Shown one piece after another: positions 1 to 64,000 of a DNA stretch of 64,000 nucleotides (position 1 is its first letter; each line of letters begins with the position of its first letter). Below the pieces are notes generated by a model that made no database searches, was not told the DNA's origin, and saw only the letters and a list, made by a program, of their open reading frames with translations. The position numbers and the translations under genes were made by a program. Origin of the DNA: Bacteroidales bacterium (GTDB taxonomy: Bacteria > Bacteroidota > Bacteroidia > Bacteroidales > UBA12170); assembly GCA_016744655.1 (NCBI GenBank), contig JADGDY010000001.1, positions 850 through 64,849 on the forward strand, written 5' to 3'.

Positions 1-970
1 AATAGTTGAGTTTTTTCATTTATTTCATCAATTACTGGACTCAAAAAGTGATAATACCAAGGTGCCTCTTGTATATGTGAAAAAAAGTTAGAAAAATTGG
101 AATATTTAGAATCCTCGATAGTATTAAATATATCAGCAACATTTTTTATAACAAATATTTTATTTCTCAAGCGTGAAGGGTAAGTAAAAGATATTGCAAC
201 ATTTATAGCATTCTGCATAATTGGTGACAAATGATAGAAGCCACTTGTTTTAATTTCATTTGTATTTTTTAGGTACCATTGTACAGCCTCCTTACGATAT
301 TTAAGAGAAAGTTGGGTGGCTTTTGAAAAATCAATATAAAAGTGAAAAGCTTTATCTTTCAACCCCAATTCTTCGAGGATTTCATTCAAAGATTGTTCTG
401 TTTCCCACAAAGTATTGTCACCAAATACTCCGTAATACAATCGAATAATAATATCCCATTTTACCTGAAAAGTAATAGTATATCCTCCATTAAAATCGTG
501 ATGCCACTGTTTTAAAACAGGGTAATACATTCCAGATTGTGATTTAAAAACGATATCTTTTTCCCAATCATCAACAGAAATATCTGTTCTTTCACTTAAG
601 TCGACTATTTTTTTAGGTTCAATAAAATTAAGTTTATTTCTGGCTTTTATCTCTAAAATCACCTCTTTATAGTCATCAAATATTTTAACCTTTTGTGGAG
701 AGTGAGAAACAATAGAACCCGTTTTTATCATCACTTGAGAAATAGTTAAAGTATTAAAGAAATATACTCCATAAAAACTATCCATCTGTTCATTAATCCA
801 TGATATTATATTATACCGAGATTTAGGACTTCCTCCGTTTGTATTGGCCAAATCCATTAACATAAAAAACTTTTCATCTCCAAAATTGTCACGTATGACT
901 TTAGCAATTTGGGGTCGAATAGAAGTTTTATATCCGCTACGGAAAAATCCGTTAGGTTGTAATATTAAAG
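1..970 (-). pseudogene. Sensor-like protein, partial at left edge and 5'-interrupted by an IS200-type element
   Basis: An open frame of about 320 codons runs on the minus strand from the insertion-element border off the left edge of the window. The translation seems to hold two related units. One contains FFMLMDLANTNGGSPKSRY, followed by a stretch ending MIKTGSIV; the second contains FHFYIDFSKATQLSLKYR, followed by an NVAISFTYP stretch. This pattern recalls the tandem N-terminal sensory units of some multidomain bacterial histidine kinases, but no kinase domain is visible and the assignment is tentative. In frame on the IS side there is only a GTG just after a TAG, so the natural N-terminus is lost. 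Joining the flanks at the shared TCTT restores an open frame, with the nearest ATG at 1555-1553 (see findings). The remaining coding sequence has no stop, which suggests a recent interruption. Confidence 0.6.
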
Positions 971-1514
971 AATCCACCCTCTAAGAAGGTGGACTTGAAA
1001 AGCCCCTATAAGGGGCCAAAGTCGAGCCTCTGTTGCTCCTCTAGTCGTTCTTGCTCTTCCTGATATTTTACATACTTTTTGATCTTTGCTTCGTCAAGAC
1101 CTATAGTATCAACACAGTAACCTCGTGACCAAAAATGATTCCCCCAGTAGGGCTTCACTTTTAACTGAGGATAACTTTTAAAGATTTTGATCGCTGTTTT
1201 ACCTTTCAAAATCCCCATAAGTTGCGATATAGATAATTTGGGTGGAACACTAACTATCAAATGTACATGGTCTACCTGAATATTCATTTCGATGAGTTCA
1301 CAAGATTTCCATTCTAATAACATTGGAATGTCTTTTTTAAGAGAATCCTTAACTAAACCATCGAGAACTCTATATCTATATTTTGGTGTCCAAACTATAT
1401 GATAAGTACAGCGATAAATAACATGACTTAATTTCTTGAAATTACTCATGTAACAAAGTTAATAATTTTCAGGCATAGCCATTTGAACATTACCACCACC
1501 AAAGGAGGTGGTTT
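971..1514 (-). mobile_element. IS200/IS605-family insertion sequence (tnpA only)
   Basis: The element is about 540 bp, carries a single Y1 transposase gene, and has imperfect subterminal hairpins instead of terminal inverted repeats. One hairpin is at 974-992 (CCACC...GGTGG) and the other at 1493-1511 (CCACCACC AAA GGAGGTGG). A further GCCCCT-ATA-AGGGGC hairpin at 1002-1016 overlaps the transposase stop. No tnpB is present, as in the IS200 group. Both borders carry TCTT, which fits the short cleavage/target tetranucleotide of this family. The outer borders are inferred from restoring the interrupted frame, so they are accurate only to a few bases. Confidence 0.8.
1006..1449 (-). CDS. tnpA: IS200-family Y1 (HUH) transposase
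   Basis: The protein has 147 residues, the normal size for a single-domain TnpA of the IS200/IS605 family, which moves single-stranded DNA by nicking at hairpin-guided sites. The HUH motif is visible as VDHVHLIV near residue 61. The helix carrying the candidate nucleophilic tyrosine is IKKYVKYQEEQ near residue 125. The WTPKYRYRVL segment at the N-terminus and the NHFWSRGYCVDTIG segment before the tyrosine helix are typical of the family. Nothing is truncated, so the element may still be active. The start at 1449 fits the family N-terminus. Confidence 0.95.
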   Translation of the reverse strand: MSNFKKLSHVIYRCTYHIVWTPKYRYRVLDGLVKDSLKKDIPMLLEWKSCELIEMNIQVDHVHLIVSVPPKLSISQLMGILKGKTAIKIFKSYPQLKVKPYWGNHFWSRGYCVDTIGLDEAKIKKYVKYQEEQERLEEQQRLDFGPL

Positions 1515-2052
1515 TAAGATTTATAATAAAGTCTATCTTTTGAGTAAACAAACATATAAGTTACACAGAGGAGACTCAAAGCCTGCCTGACGATAGACAG
1601 GGTTTTCAATGAGGAAATTCTATTTTGTTGAAATCAAGCTGGTTGGTGGATTTGTATATTTAGATAGAAACTCTGATGTTCTATTATAACAATAAACGAG
1701 TTAAAGAAAGTTGAAGTGTTTTTTAGGGTTCGAATCGTAATTCAAATATTATTTGAAACTCTTCGAGAACTGGTAATTATTTTGATTAATTTGGATGTAC
1801 CCTTGAAGAAGGACGAATTCGAAGGCATTATAGATGGATATTTATAAATTTGCATCATTAAAATCCATTATTGAAACGTTATTATATTGGTTTTTTGTGC
1901 ATTTGATGGGAATATACATGGTATTGTAGAGCTTGAATTGAAACAAATTTTGGAATATTAATTTTTCGTTGACTCAGTGTTAATAAGAACAAAAATAGAT
2001 GATCAATATTTTATTTTCAATGCCTTAGAAGCAAAAATATCTATTAGAAAAA
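1515..2052. other. Intergenic stretch, no gene recognised
   Basis: About 540 bases separate the IS element from the class IV aminotransferase. The part next to the IS (1515-1555) is probably the displaced 5' end of the interrupted sensor gene. A short imperfect palindrome, CCTG...CAGG, lies near 1583-1601. A TAnnTTTG-like box occurs near 1847 but no gene follows closely. The rest is AT-rich and broken by stops in all frames I checked. I see no RNA gene. Confidence 0.5.
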
Positions 2053-2658
2053 ATGAGACTATTAGAAACGATACAGATAGAAAATGGACAAGCCAAACGC
2101 TTAAAATATCATAATGAGCGAATGAATCGATCTCGTCATCAGCTTATGTGTACTATTGGAGATATTTATTTAGAAGAGGTTTTGAAAGTTCCTGAAGAAT
2201 ATCAAAAGGGAAAGGTAAAGTGTAGAGTATTGTATGAAAATCAAGTGCAAAAAATTGAGTTTGCACATTATCAAGAAAGGAAGATAAACTCCTTTTGTCT
2301 CGTAGAAACTCAAATGACTTATGATTACAAGTTCGAAGACCGTCAGCAATTTACAAAACTTAAATCTCAATTTTCAGCCTCCTCCGAAATTATCTTGGTA
2401 AAAGATGGTCATATTACAGATACTTCATACAGTAACCTTGTGTTTATGCATAGAAATGGGAAATGGTTTACTCCAAGCAATCCACTATTATTGGGAACTC
2501 AAAGAGAATTCCTTTTGGATGAAGGTATCATTGAAGAATCTGAGATTAAGGTAACTGATTTAAAGCATTTCACCCATTTTTTAATGATCAATGCCATGCT
2601 CGAATTTGATAAAAATCGAATTTACGATGTGAAATTAATTATACCATCAAGGCACTAA
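2053..2658 (+). CDS. Class IV aminotransferase family protein, candidate aminodeoxychorismate lyase (PabC-like)
   Basis: The 201-residue protein fits the short Bacteroidota form of PLP fold-type IV enzymes. YDYKFEDR near residue 91 resembles the segment carrying the PLP-binding lysine. The EIILVKDGHITDTSYSNLVF stretch matches the conserved ILL/DADLD-type block of ADC lyases, where the usual residues are DG.. E/D T SNL. The family splits aminodeoxychorismate into p-aminobenzoate and pyruvate for folate. The synthase subunits PabA and PabB lie in this window near 27.4-29.1 kb, but no pabC neighbours them, so this gene is the obvious candidate. A branched-chain or D-amino-acid transaminase is less likely because of the short length. 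The gene stands alone. Confidence 0.7.
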   Translation: MRLLETIQIENGQAKRLKYHNERMNRSRHQLMCTIGDIYLEEVLKVPEEYQKGKVKCRVLYENQVQKIEFAHYQERKINSFCLVETQMTYDYKFEDRQQFTKLKSQFSASSEIILVKDGHITDTSYSNLVFMHRNGKWFTPSNPLLLGTQREFLLDEGIIEESEIKVTDLKHFTHFLMINAMLEFDKNRIYDVKLIIPSRH

Positions 2659-2762
2659 AAACACATCTAAATTAACGAATATGCATTCATATTAATCACA
2701 AAATAGTTCTCTACTATAAATTAAAAAACAGCTTTGTATCTTTATTCAAAATTAATAAAGCT

Positions 2763-3260
2763 ATGAAAAGGATATTTATTTTCTTGATACTTCCAGCCTT
2801 TTTTCTTTTAAGTTCTATGTCGGGATGTGATAAAGATGAAGCAGAAGATCCTGTTGAACCCAATGATGTTTTGCATGTTGAATTTAGAAATGACAGTGAT
2901 TCTGATGTTTCAATAACTATTTTGCAGATACGTCCTCATGGAAATGCTGGGGAACCCGATTCGGGACCAACTGGTGATTGGACTGGCAATATATTTCCTG
3001 CTGGAACAGTATTAGCTTCTGGGCAATCAGTAAATATAGATTTAAGTATTCCTAACTTGTATTGGAGTGAGTACCGCCTTGGCATTTTATTGGATGACGG
3101 AACCACTTTTATGCTTCATGAACAAGAGGGATGGAATGACCAAACTGGACCACCCATTACACATTGGGGAAGTGACAGTAGAATGGTGTATGTAACTGTA
3201 AAATATAATGAGGACATTGGGATTTATGTGATTCGCGGTTGGGGCGATAATGCGGTGTGA
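2763..3260 (+). CDS. Small secreted lipoprotein of unknown function
   Basis: The 165-residue protein starts with a lipoprotein signal peptide: basic MKR, a hydrophobic core, then the lipobox-like SMSGC with the lipidated cysteine near residue 22, followed by acidic DKDEAED. The mature part is rich in beta-prone, polar sequence (VEFRNDSDSDVSITILQIRP, later VYVTVKYNEDIGIYVI) and resembles a single beta-sandwich domain. I do not recognise the family. It is monocistronic, with a TATCTTT-type box shortly upstream. Placement at the outer membrane or cell surface is inferred from the acidic residues after the cysteine. Confidence 0.7.
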   Translation: MKRIFIFLILPAFFLLSSMSGCDKDEAEDPVEPNDVLHVEFRNDSDSDVSITILQIRPHGNAGEPDSGPTGDWTGNIFPAGTVLASGQSVNIDLSIPNLYWSEYRLGILLDDGTTFMLHEQEGWNDQTGPPITHWGSDSRMVYVTVKYNEDIGIYVIRGWGDNAV

Positions 3261-3612
3261 AAATATAATTACGAAAATATATAATTCGCATGAATTCAAA
3301 TTGTTACAGTTGTAATTCTAATGTAATTGATGCTTGGATATAAGTGTAGGATTATCAGTAATGTATATTGTGATTTACTTTTAAATTATACATTAAATAA
3401 TTGATTAGACAAGAGAAAGAACATGAGATTTTAAACCTGTTAGATTATCTAAATTGATATTTGCTAAATCATGGATATGAAACTTACACTATCTTAAATG
3501 TGCTAATTTCTCCTATTTCAAAGTTAAAACCCCTTTGTTAAAAAAGCTAAATCTAATTTCTATGTAAAATATTTTATCTTTCTTTGTACTAAGAAACGAA
3601 TATAGTCGAAAG
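3261..3612. other. Intergenic region upstream of the TetR gene
   Basis: These 352 bases are AT-rich with no convincing open frame. The last 60 bases hold a TTTG at about 3535 and a TATCTTTCTTTG stretch about 20 bases before the TetR start, which may be its promoter. A TetR protein usually acts near its own promoter, but I could not pick out a clean operator palindrome. Nothing else is recognisable. Confidence 0.4.
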
Positions 3613-4203
3613 ATGAATATTGTAACATTAGATAATACCAGAGATAAAATAATTAGTGTAGCAACGCAATTATTCAGTCGCTTTGGGTTTCAGAAAACCT
3701 CCATAGAAGAAATTGCTAAGTTGGCCAAGAAGTCCAAGAAATCGGTTTATTATTATTTCTCCAATAAGGAAGTATTGTTCAACGAAGTTGTTCTAAATGA
3801 AATGGAGGATCTCAAAGTTAATTTAAGCCTGATAATTGATGATGCAGACTTATCAGCAAAACGAAAGATTGAGCTTTTCTTAATCAATAGAATGGAGATA
3901 TTCAATAAGGCGACCAACTATCACGAAACCATAAATGCTGACCTTAACGAGCATTTTAATTTCACCGATGATATTAGAGCAGATCTCGATAGATGGGAGA
4001 AAGACAGCATTAGAAAAATTCTTGAGGAGGGTATAGAAAACAATGAGCTTGACAAAATTGAAGATATAAATGTTTTATTAGATGTTTATGTAATGGTGAT
4101 TAAGGGTCTAGAGATTCCTTTCTATGTACAAGGAAAGTATGAAGATTACGCTCCTCATTTCGAAAACTTATTGAAAATATTAACCAAGGGATTGTCAAAG
4201 TAA
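3613..4203 (+). CDS. TetR/AcrR-family transcriptional regulator
   Basis: The 196-residue protein has the TetR N-terminal helix-turn-helix at about residues 8-55: TRDKIISVATQLFSRFGFQK, then SIEEIAKLAKKSKKSVYYYF and SNKEVLFNEVV, which is a close match to the family pattern. The C-terminal ligand-binding part is helical and not diagnostic. Ten bases separate it from the downstream acyltransferase, so the two are probably cotranscribed. By context it may control the lipid-related cluster that follows (acyltransferase, patatin, GT2), as FadR/FabR-type TetR proteins do. That role is inference. Confidence 0.88.
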   Translation: MNIVTLDNTRDKIISVATQLFSRFGFQKTSIEEIAKLAKKSKKSVYYYFSNKEVLFNEVVLNEMEDLKVNLSLIIDDADLSAKRKIELFLINRMEIFNKATNYHETINADLNEHFNFTDDIRADLDRWEKDSIRKILEEGIENNELDKIEDINVLLDVYVMVIKGLEIPFYVQGKYEDYAPHFENLLKILTKGLSK

Positions 4204-4213
4204 AACAAGAACG

Positions 4214-4771
4214 ATGAACAAAATTTCAAAACTATTACTCAACGATGTTTTGGGATGGACCATTAAAGATGAGTTTCCCCCAATTAAAAAGTCTGTAATT
4301 ATTTTTGCTCCACATACCAGCTATTTCGATGGATTATTTGGAAAGCTTTACTTTATGCAGCAGAATGTTAATTACAAGTTTTTGTCGAAAGAGGAATTCT
4401 TTATATTTCCTTTGAAATACTTTTTTAAAGCTTTTGGTTCTATTCCGGTTTATAGAAACAGTAAATATATAGACCAGGTGGTGAACTATATTCACGATTC
4501 TGAGGAATTACATATCGTACTATCCCCCGAAGGACAACTAGCAGAAACTTCCCATTGGAAGAAAGGGTTTTACTATATGGCCAACAGAGCTGATGTACCT
4601 ATAGTTGTGGCTTATATCGATTACAAAAAGAAAGAATTGGGCATTAAAGGAATCATTAAGGATACTACAGATATGAAAACCACCATGAAAGAAGTAGCAA
4701 AATTATATGATGGGGTGAATGCCAAATTCCCTAAAGACTTTAGTTTAGATAAAAGATATGTAGCAGCTTAA
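4214..4771 (+). CDS. PlsC-like lysophospholipid/glycerolipid acyltransferase
   Basis: The 185-residue protein belongs to the PlsC acyltransferase superfamily. The catalytic H-x4-D motif appears as HTSYFD near residue 34. The second block is SPEGQLAETSHWKKGFYYMA near residue 99, where PEG and the following K/G residues correspond to the acceptor-phosphate-binding EGTR-like block. The length is short, close to the compact 1-acyl-glycerol-3-phosphate acyltransferase-like proteins of Bacteroidota, with no strong membrane segment. It follows the TetR gene by 10 bases and precedes a patatin phospholipase, suggesting a small lipid-remodelling operon. The acyl acceptor cannot be read from sequence. 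Confidence 0.85.
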   Translation: MNKISKLLLNDVLGWTIKDEFPPIKKSVIIFAPHTSYFDGLFGKLYFMQQNVNYKFLSKEEFFIFPLKYFFKAFGSIPVYRNSKYIDQVVNYIHDSEELHIVLSPEGQLAETSHWKKGFYYMANRADVPIVVAYIDYKKKELGIKGIIKDTTDMKTTMKEVAKLYDGVNAKFPKDFSLDKRYVAA

Positions 4772-4881
4772 TAAATCATTTCACCTTTTTTTTGCTCACA
4801 AACTGACTATTACACGTTATTGGTTTAATCAGGAATAGCGAAAATGACTTGAAATAAGATATAAGGCTCAAAACAATAATT

Positions 4882-5805
4882 ATGATGAAACAGAAAGTAG
4901 CATTAGTACTAGGAAGTGGAGGAGCGAGAGGCCTTTCACATATTGGAGTTATAAAAGCATTGAATGAAAACAAATACGAGATTTCTTCCATTGCAGGCTC
5001 CTCTATTGGCGCATTAATTGGGGGAGTCTATGCTTGTGGAAAGCTCCATGAGTTTGAGGAGTGGGTTTCAAAGTTGAATAAGATGAGTGTATTCAAAAAA
5101 ATGGATTTCACCATTAGTAAGAGTGGAATCATCAAGGCCGAAAAGGCTTTTAAGGAACTTCAGAATTTCATCCCAGACCGAAACATAGAGGACTTGCCCA
5201 TTCCTCTAACCATAGTAGCTACCGATGTTAAAAACAAGAAAGAACGAGTGATTAGTTCAGGCAGTTTATGGGAAGCCATCAGGGCGTCTATTTCCATACC
5301 CATGGTCATCACACCAGCTCGTATTGCCGATATGCAATTAGTTGATGGCGGAGTGATAAATCCGGTTCCTGCCAATCGTGTAGAGAGACAAAATGATGAT
5401 ATACTTATGGCTGTGGATGTGAATACTACTACAGAAATCTTTCAGTTACGTGATATAGAAAAAAGCGAGATTTTAGAAGAAACTAGACATACAGATTATA
5501 TACAAGTCCTATTGTCTCAGTTGAATCAAATCATTCCTTTTAAGAAATCAGAGGGCAAAGGATATTTTGGTTTAATAAATGACACCAGTAATATGATGTT
5601 ATCACAGATTTCAAAATTAACTTTAGAATTAAGCCAACCCGATATTGTTATAGATATTCCACGAAGCAGTTGTGGCACTTTTGATTTTCATAAATCAGAA
5701 AGGCAAATTGCACATGGAAGCCAAGAAACACAAAATAAATTACACGAATTCGAATTAAAAAAAGCTCAAAATGAAGAAAGTTTCAGCCATAGTTTGTTCT
5801 TATAA
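4882..5805 (+). CDS. Patatin-like phospholipase (RssA/NTE-type)
   Basis: The 307-residue protein has the patatin hydrolase signature in order: the glycine-rich oxyanion loop GSGGARGLSHIG at about residues 11-22, the nucleophile elbow GSSIG near residue 40, and the catalytic-aspartate motif DGGV near residue 155. The family cleaves acyl esters of phospholipids with a Ser-Asp dyad. No signal peptide is present, so it should be cytoplasmic or peripheral. The start is ATGATG, so M1 or M2 are both possible. Its 3' end overlaps the following GT2 gene by 35 bases, implying translational coupling. Together with the PlsC-like gene upstream it points to deacylation/reacylation of membrane lipids, though this is contextual. 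Confidence 0.9.
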   Translation: MMKQKVALVLGSGGARGLSHIGVIKALNENKYEISSIAGSSIGALIGGVYACGKLHEFEEWVSKLNKMSVFKKMDFTISKSGIIKAEKAFKELQNFIPDRNIEDLPIPLTIVATDVKNKKERVISSGSLWEAIRASISIPMVITPARIADMQLVDGGVINPVPANRVERQNDDILMAVDVNTTTEIFQLRDIEKSEILEETRHTDYIQVLLSQLNQIIPFKKSEGKGYFGLINDTSNMMLSQISKLTLELSQPDIVIDIPRSSCGTFDFHKSERQIAHGSQETQNKLHEFELKKAQNEESFSHSLFL

Positions 5806-6472
5806 CGAAGAATCAACAATAAGAGAAGTTTTATTATCCATCCATAAATGCCACTTAACAAATGAACTCATAGTTGTGGATGATGGTTCTTATGACAATA
5901 CCTCATACATTATCTCTAAACTTGAGAAGCTTATTGATTTTAAGACCATTAATTTGGAAAACAACAAAGGAAAAGGATATGCTATGGCTCGTGGAGTGGA
6001 CGAGTCTAGTGGTGAAATTATTGTCTTTATTGATGCAGATTTATCTCACTTAAATGAAACTCATATTTGGCAATTATTGAATCCTCTATTTACTGAAGAA
6101 GCAGATATGGTATTGGGTCAGCCACAGGATACATTAATCAATCATAAGGTAAATCCTTTTAAATCTTTTTCAGGTCAACGAGCTGTTTATAAGAAAGACC
6201 TATTGCCCATTCTCCACAAAATTAGAGCCTCTAGATTTGGAGTGGAAACCATTATTAATCTCTATTTTCAAGCTGAAAACAAAAAGACAAAATTTGTTTT
6301 GCTCAAAGGTTTACATCATCCCACAAAATTCTCTAAGGTGTCGAAACCTCAAGCTCTAGTTGAATTTATTAAGGAGGGAAATCAAATTACCAAAGCCGTG
6401 CTTCAGAATTCTGATTTGGCCATTCGGACGATTAAAAATCAGATATTCAAAGAGAAGGTTTATCTTTTTTAA
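5771..6472 (+). CDS. Family 2 glycosyltransferase
   Basis: The 233-residue protein is a GT-A-fold family 2 transferase. The N-terminus VSAIVCSYNEESTIREVL and IVVDDGSYDNT give the nucleotide-binding region, NKGKGYAMARG the ribose-contacting loop, and FIDADLSHL the metal-binding DxD. No membrane helices are visible, so it is a soluble enzyme resembling dolichyl-phosphate-glucose/mannose synthase-like or glucosyl-3-phosphoglycerate synthase-like GT2 proteins. The donor and acceptor are unknown. The gene begins inside the end of the patatin gene (35-base overlap), so the two products are likely made together, perhaps for glycolipid metabolism. Confidence 0.87.
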   Translation: MKKVSAIVCSYNEESTIREVLLSIHKCHLTNELIVVDDGSYDNTSYIISKLEKLIDFKTINLENNKGKGYAMARGVDESSGEIIVFIDADLSHLNETHIWQLLNPLFTEEADMVLGQPQDTLINHKVNPFKSFSGQRAVYKKDLLPILHKIRASRFGVETIINLYFQAENKKTKFVLLKGLHHPTKFSKVSKPQALVEFIKEGNQITKAVLQNSDLAIRTIKNQIFKEKVYLF

Positions 6473-6495
6473 TTAGTCGTAATCTTACTTTGTAC

Positions 6496-6503
6496 TAACT
6501 TTG
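6496..6503 (+). promoter_or_regulatory. Candidate -7 box (TAnnTTTG) of the DNA glycosylase gene
   Basis: TAACTTTG matches the Bacteroidota sigma-A -7 consensus TAnnTTTG exactly and lies 28 bases before the ATG at 6532, leaving a leader of roughly 20 bases. The -33 element is not clear. Confidence 0.4.
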
Positions 6504-6531
6504 TCAAGATTATAAAAGTAAAAAATTATAA

Positions 6532-7221
6532 ATGAAAGAATCGGCTGCAATAAATAAAAATATCAATCAACTATTCCAAATACTATCAGAATATTATGGC
6601 GATAGCATCTTGCGAAATGGATGGCAAGGAAACAAGTCCTGGTGGCAAGCCAATTCTGCATTCGAGTTAATGGTGGGTTCTATTTTGGTGCAAAATACCA
6701 ATTGGAGAAATGTAGATTCAGCTCTTAGGAATTTTGAAGAAAACCTAAATCCAGAGTTTGTTTTAAGCATTTCAAATGAAGAGTTAGCTCAGGTAATTCG
6801 TCCAGCTGGATTTCAAAATCAAAAGGCAAAAAAACTAAAGGCACTATGTGAATGGTTTCAAATATATAATTTTGATACGGAGGAAGTTTCTAAAAAAAGC
6901 ACCACCGATTTACGTAAAGAATTGCTCTCCATAAAAGGAGTAGGAAACGAAACCGCCGATGCTATTCTGGTTTATGTTCTCAATAAAACCTCTTTTGTAA
7001 TAGATGCCTACACCCGAAGAATATTCACCCGTTTTGGTTTTGATGTGCCTAAAAACTACGATTCTTTTCAAAAGATGATAGAGGAGGCCCTTCCTTGTGA
7101 TATTATCACCTACGATTATTACCACGGACTAATGGTGGAACATGCCAAAGGATTTTGCAATAAAACCCCTAAATGTGAAGATTGTCCTTTGGGAAAGAAG
7201 TGCAAAAAACTAGAGGTATAA
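6532..7221 (+). CDS. HhH-GPD DNA glycosylase with 4Fe-4S cluster (endonuclease III-like, MagIII/MPG-type)
   Basis: The 229-residue protein is in the endonuclease III superfamily. The helix-hairpin-helix reads IKGVGNETADAIL near residue 137 and is followed by the catalytic-aspartate segment FVIDAYTRR. The position normally holding the Schiff-base lysine of bifunctional endonuclease III (GRKTA) is occupied here by GNETA, so this should be a monofunctional base glycosylase without AP-lyase activity. The N-terminal ELMVGSILVQNTNWRNV fits the 3-methyladenine glycosylase III branch. The C-terminal cluster has cysteines in a C-x5-C-x2-C-x5-C pattern, one residue shorter in the first loop than canonical Nth. 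Function is base-excision repair of alkylated bases; the substrate is inferred. Confidence 0.85.
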   Translation: MKESAAINKNINQLFQILSEYYGDSILRNGWQGNKSWWQANSAFELMVGSILVQNTNWRNVDSALRNFEENLNPEFVLSISNEELAQVIRPAGFQNQKAKKLKALCEWFQIYNFDTEEVSKKSTTDLRKELLSIKGVGNETADAILVYVLNKTSFVIDAYTRRIFTRFGFDVPKNYDSFQKMIEEALPCDIITYDYYHGLMVEHAKGFCNKTPKCEDCPLGKKCKKLEV

Positions 7222-7243
7222 ATACTTTAAGTATGACTTCCTG

Positions 7244-7879
7244 TTACCACTTTTCCCAATGAATATTAGCTTCATCAAATTTATCTTTTGGTTTCTCAAT
7301 ACCGATAGGGTAACCCAAAGGAATCACAGCTAAAGGCATAATGTGTTCCGGTAGATTGAGTATTTGGCGTGCATGTTCCATTCTTTCCAATCCAGGATAT
7401 GAAGTGCACCAAACACCTCCCAAACCCATTCCTTCAATTGCCAATAGCATATTCTCGGTGGCTGCCGACGCATCTGTTATCCAGAATTCTGGAGCTTCGT
7501 CTCTCACTTTGCTCATATCGCCACAAACAACTATGGCTGCTGGCGAACTTTCCAAACCACTGGCATACTTCAACTCTTTTCTCAAATCTAGCATAGTATT
7601 TCTATCCTTAATAGCTATAAACTGCCAAGGACGAGCATCGAAACCAGTTGGAACCGCCATACCCGCTTTCATAATGGTGATTAAATCTTCGTCTGAAACT
7701 TTCTGTTCGGTATAATGTCTCACACTCATTCGATTATGAATAACAGAAAGAATGGCTTCCTTTTGAGTAGTTGCCGATTGTGAAACATCCTCAAGTTCGT
7801 GCTTCATGTCAACCAATTTATAGGTTGTGATAAATAAGGCAATGGATAGTAATAATGCTAATAAATGACTCTTGTTCAT
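7244..7879 (-). CDS. Membrane-anchored nitroreductase-family protein
   Basis: The 211-residue protein has a nitroreductase (FMN-dependent oxidoreductase) domain from about residue 45: ILSVIHNRMSVRHYTEQKV is the N-terminal FMN-contact region, followed by ARPWQFI, and later GLGGVWCTSYPG and VIPLGYP. Unusually, it begins with a hydrophobic segment (LLALLLSIALFITTYKL) that looks like an uncleaved signal anchor, placing the catalytic domain outside the cytoplasmic membrane. It lies four bases downstream of the FMN-binding NosR-like gene, so the two are cotranscribed. I infer that it receives electrons from that membrane flavoprotein instead of from cytosolic NAD(P)H. Substrate unknown. Confidence 0.83.
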   Translation of the reverse strand: MNKSHLLALLLSIALFITTYKLVDMKHELEDVSQSATTQKEAILSVIHNRMSVRHYTEQKVSDEDLITIMKAGMAVPTGFDARPWQFIAIKDRNTMLDLRKELKYASGLESSPAAIVVCGDMSKVRDEAPEFWITDASAATENMLLAIEGMGLGGVWCTSYPGLERMEHARQILNLPEHIMPLAVIPLGYPIGIEKPKDKFDEANIHWEKW

Positions 7880-7883
7880 GGGT

Positions 7884-9062
7884 TTATTTTTTTATAGGTT
7901 TTCTAATGGTTTCTAATAAATATCCGGTAGGGCAAGCATAGTTGCACCAAGGGCGTGGAATGAATATGGACAATAGTAAAAACAATATTGCCAAAACTAT
8001 TATGGGAATGGATGCAGACCGAAATAGAAATGCTGAAAAAAGTTCGGTATTGGTCAAGTCAATACTCACTCCGGTGAATAAAAGCAGCATGATGATGGCA
8101 AAAACCTTTTCGCGAAGTGTAGAAAGAAATAGTTTTACATTATCAGGTAATTTAATCTTATCCTTTTTAATTTTTCATAGTAATTATTGTGATGCACCAA
8201 GCGGACATAAGTGACTGCAATAAAATGATTTATTTGTTATGAGCGGAAGTATAATACTCAAAACCAACACCATAAATACAAATAATTTGGCTGGTAAATC
8301 AATGCCAAGTAGCATCCAATTATTGAAAGAAAACAGGGAAAGAAATGTTCCGGACCAAAAGCCCAAGATAATGACCACCAATAGTTGGTGCACTGTTCTT
8401 ATCGTCTTCATCTTTTTTGGAATGAAGAATTGAGTCAGTGCTAAAGCAAAGAGTAAATAGGCTAAGGCTGATTTTAGTAGGGCTAAATAATCAGGTTTTC
8501 TATCCAAGAAAACAGCCTGATTTGTGACTTTCCCAATACTGTGTTTAATGGTATTGATGATGGCCACAGAAGTTAAGGTAGCACCCGAAACCGCATCAAC
8601 CGTAGAATTCCCAATATCTAGAATGTGAAGATTATCCCAAGATTCCATAAATCCTGTTTTCACTATTTTTTCAACAAAATCAGGCGATTCGTAATTCTTT
8701 AGCAGCTTAATTCCGACTAATTTATCCCCCATATCGAAAGCCACTAATAAAGGTACTGAGGAGGCAAAACCCACAATGGAATCAGAACTAGGGCTTGTAT
8801 TATTTGCCCAACCAATTTGAGTTTTATTTGAAAAAACCAAGATACTGTCCTGCTGTACTTTGTAACTTGTTGCATCATCATACAAATCTTGAATATCATC
8901 AAGAGTAAATGTTGCGGTTTGCTTCACATCCGATTTGCTCACAAAAAGTTCGTAGCCAAAAACTTGTTCTCTCTGCATGGCTAATACACCCAAAAGCAAA
9001 ATAATTATGACAACAGTATAAACTTTTTGTACTACAGTTTTACTCATCTTTATTTTGCTCAT
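7884..9062 (-). pseudogene. FMN-binding / 4Fe-4S membrane protein (NosR/RnfG-like), frameshifted
   Basis: Two adjacent reading frames on the minus strand together form one protein. The upstream frame (9062-8184) has an N-terminal membrane segment, an FMN_bind domain with the flavinylation motif SGATLTS (threonine-linked FMN added by ApbE in RnfG/NqrC/NosR), several membrane helices, and ends at the cluster motif CSHLCPLGASQ. The downstream frame continues with DKIKLPDNVKLFLSTLREKVF, more helices, and a second cluster motif, CNYACPTG. Between them a third frame reads YYEKLK, so two single-base shifts near 8165-8186 would restore one polypeptide of about 390 residues. This is either real decay or sequence error in an A/T-rich run. 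Homologues pass electrons across the membrane to extracytoplasmic flavin. Confidence 0.72.
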
Positions 9063-9136
9063 AATGCCAATAATAAGATGATTACTGTGGCTGCCAGAAT
9101 AATATTGATGATATCACTAATGTTTAATTTCTTCAT
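9059..9136 (-). CDS. 25-residue single-helix membrane peptide, coupled to the FMN-binding protein
   Basis: The open frame encodes MKKLNISDIINIILAATVII followed by LLLAL, a basic N-terminus plus one hydrophobic helix. Its TGA stop overlaps the ATG of the downstream FMN-binding gene (ATGA arrangement), strong evidence for translational coupling. The initiation context is AT-rich with no Shine-Dalgarno, as usual in this phylum. A CAAAAATA (minus-strand TATTTTTG) box lies at 9213-9220. It could be a small subunit of the membrane electron-transfer complex or a leader peptide that sets expression of the next gene. I know of no named family. Confidence 0.55.
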   Translation of the reverse strand: MKKLNISDIINIILAATVIILLLAL

Positions 9137-9754
9137 TCCTCCAAGTTTATGTATTCTGCTGTGAGAACTTCATTCCCCAAATTGTATTGAAATCACAGCT
9201 TTTTAAGGGAGGCAAAAATAGTTGGAGAAAGTCAATCCATGCTTGTAAGAATATTGGGAATTATGTTACTGAAAAAGGTTGTAAGTAATATGGGGCTTAT
9301 TTTTTTGTTTAAGGGAAGGCTTAAGACGAAAGGGATTAAAGCCTCTATCCTTTGGCCCAAAAGGGAATTCAGAAAATGCTTGCAATTCTAAGCCATGAAT
9401 AAACCCAAAACAATATGAAGGATTGAGTCCCTGAGATTCTTCTTTTAGCTTTAAAAATTAAAAGTAAAGTGTCTGTGTTCATATTTATGTAATTATAACC
9501 AATACGGCTCCGAAGTTTTAAAAACGCAAAGCGTTTTAACTCCGCCTAATAGTATTTGTGTAAAGCGGAGATAAAATTGTGGAGGACAGAAACAGAAACT
9601 GTTTGAAGTTCCTTAGGTTTCGACGAAGGAGAAAACTATAAGGAGGAGTTTTTCTGTTTCCCGGAATAATTTTATTGTAGTAGCAAAAAACATCAAGCCT
9701 CATCATTGAAAATAATGATTTTCTCTCTAAAAGAAGTACAAGCATAATAAACAA
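9137..9754. other. Long intergenic region with repeat-like inverted structure, no credible gene
   Basis: The part near 9137-9230 is the upstream region of the FMN-binding operon and includes the CAAAAATA box at 9213-9220. From about 9508 to 9670 the sequence carries several inverted motifs: AAAACGC AAA GCGTTTT, then ACTCCGC...GCGGAGA, and copies of ACAGAAACAG facing CTGTTT, interleaved with GGAACTTC/GAAGTTCC-like words. This looks like a structured intergenic repeat. A 76-codon minus-strand frame at 9536-9766 falls on it, has no family features, and is judged an artefact. Confidence 0.45.
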
Positions 9755-9780
9755 TTGCCCGGCCATTGATGGTCGGGCAA
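9755..9780 (-). terminator. Hairpin downstream of the GH3 gene
   Basis: TTGCCCG-G-CCAT-TG-ATGG-T-CGGGCAA forms a strong stem of 11 pairs interrupted by one mismatch. It lies about 110 bases beyond the stop of the minus-strand GH3 gene. The T-tract after it on the minus strand is weak, so it could also be a simple mRNA 3' stabiliser. Confidence 0.5.
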
Positions 9781-9887
9781 CTGTTTGTAAGATATATTGA
9801 ACAAACTACTCAAACTTCATATTCAACAACTCGCCAGTTAGTTTAAACAAGGTCAACTCATGAATATTCGCCAAATATTTCGATTTC

Positions 9888-12098
9888 CTATAAAATCTCA
9901 ACACTTAATACCTCACCAATATCCCGAGAAGATTCCCCAATTAAAATCTCAAATTGACCTGAATTTACTGTCCATGCTTTAGTTTCGCTATTCCAGAAGG
10001 CAAATGCTTCTTGACTTAAGATTAAATCTACATGCTTAGACTCCCCAGCTTTAAGCATCACCTTTTTAAAGGCTTTAAGCTCTTTGACTGGGCGAATATC
10101 TGTTGGGTTTTTCTCACTAACATAAATCTGAACCACAGTAGCACCAGCTGTTTTACCAGTATTACTAACTTTTACAGAAACTCTTAGATTTTCATCTTTA
10201 ATAATTTTCTCAGATGATAATTTTGCTTCTCCTAAAGTAAAATCTGTATAGGATAAACCAAAACCAAAAGAGAATAATGGCTCTATGTTTTTTGTATCAT
10301 ACCATCTATAACCCACCAAAACACCTTCTTCATAATTCACATCATAGAGTTCATTTGGTGCATCTTGAATTCTAGTATCAAAACTCCAACGGTTGATTTC
10401 CGATTCTGGAGCATCCATATCGAAATAACTTGGGTGCTCACTCAGGAATTTAGCATCGACAGGTCTGTATCCATAAGCTGGAGAATCTTCAAACTCCTTT
10501 TCTATGGTCATAGGTAATTTACCACTGGGGTTGGTTTGTCCGGTGAGAACTTCAGCTAAGGCTATATTTCCTGTTTGCCCAGGATACCAATTATAGAGGA
10601 TGGCATTAATATCATTCCAGTCTGTCATGCGAATTCCGCCTCCGGAACTAACAATCACAATAGTATTAGGGTTGGCTTTCGCCGCTAGTTGAACGAGTGC
10701 TTCTTGCTTCTCAGAAATAGCAAATGGCCTGTCGCTACCCTCGTAGTCCCAAGTCACTGCGTTTACCATCACTACATCAGCGTTTTTCATTTCTTGCTCC
10801 GTGGCATATTCTTTATACTGAATATTCGGATAAACCTCCTCTAAAGCATCTAGCATGGTTACAATATCATAACCATCTACTTCACCAGAACCACCACCAT
10901 AGATGTTTCTCTTCACAAACATTCCGGTAATCAATATATTTTTCTCACTGCCTTTGGCAATAGGTAAAATCTGATTTTCATTTCTTAATAAAACTATGCC
11001 TTCCCGTGCTGTTTTTAATGCCACCTGTTCGTGCTGAGCAAATTTCTCTAGATAGGATTCATCTTTCATAGGACGATCCAAATATCCAATCTTAACCAAG
11101 GTTTTAATGATATTGATACACATGCCATCAATATATTTCTCGTCTATTTTCCCGCTTTCTATAAGCTCTTTTAAATTCTCCATGGTTTCGCCACCTGGCA
11201 TTTCTAAATCTTGTCCCGATTTTACTAATTTCTCAGCATCAGTAACACTCCACCAATCGGTCATCACTAAATTTTCAAATCCTAATTGACTACGCAGTAA
11301 GTTATTAATTACATAGTCACTTTGTCCGGCCCATTCACCATTCACTTGATTATAGGAAGTCATCACAGCCAAAGCTCCTGCATCTATTCCACTTTTAAAA
11401 GCTGGTACATAGATTTCATGCAAAGCTCTTTCAGAAACCACAGAATTGGAAGCACGGCGTTTATAATCAGTATTATTGGCCACAAAGTGTTTCATTGTAG
11501 AAATCACACCAGTATTCTGCACACCAACCACATATTGCTCTACTATTCTAGCTGCTAAATATGGATCTTCACCCATATACTCAAAGTTTCTTCCACATTG
11601 AGAATTGCGATAGATATTCATTCCAGGACCTAAAAGGATTCCGATGCCTGCCGCTCTACATTCTTCTCCTATACTGTGAGCATATTCGTAGGCAATTTCA
11701 GGATTCCATGTGGCTGCCAATTCTAATGCATTGGGGAAAGATACCGATTTAGGTAAAGCATAATCGCTAATATCATCACCCAACCAGCTATCTCTGATAT
11801 TTACACCTTGTGTGGCATCGCTCAAATACACATCGGGTAAACCATATTGCTCATAGCCTTTGATGAAAAACCCCTTATGACCTTTTATTAAATCCAGTTT
11901 TTCCTCCAGTTTCATCTTTTTCACAATGGTTTCTGCTCGCTGAAAAGCGGCTTCCTCTGATACTGCGGGAGTGTGTTTCACTTTTTCAATGGGTTTAATG
12001 GTTTCTTTAGCCTGCTGATTTTGTTTTTGGTCACAAGCCATCATAAATAGGGCTAATGCAAAAATGGGGAGGGTGATTTTAAAAATTTTGAACATCAT
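9888..12098 (-). CDS. GH3 beta-glucosidase lipoprotein
   Basis: The 736-residue protein has a lipoprotein signal (hydrophobic core then LFMMAC, cysteine near residue 22). The GH3 (alpha/beta)8 N-terminal domain includes the substrate-binding block FEYMGEDPYLAARIVEQYV, the MKHFVANN block and the nucleophile region LVMTDWWSV, where the aspartate of TDWW is the expected catalytic nucleophile. The alpha/beta sandwich domain and a C-terminal fibronectin-III-like domain (NTGKTAGATVVQIYVSE) follow. The length is standard for GH3 beta-glucosidases. It probably trims terminal beta-glucosyl units in the periplasm or at the surface. It is 24 kb from the beta-glucan PUL but chemically suited to it. Starts at 12098 or 12095 are both possible. 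Confidence 0.92.
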   Translation of the reverse strand: MMFKIFKITLPIFALALFMMACDQKQNQQAKETIKPIEKVKHTPAVSEEAAFQRAETIVKKMKLEEKLDLIKGHKGFFIKGYEQYGLPDVYLSDATQGVNIRDSWLGDDISDYALPKSVSFPNALELAATWNPEIAYEYAHSIGEECRAAGIGILLGPGMNIYRNSQCGRNFEYMGEDPYLAARIVEQYVVGVQNTGVISTMKHFVANNTDYKRRASNSVVSERALHEIYVPAFKSGIDAGALAVMTSYNQVNGEWAGQSDYVINNLLRSQLGFENLVMTDWWSVTDAEKLVKSGQDLEMPGGETMENLKELIESGKIDEKYIDGMCINIIKTLVKIGYLDRPMKDESYLEKFAQHEQVALKTAREGIVLLRNENQILPIAKGSEKNILITGMFVKRNIYGGGSGEVDGYDIVTMLDALEEVYPNIQYKEYATEQEMKNADVVMVNAVTWDYEGSDRPFAISEKQEALVQLAAKANPNTIVIVSSGGGIRMTDWNDINAILYNWYPGQTGNIALAEVLTGQTNPSGKLPMTIEKEFEDSPAYGYRPVDAKFLSEHPSYFDMDAPESEINRWSFDTRIQDAPNELYDVNYEEGVLVGYRWYDTKNIEPLFSFGFGLSYTDFTLGEAKLSSEKIIKDENLRVSVKVSNTGKTAGATVVQIYVSEKNPTDIRPVKELKAFKKVMLKAGESKHVDLILSQEAFAFWNSETKAWTVNSGQFEILIGESSRDIGEVLSVEIL

Positions 12099-12507
12099 TT
12101 TTCGAGTTTTGTGTTAGTATATAAAGACCCTTGTATGGGCAAGTATTTAGTTCATTTTAGTTCTTGAGTAAAGAGTACAGGCAGTTATATTTTACCTGAT
12201 GTTAAGAGCCTTAGTGATGTTATTGACTCTTGTTCTTGCAAATATAATATAAGATTAGAAATAATGAAACATGCTTTAACTAATTTAATATCAACTTTGT
12301 ATTTATCATGATTTATAAGGAAAGGCATAGGTTATTGCACCCTTATACTTTTTAAATTTGGAGAAATCATATCTGAATTCCTTCCTTTAAATTGAGAAAC
12401 CCTTTACCTTCTTTGTGTTTCAAAAATGAAAGTAATAAAAAAGCAAGTGATTCTTAACCATTAAACTCTTTGTCATCCAAAAAAATAATTTTATATACTT
12501 TTACCCC
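12099..12507. other. Divergent promoter region between GH3 and alpha/beta hydrolase genes
   Basis: These 409 bases separate two divergently transcribed genes. On the minus strand TATATTTG (12246-12239) matches the -7 consensus and would give the GH3 mRNA a leader of about 135 bases. On the plus strand a TAAATTTG-type word occurs near 12351 and a weaker TATATACTTTT stretch just before the hydrolase start. No open frame or RNA gene is recognisable. Confidence 0.4.
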
Positions 12508-13479
12508 ATGAAAAATTATATCATTGGCTTTTTAGCAGTTCTACTTTTTATAGGGCTTTATTTATTAATAGATAATATTTTATTTGATGGTTTTAAACCA
12601 CAAGAAATACATCAAGATGGATTTCAAGGAAACTATTACGCCCAAAATGAGGCTAAAAACCAGGTTGCTGTCATTCTTCTGGGAGGCGGCCAATGGGGAG
12701 ATTATTGGGGAAGACAATTTGCTCAAAATGGTTATGTGGGTTTGTCATTACCCTATACTCGAAAGGAAGGATTACCAACATTACCAGAAGAAATTCCTTT
12801 GGAGTATTTCGAGAATGCTTTAAAATGGTTAGGAAAACAAGAGGCAGTGAACCCCAGTAAAATTCTGGTAATGGGAGCTTCTAGAAACGCTGAATTAGCA
12901 TTAGTATTAGCCTCTGTAATGCCACAAAAAATAAATGGAGTCGTGGCTTATGCTCCAAGTTCAGTTTCTTGGTCGAATACAGTTCTGCCTTTTAATTCTG
13001 ATGAACTAAAACCCAGCTGGACTTATAAAGGAGTTGACATTCCTTATATCCCAATGGAGAAAATCTCTCCAAATACCTCCTCCGAAATTAACACTTTAGC
13101 CTATTGGAAATCTGGTTTGCAAAATCTAGAGGAGCATGAAAAAGCTAGTATTAGAGTAGAAAATATCAATGGCCCAATACTGTTGTTTTCAGGAAAAGAA
13201 GATGGAGTATGGCCATCTGTAGAAATGGCTAACGAGATAGAAAGTAGATTATTGAAACATGAGTTTCAATATCCTTTCCATAATATCCAATTTGAAAATG
13301 CTGGTCATCTTATTTCTACTAATCCCGATATAGAATCAAATGAGCCTGATAGAAATGGGTTTCTTACTATCGAAGGAAAAGCATACGAGTATAGTTTAGG
13401 TGGAACAGCTGCAGGAGATCAAAAAGCAAAATTAGAAGCTAGAGAGAAGCTTTATGAGTTTCTTAAAGGCTTTTTGTGA
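12508..13479 (+). CDS. Alpha/beta hydrolase, BAAT/acyl-CoA thioester hydrolase C-terminal type
   Basis: The 323-residue protein has an N-terminal hydrophobic segment (IIGFLAVLLFIGLYLLI) that is likely a signal anchor, then an alpha/beta-hydrolase fold. The nucleophile elbow is MGASRNAELAL near residue 129, the acid lies in SGKEDGVWPS near residue 231, and the histidine in NAGHLIS near residue 265. This Ser-Asp-His order and the GxSRNAE-like elbow match the C-terminal domain of bile-acid-CoA:amino acid N-acyltransferase/acyl-CoA thioesterase proteins, which in bacteria are exported hydrolases of unclear substrate. A hairpin terminator follows directly. The true substrate cannot be told. Confidence 0.8.
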   Translation: MKNYIIGFLAVLLFIGLYLLIDNILFDGFKPQEIHQDGFQGNYYAQNEAKNQVAVILLGGGQWGDYWGRQFAQNGYVGLSLPYTRKEGLPTLPEEIPLEYFENALKWLGKQEAVNPSKILVMGASRNAELALVLASVMPQKINGVVAYAPSSVSWSNTVLPFNSDELKPSWTYKGVDIPYIPMEKISPNTSSEINTLAYWKSGLQNLEEHEKASIRVENINGPILLFSGKEDGVWPSVEMANEIESRLLKHEFQYPFHNIQFENAGHLISTNPDIESNEPDRNGFLTIEGKAYEYSLGGTAAGDQKAKLEAREKLYEFLKGFL

Positions 13480-13500
13480 TTAGGCTGTTATGGTAAAAAA

Positions 13501-13526
13501 AATGGCGAAACCTAAGTTCCGCCATT
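13501..13526. terminator. Bidirectional hairpin terminator between convergent genes
   Basis: AATGGCGAA...TTCCGCCATT pairs with a single bulge and sits between the stops of the alpha/beta hydrolase (+) and the 1165-residue protein (-). A run of A on its left gives a U-tract for minus-strand transcription. Confidence 0.7.
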
Positions 13527-13548
13527 GCAATTAAAATTCAATTTTAAT

Positions 13549-16500
13549 CTATTTTTTGAATAAAGGATCGGCTCCAATAGTTCCAACCAAGTCTTTCATG
13601 TATTGTTTAGAACGTGCATGAGCTAAGGTCTTCTTAGCTTTTGCTAGCTTATTTTCGATCTCCATTTTCTCAATAATCTCTGCATTATTGCCTTGTTTCA
13701 TGAAGTTTTTAAGATATGAGATTTGCTTTTGATGGAAAGCAATATCCTTTTCTTGTTTTAACTCTAAACGCTCATTGTACCAATCGCTCTTAATTACATA
13801 ATCACGATCGAAGTATTTTCTTAGTTCTGGATTGCTAATGTCTTTACCTTCATACTGACCATAGGCCATTATGTTTAGCAAAATCTGTAAAGGTAAGATG
13901 GCTGATTCAATACTACCATCCTCAAAATAAGTTTTAGCAACTCTCTCTTGAACTTCAGTAATGTTATTGATTCCATCTACAAAATCTTCCATACTTTGTA
14001 ATTCTGGTTTCAACATACGCTCGTTAAACACTGCCAATGGCTCGTCAAACAAACGATTCATGCACCTGAAAGCAAATTTGCTAGTAATACGATAACCCAA
14101 ACGACTTGCTAATACCTTTTTACCTTCATGCTCAAAGTCTTCTAGTTTCTCTAGACAATTATCGGCAATTAGTTCTTTTGGATCGCGGTCTGTTTTGTCT
14201 ATTCTAGCCCAAATTTCAGGGATTAAAATACTAATATCATGATCGAATCTATTTTCAGATCCTACCCAACCAGCTGCTGAACTAAATCCTTCATATCCTG
14301 TTAGGATATATGAAAGCAAAGCATTGTTCAAGTCTGTGGTTGCCACTAACATATTGAAAGGCCCTTTGGTAAGTGCACCTTCTGAACCAGCTCCAGTTGT
14401 AGATGGAGATTTACCAGTTAAACTACAAATGAAATCCATAAATAGCTCTGGTAATTCTTGATAATGAATAGGGTTGTAAACACTTAATGGACGAATACCA
14501 GCTTCTCTATCAGAAGGGTTATTTCTTCTACCTGGAAGAACAGCATTTACTGGATAATGAACAGCTTTGTCCATACCAATTTGGCGCGCTAAACGAATTC
14601 CCATCTCAGCAACATGTGTGTCTTCTCTTTCTTGCTTGTAAATATTTCTTTGAAGATAACGAGGGTTTTTAGTAGGCTCTCCATCCACTATTCTTGGGTG
14701 TGAAGGCGTTACAAAATAACCGTCTTTATCTCTCTTGATTACTTTTTCTATTAAGTCTTTAACAGGCTGTGTATACTTTTCAAATTCTACAGTGTCTTCA
14801 TAGAGGTCTATAGCATCTTGCTTGTTAAGTGGCTCGTAATTGGTTAAGAAAGTATTGCTTTGTACAATGTCAGATTCAGCATCCACATCGTAACCACGAT
14901 AAATGGCTTCATCAGGACGCTGGAATAGATGACTTTCGCAATTCTCAACTATTTTCACACTCTTATTGTCGTAATTCGCGTTTAAATCGTTCAAACGACT
15001 GCTTGGTAAAGTAACAGTTGCTGAGATATCATCCTCCATCTGGATTTTATGAGCAGGTAAATAATCAGAACGTAGCTTATGTAATAACCAGTCGCCTTTT
15101 TGGCTAAATCCAATTCTTACATAACTGGCAATTACCTTCTGGTTGTTAAACATCAGGGTGTTGCCATTGCGACCATTCAATACTTCTACCGACATATGGT
15201 TTTTCCAATCGCTCATTTTTTCATCCCGATAAAGACGTTTGATATATAACACCAAAACTCTGATATGAGCAGGAATACTATGAATCCAAGCATTATACTC
15301 ATCGCTATATTGATCGGAAGTATTAAGCAATTTCACGGTGGAGCCTAAAGTTCTTTTAGCACTCAATAAGGGGCGAGAAGGATTGGCATCTGGGCGGATG
15401 TTTTTCCAGCGAGTAGAATAGTCTCTATTGAGAATTTCATCGGCCATTTTAAAATCTTCATCAATATCTTTAATATGGAAAGTACTATATTCAATAGCAT
15501 TCTCTAAGGATTTAGAAATCTCAGATTTTCCTCCACCAGAAACAGTACATGGCTTATGTAAGAAAATACCTTCAGCAGCTGTGTGAGTAATTCTCCATAA
15601 AGCTTGCTTCGCGTGTTTCTTCAAGTTAAACTTACTTCCACTTGGGTGAACATAGGTCTTAAGAGGGGAAAGCTTTAATGTATGCTTTTTGTCTTTACCA
15701 TAAGTCCAAGAAACTGAAGAGGTATGTATATCAATATCAGCATTTTCAGGAATATATATCACATGAGGATATTTCTTATCGATGGCATAACCTTCGGCTT
15801 GAACTTCAATACTATCTCCTAAGGTCTTCACTAAATTCTTGAAATTGTATTTCTTGTCTAATTTAGCAGAGAATACATTTCCAAAAACACGATCCATCAT
15901 ATTGTCTCTTGGGAAAGCAATAGCTCCTCCAGAGTGTTCTTCTTCAGCATTTCCGTAAAGATTAGCTGAATAACTGATCTGAGTTTTTATTTCTTTTTTT
16001 GAGTATCCGTAATAGTTGTCGGCAATTAAAGTAATCACCACTCCACTTTCGTCTCTACAGGTGAGTTTAAAAGCAGAACCCTCATTATATAATTCATCAG
16101 GATCAGAATAGCACATGCCATCTCTACGCTGACGAGCAGTAGCATCCTCACAATGAGGAAGACCAATATCTTTCTTCTTTAGAGTTAAAAGCTGAGGAGC
16201 CAAAATAATACATCCAGTGTGACCAGTCCAATGATCGATATCCAATGCAGAATCATTTTCTGCTAAACTAGGATCACCAGCATTTCCGAAGATATTCTCT
16301 ACAAAATCTAAATTACTTACCAGGCTACCTGGAGCAAAGAAGCGAATCTCCATTGATTTCTCAAGGCTAATTCCTTTTACTTCAGGAACTACCAATGGGC
16401 GCATCAATAAAGAAACCATTACCTTAGCTTTGTCTTCTTGATTAGCCGTGAAAGGTAATATCTTTAAATCGTTTGAAGGGTTTAATGCAGCATGTAATAG

Positions 16501-17046
16501 ATGCGCAAAAGCTCTTTTTGGCACTTCTTTTTTGTCTGGTGGAACCGGAAGTCCTCCTCTAACAATATGGAACGTTCCTTTAGTTGTTCTTTTATCGTGT
16601 TTCGGATTGTTTAGAACTCCTTGTTTAATTCTGTATGAGCTGACCAAATCACTTTTGAAGCTGTTTCCATTTGGAGGAAGACTCACTTCTCTCGCTAATC
16701 CTAATCCATTTAAAACGAAAGTGGAGGAGGGTAGAGATAAAGATTGATCGAATTGAATTTCACTGAGGTAATTATTTATAAATTCTTGTATACGAGCATC
16801 GGCAGGACAAAGGTGGTTGGATAGTAGACGAGATTTTTCTCTAAAACTACTAATTAAATCCTCTGTTAGGCTGATGAATTTGTCATCGGAATGTTTGTTT
16901 GAGCTGTTATTATCATCATGATATAATGGTTGCCCCAATGCTGCTAGCTGAAGATTGGTATATTGGATCATATCACGACGATCCTTCTTGCTAGGCTTAA
17001 AAACTTTGCTAGTTATATTTTGCATCTTATTAAATTTTTGGTCCAC
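13549..17046 (-). CDS. Probable PPi-dependent phosphoenolpyruvate carboxykinase-like protein (1165 aa)
   Basis: This very large soluble protein has no signal peptide and no membrane helices. Its length matches the pyrophosphate-type PEP carboxykinases of about 1100-1200 residues known from Propionibacterium and Entamoeba, which interconvert oxaloacetate + PPi and PEP + phosphate + CO2. The glycine-rich kinase-type loop TVSGGGKSEISKS lies near residue 501. The GYSKKEIKTQISYSANLYG block near residue 347, followed by EEEHSGGAIAFP, is strikingly conserved-looking and agrees with what I remember of that family. I cannot run an alignment, so the assignment is inferred from size and motifs. The gene is monocistronic between hairpins at 13501 and 17213. 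A CAAAAATA (-7-like) box lies at 17130-17137. Confidence 0.6.
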   Translation of the reverse strand: MDQKFNKMQNITSKVFKPSKKDRRDMIQYTNLQLAALGQPLYHDDNNSSNKHSDDKFISLTEDLISSFREKSRLLSNHLCPADARIQEFINNYLSEIQFDQSLSLPSSTFVLNGLGLAREVSLPPNGNSFKSDLVSSYRIKQGVLNNPKHDKRTTKGTFHIVRGGLPVPPDKKEVPKRAFAHLLHAALNPSNDLKILPFTANQEDKAKVMVSLLMRPLVVPEVKGISLEKSMEIRFFAPGSLVSNLDFVENIFGNAGDPSLAENDSALDIDHWTGHTGCIILAPQLLTLKKKDIGLPHCEDATARQRRDGMCYSDPDELYNEGSAFKLTCRDESGVVITLIADNYYGYSKKEIKTQISYSANLYGNAEEEHSGGAIAFPRDNMMDRVFGNVFSAKLDKKYNFKNLVKTLGDSIEVQAEGYAIDKKYPHVIYIPENADIDIHTSSVSWTYGKDKKHTLKLSPLKTYVHPSGSKFNLKKHAKQALWRITHTAAEGIFLHKPCTVSGGGKSEISKSLENAIEYSTFHIKDIDEDFKMADEILNRDYSTRWKNIRPDANPSRPLLSAKRTLGSTVKLLNTSDQYSDEYNAWIHSIPAHIRVLVLYIKRLYRDEKMSDWKNHMSVEVLNGRNGNTLMFNNQKVIASYVRIGFSQKGDWLLHKLRSDYLPAHKIQMEDDISATVTLPSSRLNDLNANYDNKSVKIVENCESHLFQRPDEAIYRGYDVDAESDIVQSNTFLTNYEPLNKQDAIDLYEDTVEFEKYTQPVKDLIEKVIKRDKDGYFVTPSHPRIVDGEPTKNPRYLQRNIYKQEREDTHVAEMGIRLARQIGMDKAVHYPVNAVLPGRRNNPSDREAGIRPLSVYNPIHYQELPELFMDFICSLTGKSPSTTGAGSEGALTKGPFNMLVATTDLNNALLSYILTGYEGFSSAAGWVGSENRFDHDISILIPEIWARIDKTDRDPKELIADNCLEKLEDFEHEGKKVLASRLGYRITSKFAFRCMNRLFDEPLAVFNERMLKPELQSMEDFVDGINNITEVQERVAKTYFEDGSIESAILPLQILLNIMAYGQYEGKDISNPELRKYFDRDYVIKSDWYNERLELKQEKDIAFHQKQISYLKNFMKQGNNAEIIEKMEIENKLAKAKKTLAHARSKQYMKDLVGTIGADPLFKK

Positions 17047-17353
17047 ATTTAATTAATTGCACAAAGGTTTTTCAGACCTCTTTATTTTATCTTTTGTGAA
17101 TTACTTCACATACTGGTTGTATTGAGTGCAAAAATAAAAATATCTAGAAGCAAATAGCTTAAAATATAGTTTTTTAACTTTCTAAATAGTGGATATTTCT
17201 TTGGGAACGTTTGTTTTAAACAGATGACATCCTTTTAAAGGATGTCATCTGTTTAAAACCTCTCTACTTACCAAAACAAAACATTAAACACCACAAACCC
17301 TGCCCTCTAAGAATCATTCTTTAAACCTAATTCTGACAGAGACGGCTAATCAT
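17047..17353. other. Intergenic region with promoter of the 1165-aa gene and a long hairpin
   Basis: These 307 bases carry the upstream region of the minus-strand PEPCK-like gene, including TATTTTTG on the minus strand at 17137-17130. They also hold the perfect 20-bp stem hairpin at 17213-17259 listed separately. No coding potential is apparent. Confidence 0.45.
17213..17259 (-). terminator. Perfect 20-bp stem hairpin, likely terminator of the erythromycin-esterase-like operon
   Basis: GTTTTAAACAGATGACATCC, a 7-base loop TTTTAAA, and the exact reverse complement form a 47-base hairpin, with A/T runs at both feet. It lies about 95 bases beyond the stop at 17354 and ahead of the next minus-strand gene, so it would end the upstream operon. 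Confidence 0.65.
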
Positions 17354-18217
17354 CTAAAAATGATATTTATTTTTAAATTCAATTTGCTTTATGCTATCAA
17401 ATACTTTTATGGTATCGTTTAATGTGCCGTAATATTGATAACCAAAATGACTTGAAGACCAGACGTCATACATTTCAAAAGCGCCTGCATCTATTTTCTT
17501 CTGGAAATATGCTTTATCAATAAATGGAAGAATTAAATCCCATGATTTTTGGAAATTCTTTTTGCTTTTTAAATTATGCCATAAGATAAATAGAACATTA
17601 TTGTAAATAGCTATTCCATTATCAAAATCATTTAATAATACTCCCTTGTTTTCATAGCTCAGATCGCATAAATCCAATAGATTACTATAGTCAACTTCTG
17701 AAATCATTTCATACAAATAATTCAATTGAAGGCTATCTTCTGCGATAGATAGTAAACCTCTAATAGCTTGGTCTGTATGTAAGATGGCTTTTACTTTTTC
17801 TTGAATCAGAATACTTTCCATATTGTTTTTTATCCAAATAGGATAGTGCCTTTGCGATGCTTGAGCAGTCCATTCAAACATATTGTTTTGGCTTAATTCA
17901 GCGCTTAGAGATGCCAAACTATTTCTTTCTAAATTATTTATATTCCAGCCATAGTTTATCATTAAATATGTCATTCTATCTCTATAAAAATCCACATCCC
18001 CATTAGCGAGGATATCATCCAGAATGAGTACCATATCTTGGGGAATAAAATGATCTTCATATTTAACTAATAATGACTTTGCTTTTTCAAAATCTGATTC
18101 CCATACAGGATAGATACTATCGGATAAAACGATACTTCCCATATTTTGAGCTTTATTTTCCTCAGTAAAAACGAAGAAAAATAATAGGGCAATCAATAAA
18201 AAACTATTACTTCTCAT
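17354..18217 (-). CDS. Exported protein of unknown function, partner of the erythromycin-esterase-like gene
   Basis: The 287-residue protein starts with a signal peptide (MRSNSFLLIALLFFFVFTEENKAQ). The remainder is mostly alpha-helical and acidic, with many leucine/isoleucine heptad-like positions and no catalytic motif that I recognise. Its start lies 11 bases inside the end of the upstream erythromycin-esterase-like gene, so the two are almost certainly cotranslated. A helical binding or chaperone-like partner is possible but unsupported. A strong hairpin follows the gene. Confidence 0.65.
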   Translation of the reverse strand: MRSNSFLLIALLFFFVFTEENKAQNMGSIVLSDSIYPVWESDFEKAKSLLVKYEDHFIPQDMVLILDDILANGDVDFYRDRMTYLMINYGWNINNLERNSLASLSAELSQNNMFEWTAQASQRHYPIWIKNNMESILIQEKVKAILHTDQAIRGLLSIAEDSLQLNYLYEMISEVDYSNLLDLCDLSYENKGVLLNDFDNGIAIYNNVLFILWHNLKSKKNFQKSWDLILPFIDKAYFQKKIDAGAFEMYDVWSSSHFGYQYYGTLNDTIKVFDSIKQIEFKNKYHF

Positions 18218-19400
18218 ATTGCAAATATTTTAGTTTTGTTGCGGTAATATTTTTAATCTGAATGATGCCATCATATCTTTTAGCAGGAATGATTTTATGC
18301 CTTTGAAAAGCCCATGAAACCGACTGTATTTCTTTAAACATCCATGAGTTTTCTGGTTTTTCTGTTTGCTGAGAAAAGTCGGTAAAAACAATCTCATGCC
18401 CTGCTGTGTTTAATATGGCTCCAAGAGAGTTTTTCTTTTGTTTCACAAGTTCCACAGGACCACTATCTCTAACACCAGTTTTACCTTGATAAGCATACAA
18501 ACCTAAAACATATGTTTTACTGCGCAGTGAATCATGGATATATTCTCCCATCACTTCATGGTCTAGATTAAATTTACTTATATGCCAGTTATGGGCCAGA
18601 AAGATGATTTTTTCATCTGGGTAAAAGCGTGTAATAATATCATTCATATTTCTGCCCATAATGGAATCCCTATTATGGGGATTATTAACTGCCATTTTGT
18701 ACAACCAGTTCCTTCTATGAAGAATGGCTTGATAGACTTCTTGATCTCGTTTTGAGTTTAATGGAAATATTATGGAATCGTTCAAAATATCATCCCAAGC
18801 TTTAAATTCCAGTCCTTTTCCCTTATTAAAACTCATTATCAAAGCAGAATCAAGACTAAGAATTGAATCGGGAACCAATGGAAAGTGTTTTTTTACAAGT
18901 TGCTGAAAACGATTGGGGAATTCCAAATCTATATCGAAACCATTGTATTGAATGTCTGAGTTTTTAAAAAAGTTTAGAAATAATCGGGCTCCTTCTGGCA
19001 TAATCATGTCAGACCTATAGGGAAAACAATAATTATACAAACTATCTAAACTCACTTCATTTCTCATATTATTGGCTTCCATACAAACTAGTTTATAGCC
19101 TTCTATGGCAACAACTTTGTATCCCAACTCTTGATATAAATATTGAACCAACCTATTTCTCAAAAGAAAATATTCATTCACCTCGTGACTGCTTTCTCCA
19201 ATAAAAACATAGGGTTTACCTTCTAATAATGCCTTTAAAAATTGCAAGTCTGAATAATCTTGAGATTTTAAACTTAAAATTGGCGTAGTAAATTGATGAA
19301 TGTTCTCAGTCCAAACCTTGTCAACTTTAGGATTATTGTTTTGAGAATAAGAAATACTTGAGAGGAGGATTAATAAGAATAATACTATCTTTTTGTTCAT
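18207..19400 (-). CDS. Erythromycin-esterase-like (EreA/ChaN-like fold) exported protein
   Basis: The 397-residue protein carries a signal peptide (LFLLILLSSISYSQ). The domain opens with YVFIGESSHEVNEYFLLRN near residue 68, the family's metal/active-site-like block in which the H and E residues of SSHE..E are conserved. LGYKVVAIEG and a later FLAHNWHISK segment supply further histidines expected of the Ere family. The family includes macrolide esterases but most members are of unknown activity, so resistance should not be assumed. It heads a two-gene minus-strand unit and overlaps its downstream partner by 11 bases. A copy of the window's interspersed repeat lies immediately upstream. Confidence 0.8.
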   Translation of the reverse strand: MNKKIVLFLLILLSSISYSQNNNPKVDKVWTENIHQFTTPILSLKSQDYSDLQFLKALLEGKPYVFIGESSHEVNEYFLLRNRLVQYLYQELGYKVVAIEGYKLVCMEANNMRNEVSLDSLYNYCFPYRSDMIMPEGARLFLNFFKNSDIQYNGFDIDLEFPNRFQQLVKKHFPLVPDSILSLDSALIMSFNKGKGLEFKAWDDILNDSIIFPLNSKRDQEVYQAILHRRNWLYKMAVNNPHNRDSIMGRNMNDIITRFYPDEKIIFLAHNWHISKFNLDHEVMGEYIHDSLRSKTYVLGLYAYQGKTGVRDSGPVELVKQKKNSLGAILNTAGHEIVFTDFSQQTEKPENSWMFKEIQSVSWAFQRHKIIPAKRYDGIIQIKNITATKLKYLQYEK

Positions 19401-19478
19401 ATATCAATATTTACGAGCTATATAAACGCTAGAAAGTGTTAGATTATTATATAGTTTATTTGAACGGAAATTAGTGCT

Positions 19479-19627
19479 TGCAAGAAAACTCCAGATTCTC
19501 CCTGTGTCTCTGGGGAGAAAGCTTCGAGAACAAGGCTTGTTTTTTGAATATCAAGGAGTTGACTTTCGTCGATGACTGTTTTCAGAAAAAGCATAACGCT
19601 GTTATCGGAGTTTTCTAGCAGAGACTA
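19479..19627 (+). repeat. Interspersed MITE-like repeat, copy 1
   Basis: The body (19500-19627) is strongly similar to 46907-47035 and partly to 50577-50650. Shared words include AAAGCTTCGAGAACAAGGCTT, CAAGGAGTTGACTTT and AGAAAAAGCATAACGCT. This copy is bounded by inverted ends: TGCAAGAAAACTCC at 19479-19492 faces GGAGTTTTCTAGCA at 19607-19620 with 13 of 14 bases paired. An inner ATAAC-GCT-GTTAT stem lies at 19594-19605. It sits between the SSS symporter end and the erythromycin-esterase-like start. Confidence 0.75.
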
Positions 19628-19628
19628 C

Positions 19629-21272
19629 TTACCAAAACAAAACATAAAGCACCACCAACATAATACAAATAGCATAAGCAGCAATATTGAATACACTGTC
19701 GGTATGGAATATCTTAGAAGTAAACTTGATGGCTTTAGGATCATCATCGTTCGGGTTAGTAGTTAAACTCACACCAACAATAATTACCATAGTTAATAGG
19801 AAGGTATAGAACATTTGGTCCATCCAAGGTAATTCTAAGGATGGAGTTTTTAGCATCAAAGCAATTGGAATTGAAACTAGAATACCTACGATAGCACCTT
19901 TATTATTAGTCTTTTTATAGAATAGGCCCAATAAGAAAACAGCTAATACACCAGGACTTACCAATCCGGTATACTCTTGAATATATTGAAAGGCTTGGTC
20001 AATGTTTCCTAAAGCAGGAGCCACAAAAATGGCAATAACTAAGGCAATAGCACCACTAATTCTACCCACTTGTACATCTCTATCTTTACCATCTTTTTTA
20101 GCCATATATGGACGGTAAATATCCATTGTGAAAATGGTGGAAGTAGAATTGACCATAGAAGCCAAAGAGGAAACGATGGCAGCAGCTAATGCAGCAACAA
20201 CTAATCCTTTAAGTCCAGCTGGAACAAAACTACCAATTAACCAAGGATAGGCTTTATCGTAATTGACACCTCCACCAGATTTAGAAAATGCATCCTGAAC
20301 ACCATCCACTAAAGCTGTTCCTTCAGGTTGATAAAACATCACATAAGCAATGATACCAGGAATAACAACAATTAAAGGAATGATCATCTTTAAAAATGCA
20401 GCAAAAATAATTCCTCTTTGAGATTCTTTTAAACTTTTAGCAGCCAATGTTCTTTGGATGATATATTGATTGAAACCCCAATAATATAAGTTAGCCACCC
20501 AAAGTCCACCCACCAAAACACCAATGCCGGGGAGGTTCATAAATTCTGGATTTTCCTTTTTCAGAATCATGTGGAATTTATCACCTGCGGTATCGTAAAT
20601 ATGATTTAAACCATTGATGATTCCACCTTCGGGAGTTACATAATCCAATGCGATTAGGGATGTAATCAATCCTCCAACCACAAGCAAAGTAACTTGAATT
20701 ACATCGGTCCAAGCTACAGCAGCCAAACCACCATAGAGCGAATATGCCGCAGCAAAAAGAGCCAAGCCAATGATGGCCGGCATAATCATAGTTCCGTCTC
20801 CAGAACCCATTATGGTATCAATGGCTTTTCCACCTAGAAATAGCACAGAGGTAAGGTTCACAAAGATGAATAATGCAATCCAGAAAATCGCTAAAATGGT
20901 TTTTAGCTGAGTAGAATATCTTTTTTCGATAAATTCTGGAATGGTATATAATCCTTTTTCAATAAAAATCGGAAGGAAGTATTTACCAACAATAATGAGG
21001 GTTAACGCTGCCATCCACTCATAGGAAGCAATGGCCAATCCAACTGCCATACCTGAACCCGACATACCAATCATCTGCTCCGCTGAAATATTAGCAGCAA
21101 TTAGAGAAGCACCAATAGCCCACCATGGTAATGATTTGCTAGCTAAAAAATAATCTTCAGCAGTTTTTTTAACGCCTTTTTCACCTCTGGAAACCCAAAT
21201 TCCAACTCCTAAAATAAGGATGGCATAAAGGGCAAAAATGGAATAATCTAAAAATGTAAAATTAGGGTTCAT
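19629..21272 (-). CDS. SSS-family sodium:solute symporter (SGLT-like)
   Basis: The 547-residue protein is a polytopic membrane protein of about 14 helices. It starts with FLDYSIFALYAILILGVGI and has the family signature region TAEDYFLASKSLPWW near residue 37, ANISAEQMIGMSGSG, YSLYGGLAAVAWTDVIQ, and the NQYIIQRTLAAKS block near residue 267. These are features of sodium/glucose-type SSS carriers in Bacteroidota, which import sugars, often monosaccharides, with Na+. The gene is monocistronic, with a TATATTTG -7-like box at 21481-21474. The substrate is not determined; a role in glucose or galactose uptake fits the beta-glucan lifestyle but is inference. Confidence 0.92.
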   Translation of the reverse strand: MNPNFTFLDYSIFALYAILILGVGIWVSRGEKGVKKTAEDYFLASKSLPWWAIGASLIAANISAEQMIGMSGSGMAVGLAIASYEWMAALTLIIVGKYFLPIFIEKGLYTIPEFIEKRYSTQLKTILAIFWIALFIFVNLTSVLFLGGKAIDTIMGSGDGTMIMPAIIGLALFAAAYSLYGGLAAVAWTDVIQVTLLVVGGLITSLIALDYVTPEGGIINGLNHIYDTAGDKFHMILKKENPEFMNLPGIGVLVGGLWVANLYYWGFNQYIIQRTLAAKSLKESQRGIIFAAFLKMIIPLIVVIPGIIAYVMFYQPEGTALVDGVQDAFSKSGGGVNYDKAYPWLIGSFVPAGLKGLVVAALAAAIVSSLASMVNSTSTIFTMDIYRPYMAKKDGKDRDVQVGRISGAIALVIAIFVAPALGNIDQAFQYIQEYTGLVSPGVLAVFLLGLFYKKTNNKGAIVGILVSIPIALMLKTPSLELPWMDQMFYTFLLTMVIIVGVSLTTNPNDDDPKAIKFTSKIFHTDSVFNIAAYAICIMLVVLYVLFW

Positions 21273-21674
21273 AGGGTTTTAGTCTTTTAAAATATGTTTG
21301 TCAAATAGCGATTCCCAATTCTTTTCTAATCCTGAAAATGAGTATTTTCATCAATAAAAAATACAATTTGATGAAATCAAGTGATTTAGTTGTTGTAGTA
21401 TATGAACCTGATAATCTTTACCTTTAATGGATGTGGAAATCCAAACTCAAGATTTAGATCATCAAGATTTGCACAAATATAGAAAATAAAGAGTGTTTAT
21501 TGTAAATAGAATGGATAATAATAAAGTCGATATGAATGTGGGTTTCCGTTTAAGAATTACCTATTAAAATAAGATAGATTAGCTTTATTATGATCAGAGT
21601 TTTACCTATTTCCGTTAAGTACATCAAACGAGATATTGATTTTAATAAATTTGCATCAAATAAAAGCAAAGAAA
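21273..21674. other. Divergent promoter region between the SSS symporter and threonine dehydrogenase
   Basis: The region holds minus-strand TATATTTG at 21481-21474 for the symporter and plus-strand TAAATTTG at 21646-21653 for the dehydrogenase. No coding frame or stable hairpin was found otherwise. Confidence 0.4.
21646..21653 (+). promoter_or_regulatory. Candidate -7 box of the threonine dehydrogenase gene
   Basis: TAAATTTG matches TAnnTTTG exactly and ends 21 bases before the ATG at 21675. It lies inside the longer possible frame that begins at 21636, which argues against that upstream start. No clear -33 TTG was found. Confidence 0.4.
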
Positions 21675-22625
21675 ATGGAAAATATATTGGTTATTGGAGC
21701 TGCCGGACAGATTGGTTCTGAGCTCGTTATTGCGTTGAGAAAGAAGTACGGTAGCGAAAATGTATTTGCTACAGATATCAAACAACCGCCAGCAGATGTT
21801 TTAGAGGGTGGACCTTTTCAGATTTTGGATGTAATGGATAACAATAGATTGATCCATTTTGTCATTCGTCATAAGATTACGCAGATTTATCATTTGGCTG
21901 CAGTTCTTTCTGGAAATGCAGAAAAGATTCCTTTGCAAGCATGGGATATCAATATGCAATCTTTAATGAATATCTTGGATTTAGCAAAAGAAGTAACTGA
22001 TGTGAAGCGTATATTTTGGCCAAGTTCTATTGCCATTTTTGGTCCTTCTACACCTCGTCAAGACACTCCGCAATATACTATTACAGAGCCAAATACTGTT
22101 TATGGTATCAGTAAGTTGGCTGGAGAAAGATGGGTAGAGTATTATCACCAACGTTATGGTTTAGATATCAGAAGTATTCGTTATCCAGGTTTGATTTCTT
22201 ATAAGACTGAAGCCGGAGGAGGAACAACAGATTATGCTGTGGAGATTTTCTACGATGCTATTAGAGAAGGAAAATATGAGTCATTCTTGTCTGAAGATAC
22301 CAGTCTTCCGATGATGTTTATGGATGATGCCATTCAAGCTACTATTGACTTGATGGATGCCGAATTAGAAGACTTATCTATTCATTCAAGTTATAATGTG
22401 GCAGGAATGAGTTTTAATCCTAAGCAATTGGCTGAGGAAATAAAAGAACATATCCCAGAATTTGAAATCACTTATAAGCCTGATTTCCGTCAAGCTATTG
22501 CAGATAGCTGGCCAGCTTGTATAGATGATAGCGTAGCTAAAAAAGACTGGGGATTAAATTATAAATACGACATTAAGTGTTTAACAAAGACTATGTTGGA
22601 TGGAATAAAAGAGAAGTTGTCTTAG
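21675..22625 (+). CDS. L-threonine 3-dehydrogenase, short-chain (SDR/epimerase-like) type
   Basis: The 316-residue protein is an extended SDR with the NAD-binding VIGAAGQIGSELV at the N-terminus and the active-site pair FWPSSIAIFGP / TVYGISKLAGERW giving the S...YxxxK triad. The LAAVLSGNAEKIPLQAWDIN and GGTTDYAVEIFYDA segments are the hallmarks of the SDR-type threonine dehydrogenases (as in Flavobacterium and Cytophaga) and separate it from UDP-glucose 4-epimerase. It oxidises L-threonine to 2-amino-3-ketobutyrate with NAD+. The glycine acetyltransferase that usually follows is not adjacent. I choose the ATG at 21675 because the SDR fold starts there and a -7 box overlaps the upstream extension from 21636. 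Confidence 0.9.
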   Translation: MENILVIGAAGQIGSELVIALRKKYGSENVFATDIKQPPADVLEGGPFQILDVMDNNRLIHFVIRHKITQIYHLAAVLSGNAEKIPLQAWDINMQSLMNILDLAKEVTDVKRIFWPSSIAIFGPSTPRQDTPQYTITEPNTVYGISKLAGERWVEYYHQRYGLDIRSIRYPGLISYKTEAGGGTTDYAVEIFYDAIREGKYESFLSEDTSLPMMFMDDAIQATIDLMDAELEDLSIHSSYNVAGMSFNPKQLAEEIKEHIPEFEITYKPDFRQAIADSWPACIDDSVAKKDWGLNYKYDIKCLTKTMLDGIKEKLS

Positions 22626-22654
22626 AGCTTTTCTACCCTAGATATTGAAAATAT

Positions 22655-22687
22655 AAAGCCTGAGAAGCATTTGTTTCTTAGGCTTTT
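22655..22687 (+). terminator. Rho-independent terminator after threonine dehydrogenase
   Basis: AAAGCCTGAGAA and TTTCTTAGGCTTT form a 12-bp stem (one G-T pair) with a 7-base loop, followed by TTTTTGTTT. It lies 30 bases after the stop codon and is also placed to serve the convergent GATase gene. Confidence 0.8.
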
Positions 22688-22696
22688 TGTTTAGGA

Positions 22697-23404
22697 CTAA
22701 CGTCTAATATATTCTTGTTTTAGAAAGAAATTAAAGAATACAGATTTGGAATCAAAAGTAGGTTCTCCCCTTAATATTTCATCCACATCTACACCTAGAT
22801 TTACAAGATTCATCCTGTCTTTTCTAAAAAAAGCATTGCCTTTTTCTAAATCAAATTCAGGGTGAAATTGAGTACCCAATACGCAAGATTCGTAATTGAT
22901 GTAAGCCTGAATATGAGTATGACCATTGGTAGCTAACAACTCAGACCAAATGGGTAACTCTACCACCTCATCAAAATGATGCTGCCAAACATCCTCTTCT
23001 CCTTTAACTTCTAATAAACCTACCGCAGAATCGAGGAAATATACTTTTTCCCAACCCACCTCAAAGCCTTTTGATGCTGGGCGAACTGCATGTTGACCTA
23101 CCAATGCTAAGGCAATTAATTGATGTCCGTAGCAAATCCCCATTTGCCATATTTTTAGCTGCGATGCTTTTTGGATAAGTGCTACAGCTTTTTCAGTAAA
23201 TGGCGAAACTTCATTTATTGAGAGTGTAGAACCGGTATGTATAATATGAGTAAAATTCATTTCTTCCCAATCCTTAGGAAATGATTCTTCAGTTTCAATA
23301 TGAAAAACATGCGTTTCCATATCGCTTGAAATACAGCTTTCTATTAAAGGAGATTCAAATTGGTCAATGGAATAATCGAGTATTAAAATCTTATGACTTT
23401 TCAT
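22697..23404 (-). CDS. Class I glutamine amidotransferase-like protein (GMP synthase GATase type)
   Basis: The 235-residue protein has the class I GATase fold. The nucleophile elbow is MGICYGHQLIALAL with the cysteine near residue 114, and the catalytic histidine/glutamate are in TQFHPEFD near residue 190. No partner synthase domain is attached or adjacent, so it resembles stand-alone GATase-like proteins related to glutamine hydrolysis or gamma-glutamyl peptide cleavage. Its specific substrate cannot be read. It is transcribed on the minus strand downstream of the MFS gene with about 50 bases between, and may be in one operon with it. Confidence 0.83.
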   Translation of the reverse strand: MKSHKILILDYSIDQFESPLIESCISSDMETHVFHIETEESFPKDWEEMNFTHIIHTGSTLSINEVSPFTEKAVALIQKASQLKIWQMGICYGHQLIALALVGQHAVRPASKGFEVGWEKVYFLDSAVGLLEVKGEEDVWQHHFDEVVELPIWSELLATNGHTHIQAYINYESCVLGTQFHPEFDLEKGNAFFRKDRMNLVNLGVDVDEILRGEPTFDSKSVFFNFFLKQEYIRR

Positions 23405-23457
23405 TTTTTATTGAAGGGTTTTACTCTTTATTTCAGTACGAATTTTCATTTGCAAAA

Positions 23458-24819
23458 TTAGGGCTTTTTATTCAATGCCAAGTCAACACCAAACCCTTTT
23501 CTTTTATCTTCAACTTTTAATAAAATTGAAAATAGCAGTCCTAAAGCCCCTAAACCAGCAAACATCAACATAGTAGGCGTGTAATTTAGTATTTCTGGAC
23601 TTCCGGGATTCGTATAATCCAGAATAATACCTGAAAGAATTGGGAAAGCAAATAACCCAAGGTTTTGGATGGAGTACATTAAGCCATAAGCTGTTCCAAT
23701 CTGCTTCTCGTCAACTAACCTCACCATGGTTGGCCACATAGCAGCCGGAACTAAAGAGAAAGAAATACCCAATAATATCATAGGGATATGAGGAGCAAAA
23801 TCAGTAAATGCAAAGTTTATGTGGATGAGCACAAGAAGCGATGCTCCAAAAACCATAGCCGTAGCTGCTTTGCCATATCTATCTATCAAAAAGCCAAACA
23901 GAGGAGTAAAAATTAGGGTTCCAAGAGGTAATAATGAAGTAATCTCTCCACTTTCAATGTTAGACAATCCAAATTTATTTAAGAACAGGTCGGGGGCAAA
24001 AGCTAAGAAAGGGAATACCGCAGAATAAAAAGTCACACAAATGAGAGCGATATAAATAAAAGCGGGATTGATTAATATATTACCAATATCAGATAATTTA
24101 AATCCTTCTTTAGATTCTTGAGCTTTGGTTTCTTGAACTTCTTTATCGTATTTAATATCGAGAAGCATATAAACCATAAATGCTAATAATCCGGCCAACA
24201 CCAATACTGCAGCAAACCAAATTGCGGTGCTTAAATGTGCTCCTCCATCAGAAATTCGTGGTGATAACTGTAGTGCTGCAAATGTTCCCAAACGCCCAAA
24301 ACCTACCTTCAAACCAAATGCTAGAGCTAAATCCTTTCCCTTGAACCACTTAACCAGTATTTTGCTAATAACAACAATACTCGTTTCAGCGCCTAGGCCG
24401 TAGAAAAAACGCCCAACCAGCATCATTTTCAATTCAGGCGAGTAATTAGGCAGAATAGAAGAAAACAAACCATGAGCAAATCCACCTTCTCTAAAGTAGT
24501 CTGATGCTCCATAGGCAGTAAGCATAGCTCCAAATGCCATAAAAAAGATAAAGAGGAATCCAGTTCTTCTAATTCCAAGCCTATCTAATATGACCCCTCC
24601 AATCACAGCCATTAATAAGAAAGTATTTGGGATAGAATAAAAAGAAACAAAAAGACCATAGTGGGTATTACTATAGCCAAACTCACTCATGAGTTGATCT
24701 TTTAAAGTGGAAAAAGCATCGTAAAAGTAGTAATTGGCAGAGAGAATAAATCCCACTAAAATTAAAATTCCCCAGCGCATACTTGGTGATTCACTAATCT
24801 TTCGTCTAATTTCCTCCAT
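23458..24819 (-). CDS. Major facilitator superfamily transporter
   Basis: The 453-residue protein has about 12 predicted helices. The cytoplasmic loop 2-3 motif is visible as GGVILDRLGIRRTG, and the second-half equivalent is GFLIDRYGKAA. The closest general impression is an organic-anion/nitrate-nitrite-porter-like MFS carrier, with substrate unknown. I start it at 24819 (MEEIRRKISES) because a -7-like TATTTTTG box on the minus strand at 24840-24833 lies within the longer frame starting at 24873. The gene precedes the GATase on the same strand and diverges from panD. Confidence 0.85.
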   Translation of the reverse strand: MEEIRRKISESPSMRWGILILVGFILSANYYFYDAFSTLKDQLMSEFGYSNTHYGLFVSFYSIPNTFLLMAVIGGVILDRLGIRRTGFLFIFFMAFGAMLTAYGASDYFREGGFAHGLFSSILPNYSPELKMMLVGRFFYGLGAETSIVVISKILVKWFKGKDLALAFGLKVGFGRLGTFAALQLSPRISDGGAHLSTAIWFAAVLVLAGLLAFMVYMLLDIKYDKEVQETKAQESKEGFKLSDIGNILINPAFIYIALICVTFYSAVFPFLAFAPDLFLNKFGLSNIESGEITSLLPLGTLIFTPLFGFLIDRYGKAATAMVFGASLLVLIHINFAFTDFAPHIPMILLGISFSLVPAAMWPTMVRLVDEKQIGTAYGLMYSIQNLGLFAFPILSGIILDYTNPGSPEILNYTPTMLMFAGLGALGLLFSILLKVEDKRKGFGVDLALNKKP

Positions 24820-24832
24820 TGATTTTTTTTTG

Positions 24833-24840
24833 CAAAAATA
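24833..24840 (-). promoter_or_regulatory. Candidate -7 box of the MFS transporter gene
   Basis: On the minus strand TATTTTTG matches TAnnTTTG. Transcription would begin about 7 bases downstream, leaving only a short leader before the ATG at 24819. No clear -33 TTG was found. Confidence 0.35.
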
Positions 24841-24960
24841 GACTTTTATAGAGTCTCTAAGGAGGCTGATCAAGAGATTATAGAGCCATTATTGAAACAT
24901 ATTTTTTGTTAAAAGCTTTGTGAATGCAGATTATCAGATAGATACAATTTTTCAATGGTG

Positions 24961-24990
24961 TTGAAATCATATAAATATTTTGTAATTTTG
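24961..24990 (+). promoter_or_regulatory. Promoter of panD (TTG - 19 bp - TAATTTTG)
   Basis: TTG at 24961-24963 and TAATTTTG at 24983-24990 are separated by 19 bases, matching the Bacteroidota TTG/TAnnTTTG promoter. The panD ATG at 24997 is only six bases beyond the -7 box, so the mRNA would be leaderless or nearly so. Confidence 0.6.
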
Positions 24991-24996
24991 CCAGCT

Positions 24997-25347
24997 ATGC
25001 GTATAGATGTTTTAAAATCGAAAATTCACAGTGTTGGCATTACTCAAGCCAACCTCAATTATATAGGTAGTATTACCATTGATGAAGATATGATGGATGC
25101 GGTAAACCTCATCGAAAATGAGAGAGTTCACATTTATAATATCACCAATGGAAATCGCTTGGATACCTATGTAATCAAAGGAGAAAGAGGAAGTGGTGTT
25201 ATTGGAATTAACGGAGCAGCAGCCCGTTTGGTGGCAGTTAACGATAAAATTATTATTGTTTCCTATGCCAGTATGGAGTTTGATGAGGCAAAAAAACATA
25301 AGCCTTTAATCATTTTCCCTGATGACAACAATAAAATCCCCCAATAG
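24997..25347 (+). CDS. panD: Aspartate 1-decarboxylase
   Basis: The 116-residue protein matches the small pyruvoyl-dependent aspartate decarboxylase that makes beta-alanine for pantothenate and coenzyme A. The N-terminal [16 protein letters not shown] includes the catalytic lysine region. NYIGSITID carries the Gly-Ser self-cleavage site that yields the pyruvoyl group (serine near residue 25). NGAAARLV is the conserved C-terminal substrate-contact block. I start it at 24997 because the fold begins there and a promoter overlaps the upstream extension from 24955. The gene overlaps the next one by 26 bases, so the two are translationally linked. Confidence 0.95.
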
Positions 25348-26383
25348 TTTGAAAGATAAACTGTTCTCAATATTCAAGTATCTCATGTTTTTAGTCTTGG
25401 GAATTGTATTATTGTACCTCGCATTTCGCAATATAAATCTGGATGATATCTGGGCAGAACTGAAAAAAGCAGACTATTCTTGGTTGGTATATTCTATGGT
25501 ATTAGCCCTTGCTAGTCATTTCTTTAGAGCCTTAAGGTGGAACCAGTTGATTAATTCGATTGGATACAAAACGAAAACAAATACCACCTTTTATGCTGTT
25601 ATGACAGGCTATTTGGCAAACTTAGCATTACCAAGAATGGGCGAAGTTTCTCGATGTGTGGTTTTAAGTAGAAAAGATAATATTCCCTTTAATACCTTAT
25701 TCGGTACTGTAATTACAGAACGAGTATTTGATATGATAGTCCTGCTACTTATTATAGTTGGCATTGTGTTATTTCAAATTAAACTTATTGGTGGATTCAT
25801 AAATGCAGTCATCATTAGCCCATTACTAGGAAGTTATGCCGGTGATTTAAATGCAATTCTCATTTTAACAGCCATTGTTGTTGCAACCATTATTATTGGT
25901 ATTGTGATATTCAGAAAACTACGACCCTTTTTTAAAACTACCATGCTTTATGGTAAGATTGAAGCTTTCCTCGATGGCATGTGGTCTGGTATGAAAAGTA
26001 TTGCCAAATTAGAGAATAAGATGATGTTTCTCTTTAACACTTTTATGATTTGGCTTTTATATCTAGGCATGATCATTCTTCCTTTTTATTCTTTCGAAGA
26101 AACCTCTCTGTTATCTATTGTTGATGGATTTACAGTATTGGCCATCGGAAGTTTGGGAATAGTAGCCCCCACACCTGGTGGAATTGGATCTTATCACTTT
26201 ATTGTTACCGAATTATTCACTCAACTATATGATATTCCTTCTTATGCAGCTGCTGCTTATGCCACTGCTAATCATGCTGCACAAACCCTTATTATTTTAT
26301 TGGCAGGCGGAGTAAGTTATATCATGTTACTTTTGAGTAAAAGAAAACCTCTCAATGACTTACCTGAGCAAAATAAGAAATAA
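25322..26383 (+). CDS. Flippase-like integral membrane protein (lysylphosphatidylglycerol synthase TM/UPF0104 family)
   Basis: The 353-residue protein has about eight hydrophobic helices. Family marks include [18 protein letters not shown], the [18 protein letters not shown] block, where the L-P-R-x-G-E core is the signature of this family, and [13 protein letters not shown] in the C-terminal half. Members are membrane proteins of the lysyl-PG synthetase N-terminal or AglD type, proposed to flip lipids or polyprenyl-linked sugars. It overlaps panD by 26 bases at its start and the adenylyltransferase by 29 bases at its end. The chain panD-flippase-RfaE2 is therefore one operon, although their functions appear unrelated. 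Confidence 0.87.
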
Positions 26384-26852
26384 AATTGTCGAGAACCAGA
26401 ATCAACTAGAAGAGGTTTTGGAAAAGTGGATCAGTGAAAACAAGAAAATTGTCTTCACCAATGGTTGTTTTGATATTATGCACCGCGGACATGTGGAGTA
26501 TTTATCAAAAGCAGCAGATTATGGTGATGTTTTAGTGATTGGTTTAAATACTGATGATTCGGTAAGTAGAATAAAAGGCCCACATCGCCCCATTCAAGAT
26601 GAAGTTGGACGAGCTCATATTATGGCTGCGCTGGAATTTGTTGACCTAGTTGTTTATTTTAATGAAGATACTCCCTACGATTTAATTAAAAAGGTACAGC
26701 CAGATGTTTTAGTAAAAGGAGCAGATTATAAAGCTGAAGACATTGTGGGTTATGATATTGTAATGGCCAAAGGAGGAAAGGTAGAAACCATAGAATTCCT
26801 ACCAGGACATTCCACTTCTGCCATTGAAGCTAAAATTAAAATAGCCGATTAA
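26355..26852 (+). CDS. rfaE2: Nucleotidyltransferase of the RfaE2 (heptose 1-phosphate adenylyltransferase) type
   Basis: The 165-residue protein is a cytidylyltransferase-like enzyme with the nucleotide-binding TNGCFDIMHRGHVEYL (containing the HxGH motif), then VIGLNTDDSVSRIKG, and a late STSAIEAKI that corresponds to the second family motif ISTTxI. It equals the stand-alone C-terminal half of HldE, which makes ADP-D-glycero-beta-D-manno-heptose for lipopolysaccharide inner core. No separate kinase half is nearby. Another nucleotidyltransferase of the same family with a different sugar phosphate is possible. The gene is the last of the panD operon and meets the convergent GNAT gene with a 4-base overlap. 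Confidence 0.85.
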   Translation: MTYLSKIRNKIVENQNQLEEVLEKWISENKKIVFTNGCFDIMHRGHVEYLSKAADYGDVLVIGLNTDDSVSRIKGPHRPIQDEVGRAHIMAALEFVDLVVYFNEDTPYDLIKKVQPDVLVKGADYKAEDIVGYDIVMAKGGKVETIEFLPGHSTSAIEAKIKIAD

Positions 26853-27379
26853 TTTGCTGTCAACCCATATATCACATCATCTACCCACTCACCTCTTAGT
26901 AAAAAGCTTTTCTTATAATGGGCTTCTTTTTTAAATCCTAATTTTTCAATCATGGCAATGGAGGCTAAATTTCGTGGATCCACTGATGCTTTTATCTTTT
27001 GTTTGCCCACTTTCTGAAATAGATAATCAATAGCTGCTTTTAAAGCCTCTGTAGCATAGCCTTTGTCTTGTTGTTGTTTTGATATGGTAGCACCAAGTTC
27101 AACTATTTCATGATCTAGAAAATGAATTCCCAAATCACCAATGAACTCCTTAGTCTCTTTTACCACAATGGCCATTTGAAACCAAGTGTTTAATTGATTG
27201 AACTCTTTAGCAATTTTACTCCTAATAAATTCATCAACCTCCTCAAGCTTCTCAGGGATCCATCCTTGATATTGATTAATATGAGAATCGGATCTGTAGT
27301 TAAAAATAGTTGAAGCATCGCTTGCTTGGATTTCTCTAATAAGAAGTCTGGAACTATGTATTTCAATCTTTGTACTCAT
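26849..27379 (-). CDS. GNAT-family N-acetyltransferase (RimJ/RimL type)
   Basis: The 176-residue protein has the GNAT fold of the RimJ/RimL type. SSRLLIREIQASDASTIFNY at the N-terminus is the typical start of this group. ATISKQQQDKGYATEAL contains the acetyl-CoA pyrophosphate loop (Q..G.A), and NLASIAMIEKLGFKKEAH is the C-terminal motif. It may acetylate a ribosomal protein N-terminus or a small amine; the substrate is unknown. It lies one base downstream of pabA on the same strand and is thus the second gene of that operon. Its end overlaps the convergent RfaE2-type gene by four bases. Confidence 0.88.
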   Translation of the reverse strand: MSTKIEIHSSRLLIREIQASDASTIFNYRSDSHINQYQGWIPEKLEEVDEFIRSKIAKEFNQLNTWFQMAIVVKETKEFIGDLGIHFLDHEIVELGATISKQQQDKGYATEALKAAIDYLFQKVGKQKIKASVDPRNLASIAMIEKLGFKKEAHYKKSFLLRGEWVDDVIYGLTAN

Positions 27380-27380
27380 T

Positions 27381-27950
27381 TTATTGGCTTAACCAATTCC
27401 AAATCATTTCCTTACCATAAGGAGTCATGATGCTTTCTGGATGAAACTGAACTCCGCTCACATCAAACTTTTGATGCCTTAAAGCCATAATGATTCCATT
27501 TTCACTCATGGCCACAATATTTAAATCGTCCGGGAAATCATCCTCACAAACTGCCCAACTGTGATATAATCCCACTTCAAACGGCTGAGGAATGTTTTTA
27601 AAGATCACATCCTCAACAAGCAAATCCACTTTTCTTTTGATACCATGAATAGGCTGCTCGAAATTAAAAAGTGAACCTCCAAATGCTTCTGCAATGGCAT
27701 GATGGCCAAGACATACCCCTAATATCGATTTGTGAGCGGCATACTCTTTTATCAATTGAGGCATCACTCCTGCACTAGAAGGAAGGCCGGGACCTGGAGA
27801 AAGCATTATTTTATCATAGGCTTGTATTTCCTCCATTTCAATTTCATCATTTTTAATGACATCAAAATCCCATTCTTGATGCTGTTCAACAATTTGCACC
27901 AAGTTAAAGGTAAAAGAATCGTAATTATCTAATATCAATAGTTTCTTCAC
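27381..27950 (-). CDS. pabA: Aminodeoxychorismate/anthranilate synthase component II (glutamine amidotransferase)
   Basis: The 189-residue protein is a complete TrpG/PabA GATase: ILDNYDSFTFNLVQ at the N-terminus, LSPGPGLPSSAGV, the nucleophile elbow LGVCLGHHAIAEAFGG, and VQFHPESIMTPYG at the end. It supplies ammonia to the chorismate-binding subunit. The partner pabB-like gene lies divergently 145 bases away and no trp genes are seen, so p-aminobenzoate synthesis for folate is the better reading than tryptophan. GNAT follows one base after the stop. Confidence 0.9.
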   Translation of the reverse strand: MKKLLILDNYDSFTFNLVQIVEQHQEWDFDVIKNDEIEMEEIQAYDKIMLSPGPGLPSSAGVMPQLIKEYAAHKSILGVCLGHHAIAEAFGGSLFNFEQPIHGIKRKVDLLVEDVIFKNIPQPFEVGLYHSWAVCEDDFPDDLNIVAMSENGIIMALRHQKFDVSGVQFHPESIMTPYGKEMIWNWLSQ

Positions 27951-28094
27951 CGAGCATTTTTTTACTTTTGCAATATTAGGAAATTAATAAATCGAGGTGG
28001 GTCTAAAAACTGATAAAATTAATTTTTAAGATGCCAGCCATCAGAAATTGTTTTATTTTTAATAGATAGTAAGTGATTTTAAGGTAAATAAGTA

Positions 28095-29084
28095 ATGATG
28101 AGGATTTATAATAAAGAAGAAGCCATTTTACAGATGAATGAGTGGGGAAGGCAAAAGAAACCTTTTCTTTTTATTCTATCCTTCAACCAGGATGAAAATA
28201 TTCTTATTGCTGAAAAAGATATAGCTAATTCTGGTATTTATTTTAAGACCCCAGAGTTTTCTTTCCTCCCTCCCATGAAATCAGAGATGCCTGATGTTAT
28301 TAGCTTTGAGAAAGAATGCATCAGTTTTTCTGAATTCAGTGAAGCTTTTAAAATTGCCAAAAAGAATTTAGATTTTGGAAATACCTATTTGATCAATCTA
28401 ACCAAACCCACAAATATTCACACTAACCTTTCGTTTCAACAAATTTTTCAGCAAGCTAAAGCACCATATAAACTCTGGATTAAAGATAAACTGGTGGTGT
28501 TTTCTCCTGAGATTTTTGTAAAAATAGAGGATGGTGAAATTTCATCATATCCCATGAAAGGAACTATAGATGCTAGTATTCCTAATGCAGAAAAGGTAAT
28601 TTTGGAGGATGAAAAAGAAACTGCAGAACACCATACCATTGTTGATTTGATAAGAAACGATTTGAGTATGGTGAGTAAAAATGTGAGGGTAGAGAAATTT
28701 AGATATCTCTCCGAAGTAAAAACCAATCATAAAAATCTATTGCAAGTGAGTAGTGAAATTAGAGGAGATATAGACGCTACTTTCTTTAATAATCTAGGAG
28801 ATCGGTTCTTTACACTATTGCCTGCAGGTAGCATTAGTGGAGCACCCAAAGCAAAAACCTTAGAGGTAATTTCTGAAGCCGAAAAATATGATAGAGGATA
28901 CTATACTGGAGTATTTGGGTATTTCGATGGAGAAAGCCTCGATAGTGCTGTAATGATACGCTATATAGAGCAGCAGGGAGAACAAGTAGTTTTTAAAAGC
29001 GGTGGTGGAATTACTACCTTTAGTAGCTGTGAAAAGGAATATGAAGAAATGAAAGATAAGGTTTATCTGCCTTTTGTTAAATGA
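28095..29084 (+). CDS. pabB: Aminodeoxychorismate synthase component I (chorismate-binding)
   Basis: The 329-residue protein is the short form of the chorismate-binding enzymes. Conserved blocks are SYPMKGTIDAS near residue 152, EDEKETAEHHTIVDLIRNDL near residue 170, and AGSISGAPKAKTLEVI near residue 248, with the last block supplying Mg and chorismate contacts. MKGTI and SGAPK are characteristic of PabB, where TrpE has a different context. It lacks the N-terminal extension of full-length PabB and is normal for Bacteroidota. It is divergent from pabA. A TACTTTTG -7-like box lies at 27963-27970, about 125 bases upstream. The start may be M1 or M2 of MMRI. Confidence 0.9.
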   Translation: MMRIYNKEEAILQMNEWGRQKKPFLFILSFNQDENILIAEKDIANSGIYFKTPEFSFLPPMKSEMPDVISFEKECISFSEFSEAFKIAKKNLDFGNTYLINLTKPTNIHTNLSFQQIFQQAKAPYKLWIKDKLVVFSPEIFVKIEDGEISSYPMKGTIDASIPNAEKVILEDEKETAEHHTIVDLIRNDLSMVSKNVRVEKFRYLSEVKTNHKNLLQVSSEIRGDIDATFFNNLGDRFFTLLPAGSISGAPKAKTLEVISEAEKYDRGYYTGVFGYFDGESLDSAVMIRYIEQQGEQVVFKSGGGITTFSSCEKEYEEMKDKVYLPFVK

Positions 29085-29488
29085 TGTTCAACTTTTTTAT
29101 TGTGCTGTTGATAATAACAAATAATAACCCAGTTTCTAAGATCCTGATTTAGGTTGAATCTTGATTATCAATTATTGTTGAGTTTTTCAAACTCTTAGTA
29201 ATCATTGTTTAAATGGCAGTTTTATAATCTTTAGGAGCATCATTCTAATATTTTCTTTTTCGTGGTAGAAATATGAAATTTCAGGACATATATGATTTCA
29301 ACATATACATTTGCAATATCATATCTTTAGGTATTTGAAAATCATAATGAGCAACATTTTTTTCTTATTGTTACAAACTTCAACACTCTTAATTAGTGCT
29401 TCTGTGGTAAAACAAAAGGAAAACAAGTCACGTCTCGAAAGAATTAACTTTCCTATCTTTACAAACTCAAGAAACAAAAACATCCCAA
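29085..29488. other. Intergenic region upstream of the GT4 gene
   Basis: These 404 AT-rich bases contain a small GAGTTT-TTC-AAACTC hairpin (29180-29194) that may weakly end the pabB transcript and a TATCTTTA word about 30 bases before the GT4 start that may be its -7 region. A 76-codon plus-strand frame at 29311-29541 overlaps the GT4 start in another frame, has no family features and is not called. Confidence 0.4.
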
Positions 29489-30778
29489 ATGAAGATTGTA
29501 AATATAGTTCCCGGCTTTGGTGGTACCTTTTATTGTGGTAATTGTTTGCGCGATAGCGGATATACCAAGTCTTTAATTAAACTCGGTCACGACGCCATGA
29601 TGTTGCCCATTTACCTTCCTTTAACCATGGAGCACGGTGTAGAGGAAAATACCACTCCCATCTTTTTTGGAGCGGTAAATATTTACCTCAAACAGAACTT
29701 TAAGATTTTCAAAAATATGCCCACATGGATGGAAAAGATGTTTAATTCTTCCTCCATGTTGCGTTATGCTGCTAAAAAAGCAGGTTCTACCCGTACAGAA
29801 GGTTTAGAGCCCATGACTATTTCTATGCTTCAGGGAAAAGAAGGGAATCAAGAGCAAGATTTACAAGAGTTGATAGATTTTTTGAAAGTCCATGAAAAGC
29901 CAGATGTAGTACACCTTTCCAATGCATTATTATTGGGGTTGGCCAAGCAAATTAAAGAACAGTTGAATGTTCCGGTGGTTTGCTCTTTACAAGATGAAGA
30001 TGTTTGGGTGGATGCCATGAACGACCATTACAAAAAGATAGTTTGGGACCTCATGAGCGAAAAAGGTGAAGATGTGGATGCTTTTATTTCCGTAAGTGAT
30101 TATTACGCAAAGGAGATGAAGCAGAAAATGAGAATTCCCGATTCAAAGATGCATATTGTTCCCATTGGTGTGGATGCTGATTTATATAAGTATGCCAAGC
30201 CATTGAGAGAGCCTCAAACCATTGGATATATTTCTAGAATGTACGAGGAGCATGGCTTTGGTTTATTAATAGATGCTTTTATCGAACTAAAAAAAGATGC
30301 ACAATTTAAGCATGTTTTATTGAAATTATCTGGAGGCTATACCGCAGATGATAAGAAATTTGTGAATCAACAAATGAAGAAATTAAAGAAAGCAGGTCTG
30401 TTAGAGGATGTGATGATTATTGAAGATTATCAGCCTGAAAACCGTTTTAAATTCTTTAATCAATTGACGATTCTTACCGTTCCGGTTTTAAAAGGTGAGG
30501 CCTTTGGAACTTATCAGTTGGAATCCATGGCAGCAGGAATTCCTTTGGTTCAGCCTGCTTTAGGAGCATTTCCTGAAATTATTGAAAAAACCGGAGGAGG
30601 TGTTGTTTATTCGCCAAATACTGTAGAAGCGATGGTGAGCAAGTGGAAAGAAGTGTTATCAGACCCTGAGAAGATAGAGAAAATGAGTGAGGTGGGAAGT
30701 AAAGCGGTTCGAGAAAAATATGCTGTTGACCCAGTGAGTGAGAAGGTATTAAGTATATATGAAAGTCTAATGAAATGA
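29489..30778 (+). CDS. Family 4 glycosyltransferase
   Basis: The 429-residue protein is a GT-B-fold transferase. The N-terminal half opens with IVNIVPGFGGTFYCGNCLRD. The C-terminal Rossmann half includes IGYISRMYEEHGFGLLIDAF and the EX7E-type motif YQLESMAAGIPLVQPALGAF ... PEIIEKTGGG, where the glutamates bind the nucleotide sugar. No signal or membrane helix is present. The cysteine pair FYCGNC near the start is a recurrent feature of a Bacteroidota GT4 subgroup. The product is unknown. The stop overlaps the start of the ABC ATPase (ATGA), so it shares an operon with that transporter. Confidence 0.9.
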   Translation: MKIVNIVPGFGGTFYCGNCLRDSGYTKSLIKLGHDAMMLPIYLPLTMEHGVEENTTPIFFGAVNIYLKQNFKIFKNMPTWMEKMFNSSSMLRYAAKKAGSTRTEGLEPMTISMLQGKEGNQEQDLQELIDFLKVHEKPDVVHLSNALLLGLAKQIKEQLNVPVVCSLQDEDVWVDAMNDHYKKIVWDLMSEKGEDVDAFISVSDYYAKEMKQKMRIPDSKMHIVPIGVDADLYKYAKPLREPQTIGYISRMYEEHGFGLLIDAFIELKKDAQFKHVLLKLSGGYTADDKKFVNQQMKKLKKAGLLEDVMIIEDYQPENRFKFFNQLTILTVPVLKGEAFGTYQLESMAAGIPLVQPALGAFPEIIEKTGGGVVYSPNTVEAMVSKWKEVLSDPEKIEKMSEVGSKAVREKYAVDPVSEKVLSIYESLMK

Positions 30779-31476
30779 AGATAGAATTATCGAACATACA
30801 TAAATCCTATTTTAATAAAGACGCTCAATTAGAACAAGAGGTTTTAAAAGGGATTTCTTTAAAAATAGAGCAAGGGGAAGCATTGGCAATCATTGGCCCA
30901 TCTGGCTCTGGAAAAAGTACTTTGTTGAACTTATTGGGAACCTTAGATAAACCTACTTCTGGGAGTATTTCATTTGATGGAAAAGAACTAGTAGACATAA
31001 ATGATAAAGATTTAGCCTTATTTCGAAATCAAAAGATTGGCTTTGTGTTTCAGTCACATCACCTTTTACCACAGCTCAATGTTTTGGAGAATATACTTTT
31101 ACCAAGCATAGCTTATGGCGATAAGAAAAGCAGAAAAGAAGCAGAAAAAAGAGCCATTGAATGGTTAGAGGAGCTTGGTTTATCAAATAAAGTCCATCAG
31201 TTTCCATCTAATCTCTCCGGAGGAGAATGCCAAAGAGTAGCAGTGATACGAGCCCTAATCAACCAGCCAGTTTTAATACTCGCCGACGAGCCAACAGGTT
31301 CTTTGGATTCGGAATCAGCAGATATAGTTGGTGATTTGCTTTTGAAGTTGAGTAAAGAACAAGGAGCTGCTTTAGTATTAGTAACACATTCTAGAGAAAT
31401 TGCGCAAAAGCTTGGTGAGGTTTATGAATTGAAGGGTGGGGTGTTAAACGGATTGGGGAAGACGGATGACGGATGA
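30775..31476 (+). CDS. ABC transporter ATP-binding protein (LolD/MacB type)
   Basis: The 233-residue ATPase has Walker A GPSGSGKSTL near residue 40, the Q-loop FQSHHLLPQL, the signature LSGGECQRVAVIRAL near residue 143, and Walker B LADEPTGSLDS. It belongs to the LolD/FtsE/MacB branch that drives lipoprotein release or efflux through FtsX-type permeases. The matching permease begins at 32046, separated by a four-helix-bundle gene that looks inserted. The last eight codons (GLGKTDDG) read into the flanking GGATGACCGATG repeat, so the original C-terminus was probably different. Confidence 0.93.
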   Translation: MKIELSNIHKSYFNKDAQLEQEVLKGISLKIEQGEALAIIGPSGSGKSTLLNLLGTLDKPTSGSISFDGKELVDINDKDLALFRNQKIGFVFQSHHLLPQLNVLENILLPSIAYGDKKSRKEAEKRAIEWLEELGLSNKVHQFPSNLSGGECQRVAVIRALINQPVLILADEPTGSLDSESADIVGDLLLKLSKEQGAALVLVTHSREIAQKLGEVYELKGGVLNGLGKTDDG

Positions 31477-31482
31477 CCGATG
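31471..31482 (+). repeat. Left arm of a 12-bp inverted repeat flanking the four-helix-bundle gene
   Basis: GGATGACCGATG here has its exact reverse complement CATCGGTCATCC at 31983-31994. Around the left arm the unit is partly reiterated (GACGGATGACGGATGACCGATGACCGATG). The arm contains the stop codon of the ABC ATPase. Confidence 0.7.
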
Positions 31483-31560
31483 ACCGATGTTGGATGTGGG
31501 GCTTCGTATATAAGATTGACTATTTTTATTTTGATTATTAACCCTTTAATATATTGCATC

Positions 31561-31914
31561 ATGAGATTTAAGTTTGAGAGTTTTATTATTTGGCAAAAGG
31601 CAATGGATTTTGGTGAGAATATAGATGCTATGATTAAGAAATTTCCTGATAGAGAAAAATTCAATTTGTCATCACAGGTTTTAAGAGCTGGCGATTCCAT
31701 AGCTTTAAATATCTCCGAAGGCTCTATTGGGCAATCGAATCCAGAATTCAGAAAGTTTTTAGGATACTCTATTCGTTCCTTAGCAGAAGTTGTGACTTGT
31801 CTTCATAAAGCAAAACGGCGAAATTATATTGATAAAAATGAATTCCAAAGGTTTTATGATGATTCATATGAATTAATGAATATGCTAATAGCATTTAAAA
31901 GAGGAGTTAAATAA
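31561..31914 (+). CDS. Four-helix-bundle protein (23S rRNA intervening-sequence protein family)
   Basis: The 117-residue protein fits the avd/IVP four-helix-bundle family: FESFIIWQKAMDFGENI at the N-terminus, LSSQVLRAGDSIALNISEGS in the middle, and EFRKFLGYSIRSLAEV with a final long helix. Such proteins occur in 23S rRNA intervening sequences and as mobile, often isolated genes in Bacteroidota; their function is unclear. I start it at 31561 because the bundle fold starts there and the frame from 31480 would begin inside a flanking repeat. It sits between an ABC ATPase and its permease and is bounded by a perfect inverted repeat, which suggests insertion. Confidence 0.88.
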   Translation: MRFKFESFIIWQKAMDFGENIDAMIKKFPDREKFNLSSQVLRAGDSIALNISEGSIGQSNPEFRKFLGYSIRSLAEVVTCLHKAKRRNYIDKNEFQRFYDDSYELMNMLIAFKRGVK

Positions 31915-31982
31915 AAAAATATGTCTTTTTACAATTTGAAGATTGGAATTGAGATAAGTTTCAGAAAGAGCATGGCATCTAG

Positions 31983-31994
31983 CATCGGTCATCC
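31983..31994 (-). repeat. Right arm of the 12-bp inverted repeat flanking the four-helix-bundle gene
   Basis: CATCGGTCATCC is the exact reverse complement of the left arm at 31471-31482 and lies 51 bases before the permease start. Confidence 0.7.
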
Positions 31995-32045
31995 TGCATC
32001 TAACCCTAACAACGTTCTTATTTTTTTAAGAGAAACTAATACTTT

Positions 32046-35000
32046 ATGAACAAATCTACATACATAAACAAAAGTCTCCGCTTCTTCCAGAAACAACATC
32101 TGGCGGTTCTCTTGGCTACGCTAATAAGTGCAGCAGTGCTCACCGGTGCATTAATTGTTGGAGATAGTGTAAAGCTGAGTTTGCAGAAAAATGTGGACCA
32201 ACGATTAGGGAAAACCACTTTTGCGCTTTCTACACAAGATAGATTTGTTCGTTCTGAATTAGCTAGTGAGATAGCCACTGAAATAAGTTCTAATCTAGCC
32301 TCTGTATTATTGGTTCAGGGAATTGCGATTAACCCCGATGCGGAAAGACGTATCAACAGAACACAGATTTTAGGCGTAGATAATGATTTCTGGAACTTTG
32401 CCAAAGGAGAAGGATTTGAGATAAAAAAGAACGAAGTGATACTCTCAGAGGAGGTGGCTCGTGAACTCCATTTACAAACTGGTGAAACCATACTTCTTCG
32501 TATTCAAAATGCTGATATTATTCCTCTAAATGCTCCATTTACCAGTGATGAAGACCCATCTATTGCTTTAAGATTAAAAGTAGCTGGAATAGCATCCTCA
32601 GAACAATTGAGTGGGTTTAGTTTGAAAAATCAACAGGCCAATACCTATAATATATTTATTGATAGAACTATTTTGGCTGAAGAAATGGAACTTAGTGGCT
32701 TATCTAACTTAATCATTGCGGAAGAAAGCGATGGATTAGGAATTCATCAATTAGAGGAGGCCTTTCAGAAGCATTGGACTTTAAAAGATGCAGCACTTCA
32801 GCTTCGATATTTAGAGCAAGAAGAGCAATTTGAGTTATTATCAGATAGGGTATTTATCGACCATTCCATTGCAGATAAAGTAAATGGCTTAGAATTGCAG
32901 AAGCAAGACATTCTTACTTATTTCGTGAACAGCTTAAGTATTGGTTCCAAATCATGCCCTTACTCTTTTGTTACTGCGGCTTCTGAAGAGTTTGTTGGAG
33001 AAATTTTAGCCTCGAATGAAATCATTATCAACCAATGGCTGGCTGATGATTTAGAGGCGAATATTGGAGATAGTTTAATGCTGAAGTATTTCATTATTGG
33101 ACCTCTGAGAACCCTGGATGAAAAGCAAAGTTATTTTGTTATTAAGGATATTTTGCCTTTACAGACTCCTCCATTTAAAAGAGATTTAATGCCTGATTTC
33201 CCTGGGCTGTCCACTGCTGGGAATTGTAGTGAATGGGATGCGGGAATCCCTATCGACTTAAAGAAAATCCAAGATAAAGACGAGGACTATTGGGATGATT
33301 TTCAAGGAACACCAAAAGCAATTATCTCTTTAGCTACTGGATTAAATCTTTGGGATAATCTTTATGGGAATTATACGGCCATTCGATTCTCAAGCCAAGA
33401 AACTAATAAAGAAAAACTAGAGGAGTCTATCATGGGAGCTTTGAGTCCTTTAGATTTAGGTTTTCGTTTTCAAAATGTAAGAGCAGAAGGTCAAAGAGCA
33501 GCCAGTAATGGAGTCGATTTTGGAGAGCTTTTTTTAAGCCTTAGTTTTTTTGTGATAGCGGCAGCCATCCTCCTGATGGTGCTCATGTATAGACTAAATA
33601 TGGAAAGCCGAAGCCAAGAAGTTGGACTCTTATTCTCCTTGGGCTATTCCCGAAAACAAATTCTGAAATTAAGAATTAGGGAATCTTTATTTACAGTCAT
33701 TCTTGGTTCTATTGCAGGTGGATTTATCGGAATCCTCTATAATAAATGGATGATTTCTGGTTTAAATGGAGTGTGGAATAAAGCGGTACATGCCGATATG
33801 CTCGAAGTTTTTATTCTGCCTAAAACCCTATTGATTGGAATAGTGGTTTCCATCATCATTTCATTGCTTTCTATATACTTCGTCATCAGAAAGATGTTGA
33901 AGAAACAAGCGATTTCTATTATTCAAGGACAGGATGAAATCGTTACTGTAAAATCTGGAAAATTAGATTTGTGGATGGCTTTAATTGGAATCATATCAAC
34001 AGCCGGAATATTGGCTTATACCATTTCACAATCCATTGCTCAGAACGCATCTTTAATGCTGATGGCCGGATTTATGTTATTAATGGGATTAACGGCTCTC
34101 ATATCATATGTCTTACCGAAACTGGGAGGGAATGCTGGAGGATTCAATAGATGGAAATTGGCTTTTATTAATGCCAGAAGAAATAAGAACAGAAGTATCG
34201 CCGTTATTGCACTTTTGGCCATTGGAACTTTTACCATTATGGTTACTGGAGCCAATAGAAAGACCTTTGATGGCAGCGAAAACCAAAGAAGTTCCGGCAC
34301 AGGAGGATTCCAGTTTTGGGCAGAAACTACAGTTCCCATTTTGCAGAATCTAAATACAGTAAATGGTAGAGAAGCCTTAGGATTAACAGAAGAAGAGCTG
34401 TTTGAGCAGACAAGTTTTGTGCAGTTTCATAGCCGAAATGGTGATGATGCTAGTTGTTTAAATTTAAATCAGGTACAGCAGCCACAAATTCTGGGTGTTA
34501 ATGAGGTATTGTTTGATAGTTTGAGCGCTTTTTCCTTTGCAGCACAATTGAAAGAAAATAATCATCCTTGGCTTGATTTAGAAGAGCTAAGTAACAAGAG
34601 AATCATTCCGGCCATAGCTGACCAAACGGTGATACAATGGGGATTGATGAAGAAGATTGGCGATACCCTCCATTATTTTAATGCAGCTGGACAAGCCATT
34701 AAGCTAGTTTTGGTGGGCGGATTAAACGCCAGTGTTTTTCAGGGGAATATTCTTATTTCTGAGGATGCCTTTATGGATAATTTTCCTTCAGCAGCTGGTT
34801 CTCGCTATATGATGATAAATGCGAAAGAAGCACAAGCGGAGGAGTTAAAACAAGTATTGAATAATGATTTGTCAGACTACGGAATGGTACTCACTGAAGC
34901 ACCAACTCGTTTGGCAAACTTTTACTCGGTGACCAATACCTACTTGAGCATTTTTATGATTTTAGGTGGCTTAGGAGTTATTTTAGGCACCATAGGACTG

Positions 35001-35297
35001 GGAATAGTATTGCTACGTAATATGCTCGAACGACGCAAAGAACTCGACCTACTAAAAGCCATTGGCTATGATAAGAAACAAATTCTAAATTTAGTACTCA
35101 TTGAAAATCTAGGCCTCCTCATTTTGGGCATTTTCATAGGATTGGTTTCTGCTCTAATTGGCATTTTACCAAGCTTAATTTCCCCTGCTTTTCATATCCC
35201 CAGCGACTTTTTATTTGTATTGATATTTGGGGTGTTTATTAGTGGCTTGTTTTGGATATTTGTTGGTGCTTGGCAAGTTGTTTTTGGTAGAGGATAA
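32046..35297 (+). CDS. FtsX/MacB-like ABC transporter permease
   Basis: The 1083-residue protein is a large permease. An N-terminal helix (HLAVLLATLISAAVLTGALIV) is followed by a long periplasmic MacB-type domain, a first FtsX helix cluster near residues 490-625, a second pair of helices and periplasmic domain in the middle, and a C-terminal FtsX domain ending with ILGGLGVILGTIGLGIVLLR, then ERRKELDLLKAIGYDKKQI and two more helices. ERRKELDLLKAIG and the earlier ESRSQEVGLLFSLGYSRKQI are the coupling segments that contact the ATPase. This double-FtsX layout matches predicted efflux or lipoprotein-release permeases. Its ATPase is at 30775. Confidence 0.9.
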   Translation: MNKSTYINKSLRFFQKQHLAVLLATLISAAVLTGALIVGDSVKLSLQKNVDQRLGKTTFALSTQDRFVRSELASEIATEISSNLASVLLVQGIAINPDAERRINRTQILGVDNDFWNFAKGEGFEIKKNEVILSEEVARELHLQTGETILLRIQNADIIPLNAPFTSDEDPSIALRLKVAGIASSEQLSGFSLKNQQANTYNIFIDRTILAEEMELSGLSNLIIAEESDGLGIHQLEEAFQKHWTLKDAALQLRYLEQEEQFELLSDRVFIDHSIADKVNGLELQKQDILTYFVNSLSIGSKSCPYSFVTAASEEFVGEILASNEIIINQWLADDLEANIGDSLMLKYFIIGPLRTLDEKQSYFVIKDILPLQTPPFKRDLMPDFPGLSTAGNCSEWDAGIPIDLKKIQDKDEDYWDDFQGTPKAIISLATGLNLWDNLYGNYTAIRFSSQETNKEKLEESIMGALSPLDLGFRFQNVRAEGQRAASNGVDFGELFLSLSFFVIAAAILLMVLMYRLNMESRSQEVGLLFSLGYSRKQILKLRIRESLFTVILGSIAGGFIGILYNKWMISGLNGVWNKAVHADMLEVFILPKTLLIGIVVSIIISLLSIYFVIRKMLKKQAISIIQGQDEIVTVKSGKLDLWMALIGIISTAGILAYTISQSIAQNASLMLMAGFMLLMGLTALISYVLPKLGGNAGGFNRWKLAFINARRNKNRSIAVIALLAIGTFTIMVTGANRKTFDGSENQRSSGTGGFQFWAETTVPILQNLNTVNGREALGLTEEELFEQTSFVQFHSRNGDDASCLNLNQVQQPQILGVNEVLFDSLSAFSFAAQLKENNHPWLDLEELSNKRIIPAIADQTVIQWGLMKKIGDTLHYFNAAGQAIKLVLVGGLNASVFQGNILISEDAFMDNFPSAAGSRYMMINAKEAQAEELKQVLNNDLSDYGMVLTEAPTRLANFYSVTNTYLSIFMILGGLGVILGTIGLGIVLLRNMLERRKELDLLKAIGYDKKQILNLVLIENLGLLILGIFIGLVSALIGILPSLISPAFHIPSDFLFVLIFGVFISGLFWIFVGAWQVVFGRG

Positions 35298-35511
35298 GGT
35301 ATAGTTGAAAATCGCGGAGTATTGACCTCCTTGAATTTCAGGTTTGAGATTTATTTGATATTCTAACACATCGACTAAGTGCTATTTATTATCTGAGGTT
35401 TGGGTTTCATATGGCTAGCATCAGTAATCACTTGATGGTTTCTTTCATCATTTTGACTTTAAGGTATTTCCCATTATTACATGTTTTGAAATATTGTAAG
35501 TTCTTGATTGG

Positions 35512-36038
35512 TTGGTTTTGGGAAGGAAACAGTTTTTCCCTAATTTATTGGAGAATAAAAAAGTGCTTCGAAAGATTGCTTTAATTACTTTCCTTTTATC
35601 ATTGGTGATTGTACTGGTAAAGTCATTAATGCCTGCAATGAACTTAGGAGAAACTCAACACTATTTTCTAAATGTACTGTTGGGCGCTTATACTAGCTTT
35701 ACCCATACATTCTTTATATTCTCAATATTCTGTTTAATCTATATAAGATTCAGCAAAGCAAACTGTATTCTTACTTAGCTGTATATGGAAGAATGAGTTT
35801 AACAAACTATGTTAGTCAGTCTATGATAGGCGTTTTCATCTTTTATGGATATGGCTTAGGGTTGTATAGATTTACGGGAGCAACATGGAGTTTGATTTAT
35901 GGAATTCTCTTCTTCATTCTTCAAGTCAGCTTTAGTCAGTACTGGATGAAAAATCATTATTATGGTCCTTTAGAATGGTTGTGGAGGGCATTAACACAAA
36001 TGGATTTTTCTATTCCATTAAAAAGAAAATCTGATTAA
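35512..36038 (+). pseudogene. DUF418-family membrane protein remnant (5'-truncated and frameshifted)
   Basis: Two short frames in succession form the C-terminal part of a DUF418 protein. The first (35512-35778) encodes membrane helices. The second contains the family signature: GRMSLTNYVSQSMIGVFIFY, then YGLGLYRFTG and the terminal YYGPLEWLWRAL. In the second frame the reading continues upstream without a stop to at least 35700 (LYKIQQSKLYSYLAVYGRMS), so one shift near 35740 joins the two. The usual N-terminal half is missing and only a TTG is available as start. I read it as a decayed gene next to the PUL boundary. Confidence 0.8.
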
Positions 36039-36101
36039 TATCTCTTGTTTATCATTACTATTGCTATTGATTTTATAACTTAGCAAGGTTAAATATACCT
36101 C

Positions 36102-38984
36102 ATGACCTTGAACCTAAGTAAATCATTAATTCTTATATCACTATTGTTTTGTTTGTCTAGTATTGCACAACAGGGTTTTATTGGCACATCAAGTGTCCGT
36201 AATTATTCCCGTTCTGAGATTAATGCGGGTATTCAAAACTGGGGTATCCAACAGGGTGACAATGGGAAAATGTATTTTGCAAATAATTCAGGTCTATTGG
36301 AGTTTGATGGGGTAAACTGGAGGAATTTTCCCATTACAAATAAAGGTTTAGTGAGAAGCCTCTACATTGATGAAAAAGGAATGATATTCTCTGGTGGTTT
36401 TAACGAAATAGGTTATTATCAGAAAAAAGAGAGTGGATTTTTCGATTTTCATTCCATAAAAAAACTCCTCTCCAAAGAAGAAAATGATTTTGATGATGTA
36501 TGGAAAATCACTCCTCATTTAGATGGTATCATCTATCAGTCTTTTTCTCAATTAATGATTTATAGTAATGAAGAGCTGACTATTATCCCTGCTCCTTCTG
36601 AATTTCATTTATCATATTTGGTCAATAATGATTTCTACGTGAATGATATGGAGCAAGGACTACTTCGTTTTGCAATGGGTAAGCTTTTTCCATTAAAAGG
36701 AGCTGAATTACTAAAAGGTAAAGAAATTTGGGGAATCATAGAACATGATGGTAAGATGTTGATATCCACAGCTACCGAAGGTGTTTTTATTTATGATGGT
36801 AATTCAGTTTTACCTTGGGGTTCTGAGGTGAATGAGTTTCTCAAAAAAAATCAGATTTTTTGTTCTTATAAAACAAAATCTGGAGCTTTTGCTTTTGGTA
36901 CTGTTCAAAATGGATTGGTAATTGTAAATGCACAGGGTAAGTTGCTTCAGCATTTGAACATGTCGGATGGATTGCAAAACAATACGATACTCAGTATTGG
37001 TGAAGATAACTTAGGTAATCTTTGGTTGGGTACGGATAAAGGAATAGATTTTGTAGAAATTAGTTCCCCATTAACTAGCATGTCCTATAATTATGGCTTA
37101 GGAACAGGATATGCAGCCATTTATTTTCAAGAAAACCTCTATTTAGGAACCAATCAAGGCTTACAAGTAAAGAAATTGGGAGTATCTATTCAAGATGAAT
37201 TATTAGATAAAAAAATTAGTATCATTCCAGAAACTCAGGGGCAGGTTTGGTCCTTAACCGAAATTGATGGAAGCCTTTTTTGTGGTCATAATTATGGAAC
37301 CTTTATCGTTGAGGACAAACAAGCAAATCAAATTTCTGATGTACAAGGAGGATGGAATTATATTCAAACTCCCAATAACCCAAATAAAGTAATTGGAGGA
37401 ACCTATAGCGGATTAATCTTGTTTGAGAAAATAGAAAACAAGTGGACCTATAAAAAAACCTTGGATGGCTTTTCTGAATCAGCAAGAGATATAGCCTTCG
37501 ATAGTGAGGGGAATTTGTGGATGATGCATGGTTTTAAAGGCGTCTATAGATTTCAGTTAAGTGATGATTATGAATCCATTTTAAATGTAGATTACTTCAA
37601 TTCTACAAATACTAGTCTTGATGAGCAATTATACAGACTGAGTAAATTAGATAACGAAATTTACTTTCTAACAGGAAATGGAGTGGTATCTTATTCCAAG
37701 GAAAAGAATGATTTTGTTTCCGATAGGTTCTTTAATACAAACCTTGAAGATATAGACATTAGAATGATTACTGAGGATGATAATCATAATATTTGGTATG
37801 TAAAGTCAGAGCAATTAGGAGTATTTCGATTAGGTGAGGATGGTAAATACTCGAATGTCACACTCCCGTTTTTAAAACTACAAGGTCAATTTGTAAATGG
37901 ATTCGAATTTGTGAATACCCAAGACCAGAACCATTGTTTAATAGCCACAGAAAATGGATTCGAATATTATTCATTAGACGTACTAAAGGATTACAACCTT
38001 CCATTCAGCTCCTATATAAACCAAATGAGGGTTCATAACCCCGATTCTATCTATTATTATTCAGATTTGGAGGAGACTATCCAGATAGATTTCTCTAATA
38101 ATAACATGGAGTTTACGTTTTCAGCAAACGACTTTGAAAACCCTAAAGATGTTCTCTATGCTACCAAATTAATAGGCTACGAAGAGCAATGGTCAGGTTG
38201 GGACACCAGAAACACTAAAGAGTACACCAATCTTTTTGAAGGAAATTACACATTCCTTGTAAAAAGCAAAAACCTTTATGGTATCACCAGCACACCAAAA
38301 GAATTTAATTTCACAGTTTCTCCACCTTATTATCGCTCAGTTTTAGCTTTTATCATTTATTTTATTGCTTTTTTAATTCTGCTTTTTATTCTTTTCATCA
38401 TTATTAATAAAAGATTAAAAACAGCAAAAAGAAAGCATGAAGAAGAGCAAGCTCGAATATTTAAAAGAAAAGAAGCAGAACTACAGAAAGAAGCTTTACA
38501 AGCAGAAAAAGAGTTGATAAAAATGCGAAATGATAAGCTTAGACTCAGTATTAAGCTAAAAAATAAGGAATTGGTAAACTCTACCTATGAAACTATTCAC
38601 AAAAATGAAATCCTTATACAGCTGATAAATGAGCTTAAGGAAATTAGTAATAAAGTGACCAGCGAAGAGAATAAACATCAGCTCAAAATGATGTTAAAGC
38701 GAATCAGAAAAGAGATTAATAGCGATAAACAATGGCATGTTTTCGAAACCAACTTCGAAAGTGTACATGAGGAGTTCTTGAAGAGAATAAAAACCGCATT
38801 CCCTGCCTTATCGCCCCGTGAGCTTAAATTATGTGCTTATCTTAGAATGAATAAATCGAGCAAAGAAATCTCGCTCCTTATGAATATCTCCGTGAGAGGA
38901 GTAGAGATTAGTAGATACCGCCTTAGAAAAAAATTGGAACTCGATAGAGAAATGAATTTGACTGAGTTTATCCTCAAATTTTAA
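36102..38984 (+). CDS. PUL regulator: propeller sensor - Y_Y_Y - TM - LuxR-type HTH
   Basis: The 960-residue protein is a one-component transmembrane regulator. A signal-like N-terminus (ILISLLFCLSSIAQ) is followed by about 620 residues of two-component-regulator-propeller repeats (recurring WGIxxxxDGKMxxx and GNLWLGT units). A Y_Y_Y domain follows near residues 666-740 (LFEGNYTFLVKSKNLYG), a transmembrane helix at about 744-770, a coiled coil, and a C-terminal HTH of the LuxR type near residues 900-945 (LSPRELKLCAYLRM, SKEISLLMNISVRGVEISR). There is no histidine kinase or receiver. It resembles SusR-like sensors that bind periplasmic oligosaccharide and activate the adjacent susCD. It directly precedes the laminarin-type genes, so beta-glucan fragments are the likely signal. 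Confidence 0.9.
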   Translation: MTLNLSKSLILISLLFCLSSIAQQGFIGTSSVRNYSRSEINAGIQNWGIQQGDNGKMYFANNSGLLEFDGVNWRNFPITNKGLVRSLYIDEKGMIFSGGFNEIGYYQKKESGFFDFHSIKKLLSKEENDFDDVWKITPHLDGIIYQSFSQLMIYSNEELTIIPAPSEFHLSYLVNNDFYVNDMEQGLLRFAMGKLFPLKGAELLKGKEIWGIIEHDGKMLISTATEGVFIYDGNSVLPWGSEVNEFLKKNQIFCSYKTKSGAFAFGTVQNGLVIVNAQGKLLQHLNMSDGLQNNTILSIGEDNLGNLWLGTDKGIDFVEISSPLTSMSYNYGLGTGYAAIYFQENLYLGTNQGLQVKKLGVSIQDELLDKKISIIPETQGQVWSLTEIDGSLFCGHNYGTFIVEDKQANQISDVQGGWNYIQTPNNPNKVIGGTYSGLILFEKIENKWTYKKTLDGFSESARDIAFDSEGNLWMMHGFKGVYRFQLSDDYESILNVDYFNSTNTSLDEQLYRLSKLDNEIYFLTGNGVVSYSKEKNDFVSDRFFNTNLEDIDIRMITEDDNHNIWYVKSEQLGVFRLGEDGKYSNVTLPFLKLQGQFVNGFEFVNTQDQNHCLIATENGFEYYSLDVLKDYNLPFSSYINQMRVHNPDSIYYYSDLEETIQIDFSNNNMEFTFSANDFENPKDVLYATKLIGYEEQWSGWDTRNTKEYTNLFEGNYTFLVKSKNLYGITSTPKEFNFTVSPPYYRSVLAFIIYFIAFLILLFILFIIINKRLKTAKRKHEEEQARIFKRKEAELQKEALQAEKELIKMRNDKLRLSIKLKNKELVNSTYETIHKNEILIQLINELKEISNKVTSEENKHQLKMMLKRIRKEINSDKQWHVFETNFESVHEEFLKRIKTAFPALSPRELKLCAYLRMNKSSKEISLLMNISVRGVEISRYRLRKKLELDREMNLTEFILKF

Positions 38985-39250
38985 CATTTTACCCCCTGGT
39001 TTGAAAAATATCATTTGATGTAGTAAGTAATTACACTTAAGTAGTTTTATATATATCTAATATTCAGAATTATAATGTTTGATATGATGAGTATTTGATG
39101 TAGTTAAAAACATCTGTGATGTATTTTTGATGAAGCTGTTTTTTTGATTTTCCCTCCTCTTGCTACTAATTTCGCAATCGATTGTTATAGAAATTTTTAA
39201 CAAATCAATAATTTTTTCTTAAAAATCAAAATTAAATTAAAACCAATCGT

Positions 39251-42200
39251 ATGAAAAAAGTTTTACTAGTAGTTTTTACTCTAATAATGACTCTTGGAAT
39301 GCAAGCCCAAAACATTTCAGTAAGCGGTAGAGTGTTTGCTGAAGGAGATGATTTGGGACTTCCTGGAGCTACCATATTAGAGAAAGGAACCACCAATGGA
39401 GTTCTTACCGATTTTGACGGTAACTATTCCATCAGTGTTAGTCCAGATGCAGTTTTGGTATTCTCCTTTGTGGGAATGGCCGGACAAGAAATTGCCGTTG
39501 AAGGCAAAATCGAAATTAATGTTACTCTATCTAATTCTACTACTCTTGATGAGGTAGTAGTTATTGGTTATGGTAAGATTAAAAAGAAAGATGTTACAGG
39601 TGCGATTTCACAAATGGATTCAAAGGTTATCGATGAATTGAAACCTATTAAAGTGGAACAAGCCTTACAAGGTACCATGGCCGGTGTGAATGTAACCAGT
39701 CAATCTGGTGCTCCTGGAGCTGGATTAGATATCCGTATTAGAGGAGTCTCTACCAATGGAGATGCTTCTCCGCAAGTAATTATCGACGGATACATTGGAG
39801 ATTTAAATACCATTAATCCTAGCGATATCGAAAGCATTACTGTGCTTAAAGATGCTCAAGCTGCTATTTATGGAACTACTGGTGCCAATGGTATCATACT
39901 AGTAACAACCAAGAAAGGTAAAAAAGGCTCACCTACTCGTATTACTTTTAATTCTTCTTTTGGTATTCAAGAAACAAGCCAAAAAATTGGTGTTTTAGAT
40001 GCTACTGAATACGCAGCCATCGTCAATGAAAGTTATGCTGCAAATGGGCAAACGATTCCATTTCCAGATATCTCTGGTTTAGGTCAAGGTACCAATTGGC
40101 AAAATGAGCTTTTTCAAACAGCTCCTATCTTTGATAATAATATTAGTATTATGGGCGGCTCAGAGAAAGTTACTTATAGTTTAAGTGCATCTGATTTGAG
40201 TCAAGAAGGTATCATTGGTGGAGACAAAACTGGTTATGATAGAAGTACAGCAAGAATGAGTATGGGTGCTGATTTATATAAATGGCTAAAATTTAATTCT
40301 TCTCTTACATATACACATATCAACAGAAAATCTATTAATGATTTTGGTTTAGGTTCTGTATTATTCAATGCTCTAAATATGCCTTCAGTATATCCTGTAT
40401 ATGATGAATCAGGCAGTCATTATTTAGCTCCAACTGACCTAGGTATTGAGGTTATTAACCCCATGGCTCAAATTGAGAATACTTATAATGACTATTACCT
40501 AAACAAGTTTAATGGTAATGCCAGTCTGAATGCCACTTTTGCTAAATATTTCACTGCCACAACTCGTATCGGATTTAATACGACTAACACTAATTACAAA
40601 TCATTTTCTAAAATGGTTGATTATGGTGGAAAAGTATTTGATATCACAAGAAGCAGTGTTTATCAATCTAAAGATAATTTTAATGATTATACTTTTGATG
40701 CATTTGCTACCTACGAAAGAACATTTGAAGAAAAACACCACATAACTGCTACCATTGGTACAACAGTATTTAAAACTTGGGGTAATAACTTAAATGGTAC
40801 TGGATATGACGTTCCTAACAATTCTTGGGAGTTTGCTGATATCAGTTTAGCCAATGGAGTTAGCGAAGCTAAATCTACAGGCTCTTATGTTTTCGACCAA
40901 AGAAGACTTTCTTATTTTGCAAGAGTTCAATATGATTATCTAGGTAAATATTTAGTATCTGCAATGTTTCGTCGTGATGCTTCAACACGTTTTGGACCAG
41001 ATAATGCAGCAGCATATTTCCCATCCGCAACAGCAGGTTGGATTATCTCTGATGAAGATTTTATGAAAGACGTCAACAATGTTGACCTCCTTAAACTAAG
41101 AGCAAGTTATGGTATTTTAGGTTCCGATAAAATTCCTGATTATCAGTATTTAGCTCAGCTTACAGGTGAAGGTACCTATGTATTCGACAATCAATTGATT
41201 TATGGAATGGCAATGGGACCACTTCCTAATCCAGGTATCAAATGGGAACAATCTAAACAACTAGATGTTGGATTCGATATGAGTTTCTTCAAGGATAAAC
41301 TAGATTTCACTGCCGATTATTATAACAAGACTACAGCAAACCTTCTAATTAGTAATATTCCAGTTTCTGGTATTTTAGGTATTACTGCTCCTGGTGCTTC
41401 TGGCCCTACAGTTAATGCTGGTACTGTAAGAAATAAAGGTTTCGAATTTGCAGTAGGATATAGAGGTGAAATTGTTGAAGGATTAAGCTTCAATCTTAAC
41501 TATAATGTGACAACTATCAATAACGAAGTATTAGAAGTAAATAATGGTACTGGTTTTATCGAAGGTGGCTCATTTGGCGTAGGTCAACCTGCTCCATCAA
41601 GAATGCAAGAAGGCTTACCAATTGGTTATTTCTATGGTTACGAAACCGATGGTATTTTCCAAACACAAGCCGAAGTTGATGCACATCCAAGTCAAATTGC
41701 TCTAGGTGCCGATGCTCAAACTGGTGATATCAGATTTAAAGATTTAAATGGTGATGGTGTTTTAAATACTAATGACAGAACAAACCTTGGAAACCCAATT
41801 CCTGACGTAATTATGGGATTTAATATGTCTTTTAAATATAAAGGACTCGACCTTTCTGTTTTTACTTATGCTTCTTTAGGAAACGAAATTGTTAGAAATT
41901 ACGAACGTGCTCAGCCAAATGTAAATCGCATGGATTATATCCTTGACAGATGGACAGGAGCAGGAACTAGTAACGAAGTTCCAAGAGTAACAACAGCTGC
42001 TACAGCAAATAATATCTTCTCTGATTTCTATGTAGAGGATGGTTCATATTTCAGAATTCAAAAAGTACAATTAGGTTATGTGATTCCTCAAAGATGGACT
42101 GAAAAAATACATATTAGAGAATTTAGAATCTTTGGTTCTATAGATAATCTTTGGACACTAACAAATTATTCTGGATACGATCCTGCCGCATCAAGTGGAG

Positions 42201-42280
42201 CGCCAATTGGTGCTGGAATTGACTATGGAGTATACCCAGCTTCTAGAATTTATACTGTTGGATTTAGCCTTAACTTATAA
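39251..42280 (+). CDS. susC: SusC/RagA-family TonB-dependent outer-membrane transporter
   Basis: The 1009-residue protein has a signal peptide (VLLVVFTLIMTLGMQAQ), a carboxypeptidase-regulatory-like N-terminal domain (GLPGATILEKGTTNGVLTDF), a TonB-box-like region (TLDEVVVIGYG), the plug domain (IRIRGVSTNGDASPQVIIDG, DAQAAIYGTTGANGIILVTT) and a beta-barrel finishing at the C-terminus with YTVGFSLNL. It is the standard SusC size for glucan import and forms the first gene of the PUL transport unit, with susD 11 bases downstream. It is upstream of two GH16 enzymes, so laminarin oligosaccharides are the likely cargo. The 266-base leader before it shows no clear consensus promoter. Confidence 0.97.
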   Translation: MKKVLLVVFTLIMTLGMQAQNISVSGRVFAEGDDLGLPGATILEKGTTNGVLTDFDGNYSISVSPDAVLVFSFVGMAGQEIAVEGKIEINVTLSNSTTLDEVVVIGYGKIKKKDVTGAISQMDSKVIDELKPIKVEQALQGTMAGVNVTSQSGAPGAGLDIRIRGVSTNGDASPQVIIDGYIGDLNTINPSDIESITVLKDAQAAIYGTTGANGIILVTTKKGKKGSPTRITFNSSFGIQETSQKIGVLDATEYAAIVNESYAANGQTIPFPDISGLGQGTNWQNELFQTAPIFDNNISIMGGSEKVTYSLSASDLSQEGIIGGDKTGYDRSTARMSMGADLYKWLKFNSSLTYTHINRKSINDFGLGSVLFNALNMPSVYPVYDESGSHYLAPTDLGIEVINPMAQIENTYNDYYLNKFNGNASLNATFAKYFTATTRIGFNTTNTNYKSFSKMVDYGGKVFDITRSSVYQSKDNFNDYTFDAFATYERTFEEKHHITATIGTTVFKTWGNNLNGTGYDVPNNSWEFADISLANGVSEAKSTGSYVFDQRRLSYFARVQYDYLGKYLVSAMFRRDASTRFGPDNAAAYFPSATAGWIISDEDFMKDVNNVDLLKLRASYGILGSDKIPDYQYLAQLTGEGTYVFDNQLIYGMAMGPLPNPGIKWEQSKQLDVGFDMSFFKDKLDFTADYYNKTTANLLISNIPVSGILGITAPGASGPTVNAGTVRNKGFEFAVGYRGEIVEGLSFNLNYNVTTINNEVLEVNNGTGFIEGGSFGVGQPAPSRMQEGLPIGYFYGYETDGIFQTQAEVDAHPSQIALGADAQTGDIRFKDLNGDGVLNTNDRTNLGNPIPDVIMGFNMSFKYKGLDLSVFTYASLGNEIVRNYERAQPNVNRMDYILDRWTGAGTSNEVPRVTTAATANNIFSDFYVEDGSYFRIQKVQLGYVIPQRWTEKIHIREFRIFGSIDNLWTLTNYSGYDPAASSGAPIGAGIDYGVYPASRIYTVGFSLNL

Positions 42281-42291
42281 AACTTAATACA

Positions 42292-43776
42292 ATGAAAAAT
42301 ATATTATATAAAACAATCATGATTTTAGGGTTTGTAGGTTTTGTCTTAACTATAAACTCTTGTTCCAACGACTTTGTTGAGCAAAGTCCTCAATATTCAA
42401 TCGACTCTGAAAACTACTTTAATTCTGAAAATGATTATTACTTGGCATTAGTTGCTGCTTATGATTTGTTGCAACCTACTTACCAAAATGTAATTGTTGG
42501 TGAAATCGCTTCAGATAATACCTATTGTGGTGGTGAAAGTCCTACAGATGTAATAGGCTGGCAGCAAATAGATGATATGATTCACACTCCTGTGAATTCT
42601 AATTTGCATGAAATCTGGTCTTTGATGTTTGCTGGTGTTCAGCGCTGTAATTACTTTATGGAGTATAAAGATAAAACTAGTTTCGAAGGTAAAGATGTGA
42701 TGATAGGAGAAATTAAATTCCTAAGAGCATACTACCACTTTGAATTAGTAAAATGGTTTGGTGGTATTCCTATGAAAGTTAATGAACGTTTCCAATTAGG
42801 AGATGAGACATCAATTCCTCGTTCCTCTAAAGAAGCTGTATATGCTCAAATTGAAGCAGACCTTCTTGCTGCAATTGAGGTTTTACCAGATGTACCACAA
42901 CAGCAAATGAGAGCTACAAAAGGAGCTGCTTATGCACTTCTTGGAAAAGCTTATTTATACCAAGATAAATTCACTGAGGCTGCTAATGCTTTTGAGGAGG
43001 TTATCAAAAATGGAAATTACACTTTAATTGAAGATTATAACTCTATTTTCGAGCATGAAGGTGAAAATGGTTCGGAGTCAGTATTCGAAGTTCAGTATAC
43101 CGAAATAGAAGGTGCTAGTTTCGATTGTCTGCAATGTTCTGAAGGGAATGTAGCGGTTGGTTTTAGTGGTGTTAGAGGTTACGACGGAGACTTATTTACT
43201 CCTGGTTTTAGCTTTAATGTTCCTACCCCAGAAGCTGCTGGTATTTATGAAGAAGGCGACCAAAGAGATGCCGTTACAATTTTAGATATCGTTGCATGGT
43301 CTGATTCTACTGGTGCTTCATATACTACAGGAAATGAACATACAGGTTACTTCAACAGAAAGTATATCCCTCGTAAAAGAGGTGCAGATGCTGCAGGTGA
43401 CCAAAACTTGACCAATCCTAATAACTATAGAGCTATCAGATATTCCGATGTTTTATTAATGGCTGCTGAAGCTAATAATAGAGGTGGTCTTTCAGATGCT
43501 ACAGCGCAAGATTATTTAAACCAAGTGAGAAGAAGAGCATTTGGAAATAATGACCACGACATCAATTTGTCAGGCGCTGAATTAACAGAAGCTATTTATC
43601 AAGAACGTAGAATGGAATTATTAGGTGAAGGACATCGTTTCTTCGACTTAGTAAGAACTGGACAAGCAGCTGAAAAAATCGATGGTTTTGTAGTTGGCAA
43701 ACATGAGATATTCCCTATTCCTCTTGAGGAAATTGAATTCTCAACTGGCAATTGGTCTCAAAACCCTAATTATTAA
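42292..43776 (+). CDS. susD: SusD/RagB-family outer-membrane lipoprotein
   Basis: The 494-residue protein has a lipoprotein signal with the cysteine at residue 24 (INSC). The SusD fold is recognisable from FLRAYYHFELVKWFGGIP, GAAYALLGKAYLYQDKFTEA (a TPR-like helix pair) and the C-terminal EAIYQERRMELLGEGHRFFDLVRTG block. SusD closes over the SusC barrel and captures oligosaccharides at the cell surface. It follows susC by 11 bases. Specificity is not readable from the sequence, but the neighbourhood points to beta-1,3-glucan. Confidence 0.97.
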   Translation: MKNILYKTIMILGFVGFVLTINSCSNDFVEQSPQYSIDSENYFNSENDYYLALVAAYDLLQPTYQNVIVGEIASDNTYCGGESPTDVIGWQQIDDMIHTPVNSNLHEIWSLMFAGVQRCNYFMEYKDKTSFEGKDVMIGEIKFLRAYYHFELVKWFGGIPMKVNERFQLGDETSIPRSSKEAVYAQIEADLLAAIEVLPDVPQQQMRATKGAAYALLGKAYLYQDKFTEAANAFEEVIKNGNYTLIEDYNSIFEHEGENGSESVFEVQYTEIEGASFDCLQCSEGNVAVGFSGVRGYDGDLFTPGFSFNVPTPEAAGIYEEGDQRDAVTILDIVAWSDSTGASYTTGNEHTGYFNRKYIPRKRGADAAGDQNLTNPNNYRAIRYSDVLLMAAEANNRGGLSDATAQDYLNQVRRRAFGNNDHDINLSGAELTEAIYQERRMELLGEGHRFFDLVRTGQAAEKIDGFVVGKHEIFPIPLEEIEFSTGNWSQNPNY

Positions 43777-43793
43777 TATAAAACTCAAGAAAA

Positions 43794-45878
43794 ATGAAGA
43801 TACTTAAAAATATATTGAGTTTCATCCTCCTTATTGCTGTTTCAACAGCATGTGTAAAGGATGATCCAACTTATAGCTTGGACAATATCCAAGCTCCTTC
43901 TAAGCTTGAAATCATGTTCGATGTAACACAAGATAATTCGGGTTTAGTTACTGTTCTTCCATCTGCCGAGGGTGTGACTTCTTATAGCGTACTTTTTGGT
44001 GATGTAGAAAACGAAATGCCAACTACTTTTGACCTTGGTGAAGCAATTACTCATGTTTATTCCGAGGGGAACTATAATGTAAGTGTTACAGCTATTGGTT
44101 TAACAGGATTAAGTGCAAAAGCAGAACAAGCATTAACTGTTAGCTTCAAGGCTCCAGAAAACCTAGTGGTTACCCTTACTCCTGACCAAGTGAACCCAAG
44201 TATTATTGATGTATCAGCTACTGCAGATATGGCATCAATCATAGATATTTATTTTGGAGATATAGAAAACGAAACTCCTGTTAGCATTTTACCTGGAGAA
44301 TCTACACAACATACTTATGCTGAACCAGGTGATTATGAATTAAAAGTAATTGCTAAAAATTCTGGTGCTGCTACTACTGAATATACTGAAATATTAAGTA
44401 TATCAGCGGCAAGTGATCCTATAGCACTCCCTATTGATTTCGAATCATTCACTATAAATTATGCTTTTTCAGATTTTGGTGGTGTCACATCAACTGTAAT
44501 TGACAATCCTGATGTTTCAGGTATTAATACCAGTGATAAAGTAGGTCATTCTTTCAAGTCTGCAGGTGCAGAAACTTGGGGAGGTAGCTTATTGACTCTT
44601 GGAGAACCTATCGACTTCTCAGCAGGTCAACTATTTAAAGTAAAAGTTTGGTCACCAAAAGCTGGAGCCATTGTTAAACTAAAAGTTGAAAACCTAGATA
44701 GTGGTGATATTGCTTACGAAATGGATGCCACAACTACTACTTCTAACGAATGGGAAGAATTAGTTTATGATTTCTCTGGAATAGATGATTCTCAAAGCTA
44801 TCAGAAAATTGTGATATTCTTCGATTTTGATAATGTTGGAGATGATTCAGATTATTATTTCGATGATATCAAACTTGGTTCAGCTGCTCCATCAACTGGT
44901 TTAGTGGGTACTTGGAAAATGGCTGCTGAAGCTGGTTCTTTAGGCGTAGGTCCTGGACAAGGTGATATCTCTTGGTGGGCAATAGATGATGCAGGAGTAA
45001 GTGATAGAGCTTGTTTCTTCGACGATGAATATGTGTTCTCAGCAAATGGTAGCTTTAGCAATGTTTTAGGTGCCGACACATGGGTAGAAACATGGCAAGG
45101 TGTTGAAGCAGACGGATGTAATACTCCTGTTTCTCCTCATGATGGTTCTGCTGCTGCAACATATAATTATGATGAGGCTGCTGGAACAGTTATGCTTAAT
45201 GGAATTGGTGCTTATCTTGGAATACCAAAAGCACATAATGATGGTGAATTGGCTAGCCCTGCTGATGCTCCTGAATCCATTACCTATATCATTGAAGTTC
45301 AAGATGGTGGTAATACCATGATTATAGATATTGAAGCTGGAGCAGGCGTTTGGTGGAGATATAAGTTAGTAAAAGAAGGTGGTGGTGGAGAACCCTCTCC
45401 AATATCTGGTACTTGGCAAATGGCTCCAGAAGCTGGTTCTTTAGGTGTTGGACCAGGTCAAGGCGATGTTTCTTGGTGGTCAATAGATGATGCTGGAATT
45501 TCTGATCGTGGATGTTTTTTCGATGATACATATGTTTTTAATGATAATGGTACATTCAATAATGTTCTAGGTTCTGAAACATGGGTAGAAGCTTGGCAAG
45601 GAATTGAAGCTGATGGTTGTGGAGCTCCAGTAGCCCCTCACGATGGTTCAAATGCTGCAACATTTACTTATGATGAAGGAGCGGGTACTATTACATTATC
45701 TGGTGTAGGAGCCTATTTAGGTATTCCTAAAGCCAATAATAGTGAAGAGCTTACTAGCCCTGAAGAAGCACCTGAATCAATAAGCTATATCGTTGAATTA
45801 CAAGATGCCAATACAATGATGGTAGATATTGAAGCTGGCGAAGGTGTATGGTGGAGATATAAACTGGTTAAACTTTAA
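43794..45878 (+). CDS. Surface glycan-binding lipoprotein with two PKD-like domains, a CBM-like domain and a C-terminal tandem repeat
   Basis: The 694-residue lipoprotein (cysteine at residue 20) sits in the SusE/F position. PKD-like domains cover about residues 32-120 and 121-205. A beta-sandwich module at about 209-362 (DFESFTINYAFSDFGG, IDNPDVSGINTSDKVG, IVIFFDFDNVGDDSDYYFDD) is closely related to two modules of the T9SS-secreted protein at 49257. Then a 155-160-residue unit occurs twice, at 369-527 and 537-694, joined by a glycine linker. Each unit contains WKMAAEAGSLGVGPGQGD or its variant, DRACFFDDEYVF, TWQGVEADGC and GVWWRYKLVK. Many aromatic residues suggest glycan contacts. It presumably binds laminarin at the surface. 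Confidence 0.85.
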   Translation: MKILKNILSFILLIAVSTACVKDDPTYSLDNIQAPSKLEIMFDVTQDNSGLVTVLPSAEGVTSYSVLFGDVENEMPTTFDLGEAITHVYSEGNYNVSVTAIGLTGLSAKAEQALTVSFKAPENLVVTLTPDQVNPSIIDVSATADMASIIDIYFGDIENETPVSILPGESTQHTYAEPGDYELKVIAKNSGAATTEYTEILSISAASDPIALPIDFESFTINYAFSDFGGVTSTVIDNPDVSGINTSDKVGHSFKSAGAETWGGSLLTLGEPIDFSAGQLFKVKVWSPKAGAIVKLKVENLDSGDIAYEMDATTTTSNEWEELVYDFSGIDDSQSYQKIVIFFDFDNVGDDSDYYFDDIKLGSAAPSTGLVGTWKMAAEAGSLGVGPGQGDISWWAIDDAGVSDRACFFDDEYVFSANGSFSNVLGADTWVETWQGVEADGCNTPVSPHDGSAAATYNYDEAAGTVMLNGIGAYLGIPKAHNDGELASPADAPESITYIIEVQDGGNTMIIDIEAGAGVWWRYKLVKEGGGGEPSPISGTWQMAPEAGSLGVGPGQGDVSWWSIDDAGISDRGCFFDDTYVFNDNGTFNNVLGSETWVEAWQGIEADGCGAPVAPHDGSNAATFTYDEGAGTITLSGVGAYLGIPKANNSEELTSPEEAPESISYIVELQDANTMMVDIEAGEGVWWRYKLVKL
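44898..45878 (+). repeat. Tandem domain duplication inside the 694-aa surface protein
   Basis: Two in-frame units, 44898-45374 and 45402-45875, encode very similar 155-160-residue domains. Long blocks are nearly identical in protein (GSLGVGPGQGD, GAYLGIPKA, GVWWRYKLVK). The DNA has drifted, so the copy is not recent. A 28-base linker coding mostly glycine separates them. Confidence 0.85.
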
Positions 45879-45889
45879 AAACAAAAGTG

Positions 45890-46828
45890 ATGAAGAAAAT
45901 AAAATTATATACAATAATGACTTTTGCCACCTTATTAATTGCTTTTAGCGGATGTAATAAAGATGAGCATGAGTTGGTTGACTTAAAAACCCCTACAGCC
46001 CTTAACCTATCCTATGAAATTGTTGGTGTTAGTGCCGAATTTCCAAATGGAGATGGAAGTGGTATGGTAGAGTTTACTGCAACAGCAAATAATGCAATAA
46101 CCTATACTTATGATTTTGGTGACGGAAGAGACGCTCAGATTGCACCAGAAGGTAAGCTAAGCTACCAATTCGCAACTAATGGAGTAAATCTTTATAATGT
46201 TACTGTTTCTGCAGTTGGAACTGGTGGAAATACTTCCACAAAAGTTGACCAAGTAGAAGTTTATAGCAGCTTTGAAGATGAAGAAGCATTAGAATTCTTA
46301 ACTGGTGGTAGCTCAAAAAATTGGTATTGGGCAAGCAATATAGCTGGTCATGCTGGTATGGGCCCAACTTCCGATGATTATGGAAACTTGGAATTCACAT
46401 GGGCTGCATGGTGGCAAATTGGCTCATGGGATACAGACAAAGCTTGTATGTATGATGCAGAGTTCGTTTTCACGAAAACTGATAATGGATTAACATTTGA
46501 GCAAACTGCTGGTCCTGCTTTTATTCCTGGAACCTATGCTGGAGATATTGGTGTAGATGGCGATGTTTGTCATAATACTGATGTGGTACCAGATTTATAC
46601 GGAGTGAAGAATGTAATGTTCTCACCATCCTCATCAAATGCTGCATTAGCTGGTGAATACCGCGGAACAACCATGACACTTTCTGATAATGGAGTGATGT
46701 GTTGGTGGGTTGGTAGAAGTGAATATGATATCATAGATATTACTGAAACTACACTAACCGTAAGAATAATGGAAGATGAAACCAATACTTGGTATCACAC
46801 TTTTGTTAGCGAGAAACCAGTTCAATAA
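45890..46828 (+). CDS. PKD-containing surface lipoprotein, second glycan-binding candidate
   Basis: The 312-residue lipoprotein (cysteine at residue 22, FSGC) has a PKD-like domain at about residues 35-125 (TYTYDFGDGRDAQ is the usual YDFGDG motif), then a C-terminal domain that starts with SSKNWYWASNIAGHAGMGPT. That domain shares the general pattern of the repeats in the preceding 694-residue protein: GxGPxxxD, a WW segment, KACMYDAEFVF in place of RACFFDDEYVF, and a closing WYHTF. I start it at the ATG 45890, not the GTG three bases earlier. A hairpin terminator follows directly. It probably binds beta-glucan with its neighbour. Confidence 0.82.
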   Translation: MKKIKLYTIMTFATLLIAFSGCNKDEHELVDLKTPTALNLSYEIVGVSAEFPNGDGSGMVEFTATANNAITYTYDFGDGRDAQIAPEGKLSYQFATNGVNLYNVTVSAVGTGGNTSTKVDQVEVYSSFEDEEALEFLTGGSSKNWYWASNIAGHAGMGPTSDDYGNLEFTWAAWWQIGSWDTDKACMYDAEFVFTKTDNGLTFEQTAGPAFIPGTYAGDIGVDGDVCHNTDVVPDLYGVKNVMFSPSSSNAALAGEYRGTTMTLSDNGVMCWWVGRSEYDIIDITETTLTVRIMEDETNTWYHTFVSEKPVQ

Positions 46829-46833
46829 ATAAT

Positions 46834-46869
46834 AAGAGGGTTCCAGTAAGCAATATTGGATTCCCTCTT
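46834..46869 (+). terminator. Hairpin terminator after the susCD/surface-protein genes
   Basis: AAGAGGG-TTCCA...TTGGA-TTCCCTCTT pairs as an 11-12-bp stem with small bulges, followed by CTTTATACTT. It lies just after the stop at 46828 and would separate the transport genes from the enzyme genes. Confidence 0.7.
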
Positions 46870-46883
46870 CTTTATACTTAGTG

Positions 46884-47035
46884 CCTGAACGAAAACTTTA
46901 CATTTACCCTGCGTCTCTCGCAAGAAAGCTTCGAGAACAAGGCTTGGTTTTTGTGAAAATCAAGGAGTTGACTTTTGTCAATGACTGTTTTTAGAAAAAG
47001 CATAACGCTTTATTGGAGTTTTCTGGCAGAGACTA
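46884..47035 (+). repeat. Interspersed MITE-like repeat, copy 2
   Basis: The body at 46907-47035 matches copy 1 (19500-19627) over nearly its whole length, with AGAAAGCTTCGAGAACAAGG, CAAGGAGTTGACTTT and AAAAAGCATAACGCTTTATT. The left end (GAACGAAAACTTT) is degenerate relative to copy 1 while the right end GGAGTTTTCTGGCAGAGACTA is well kept. It lies between the surface-protein gene and the first GH16 gene. Confidence 0.75.
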
Positions 47036-47051
47036 TTTAAAACCCATAATC

Positions 47052-48353
47052 ATGAATACACGTTATAAAATCAGCTTGATTTCAATATTGCTTACATTGA
47101 TATTTTTCTCTTGTAGTAAAGAGGAAGAATCAGATTTTACTGTCAATTTCAATACTGAATACTTGGATGATAATACTGTTGTTTTTTCAAATGCCTCCTC
47201 AGGAGAATACTATTCTTTGACTTGGGATTTTGGAAATGGAGACATTATTACCACCACTGATAAAAAAGAAACCTTTCAAATTTTCTATTCATTAAAAGGA
47301 GATTATCAAGTTAGTTTAAAAGGTTTGGATTATAGTGGTACAACTAAAACTAACTCGCAGACCCTGAGCATTAGCGAATCTGTGATTTCTGAACTAGAGC
47401 CTAGTTTTACTGCTGTTCCTAATGAAGGAAATCCAAATTATATCCTCCTCAGCAATACCACAGAGGGCGAATACGATTCTTTCAAATGGAAATATCGTGA
47501 CGAAATAGTGAATGATGAGAATGATTATTTGGCCTATTTCCCTTTGGCTGGTGATTATGAAATTGAACTTCAGGTAATCAGTGGAGAGGAAATGTTTTCT
47601 GAGCTTCAAATGATTACTATTGCTGAAGATGATCAAGGGAATCCAAATTTATTGTGGTCAGAAGAATTTAACTATACAGGATTACCTGATGCTAATATTT
47701 GGAATATGGAAACCGGCGGAGGAGGCTGGGGAAATAACGAGCTCCAGAATTATACCGACAGAGAAGACAATGCCAGTGTTGGTGGAGGTTACCTAACCAT
47801 TACAGCTAAAGAAGAGGTTTATGGTGGAAGAGATTATACTTCTGCTAGAATCACTACTCAGAATAAATTCGACTTTAAATATGGTAGAATAGAAGCCCGT
47901 ATCAAGCTACCTTATGGACAAGGTATTTGGCCTGCTTTCTGGATGTTGGGAGCGAATTTTAATTCTGTTGGATGGCCTTCTTGTGGTGAAATCGACATTA
48001 TGGAATTAGTTGGTGGCGACGATAGAGATAATGTTAGTCATTCAACTCTGCATTGGGATAATGCTGGTCAACATGCCTCTTATGGTGAATCATTTACATT
48101 AACGAATGGAATTTTTGCAGATGATTTCCACATATTTAGTGTGGAATGGGATGAGCAAGAAATTAAAGGATTTGTAGACGGTACACAGTTTTTTGTAGCT
48201 GATATAACACCAAGTGGTTTGAGTGAATTCCATGATAATTTCTTTCTCATTTTAAATGTTGCTGTTGGTGGTAATTGGCCTGGTTCCCCAAATGCCAGCA
48301 CTACCTTCCCTCAAACCATGCAAGTAGATTATATCAGAGTTTATAATAACTAG
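47052..48353 (+). CDS. GH16 laminarinase lipoprotein with PKD-like domains
   Basis: The 433-residue lipoprotein (cysteine at residue 21) has two PKD-like units at about residues 30-108 and 115-192, then a GH16 catalytic domain at about 200-433. The catalytic motif GEIDIMELVG gives nucleophile E313, D315 and acid/base E318; EIDIME is the form typical of beta-1,3-glucanases of the laminarinase group. GWGNNELQNYTDR and IKLPYGQGIWPAFWMLG are other family blocks. It should cut beta-1,3-glucan chains at the cell surface. I start it at 47052 because the signal peptide begins there; the frame open from 47013 only extends into the upstream repeat. Confidence 0.94.
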   Translation: MNTRYKISLISILLTLIFFSCSKEEESDFTVNFNTEYLDDNTVVFSNASSGEYYSLTWDFGNGDIITTTDKKETFQIFYSLKGDYQVSLKGLDYSGTTKTNSQTLSISESVISELEPSFTAVPNEGNPNYILLSNTTEGEYDSFKWKYRDEIVNDENDYLAYFPLAGDYEIELQVISGEEMFSELQMITIAEDDQGNPNLLWSEEFNYTGLPDANIWNMETGGGGWGNNELQNYTDREDNASVGGGYLTITAKEEVYGGRDYTSARITTQNKFDFKYGRIEARIKLPYGQGIWPAFWMLGANFNSVGWPSCGEIDIMELVGGDDRDNVSHSTLHWDNAGQHASYGESFTLTNGIFADDFHIFSVEWDEQEIKGFVDGTQFFVADITPSGLSEFHDNFFLILNVAVGGNWPGSPNASTTFPQTMQVDYIRVYNN

Positions 48354-48357
48354 CCTT

Positions 48358-49182
48358 ATGAAAATAGTAATAAATTTTCTGGTCATTATAAGTTTAGGAA
48401 TACTCATGACAAATTGCGATTCAAACCCAAAATCTCCCGCCACAAAAGAAGGGGAGTGGAAATTGGTTTGGCAAGATGACTTTAGCTATACCGGGCTTCC
48501 CGATTCCACAAAATGGGATTACGATACTGAAGGGAATTCTGCAGGTTGGGGAAATAATGAAGCACAACATTATACCAAATTGGATAAAAACAATGCTTGG
48601 GTAGAAAATGGGATTCTGAAAATTACAGCCAGAAAAGACAGTGTTGGAGGGAAACAGTTTTCTTCAGCACGATTGATGTCAAAAGCCAATTGGCAATACG
48701 GGAAAATCGAAGTAAGTGCAAAAGTACCACCTGCTCGTGGAACCTGGTCAGCTATATGGATGATGCCCGGAGGATGGTCTTTTAATGATGGCAATTGGCC
48801 AGACATTGGAGAAATCGACATTATGGAACATGTAGGTCACGATTTGGGAGTTATTCATGCTTCAGCCCATTCCAAAGACTATCAATGGCAAAAAAACACT
48901 CAAAAAACAGCTACTATCTTAAATGCTACAGCTCATGAGGAATTCCACTCTTATATCCTAGAATGGAGCCCTGAAGTATTAAAGTTCTATGTGGACAATC
49001 AGCTCTATTTAACTTATGAAAACGAAGGCCTTGGAGAATCAAAATGGCCCTACGATAAACCTTTTTATCTGATATTAAATGTTGCTATTGGTGGTGCATG
49101 GGGAGATATGAAAGGTATAGATGAACAAGCCTTCCCACAGACTATGGAAGTAGATTTTGTAAAAGTATATCAACAAGAATAA
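48358..49182 (+). CDS. GH16 laminarinase lipoprotein (single domain)
   Basis: The 274-residue lipoprotein (cysteine at residue 20) consists of a GH16 domain only. The catalytic motif GEIDIMEHVG supplies E152, D154 and E157. GWGNNEAQHYTKLDKNNAWV near residue 63 and PARGTWSAIWMMPGG near residue 125 are conserved subsite segments. It differs from the upstream GH16 by lacking PKD domains and by a different loop after the motif (HDLGVIHASAHS). It probably works with that enzyme as a second endo-beta-1,3-glucanase. The two genes are four bases apart. Confidence 0.95.
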   Translation: MKIVINFLVIISLGILMTNCDSNPKSPATKEGEWKLVWQDDFSYTGLPDSTKWDYDTEGNSAGWGNNEAQHYTKLDKNNAWVENGILKITARKDSVGGKQFSSARLMSKANWQYGKIEVSAKVPPARGTWSAIWMMPGGWSFNDGNWPDIGEIDIMEHVGHDLGVIHASAHSKDYQWQKNTQKTATILNATAHEEFHSYILEWSPEVLKFYVDNQLYLTYENEGLGESKWPYDKPFYLILNVAIGGAWGDMKGIDEQAFPQTMEVDFVKVYQQE

Positions 49183-49256
49183 ATAAAACCAATCTTTCTA
49201 TTACTCGATAATTCTAAAACAAAACAAATTGAATATAAAAACTTAAAACCTTTATT

Positions 49257-50519
49257 ATGAAACAAGTATTTACATTTTTAGCTTTATTTATTGGCATCAT
49301 TACAGTGAATGCGCAATATATTTATAACGATTTTGATGATAATCAGAACGAAGTAGTTATGGGTTGGCCTAATGGTGCAACTACAGTAGCTAATCCTGAT
49401 GCCAGTGGTATTAATACCAGTGCAAACGTTGGTGAATGGGTAAGAAGTGGAGAACAATGGGCACATATGTATATGGAATTGAATGGAGCCATCGACTTTA
49501 CTACAGGTACAACTTTTGAATTAAAAGGTCACTTTCCAATTGCTTGTCAAACGCTATTAAAACTCGAATCAGCTGATGGAGCTTTTGTTGAAGTATCTGT
49601 GGATGTTACTACTACAGGAGAATGGGTACAATTAAGTTATGATTTCGCCGGTGCAGAATCTGGAATTTATAATAAAGTAGTCATCTTCTTCGATTTTGCA
49701 GTAAGCGCTGACAATACTTTCTATATAGATGATATTCAAGGACCAGCTTTTAATGATGCTCCTCCTCCAACACAAATTGACCTACCTATTAATTTCGATG
49801 ACGAGAATCTTAATTATGGTTTAATTGATTTTGGTGGAAATGCTTCATCAATTATTGTTGACCCAGAAAATACTGATAACAAAGTGGCACAATCTATAAA
49901 AACTGATGCTGCTGAATTATGGGCAGGAACTACTGTTGGTGGAAATGCTGGTTTTGCAAATCCTATACCTTTTGTTGAGGGTCAAACTTCTATGACAGTT
50001 TCTGTTTGGTCTCCTGAAGCTGGAATTCCAGTAAGATTAAAAGTAGAGGATGCTGGTGACCCAACTATGTCTGTTGAAACTGAAGCCATGACTACAGTAG
50101 CAGAAGCATGGGAAGTACTAACTTTCGACTTTAGCAATGAAGCAACTGGTACTGCAGCTATCAACTTCGATTATAACTATAATAAAATAAGTATTTTCTT
50201 CAACTTTGGAATCACTGGTGCCGAAGCTGGCGAACAAACTTACTATTGGGATAATGTTGAATTCCTAGAAGATGGAGTATCAATTAGCGAATTTAGCATA
50301 GAGGAATTCACAGTGTATCCTAACCCTGCAACAAGCTATATTAATCTTCCTACAGGAAGTAATGATATTAAAATCTATTCAATCTCAGGAACTATGGTTT
50401 CTGAATCTAGGTCATCTGATTTAAGTGTAGATGTTAGTGAACTTTCAAAGGGAGCATATTTCATTTATTCCCAAAATAATGATGGCAAAGTCTATCATTC
50501 AAAATTTATCAAGCAATAA
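49257..50519 (+). CDS. T9SS-secreted protein with two CBM-like beta-sandwich modules
   Basis: The 420-residue protein has a signal peptide (VFTFLALFIGIITVNAQ) and two related modules at about residues 20-165 and 175-345. Both resemble the 209-362 module of the lipoprotein at 43794; compare NPDASGINTSANVGEW, VVIFFDFAVSADNTFYIDDI and NFDDENLNYGLIDFGGNASS. A C-terminal type A sorting domain follows (EEFTVYPNPATSYINLP ... GAYFIYSQNNDGKVYHSKFI), directing it through the type IX system to the surface or outside. No catalytic residues are apparent, so it is more likely a glucan-binding scaffold than an enzyme. Confidence 0.87.
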   Translation: MKQVFTFLALFIGIITVNAQYIYNDFDDNQNEVVMGWPNGATTVANPDASGINTSANVGEWVRSGEQWAHMYMELNGAIDFTTGTTFELKGHFPIACQTLLKLESADGAFVEVSVDVTTTGEWVQLSYDFAGAESGIYNKVVIFFDFAVSADNTFYIDDIQGPAFNDAPPPTQIDLPINFDDENLNYGLIDFGGNASSIIVDPENTDNKVAQSIKTDAAELWAGTTVGGNAGFANPIPFVEGQTSMTVSVWSPEAGIPVRLKVEDAGDPTMSVETEAMTTVAEAWEVLTFDFSNEATGTAAINFDYNYNKISIFFNFGITGAEAGEQTYYWDNVEFLEDGVSISEFSIEEFTVYPNPATSYINLPTGSNDIKIYSISGTMVSESRSSDLSVDVSELSKGAYFIYSQNNDGKVYHSKFIKQ

Positions 50520-50541
50520 GGATGATTTGGTAATTATTTGA

Positions 50542-50563
50542 GGAGGGTGGGGGTTTTTCCTCC
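50542..50563 (+). terminator. Possible weak terminator after the T9SS protein
   Basis: GGAGG...CCTCC around a G/T-rich loop (GGTGGGGGTTTTT) lies 23 bases after the stop. The T-run is in the loop, so this is only a moderate candidate. Confidence 0.35.
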
Positions 50564-50576
50564 GCCCATTTTTCCC

Positions 50577-50650
50577 CAAGGAGTTGACTTTTGTCAATAA
50601 CTGTTTTCAGAAAAAGCATAACACTTTATCGGAGTTTTCTTGCAGAGAAT
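50577..50650 (+). repeat. Interspersed MITE-like repeat, copy 3 (partial)
   Basis: Only the right half of the element is present: CAAGGAGTTGACTTTTGTCA, CTGTTTTCAGAAAAAGCATA and GGAGTTTTCTTGCAGAGA are shared with copies 1 and 2. It lies between the T9SS-secreted protein and the phosphorylase gene. Confidence 0.75.
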
Positions 50651-50684
50651 AATTAGACATCAACCAAAAAATAATATAGTTTAA

Positions 50685-53600
50685 ATGAATAAGGATAGAA
50701 TTTATATTGGAAACCATGATGTTACTTCTACTCATAAAGAAGTAACTGGTCAGTTTGTGGAGTTTGAAGGTGAAAAATACTATCAAATCCAGAATTATAA
50801 TGAAATGACTGATTTCTTTATCAGTGTGGTGAGCGATTCTGACCATTGGATGTTTATTTCAAGCAATGGCTCTTTGTCTGCTGGACGAAAAGACAGAAAC
50901 AAAGCCCTATTTCCCTATTATACCGACGATAAAATACACGACTATAAAGGAATTACTGGAAGCAGCTCACACTTTCTTGTTGAGGCTAAAAGCTGCACAA
51001 AACTGTGGAATCCTTTCACAGAAGAATCAGAGAAGTTTTATTCCATCAGCCGAAATCTATACAAAAGTGTTTATGGCAACAGCATTATATTCGAAGAGCT
51101 CAATCACGATTTAGAGCTGAGCTTTCGTTACGGATGGTTTAATAGTGAGCAGTTTGGTTTTGTAAAAAAATCATCACTACATAACCTCTCAAATGATACT
51201 TTGAAAGTGAAAATGCTCGATGGTATAAAAAACATTCTTCCTTATGGTGTCGATTATAATTTTCAAAACGAATACAGTAATTTGCTCGATGCCTATAAAA
51301 AGAGTGAATTAATAAAAGGAAGCACTTTAGGTTTATATATGCTCAGTGCCATTCCTGTGGATAGAGCAGAGCCTAGCGAAGCATTAAAAACCACAGCGGT
51401 TTGGTCAAAAGGAGAATTTTCTAAGAGTAGCATCCTCATTTCCGATAAACAAGTAGAGCAGTTTATGCAAGGAATTGATATCAATCCTGAATATGATATT
51501 AGAGCCACAAGAGGAGCCTACTTTATATCATCAGAATTAGAACTAAATGCAAAGCAGAAAAACACTTGGTTAACAGTGGCTGAAATCAATTTGGATTCTA
51601 GTCAGCTTTCTAACCTTCAGCAATGGTTAGCCAATACTCAAGATATAGAACAACTCGTATTACAAGACATAGAAAAAGGAAGCAATAAGCTCAAGAAAAT
51701 GGTTTCTTATGCTGATGGTTTTCAGGTAACCAATACCGATTTGTGTTGCGTGCGTCACTACTCCAACACCATGTTTAACATCATGCGTGGAGGTGTTTTT
51801 ACCGATAACTATCAGGTAATAGCCAGAGATTTTAAGCAGTATTTATGGGAAATCAATAAGCTGCTTTTTAAAGAACACCAAAACTGGCTCGAGCAGATTC
51901 CTCAAAGCATCTCCTATATCGATTTACTTTCTGAAGTAAAAGAACTCAATAATTCCGATTTATTGAGGATTGTATACGAATACCTTCCTCTTACTTTTAG
52001 CCGCCGTCATGGTGACCCAAGTCGACCTTGGAATCAGTTTTCTGTGGAAACCAAGAATGAGGATGGCAGTGTAAAATATAACTACCAAGGCAATTGGCGC
52101 GATATCTTCCAGAACTGGGAAGCACTCTCGTATTCCTTCCCTGAATTTATAGAAGGCATCATCAGCAAGTTTGTAAATGCCTCAACCATTGATGGATATA
52201 ATCCTTACAGAATCATGCGCGATGGTATTGATTGGGAATCTCCAAATCCAGACGACCCTTGGGCATATATAGGATATTGGGGCGACCATCAAATTATTTA
52301 TCTTCAAAAATTACTCGAGCTGTCTAATAATTTCCACCCTGGAAAATTAGATGAAATGCTCACTAGCGAGATATTCACCTATGCTAATGTTCCTTATCAA
52401 ATAAAGCCTTACGAAGATATTGTTGCCGACCCAAAAGATACCGTAGTATTCAATAATGAATTGAATCAGCAGATAAATTCTGAAGTAGAATATTTAGGTG
52501 CCGATGCCAAATTATTGAAAACTAAATCTACATCTCAGATTTATAAAGTCAATTTAAGCGAGAAGATATTGGCCACTTTGCTATCAAAAATGAGTAATTT
52601 CATTCCAGAAGCAGGAATTTGGCTTAATACACAAAGACCGGAATGGAATGATGCCAATAATGCATTGGTAGGAAATGGAACCTCAATGGTGACCCTATAT
52701 CATTTAAGAAGATTTTTGAAGTTCTGGGGTCAATATTTTGAAAATTCGCAACATAAATCAGTTCTGGTTTCTGAAGAGATAGCCAAGGTATTCACTGAGA
52801 TATTTCAAACCCTTAAAGCAAGCCAATTCCTACTTGCTGATGGATTTAGCGATAAGAACAGAAAGGAAATCGCTGATGTCTTAGGAAAGATTCACAGCAA
52901 ATTCAGAGAAGAAATCTATCAATATTCATTCTCAGGAGAGAAGAAAGAATTATCCACTCAAGATTTAAAATCGTTTTGTGATTTGTCTATTTCATTTTTG
53001 GACCAAAGCATTGAGAAGAATAAACGAGAGGATGGTTTATTTCATGCATACAACCTCATTAGTTTCCATGAAGATTCTGTTTCCATCGGCAATCTATATG
53101 AGATGTTAGAAGGACAAGTGGCCATTCTCAATTCGGGATATTTATCAGCTGAAGAAAGCTTAGCTGTCCTCGATTCGCTAAAGAAGAGCGACATCTATCG
53201 AAAAGACCAATACAGCTATATGCTCTATCCTAACCGTGAACTTCCTCGGTTTATAGAAAAAAATAATATCCCAAGCCATTTAATGACTCAGTCGGAATTA
53301 TTGAAGAAATTGGTAGAGGATGGCGAAGTATCCATCATTAAATCTGACAATAGTAATAATTGCCATTTTAATGGAATATTTACCAATGCCGCTGCCCTAG
53401 AAAAAGGTTTAAACGAGTTAAGAAAAGGAAGCTATAGTCATTTGGTAGAAGAAGAAAAAGAGCAGATTCTTCAGATTTATGAAAGCATATTTAACCATAA
53501 GGCTTTTACTGGAAGGTCTGGCACTTTCTATGGTTACGAAGGTTTGGGTTCTATTTATTGGCATATGGTTTCAAAGCTATTATTGGCCACACAAGAAGTC

Positions 53601-54149
53601 TACCTCACAGCCCTAGAACACGGTGCTGATAAGGATATGCTAGGAAAATTAAAGAATCATTATTACGAAATTAAAGCGGGAATAGGATTATATAAATCGC
53701 CAAAATTATATGGTGCTTTCCCTACGGATGCCTATTCACACACTCCGCTAGATTCTGGCGTGAAACAACCAGGTTTAACAGGTCAAGTGAAGGAAGATTT
53801 TATCTCCAGATTTGGAGAAATGGGTTTGTTTATCGACGACGGGAGAATCGTTTTTGAACCTTCTTTACTCAATGATGAGGAAATCCTCCAAAAGCCTCAA
53901 AACTTCGAATACATTTCATTGGCTGGACAAACAGAAAACATTGAATTACAAAAGAATCAATTAGGATTTACATTCTGTCAAGTCCCTATTGTATATAGCT
54001 TCTCTAATGAGCAAAGCATCATTATTACTATGCAAAATGGAAATACTGAAAAGCTACAAAGCAGTGGTTTAAGTACAGAATTCAGTCAATCTATTTTCCA
54101 AAGAAATGGAGAAATAAAATTAGTAGAAATCACATTTATAAAAGAATAA
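50685..54149 (+). CDS. GH94-like glucan phosphorylase of the GH149/GH161 type (beta-1,3-oligoglucan phosphorylase candidate)
   Basis: The 1154-residue protein has no signal peptide and is cytoplasmic. It carries the inverting-phosphorylase layout: an N-terminal super-beta-sandwich, then an (alpha/alpha)6 barrel. Key blocks are FSRRHGDPSRPWNQFS, NYQGNWRDIFQNWEALS near residue 465 and RPEWNDANNALVGNG near residue 650. The EWND segment corresponds to the DWND acid region of GH94. At about 1150 residues it is far longer than cellobiose phosphorylase (about 810) and equals the beta-1,3-glucan phosphorylase families GH149 and GH161. I cannot tell these two apart without alignment. The expected reaction is phosphorolysis of beta-1,3-oligoglucans to glucose 1-phosphate. 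A GH17 gene begins two bases after the stop. Confidence 0.82.
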   Translation: MNKDRIYIGNHDVTSTHKEVTGQFVEFEGEKYYQIQNYNEMTDFFISVVSDSDHWMFISSNGSLSAGRKDRNKALFPYYTDDKIHDYKGITGSSSHFLVEAKSCTKLWNPFTEESEKFYSISRNLYKSVYGNSIIFEELNHDLELSFRYGWFNSEQFGFVKKSSLHNLSNDTLKVKMLDGIKNILPYGVDYNFQNEYSNLLDAYKKSELIKGSTLGLYMLSAIPVDRAEPSEALKTTAVWSKGEFSKSSILISDKQVEQFMQGIDINPEYDIRATRGAYFISSELELNAKQKNTWLTVAEINLDSSQLSNLQQWLANTQDIEQLVLQDIEKGSNKLKKMVSYADGFQVTNTDLCCVRHYSNTMFNIMRGGVFTDNYQVIARDFKQYLWEINKLLFKEHQNWLEQIPQSISYIDLLSEVKELNNSDLLRIVYEYLPLTFSRRHGDPSRPWNQFSVETKNEDGSVKYNYQGNWRDIFQNWEALSYSFPEFIEGIISKFVNASTIDGYNPYRIMRDGIDWESPNPDDPWAYIGYWGDHQIIYLQKLLELSNNFHPGKLDEMLTSEIFTYANVPYQIKPYEDIVADPKDTVVFNNELNQQINSEVEYLGADAKLLKTKSTSQIYKVNLSEKILATLLSKMSNFIPEAGIWLNTQRPEWNDANNALVGNGTSMVTLYHLRRFLKFWGQYFENSQHKSVLVSEEIAKVFTEIFQTLKASQFLLADGFSDKNRKEIADVLGKIHSKFREEIYQYSFSGEKKELSTQDLKSFCDLSISFLDQSIEKNKREDGLFHAYNLISFHEDSVSIGNLYEMLEGQVAILNSGYLSAEESLAVLDSLKKSDIYRKDQYSYMLYPNRELPRFIEKNNIPSHLMTQSELLKKLVEDGEVSIIKSDNSNNCHFNGIFTNAAALEKGLNELRKGSYSHLVEEEKEQILQIYESIFNHKAFTGRSGTFYGYEGLGSIYWHMVSKLLLATQEVYLTALEHGADKDMLGKLKNHYYEIKAGIGLYKSPKLYGAFPTDAYSHTPLDSGVKQPGLTGQVKEDFISRFGEMGLFIDDGRIVFEPSLLNDEEILQKPQNFEYISLAGQTENIELQKNQLGFTFCQVPIVYSFSNEQSIIITMQNGNTEKLQSSGLSTEFSQSIFQRNGEIKLVEITFIKE

Positions 54150-54150
54150 A

Positions 54151-55035
54151 ATGTCGTTTAACAGCAAAAAAATATGGGCATTAACAGGTTTTAATGCTTT
54201 CAATAAAACACAGGACGAAATAGTTTCTCTTTTTCATGAATCTTTAAAAGAGCCCATGCATGGCTTATGTTTTAGCCCCTACGAAAACGAACAAAAGCCA
54301 GGGGAGCAACTATCAGAAGAGCAGGTGAGAAAACGATTGAAAATCATTCAACCTCATACCAATTGGCTAAGGTCTTTTTCTTGTACCGAAGGAAATGAAT
54401 TGATACCTGAAATAGCTCATCAAATGGGAATGAAAACCCTAGTTGGCGCTTGGTTAGGAAAAGACAAAGAGATAAACGAGCTTGAGATTTCTAGATTGAT
54501 AAAACTGGCCAAAGATGGTCATGTGGATATTGCAGTGGTTGGAAACGAAGTCTTGTATAGAGGAGACTTAACAGAAACAGAATTACTAGATTATATCAAT
54601 CGAGTAAAAAAGGAAATTCCAGAAGTTTCAGTGGGGTATGTGGATGCGTATTACGAGTTTGAAAACCATCCTCAAATTACTGAAGCTTGCGATGTGATTT
54701 TAGCCAACTGCTATCCATTTTGGGAAGGATGTAGCATAGATTATTCCTTGCTCTATATGAAAGATATGTATGCTAGAGCAAAGAAAGTTGCCAATGGTAA
54801 AAAGGTAATCATCACCGAAACAGGATGGCCAAGCCAAGGAGAAAAGCTGCACGGAGCCCAGCCAGGTGAATTCAATGCCATGACATATTTCCTCAATGCG
54901 CAAGCTTGGTCAAAAGAAGAAGATATAGAAATGTTCTACTTCTCCTCTTTCGATGAATCTTGGAAAGAAGATTCAGAAGGCGATGTGGGACCATTTTGGG
55001 GATTATGGAATTCAAATGAAAAATTGAAATATTAA
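54151..55035 (+). CDS. GH17 glycoside hydrolase lacking a signal peptide (cytoplasmic candidate)
   Basis: The 294-residue protein is a GH17 (beta/alpha)8 enzyme. The acid/base glutamate is E133 in VVGNEVLYRG and the nucleophile E223 in IITETGWPSQG, both exact family motifs. CYPFWEG and FYFSSFDESWK form the substrate cleft. There is no signal peptide or lipobox at the start (MSFNSKKIWALTGFN), so the enzyme should be cytoplasmic, unlike the next gene. It follows the phosphorylase by two bases. A role as endo-beta-1,3-glucanase or transglycosylase that sizes oligosaccharides for the phosphorylase is inferred. Confidence 0.9.
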   Translation: MSFNSKKIWALTGFNAFNKTQDEIVSLFHESLKEPMHGLCFSPYENEQKPGEQLSEEQVRKRLKIIQPHTNWLRSFSCTEGNELIPEIAHQMGMKTLVGAWLGKDKEINELEISRLIKLAKDGHVDIAVVGNEVLYRGDLTETELLDYINRVKKEIPEVSVGYVDAYYEFENHPQITEACDVILANCYPFWEGCSIDYSLLYMKDMYARAKKVANGKKVIITETGWPSQGEKLHGAQPGEFNAMTYFLNAQAWSKEEDIEMFYFSSFDESWKEDSEGDVGPFWGLWNSNEKLKY

Positions 55036-55046
55036 GGTAAGTGCTA

Positions 55047-55105
55047 ATGCGGATTTGTAATCCGCATAAACAATCATGATACAAAATCGGATTGCAAATC
55101 CGATT
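55047..55105. repeat. Two tandem perfect 9-bp-stem hairpins
   Basis: ATGCGGATT-TGT-AATCCGCAT (55047-55067) and AATCGGATT-GCA-AATCCGATT (55085-55105) are two closely related perfect hairpins with 3-base loops. They share GGATT/AATCC and lie between the two GH17 genes, where they resemble REP-type intergenic repeats and may tune mRNA stability or termination. Confidence 0.75.
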
Positions 55106-55150
55106 GAGCAAAGCAGACTGAAGAAAAATTAAAATACAAAAACCAAACAA

Positions 55151-56245
55151 ATGAAAAAGGCAAAAACAGGAGGAATGATGAGGATGCAAATGATACTAAT
55201 ATTCAGCTTAGCCATGCTTTTTTCATGCCAGAACGATTTAAAGAAAAACGAACAACAAATGAGCGAATCAAAGCACTCAAACGAAATATCAAAACAAAAC
55301 AAAGAATCCCTTTTAATGGGAACTTCAAAAGCCATATGTTATTCTGGTTTTAGAAGCGGTCAACATCCCGATAGAGGAGATGGAGCTGTGAATCCTAGCT
55401 ATGAGGAAACTCTGGAAGATTTAAAAATGCTATCGGAGGATGCCGATTTTCATCTCATTCGAGTTTATGATAGTAGAGAGAATTCTGAACTGGTTCTTAA
55501 GGTGATTCAAGAAAACAAACTTAATATTAAAGTGATGTTGGGCATTTGGCTTCAGGCCGAAATGAGTAATCATGAAACTTGTTCTTGGCTAATAGAACCT
55601 ATTCCACAAGCTGAATTAGAACAAAATAAACAATTGAATTTATCCGAAATTGAAAGAGCCATCAAGCTATCACACAAATACAAGGATATCATTATTGCAG
55701 TAAATGTAGGAAATGAAGCCTTGGTAGATTGGAACGACCACAAAGTGGCCACAGATACGATAATCTCTTATGTGAAAAGAGTGAAGAAATTGATTCCTCA
55801 AAAAGTAACCGTCGCCGATAATTATAAGTGGTGGGCCGACCATGGAGCAGAACTAGCTAAAGCCGTAGATTTTGTTTCCCTACATATTTATCCAGTTTGG
55901 GAAGGTAAATACATTAACGAAGGACTTTCTTATACCATTGAAAACTATAATGAAGTGAGACAAGCGATTCCAAATGCGCCGATAGCTATTACTGAAGCTG
56001 GTTGGGCCACTATCGCCACTGAGTTTGGTGAGCGTGCCAGCCAAGAAAAGCAATGGCAGTATTATCAAGAATTAATGAACTGGTCAAAAGAAATGAATAT
56101 CACCACCTTTTGGTTTGAAGCCTTTGATGAGGATTGGAAAGGCGAGCCAGGAAGAATGGATGGAGCTGAAAAACACTGGGGTTTATATACCGTGGATAGG
56201 AAACCAAAGATTACGATGCAACATTTACTCACTGACAAAAACTAA
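55151..56245 (+). CDS. GH17 lipoprotein
   Basis: The 364-residue protein is an exported lipoprotein; the signal core IFSLAMLFSC ends at cysteine 26. Alternative starts lie at the internal methionines of MMRMQM. The GH17 domain has acid/base E189 in VNVGNEALVDWN and nucleophile E282 in IAITEAGWAT, with HIYPVWEG and WFEAFDEDWKGEPG as cleft segments. It probably trims beta-1,3-glucan oligomers in the periplasm or at the outer membrane. It is preceded by the hairpin pair at 55047-55105 and followed by an MFS symporter. Confidence 0.9.
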   Translation: MKKAKTGGMMRMQMILIFSLAMLFSCQNDLKKNEQQMSESKHSNEISKQNKESLLMGTSKAICYSGFRSGQHPDRGDGAVNPSYEETLEDLKMLSEDADFHLIRVYDSRENSELVLKVIQENKLNIKVMLGIWLQAEMSNHETCSWLIEPIPQAELEQNKQLNLSEIERAIKLSHKYKDIIIAVNVGNEALVDWNDHKVATDTIISYVKRVKKLIPQKVTVADNYKWWADHGAELAKAVDFVSLHIYPVWEGKYINEGLSYTIENYNEVRQAIPNAPIAITEAGWATIATEFGERASQEKQWQYYQELMNWSKEMNITTFWFEAFDEDWKGEPGRMDGAEKHWGLYTVDRKPKITMQHLLTDKN

Positions 56246-56287
56246 TAACCAAAATAACAAAACTATTTAGCACTAAAAATCACAGAT

Positions 56288-57727
56288 ATGACACCATACA
56301 AAACAGCCCCCGAAGACAAAGTTCCCTTTGGACAAAAAGCAGCTTATGGAGCAGGACAATTGACTATAAACCTTTATCCGGCAGCATTAGGTGTTTTTAT
56401 GTTCTACCTTATCTATGGTTTTAAAATGGACCCGGTTTTAGCTGGTTTGTTATCTGCTTTACCAAAATTCTTCGATGCCTTGATTGACCCAATTATGGGT
56501 TATGTTTCAGACAATACTCGTTCGCGTTGGGGACGTAGAAAACCATATATCCTAATTGGAAGTATCATCACAGGAATTGCTTTTATGATTTTATGGCAGT
56601 TATATCCAGAAAATTCACAAACTTATAATTTCTTTTACTTTTTAAGCCTGTCTATTATATTCTTTATCTCATTTACAGTATATTCCACCCCTTTTATAGG
56701 TTTGGGATACGAAATGACTTCTGATTATAATGAACGAACAAGGTTAATGGCAACAGGTCAGTTCTTCGGTCAAATGGCCTGGATGATTGCTCCTTGGTTT
56801 TGGATTTTAATTGGTAATTCTGACTTGTTTTTTGAGGAATCAACAACGGGTGTTCGCGTCTTATCCATATGGGTTGGTGGAGCAAGTATTATACTAGGAG
56901 CTTTGCCAGCATTGTTTTGTAAAGAGATGAAACTACCAGAAGAAGCAGAGGGAGAGTCTAAGCTTGACATGAAAAATTTGGCTGAAAACTTGAAAGAATT
57001 CTGGGCAGCAATAGTTCAAACTTTAACCTGTAAGCCTTTTTTGAAATTATGTGGGGCTACCTTTTTAATCTTCAATGGATTTCAAACTATTGCACAGTTT
57101 TCCTACTTCATTATTCTTTACTATTTGTTCGATGGAAGCATCAGTGCCGCAGGTACTTGGCCTCCATGGTTTAGTACAGTAAATGCAGCAGCAACAGCAT
57201 TTTTAATCATTCCAATAGTCACTAAGCTATCCACTAAAGTGGGTAAGAAAAATGCTTTCATTATTTCAACTTTGCTTTCCATTGTGGGGTATGTATTAAA
57301 ATGGTGGTGTTTCGATCCAGCAAATCCATGGTTGATGTTTATACCATTACCTTTGATCTCATTTGGTATTGGTGGTTTATTCACACTTATGATGTCAATG
57401 ACCGCCGATGTTTGCGATTTAGATGAATTGGAAAATGGATCTCGACGTGAAGGAATGTTTGGAGCCGTTTATTGGTTGATGGTGAAAATGGGAACAGCAC
57501 TGGCATTTTTAGTGAGTGGCGTAGTATTAAAAATGGTTGGTTTCGATCAAAATGTAGAGATTCAAACTTCCGAAGCTCTTGTTAATCTAAGATTGGCAGA
57601 TATCATCATTCCAATAGTTTTTGCCTTGATTGCCATATGGCTGATGATGAAATATAGCATTTCTGAGAAACGAGCTCATGAAATTCGTGAAGCTTTAATT
57701 GAAAGAAGAGGAAAAGTAAAGCGTTAG
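56288..57727 (+). CDS. GPH-type MFS sugar symporter
   Basis: The 479-residue protein has about 12 helices and belongs to the glycoside-pentoside-hexuronide:cation symporter group. The N-terminal block FGQKAAYGAGQLTINL, the loop motif DPIMGYVSDNTRSRWGRRKPY and the second-half CDLDELENGSRREGMFGAVYW are characteristic of this group. It would carry beta-gluco-oligosaccharides or disaccharides across the inner membrane. It lies between the GH17 lipoprotein and the GH30 gene, and a second carrier of the same group is at 60454. An intergenic palindrome follows. Confidence 0.9.
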   Translation: MTPYKTAPEDKVPFGQKAAYGAGQLTINLYPAALGVFMFYLIYGFKMDPVLAGLLSALPKFFDALIDPIMGYVSDNTRSRWGRRKPYILIGSIITGIAFMILWQLYPENSQTYNFFYFLSLSIIFFISFTVYSTPFIGLGYEMTSDYNERTRLMATGQFFGQMAWMIAPWFWILIGNSDLFFEESTTGVRVLSIWVGGASIILGALPALFCKEMKLPEEAEGESKLDMKNLAENLKEFWAAIVQTLTCKPFLKLCGATFLIFNGFQTIAQFSYFIILYYLFDGSISAAGTWPPWFSTVNAAATAFLIIPIVTKLSTKVGKKNAFIISTLLSIVGYVLKWWCFDPANPWLMFIPLPLISFGIGGLFTLMMSMTADVCDLDELENGSRREGMFGAVYWLMVKMGTALAFLVSGVVLKMVGFDQNVEIQTSEALVNLRLADIIIPIVFALIAIWLMMKYSISEKRAHEIREALIERRGKVKR

Positions 57728-57802
57728 AAAATGTAGGGCAAACTCACACTTTGAGTTTATGTTTAGAAATCAATATGTATTTTAATAAAAAGAAAAACTA
57801 TC

Positions 57803-57865
57803 CACAGATTCCGCTGATTTTTATAAACAAGGGTCAGCAAAGCTGATCATTGTTTATAATCTGTG
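57803..57865. repeat. Nested palindromic intergenic element before the GH30 gene
   Basis: An outer stem CACAGATT...AATCTGTG (57803-57810 with 57858-57865) encloses an inner stem ATAAACAA...TTGTTTAT with TCAGC-AAA-GCTGA at its tip. It sits in the 210-base gap between the MFS and GH30 genes, where a terminator or mRNA-processing site would fit. Confidence 0.55.
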
Positions 57866-57937
57866 TTAATTTGCGATAATCCGCGGACAAAATTAAAGTG
57901 TGTCTGCCCTGATTAAAAAATGACCTAAAATAGAATT

Positions 57938-59428
57938 ATGAAAAATATAGTCCAATTTATTTCCCTATCAATACTAGTCGTTTTGATGAGTTGTAGTGCA
58001 AAAAAAGACCAGCTAAATATTGAAGTATTTGAAACTTCAGCCAGCGGAAATCAACTGAAGCAGTTGACAGATTTCGAAATAACAGATAAAGCAGTAGAAA
58101 TACAGATATTACCTGAGGAGAAATTCCAAACCATTACCGGATTTGGAGGTTCTTTTACCGAATCTTCTGCCTATCTTTTAAATCAGCTGAGCGAAGAAAA
58201 TAGAGAGTTTGTTTTACAAGCCTACTTTGGAAACGAAGGCGCTAAATACTCATTAACTCGTACACACATCAACTCTTGCGACTTCTCACTATCTAATTAT
58301 TCTTACGCTCCTCTAAAAGGCGATAAAGAACTCAAAAGCTTTTCTATTGAAGAAGACCGAGACGATATCATCCCCATGATTAAAGAAGCTATGGCTATTT
58401 CTGAGGATGGTTTTAAAATCATTTCTTCTCCTTGGACAGCACCACCTTGGATGAAAGACAATGACAGTTATGTGGGTGGAAAATTGTTGCCAGAGTATTA
58501 CGAGTCTTGGGCATTATTCTTTTCAAAATACTTGGATGCTTATAAAAAAGAAGGTATTGATATTTGGGGACTCACAGTAGAAAACGAGCCATTGGGAAAC
58601 GGAAACAATTGGGAGAGTATGCATTTTTCTCCTGAGGAAATGATGGATTTTGTAAATCATCATATGGGACCAAAACTCAAAGCTGATGGGCATGATGTAA
58701 AAATATTAGCCTACGATCAAAATAGAGGACATGAACTGGAAGAATGGGCCGAAATCATCTATAAAGATGAAACTTCAGCTGAATATTTCGATGGCTTTGC
58801 TATTCATTGGTATGCCAGCACATTTAACTTTTTCCCAAAATCATTAAACCTTACTCACGAATTAGCACCCGACAAATATTTAATCCAGTCGGAAGCTTGT
58901 GTAGATGCTGAAGTTCCACATTGGAAAGACGATAAATGGTATTGGTCGAAAGAAGCCACTGACTGGGGATGGGATTGGGCTTCAGAAGAACAAAAACATC
59001 ATCACCCTAAATATGTTCCAGTTTATCGTTATGCCAGAGATATCATTGGATGCTTGAACAATCATGTAGATGGTTGGGTAGATTGGAACATGGTTTTAGA
59101 CAGACAAGGAGGTCCCAATTGGTTTAAAAATTGGTGTACAGCCCCAGTAATAGTTGACCCTGATAAAGATGAGGTTTACTTAACTCCTCTATATTATACC
59201 ATGGCTCATTTCAGCAAATTTATTAGACCAAATGCCAAGCGAATTGGATTTAATAATCCTGATGACTCTATTATGATTACAGCAGCTCAAAATCCAGATA
59301 GTAGCATAGCAGTTGTCGTATTAAATACAAACGATGAGGCCAAGAGCATAAACTTATCTTTAGGTGAATCCTCAAGGTCAGTAAGTATCAAAGGGCAAGC
59401 TTTACAAACAATTATAATAACCAAATAG
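57938..59428 (+). CDS. GH30 glycoside hydrolase lipoprotein (beta-1,6-glucanase or glucosylceramidase-like)
   Basis: The 496-residue lipoprotein (cysteine at residue 19, LMSC) has a GH30 (beta/alpha)8 domain plus a beta-sandwich side domain. FQTITGFGGSFTESSAYLL is the family start. The acid/base is E217 in LTVENEPLGNG, and the nucleophile E319 in YLIQSEACVDA. SPWTAPPWMKDN is a conserved cleft loop. In beta-glucan PULs GH30 enzymes usually remove beta-1,6 branches of laminarin. The tail ends with a short beta-strand (VSIKGQALQTIIITK) typical of the side domain. The GH-A lipoprotein follows within 11 bases. Confidence 0.93.
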   Translation: MKNIVQFISLSILVVLMSCSAKKDQLNIEVFETSASGNQLKQLTDFEITDKAVEIQILPEEKFQTITGFGGSFTESSAYLLNQLSEENREFVLQAYFGNEGAKYSLTRTHINSCDFSLSNYSYAPLKGDKELKSFSIEEDRDDIIPMIKEAMAISEDGFKIISSPWTAPPWMKDNDSYVGGKLLPEYYESWALFFSKYLDAYKKEGIDIWGLTVENEPLGNGNNWESMHFSPEEMMDFVNHHMGPKLKADGHDVKILAYDQNRGHELEEWAEIIYKDETSAEYFDGFAIHWYASTFNFFPKSLNLTHELAPDKYLIQSEACVDAEVPHWKDDKWYWSKEATDWGWDWASEEQKHHHPKYVPVYRYARDIIGCLNNHVDGWVDWNMVLDRQGGPNWFKNWCTAPVIVDPDKDEVYLTPLYYTMAHFSKFIRPNAKRIGFNNPDDSIMITAAQNPDSSIAVVVLNTNDEAKSINLSLGESSRSVSIKGQALQTIIITK

Positions 59429-59438
59429 AAAGTAAATA

Positions 59439-60446
59439 ATGAAAAATATAGTCTTGGTTTTTCTTGTTCTCTTATTGGTATCTTGTCGTCAAGAAGTAAA
59501 GAAAGAGGAGGTTCAATTATCTGGGAATAAGATATTGATTAATGGTCAGCCCTATCTCATCAAAGGAATTTGCTACCATCCAGTTCCAAAGGGAAGGGAT
59601 AGTAGAGATTTTTCAAGCCTGTCGCAAGACCTAGTTTTAATGAATGAAGCCGGAATCAATACCATCAGACTTTATTCTCCTATTGATGATGTAATGGTTT
59701 TAAACAAAATTCATAAAGCTGGTTTAAAAGTCATTATTGGTTTTGGTTATAATCAAGATGGTTTTTTCGATATTCTTTCGGGTAGTTTCATCAATTATAT
59801 CAATAAATATAAAGATCATCCTGCTATTCTGTTTTGGGAGTTGGGAAACGAATACAATTATCATCCCCAATGGTTCGAAGGTGATATTGTTAATTGGTAT
59901 TATTCATTAAATTCCGCAGCCAAACTTATTCATCAGAATGATTTAACTCATCCTGTGGCTACTGCTCATGGTGAATTACCAGATTCCCTAGCATTGGCAA
60001 CAAGTCCTGATATTGATGTTTGGGGCATGAATGTATATCGTTGGGATGACCCAACAAGCATATTTGAAGAATGGAAAGCCATTAGTGATAAACCCATGTA
60101 TCTTTCAGAAGCAGGAAGTGACAGTTATATGACCATTTCCAAATTGGGGTATGAAGAAGGCGAGAACGAACAAGCTCAAGCTGATGCCGTGGAGAGTATT
60201 CTGAAAGCAACTTTCCAAAACCAAGATATTTGTTCTGGTGTGACATTATTTGCGTTTAACGATGAGTTATGGAAAGCTGGAAACAATAACCAATACGATA
60301 TTGGAGGATGGGCACCAAACAGCACTGGAGTTCCTTATGACGATACACCCAATGAAGAATATTGGGGTATTGTGGATATTAAGAGAAATAAAAAAGAAGC
60401 ATTTTTTATAGTAAAAGAGAGTTATTTGAGTCAAACGAAAAAGTAA
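59439..60446 (+). CDS. Clan GH-A glycoside hydrolase lipoprotein, exact family uncertain
   Basis: The 335-residue lipoprotein (cysteine at residue 16, LVSC) is a TIM-barrel enzyme. KILINGQPYLIKGICYHP is the usual opening of GH2/GH5-like barrels. The acid/base is probably E138 in FWELGNEYN and the nucleophile E224 in MYLSEAGSDSY. It resembles GH2 C-terminal barrels, GH5 and the beta-1,3-glucan families GH72 and GH158, but has no attached domains. I cannot assign the family by eye. Between GH30 and an MFS carrier it probably acts on beta-glucan oligosaccharides in the periplasm. The MFS gene begins seven bases after it. Confidence 0.8.
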   Translation: MKNIVLVFLVLLLVSCRQEVKKEEVQLSGNKILINGQPYLIKGICYHPVPKGRDSRDFSSLSQDLVLMNEAGINTIRLYSPIDDVMVLNKIHKAGLKVIIGFGYNQDGFFDILSGSFINYINKYKDHPAILFWELGNEYNYHPQWFEGDIVNWYYSLNSAAKLIHQNDLTHPVATAHGELPDSLALATSPDIDVWGMNVYRWDDPTSIFEEWKAISDKPMYLSEAGSDSYMTISKLGYEEGENEQAQADAVESILKATFQNQDICSGVTLFAFNDELWKAGNNNQYDIGGWAPNSTGVPYDDTPNEEYWGIVDIKRNKKEAFFIVKESYLSQTKK

Positions 60447-60453
60447 GAATAGC

Positions 60454-61797
60454 ATGAGAATGAAACTATCACTAAAAGAAAAAATAGGTTATGGATTAGG
60501 AGATACCGCATCCCATTTTGTCTGGGATATGGTGGGTTTTTGGATACTCATTTTCTATACAGACACCTTTGGGATTTCTGCAGCAGCAGCTGGTACTATC
60601 ATGTTAATAGCTCGAGTTTGGGACATGATTAGCGACCCTCTTATGGGAATTATTGCCGATAGAACCAATACCCGATGGGGAAAGTTCCGTCCCTATATTC
60701 TTTGGATGGCAGTTCCTTATAGTGTCTTGGCGGTTTTGACTTTTTCAACTCCGGACCTGGGTCCAACTGGTAAGGTGATTTATGCCGGGGTCACTTATTT
60801 CCTCCTCATGACAGTTTTTACAGCCATTAACCTCCCCTATTCTTCTTTGGGCGCGGTTATGACATCAGATTCTTATGAACGTGCTGGATTAAACTCCTAT
60901 CGCTTTATTTTTGCCTTTATAGGTCAACTGGTAGTCACAGGATCTGCTTTATCACTTGCACTATATTTCGGAAATGGCGATACGGCTTTAGGTTACCAGT
61001 ATACATTAACTTTGTTTGCCATCATTAGTTTTGCTTTATTCATGATTACTTTCAAAACTACAAAGGAGAGAGTTAAACCACCCAAAGAGCAAAAGCAAAA
61101 CCTATTATTGGATATTAAAAACCTCTTCAAGAATAAACCTTGGGTCACCTTATTTTTCGTGGGTATTATTTCCTTTGTCATGTTTGCCATGCAAAACCTC
61201 ACCATCGCCTACTATTTTAAGTATTATATTGGCAGAGAATCTGATGTCCAGTTGTTTAACGTCATAGGAACCATTGCCCTAATTCTTGTCATTCCATTAT
61301 CTAAACCCTTGGCAAAAAAGTTTGGGAAACGAAATGTATTTTTGGCTAGTTCCTTGATTTCCGGTATGTTCTTTATGCTGCTTTATATTCCGGGCAATGA
61401 TAATATCATCAGCATATATATTCTAAATATTCTAGCTAAGATGACTTATGCCCCTGCAGTGCCCTTATTATGGACTATGTTAGCTGATGCGGCGGATTAT
61501 TCCGAATGGAAAACAGGAAGGAGATCTACAGGTTTAACCTTTTCGGCAGCTACCTTTGCCCAAAAAGCTGGTTGGGGAATTGGTGGAGCTTTAGCCGGTT
61601 GGATATTAGCTTTTTATCAATTTGAACCTAATATGGTTCAATCTGAAACCTCTCTTATGGGAATTAAATTAATGATTTCTGTATTTCCAGGAATCCTCTA
61701 TATGTCTACTTCTATCTTACTGTTTTTCTATAGCATCGATCATAAAACCTGTTTAATGATGCAAAAAGACTTAGAGGCAAGAAGAGCTAAAGAATAA
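60454..61797 (+). CDS. Second GPH-type MFS sugar symporter
   Basis: The 447-residue protein has about 12 helices and the GPH-group motifs KIGYGLGDTASHFVWDMV, DPLMGIIADRTNTRWGKFRPY and ADAADYSEWKTGRRSTGLTF. These match melibiose/glucuronide-type symporters more closely than the first carrier of the window does. It is followed by the GH94 phosphorylase, so import of a disaccharide (for example laminaribiose or cellobiose) for phosphorolysis is a reasonable guess. It follows the GH-A lipoprotein by seven bases. The start may be the first or second methionine of MRMKLS. Confidence 0.9.
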   Translation: MRMKLSLKEKIGYGLGDTASHFVWDMVGFWILIFYTDTFGISAAAAGTIMLIARVWDMISDPLMGIIADRTNTRWGKFRPYILWMAVPYSVLAVLTFSTPDLGPTGKVIYAGVTYFLLMTVFTAINLPYSSLGAVMTSDSYERAGLNSYRFIFAFIGQLVVTGSALSLALYFGNGDTALGYQYTLTLFAIISFALFMITFKTTKERVKPPKEQKQNLLLDIKNLFKNKPWVTLFFVGIISFVMFAMQNLTIAYYFKYYIGRESDVQLFNVIGTIALILVIPLSKPLAKKFGKRNVFLASSLISGMFFMLLYIPGNDNIISIYILNILAKMTYAPAVPLLWTMLADAADYSEWKTGRRSTGLTFSAATFAQKAGWGIGGALAGWILAFYQFEPNMVQSETSLMGIKLMISVFPGILYMSTSILLFFYSIDHKTCLMMQKDLEARRAKE

Positions 61798-61990
61798 ATC
61801 CAGTAAATGACTAAAACATCCATTCTGTTTACCTAATAATGCCTTGTCACAGGCTTCAAATATGAGTTTTGTTAACAAAACCATTGAAATTATATATTAT
61901 TCATCTTTGCCAATAACAATAATTTCAGCAGTTATTCTTAAATTTGATGCCAAGCAATTGCGTGTATAAATACTTATTGGAGAATAACGG

Positions 61991-64000
61991 ATGAAGAAGA
62001 AGACAATTGGGGGTAAAATAGCAAGGTTAGAACAAGGGCCATTGTGGTCTTTTTGTGATGATAATAGTGGCGCTTTTATAGCCCCTGAAGCCGATTATTT
62101 ATCAAGATTGTATTTTCCTTTAATGAATTCAGCAGGAATGAAATCTTGGGTGAGTCCCGATTTAAAAGGTGATATTTGTTCTTCTTTTGATCATTATCTC
62201 AATCCACCAGTTGTAACCGAAGAGATTAGTAAAACCGTATCCTCTAGAAATTGTTGGATTACTATCAAAGGAGAAAAACCTTGGTCGGCAACTGGGGTTT
62301 CTGCTTGGCAAAGAGCCAATAAATGGGCTCAAAATCCTGATGAATCTGTGATTAATGCACAGCCGGGAGTATTTTCTATGACTAGAAAAAACAAAGATTT
62401 AAAACTGTCTTGTTCTATGAAGGTATTTATACCTTCCTCAGAAGACAAGGTAGAGCTCATCCACATTGAAGTGGAAAATAACAACACCGTTTCCAAAACA
62501 TTAGATCTAACTTATTCCCTTCCTCTTTTTGGTCGTCATGCTGATCATGTACGCGATCACCGACAAGTCACCACCATGTTTCAAAAAGTATTCAGAGAAG
62601 ATCATGGGGTAAGAATTAAAGCCAATATTGTTCATGATGAGCAAGGCCATTCTCCAAATCATATGAGCTATTTAGTTTTAGGAGCTGATGATGTGGGAGG
62701 CCAACCAGAACAGGTTTGGTTAAGAATGGAAGATTTTATTGGCGAAGGGGGCAGTTTAGATAATCCTGAGGCCGTATATAAAAAGTTGAATGCTCCTCAA
62801 TATTCCGAAGGCGAAGCCGATGGTTTTGAAGCTATAGGTGCCTTTCGATTTTCTGAAATAGAGTTGCCTGCAAATAAAAAAGCCAGTTTCATCATCATAC
62901 AAGGGATTAGTGAAGATGAAAAGGTAGCTCGAAAATGGCTTGAAAAATATGGCAATGAGAAAAAAATATGTGAAATATTAGAGAATACCAAAAATTATTG
63001 GTTGCGTTATACCAATAGAATTCGTTTCTCAACCTCAGATCCTAATTTTGATAACTGGACCAAATGGGTCATATATCAAGTAAAAGCTAATCAAGAGCTG
63101 GGTAATTCTTACTTGCCAGATTTCAGTTATGGTAGAGGTGGAAGAGGATGGCGAGACCTATGGCAAGATCTATTGTCAGTTTTATTGGTAGATCCAATTA
63201 GTGCCAGAAGCGAAATCATCAATAGCTTTAAAGGCATTAGAATGGATGGCTCTAATGCTACTATTATAGGATCTGAACATGGTGAATTCTTGGCAGATAG
63301 AAATAATTTGGCCCGTTCGTGGAGCGACCATGGAGCTTGGCCGGTTTTTGTGGTCAATTTCTACATGCATCAAACTGGAGATTTTGATTTACTATTAAAA
63401 GATTTGAGCTATTGGAAAGATCAATATACACATCGTAGTAAAGGAATTGACAGCCAATGGGATATTTCCCAAGGTAATAAGCAGTTGGATAATGAAAATG
63501 AGGTGTATTTAGGTAGTGTATTAGAACACTTATTACTTCAGCAATTGTCAGGATTCTACTCTGTGGGCGAACACAATATTTTGCAATTGGAAGGTGCCGA
63601 TTGGAATGATACCTACGATATGGCTCGAGAGAGAGGTGAAACGGTAGGGTTCCATGCTTTCTATGGAAACAATTTACGTTTAATGGCTCAATGGCTCAAT
63701 CAACTTGAACAACAAGGGGTTTCGGAGCTGAAATTAGCCAAAGAGATACTTCCTTTGTTAGATAGTTTAGAAGAACAAAAAAGCCTAGACTATACACAGA
63801 TTAAAGATAAAGACCGATGTGTTTTCGACTATTTTTCTTCTGTTTCTCATGAATTAAGTGGGGATAAAACAGCCATTAATATTTCAGATTTAAGAAAAGA
63901 TTTAGAAGCCAAATCAAAGCATATATTTGAACATATTCAGGATAAAGAATGGAAGCAATATGCTGATGATGCTGGCTTTTACAATGGGCATTACGATAAT
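61991..64000 (+). CDS. GH94 glycoside phosphorylase, truncated by the right edge
   Basis: An uninterrupted frame of 670 codons runs from the ATG at 61991 off the window. The protein has no signal peptide. Its N-terminal beta-sandwich opens with PLWSFCDDNSGAFIAPEADY. The (alpha/alpha)6 barrel contains FSYGRGGRGWRDLWQDLLSV near residue 377 and the catalytic-acid motif LEGADWNDTYDMARERGE near residue 533; ADWND is the GH94 hallmark. The family splits beta-linked gluco-disaccharides with phosphate into glucose 1-phosphate and a sugar. Cellobiose, laminaribiose and cyclic-glucan members exist; the PUL context favours a beta-1,3-linked substrate. With a normal family length near 800 residues, roughly 130 codons would be missing. 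Confidence 0.88.
   Translation, partial: MKKKTIGGKIARLEQGPLWSFCDDNSGAFIAPEADYLSRLYFPLMNSAGMKSWVSPDLKGDICSSFDHYLNPPVVTEEISKTVSSRNCWITIKGEKPWSATGVSAWQRANKWAQNPDESVINAQPGVFSMTRKNKDLKLSCSMKVFIPSSEDKVELIHIEVENNNTVSKTLDLTYSLPLFGRHADHVRDHRQVTTMFQKVFREDHGVRIKANIVHDEQGHSPNHMSYLVLGADDVGGQPEQVWLRMEDFIGEGGSLDNPEAVYKKLNAPQYSEGEADGFEAIGAFRFSEIELPANKKASFIIIQGISEDEKVARKWLEKYGNEKKICEILENTKNYWLRYTNRIRFSTSDPNFDNWTKWVIYQVKANQELGNSYLPDFSYGRGGRGWRDLWQDLLSVLLVDPISARSEIINSFKGIRMDGSNATIIGSEHGEFLADRNNLARSWSDHGAWPVFVVNFYMHQTGDFDLLLKDLSYWKDQYTHRSKGIDSQWDISQGNKQLDNENEVYLGSVLEHLLLQQLSGFYSVGEHNILQLEGADWNDTYDMARERGETVGFHAFYGNNLRLMAQWLNQLEQQGVSELKLAKEILPLLDSLEEQKSLDYTQIKDKDRCVFDYFSSVSHELSGDKTAINISDLRKDLEAKSKHIFEHIQDKEWKQYADDAGFYNGHYDN

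Follow-up and report, generated by a model that had tools for sequence, protein, structure and literature searches.

A laminarin locus with both a GH149 and a laminaribiose-phosphorylase-type GH94 enzyme in a Bacteroidales bacterium

Few of the carbon pools that turn over in the sea are as large as laminarin. The last, intracellular steps of its breakdown have received less attention than those at the cell surface, and a locus that encodes two different phosphorylases, both predicted to be cytoplasmic, raises the question of what each of them contributes. Such a locus provides a natural test: the two enzymes may divide the labour by chain length, or they may be substitutes for one another.

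The window, which is the whole stretch of DNA analysed here, comprises 64,000 nucleotides from a Bacteroidales bacterium (bases 850–64849 of contig 34, in a 5.2-Mb assembly of 273 contigs). The gene positions given in a preliminary description of it match the ORF calls, and according to the ORF list every gene of the locus from SusC (39251) to the end of the window lies on the + strand (Table 1).

Gene content of the locus

Judged by its genes, the locus belongs to a well-known kind, the GH149 or 'variant 1' laminarin PULs: alongside SusCD and GH149 it holds two GH16, two GH17 (one of them signal-less) and a GH30 enzyme. The preliminary description had recognised a laminarin-type PUL in which two different phosphorylases without signal peptides accompany GH16, GH17, GH30 and SusCD, and this composition is confirmed. 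N-terminus checks find lipoprotein-type signals on both GH16 proteins, the GH17 at 55151, the GH30 and the glycosidase at 59439. GH158 was considered for the last of these and rejected, the protein scoring only 34–35 bits against GH158 and GH2 structures. The gene for the signal-less GH17 starts 1 nt downstream of GH149.

It had also been stated that known β-glucan PULs mostly finish with GH3 enzymes. There is indeed no GH3 within this PUL; the nearest sequence of this family in the window, at 9888–12098, is some 27 kb away from SusC, and the genome has another four elsewhere. The generalisation itself needs softening, as GH3 is often absent from GH149 loci or additional in them: it adjoins GH149 in some loci and is missing from others.

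Table 1. Genes of the laminarin locus, with window coordinates and the basis of each assignment
Feature	Coordinates	Strand	Basis
Hybrid-type regulator, Reg_prop/Y_Y_Y propeller and LuxR-type HTH	36102..38984	+	Pfam; kept upstream of SusC in G002 (synteny in L106)
SusC-like TonB-dependent receptor	39251..42280	+	Pfam Plug/CarbopepD_reg_2
SusD-like protein	42292..43776	+	Pfam SusD_RagB
Two PKD lipoproteins (694 and 313 aa), probable surface glycan-binding proteins	43794..46828	+	Pfam PKD, lipobox, position after SusD; function inferred
GH16 lipoprotein with PKD domains, probable endo-β-1,3-glucanase	47013..48353	+	Pfam, lipobox
Second GH16 lipoprotein	48358..49182	+	Pfam, lipobox
Secreted protein with Por secretion-system C-terminal sorting domain	49257..50519	+	Pfam Por_Secre_tail
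GH149 β-1,3-oligoglucan phosphorylase, no signal peptide	50685..54149	+	NCBIfam equivalog; PDB 6HQ6; N-terminus
GH17 without signal peptide, putative cytoplasmic β-1,3-glucan hydrolase or transglycosylase	54151..55035	+	Pfam GH17; PDB 4WTP, 110 bits; N-terminus
GH17 lipoprotein, relative of Formosa FbGH17A (6FCG)	55151..56245	+	PDB match, lipobox
GPH-family sugar symporter (MFS_2), inner-membrane oligosaccharide importer	56288..57727	+	Pfam
GH30 (GH30_1-like) lipoprotein, probable β-1,6 debranching exo-glucosidase	57938..59428	+	Pfam, PDB; role by analogy with FbGH30 (PMC6246565)
Clan GH-A lipoprotein glycosidase, no family given	59439..60446	+	Pfam Glyco_hydro_2_C, 41 bits
Second GPH-family sugar symporter	60454..61797	+	Pfam; also kept in GH149 PULs without GH94
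GH94 laminaribiose-phosphorylase-type enzyme, first 669 of 926 residues	61991..64000	+	Pfam, PDB, tree, motifs

Families and probable substrates of the two phosphorylases

By its sequence matches, the gene at 50685 is that of a GH149 β-1,3-glucan phosphorylase. The 1154-aa protein scores 1682.7 bits against the NCBIfam model NF058639 (GH149_beta_1_3; cut-off 1150) over nearly the full length, and PDB 6HQ6 (Pro_7066, GH149) aligns with it end to end (1275.7 bits). The catalytic motifs WRD, EWND and GYEGLGSIYWH align with those of 6HQ6; RD, WND and the Glu and His of the phosphate/−1 site are the clan GH-Q active-site residues of Pro_7066 (PMC6771811). The enzyme had been called GH149/GH161-like. 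The first half of that label stands and the second is rejected, the match to the GH161 structures 9QQK and 9H8V being 45–47 bits versus 1276 to GH149. Enzymes of the GH149 type are common in Bacteroidota laminarin PULs and have been described there (PMC5827456, PMC10108472, PMC13188888). Characterised members phosphorolyse substrates of DP ≥2, laminaribiose included, and take laminaritriose down to glucose (PMC6484121).

The GH94 gene runs past the window. On the contig beyond, the complete protein has 926 aa (L003:4841–7621), and its end would fall at window coordinate 64771. In this full form the separate GH94 enzyme first noted at 61991 matches the laminaribiose phosphorylase (LBP) 6GGY with 728 bits over residues 19–888, at 39% identity. 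Other GH94 types score far lower against it: 73 bits for cyclic glucan synthase, 47 for cellobiose phosphorylase (CBP) and 28 for the chitobiose enzyme. The motifs GRGWRDLWQD, R(M/I)DG(S/T)NATI, ADRNN, DHGAWP and ADWND are common to the window enzyme and PsLBP; cellobiose-type enzymes share 20% identity with the former and lack these subgroup motifs. On scores and motifs, cellobiose-, chitobiose- and cyclic-glucan-type GH94 are all rejected.

The phylogeny agrees. In a tree where other characterised GH94 activities lie outside the sampling, the LBP side is split from the CBP-type rows with support of 100/100. The window enzyme is nested among Bacteroidota genes and joined (100/100) to those of G002 and G005, two members of its genus; PsLBP also falls on the LBP side, but on another branch. 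A place in a cellobiose- or cyclic-glucan-specific clade, which would have spoken against the original proposal, is not what tree and scores give; both indicate the laminaribiose type. The Bacteroidota homologues grouped with the window enzyme adjoin GH158, GH16 and SusCD, i.e. they lie in β-1,3-glucan loci. Disaccharide specificity of LBP is tied to a β-hairpin 'gate', on which the nearly gapless alignment with PsLBP does not by itself decide. Scores, motifs and tree make laminaribiose the probable specific substrate, short of a demonstration. LBP of family GH94 acts on DP2 only (PMC6484121). Neither phosphorylase has a hydrophobic N-terminus or a lipobox, and the absence of such signals predicts a cytoplasmic location for both.

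A further gene lies 10 bp 3' of GH94, beyond the window. According to its family model the product is a ribokinase, hence no obvious glucose kinase. A search of this incomplete genome for PF02685 glucokinase, with ROK-type kinases outside its scope, found none. The gap between the second symporter and GH94 measures 193 bp and is poorly conserved with G002, and therefore co-transcription of GH94 with the PUL is unproven; no conserved promoter was found in this gap by comparison with G002, and a scan for consensus promoters returned sites no more frequently than in shuffles.

Distribution among relatives and exchange in one cassette

GH149 is present in 47/393 genomes of an order-level sample and in 70/395 of a phylum-level sample (12–18%); phosphorolytic laminarin loci are thus common. 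LBP-type GH94 is much scarcer (9/393 and 3/395, or 1–2%). The two meet in only 2 of the 25 genomes with LBP-type GH94 that were searched for GH149, namely the window's own (G000) and G002; in the order-level sample, 45 of the 47 genomes that carry GH149 lack this GH94. A general co-occurrence is rejected, with GH149 in 0/22 LBP genomes outside the genus. This count, set against an expectation of 2–4 and with many of the genomes incomplete MAGs, does not prove true avoidance. Since GH149 loci occur without this GH94 and LBP-type loci elsewhere without GH149, neither enzyme needs the other. Both in one laminarin locus is a rare arrangement; relatives usually have one or the other, at the same gene position.

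That position lies within a cassette of porter, GH158 and phosphorylase. In 17 Bacteroidota loci, the gene directly upstream of LBP-type GH94 encodes GH158 in eight (identified by a match of 324 bits between the L040 protein and 9ORO) and a sugar-porter-family MFS protein in six; the window and G002 depart from this pattern, a GPH symporter standing there instead. GH158 likewise directly precedes GH149 in nine GH149 loci, usually behind the same porter, and the porter itself does so in three more. The porter tree requires eight changes of phosphorylase type, at least five of them forced by well-supported branches; with random relabelling, 136 of 500 trees need as few. Three changes are needed on the GH158 tree, and a single origin of GH94-linked GH158 is rejected (AU test, p 0.0054). 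The sample is limited and consists mostly of MAGs. Given the shared place in the cassette and at least five switches on the transporter tree, GH149 and LBP-type GH94 look like alternatives in one cassette, not obligatory serial partners.

A more sweeping version of this picture is tentative, and we would put it at rather less than even odds: throughout Bacteroidota, GH149 and laminaribiose-type GH94 would be interchangeable in one cassette of importer, endoglucanase and phosphorylase, having replaced one another time and again behind a shared sugar porter, and the window's genus would have combined both, splitting phosphorolysis by chain length. If so, the phosphorylase type may be a sign of what is imported, oligomers or disaccharides, and recurrent exchange at one slot would offer a sequence-based handle on oligomer size for each transporter.

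Within the genus, the two families are distributed unevenly: GH149 only in three genomes (G001, G004, G006), GH94 only in one (G005), and both in two species (G000, G002). The G002 locus is syntenic with that of the window over its entire length, with 84% identity for GH94 and 74% for GH149. In G572 the genes are arranged in the same way between SusC and the second symporter, after which unrelated genes follow, with neither GH94 nor ribokinase. As that PUL ends at the second symporter, the GH94–ribokinase pair is a 3' addition in the window's genus.

This mosaic, like the alternation of the families at the same slot across Bacteroidota, would also be expected if GH94 were a recently acquired, redundant alternative in the course of being exchanged with GH149, so that genomes with both represent a transitional state. 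We regard this as unlikely, though it fares better than the other rival readings discussed below. Between G000 and G002, both phosphorylases are under strong purifying selection (dN/dS about 0.05, dS >1.8), and thus the state with both is not a fleeting one.

Division of labour and known systems

The reading we favour, with a probability of roughly two in three, is a GH149-type laminarin PUL with an added 3' GH94–ribokinase pair, in which GH149 acts on oligomers and GH94 on laminaribiose, the two overlapping at the disaccharide. It is carried by families, catalytic motifs, subclades, missing signal peptides, synteny and selection; substrates, order of flux and co-regulation are what we infer. 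Laminarin would be cut and debranched by the surface and periplasmic GH16, GH17 and GH30 lipoproteins, and the oligomers brought inwards via SusCD and the two GPH symporters. Cytoplasmic GH149 would then release glucose units from β-1,3-oligomers as glucose 1-phosphate. Laminaribiose, whether imported or left by GH149 and the cytoplasmic GH17, would be taken specifically by GH94. Because characterised GH149 also cleaves laminaribiose, the two phosphorolysis steps overlap, and GH94 would serve as an accelerator or scavenger of the end product, not as an indispensable second step. Glucose 1-phosphate could enter metabolism through phosphoglucomutase, and genes of this type are present in the genome. 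The earlier idea of a yield without ATP holds only for the units released as glucose 1-phosphate; a kinase is still needed for the free glucose that remains at the end of each chain.

The preliminary description went further and assigned oligomers to one enzyme and the disaccharide to the other, in series. In its strict form, with GH149 confined to longer oligomers and stopping at laminaribiose so that GH94 alone completes the process, this is improbable. There is an analogous proposal for tandem GH161 and GH94 genes, where GH161 is unable to cut laminaribiose (PMC6484121), and chain-length preference does vary within GH149 (EgP1 versus Pro_7066). Against it stand the activity of characterised GH149 on short substrates and the many loci with just one of the two families, which normally replace each other in the same cassette; no such strict split is needed. 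Nor is serial action a new idea, having been put forward in 2019 for the GH161/GH94 pair.

Slightly less probable still is a split by linkage or terminus instead of length, with GH94 serving a different disaccharide of the same polymer, e.g. a β-1,6-linked one (gentiobiose) or a mannitol-capped end fragment. The GH30 and GH-A enzymes of the PUL would make branch-derived products, and the modest identity of the window GH94 to characterised LBP, in a distinct Bacteroidota clade, leaves room for another specificity. Yet its active-site motifs are those of PsLBP, its relatives sit with GH158 and GH16 β-1,3-endoglucanases, and a 2022 review knows of no β-1,6 glycoside phosphorylase (PMC8950772). 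Finally, phosphorolysis is reversible (PMC6484121), but synthesis of intracellular β-1,3-glucan from glucose 1-phosphate by one or both enzymes is very improbable for genes that share a degradative SusCD PUL with those of importers and endoglucanases.

Both enzyme types and GH149 laminarin PULs are already known, and serial action of two phosphorylase families has already been proposed, so that the gain is a refinement, not a new system. In the literature searched, which mostly excluded subscription papers, no description was found of GH149 and LBP-type GH94 in one PUL or of their exchange at the same slot. The closest relatives of the window's PUL are the Formosa-type 'variant 1' laminarin PULs of marine Bacteroidetes, with SusCD, GH16, GH17, GH30, MFS importers and cytoplasmic GH149 (PMC6246565, PMC5827456, PMC10108472); unlike them, it adds LBP-type GH94 and ribokinase at the 3' end, and it has no GH17–MFS fusion. 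With the GH94–GH161 tandem β-glucan loci of Gram-positive bacteria (PMC6484121) it shares two phosphorylase families and a proposed consecutive action on β-1,3-oligomers. In those loci, however, the oligomer enzyme is GH161, the genes are adjacent and the transporters are of the ABC type, whereas the window's oligomer enzyme is GH149, it belongs to a SusCD PUL, and other genes fill the roughly 7.8 kb that separate it from GH94, hence no tandem. The SP-MFS/GH158/LBP-type GH94 loci of other Bacteroidota (L023, L024, L027, L031–L033, L040, L041) carry the same GH94 subclade in β-1,3-glucan PULs; they do so without GH149, while the window has its GH94 behind a GPH symporter and no GH158.

The junction in front of GH149

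The short interval before the GH149 gene holds a strong terminator-like hairpin, which suggests partial termination inside the PUL, between its surface and cytoplasmic parts. In the congener G002, a gene for a sugar-porter-family MFS protein (L105:17415-18977) sits between the genes for the Por-secreted protein and GH149; it is missing from the matching window interval, 50519-50685. The nearest relative of this protein is the porter from the GH94-only locus of a second congener, G005.

Coordinates of features within and beyond the laminarin PUL
Feature	Location	Strand	Remarks
Terminator-like hairpin	window 50545-50567		shortly 5' of GH149; 9 pairs, 7 of them G-C; T-rich tail
Clan GH-A lipoprotein, 335 aa	window 59439-60446		relatives (59-74%) kept in several GH149 loci
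Ribokinase-family gene	L003:7632-8543		window's contig; starts 10 bp past GH94 end
Second GH94 of the window's genome, cellobiose-phosphorylase type	L150:11521-13950 (G000:C192)		adjoins GH3; away from laminarin PUL
GH94 of G002, cellobiose-phosphorylase type	L148:4892-7312 (G002:C24)		same contig as laminarin PUL
GH3 gene	window 9888-12098	-	outside PUL
1165-aa protein	window 13549-17046	-	outside PUL; zero Pfam matches

GH94 genes and their neighbours

Cellobiose-type GH94 genes occur in both the window's genome and G002, and in another Bacteroidota locus, L023, a single cluster holds the cellobiose and laminaribiose types together. In a Cryomorphaceae MAG the match to the laminaribiose type (L042:10001-12604) is broken into five pieces in differing frames, reflecting either a pseudogene or assembly errors. 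The ribokinase gene 3' of GH94 is shared with G002; no other GH94 locus has one in that position.

Lipoproteins of the PUL

In window 43794-46828, the 694-aa lipoprotein contains two copies of a domain of about 150 residues, and the 313-aa one a diverged form. This domain lacks Pfam coverage in these proteins; it has conserved W, C and G positions (GTW..GSLGVGPGQGD..WW..CFFDD..F), and related stretches are found in Flavobacteriales laminaribiose-phosphorylase loci. For the clan GH-A lipoprotein, GH family models gave no good match; its gene may belong among those labelled 'GH0' in laminarin PULs.
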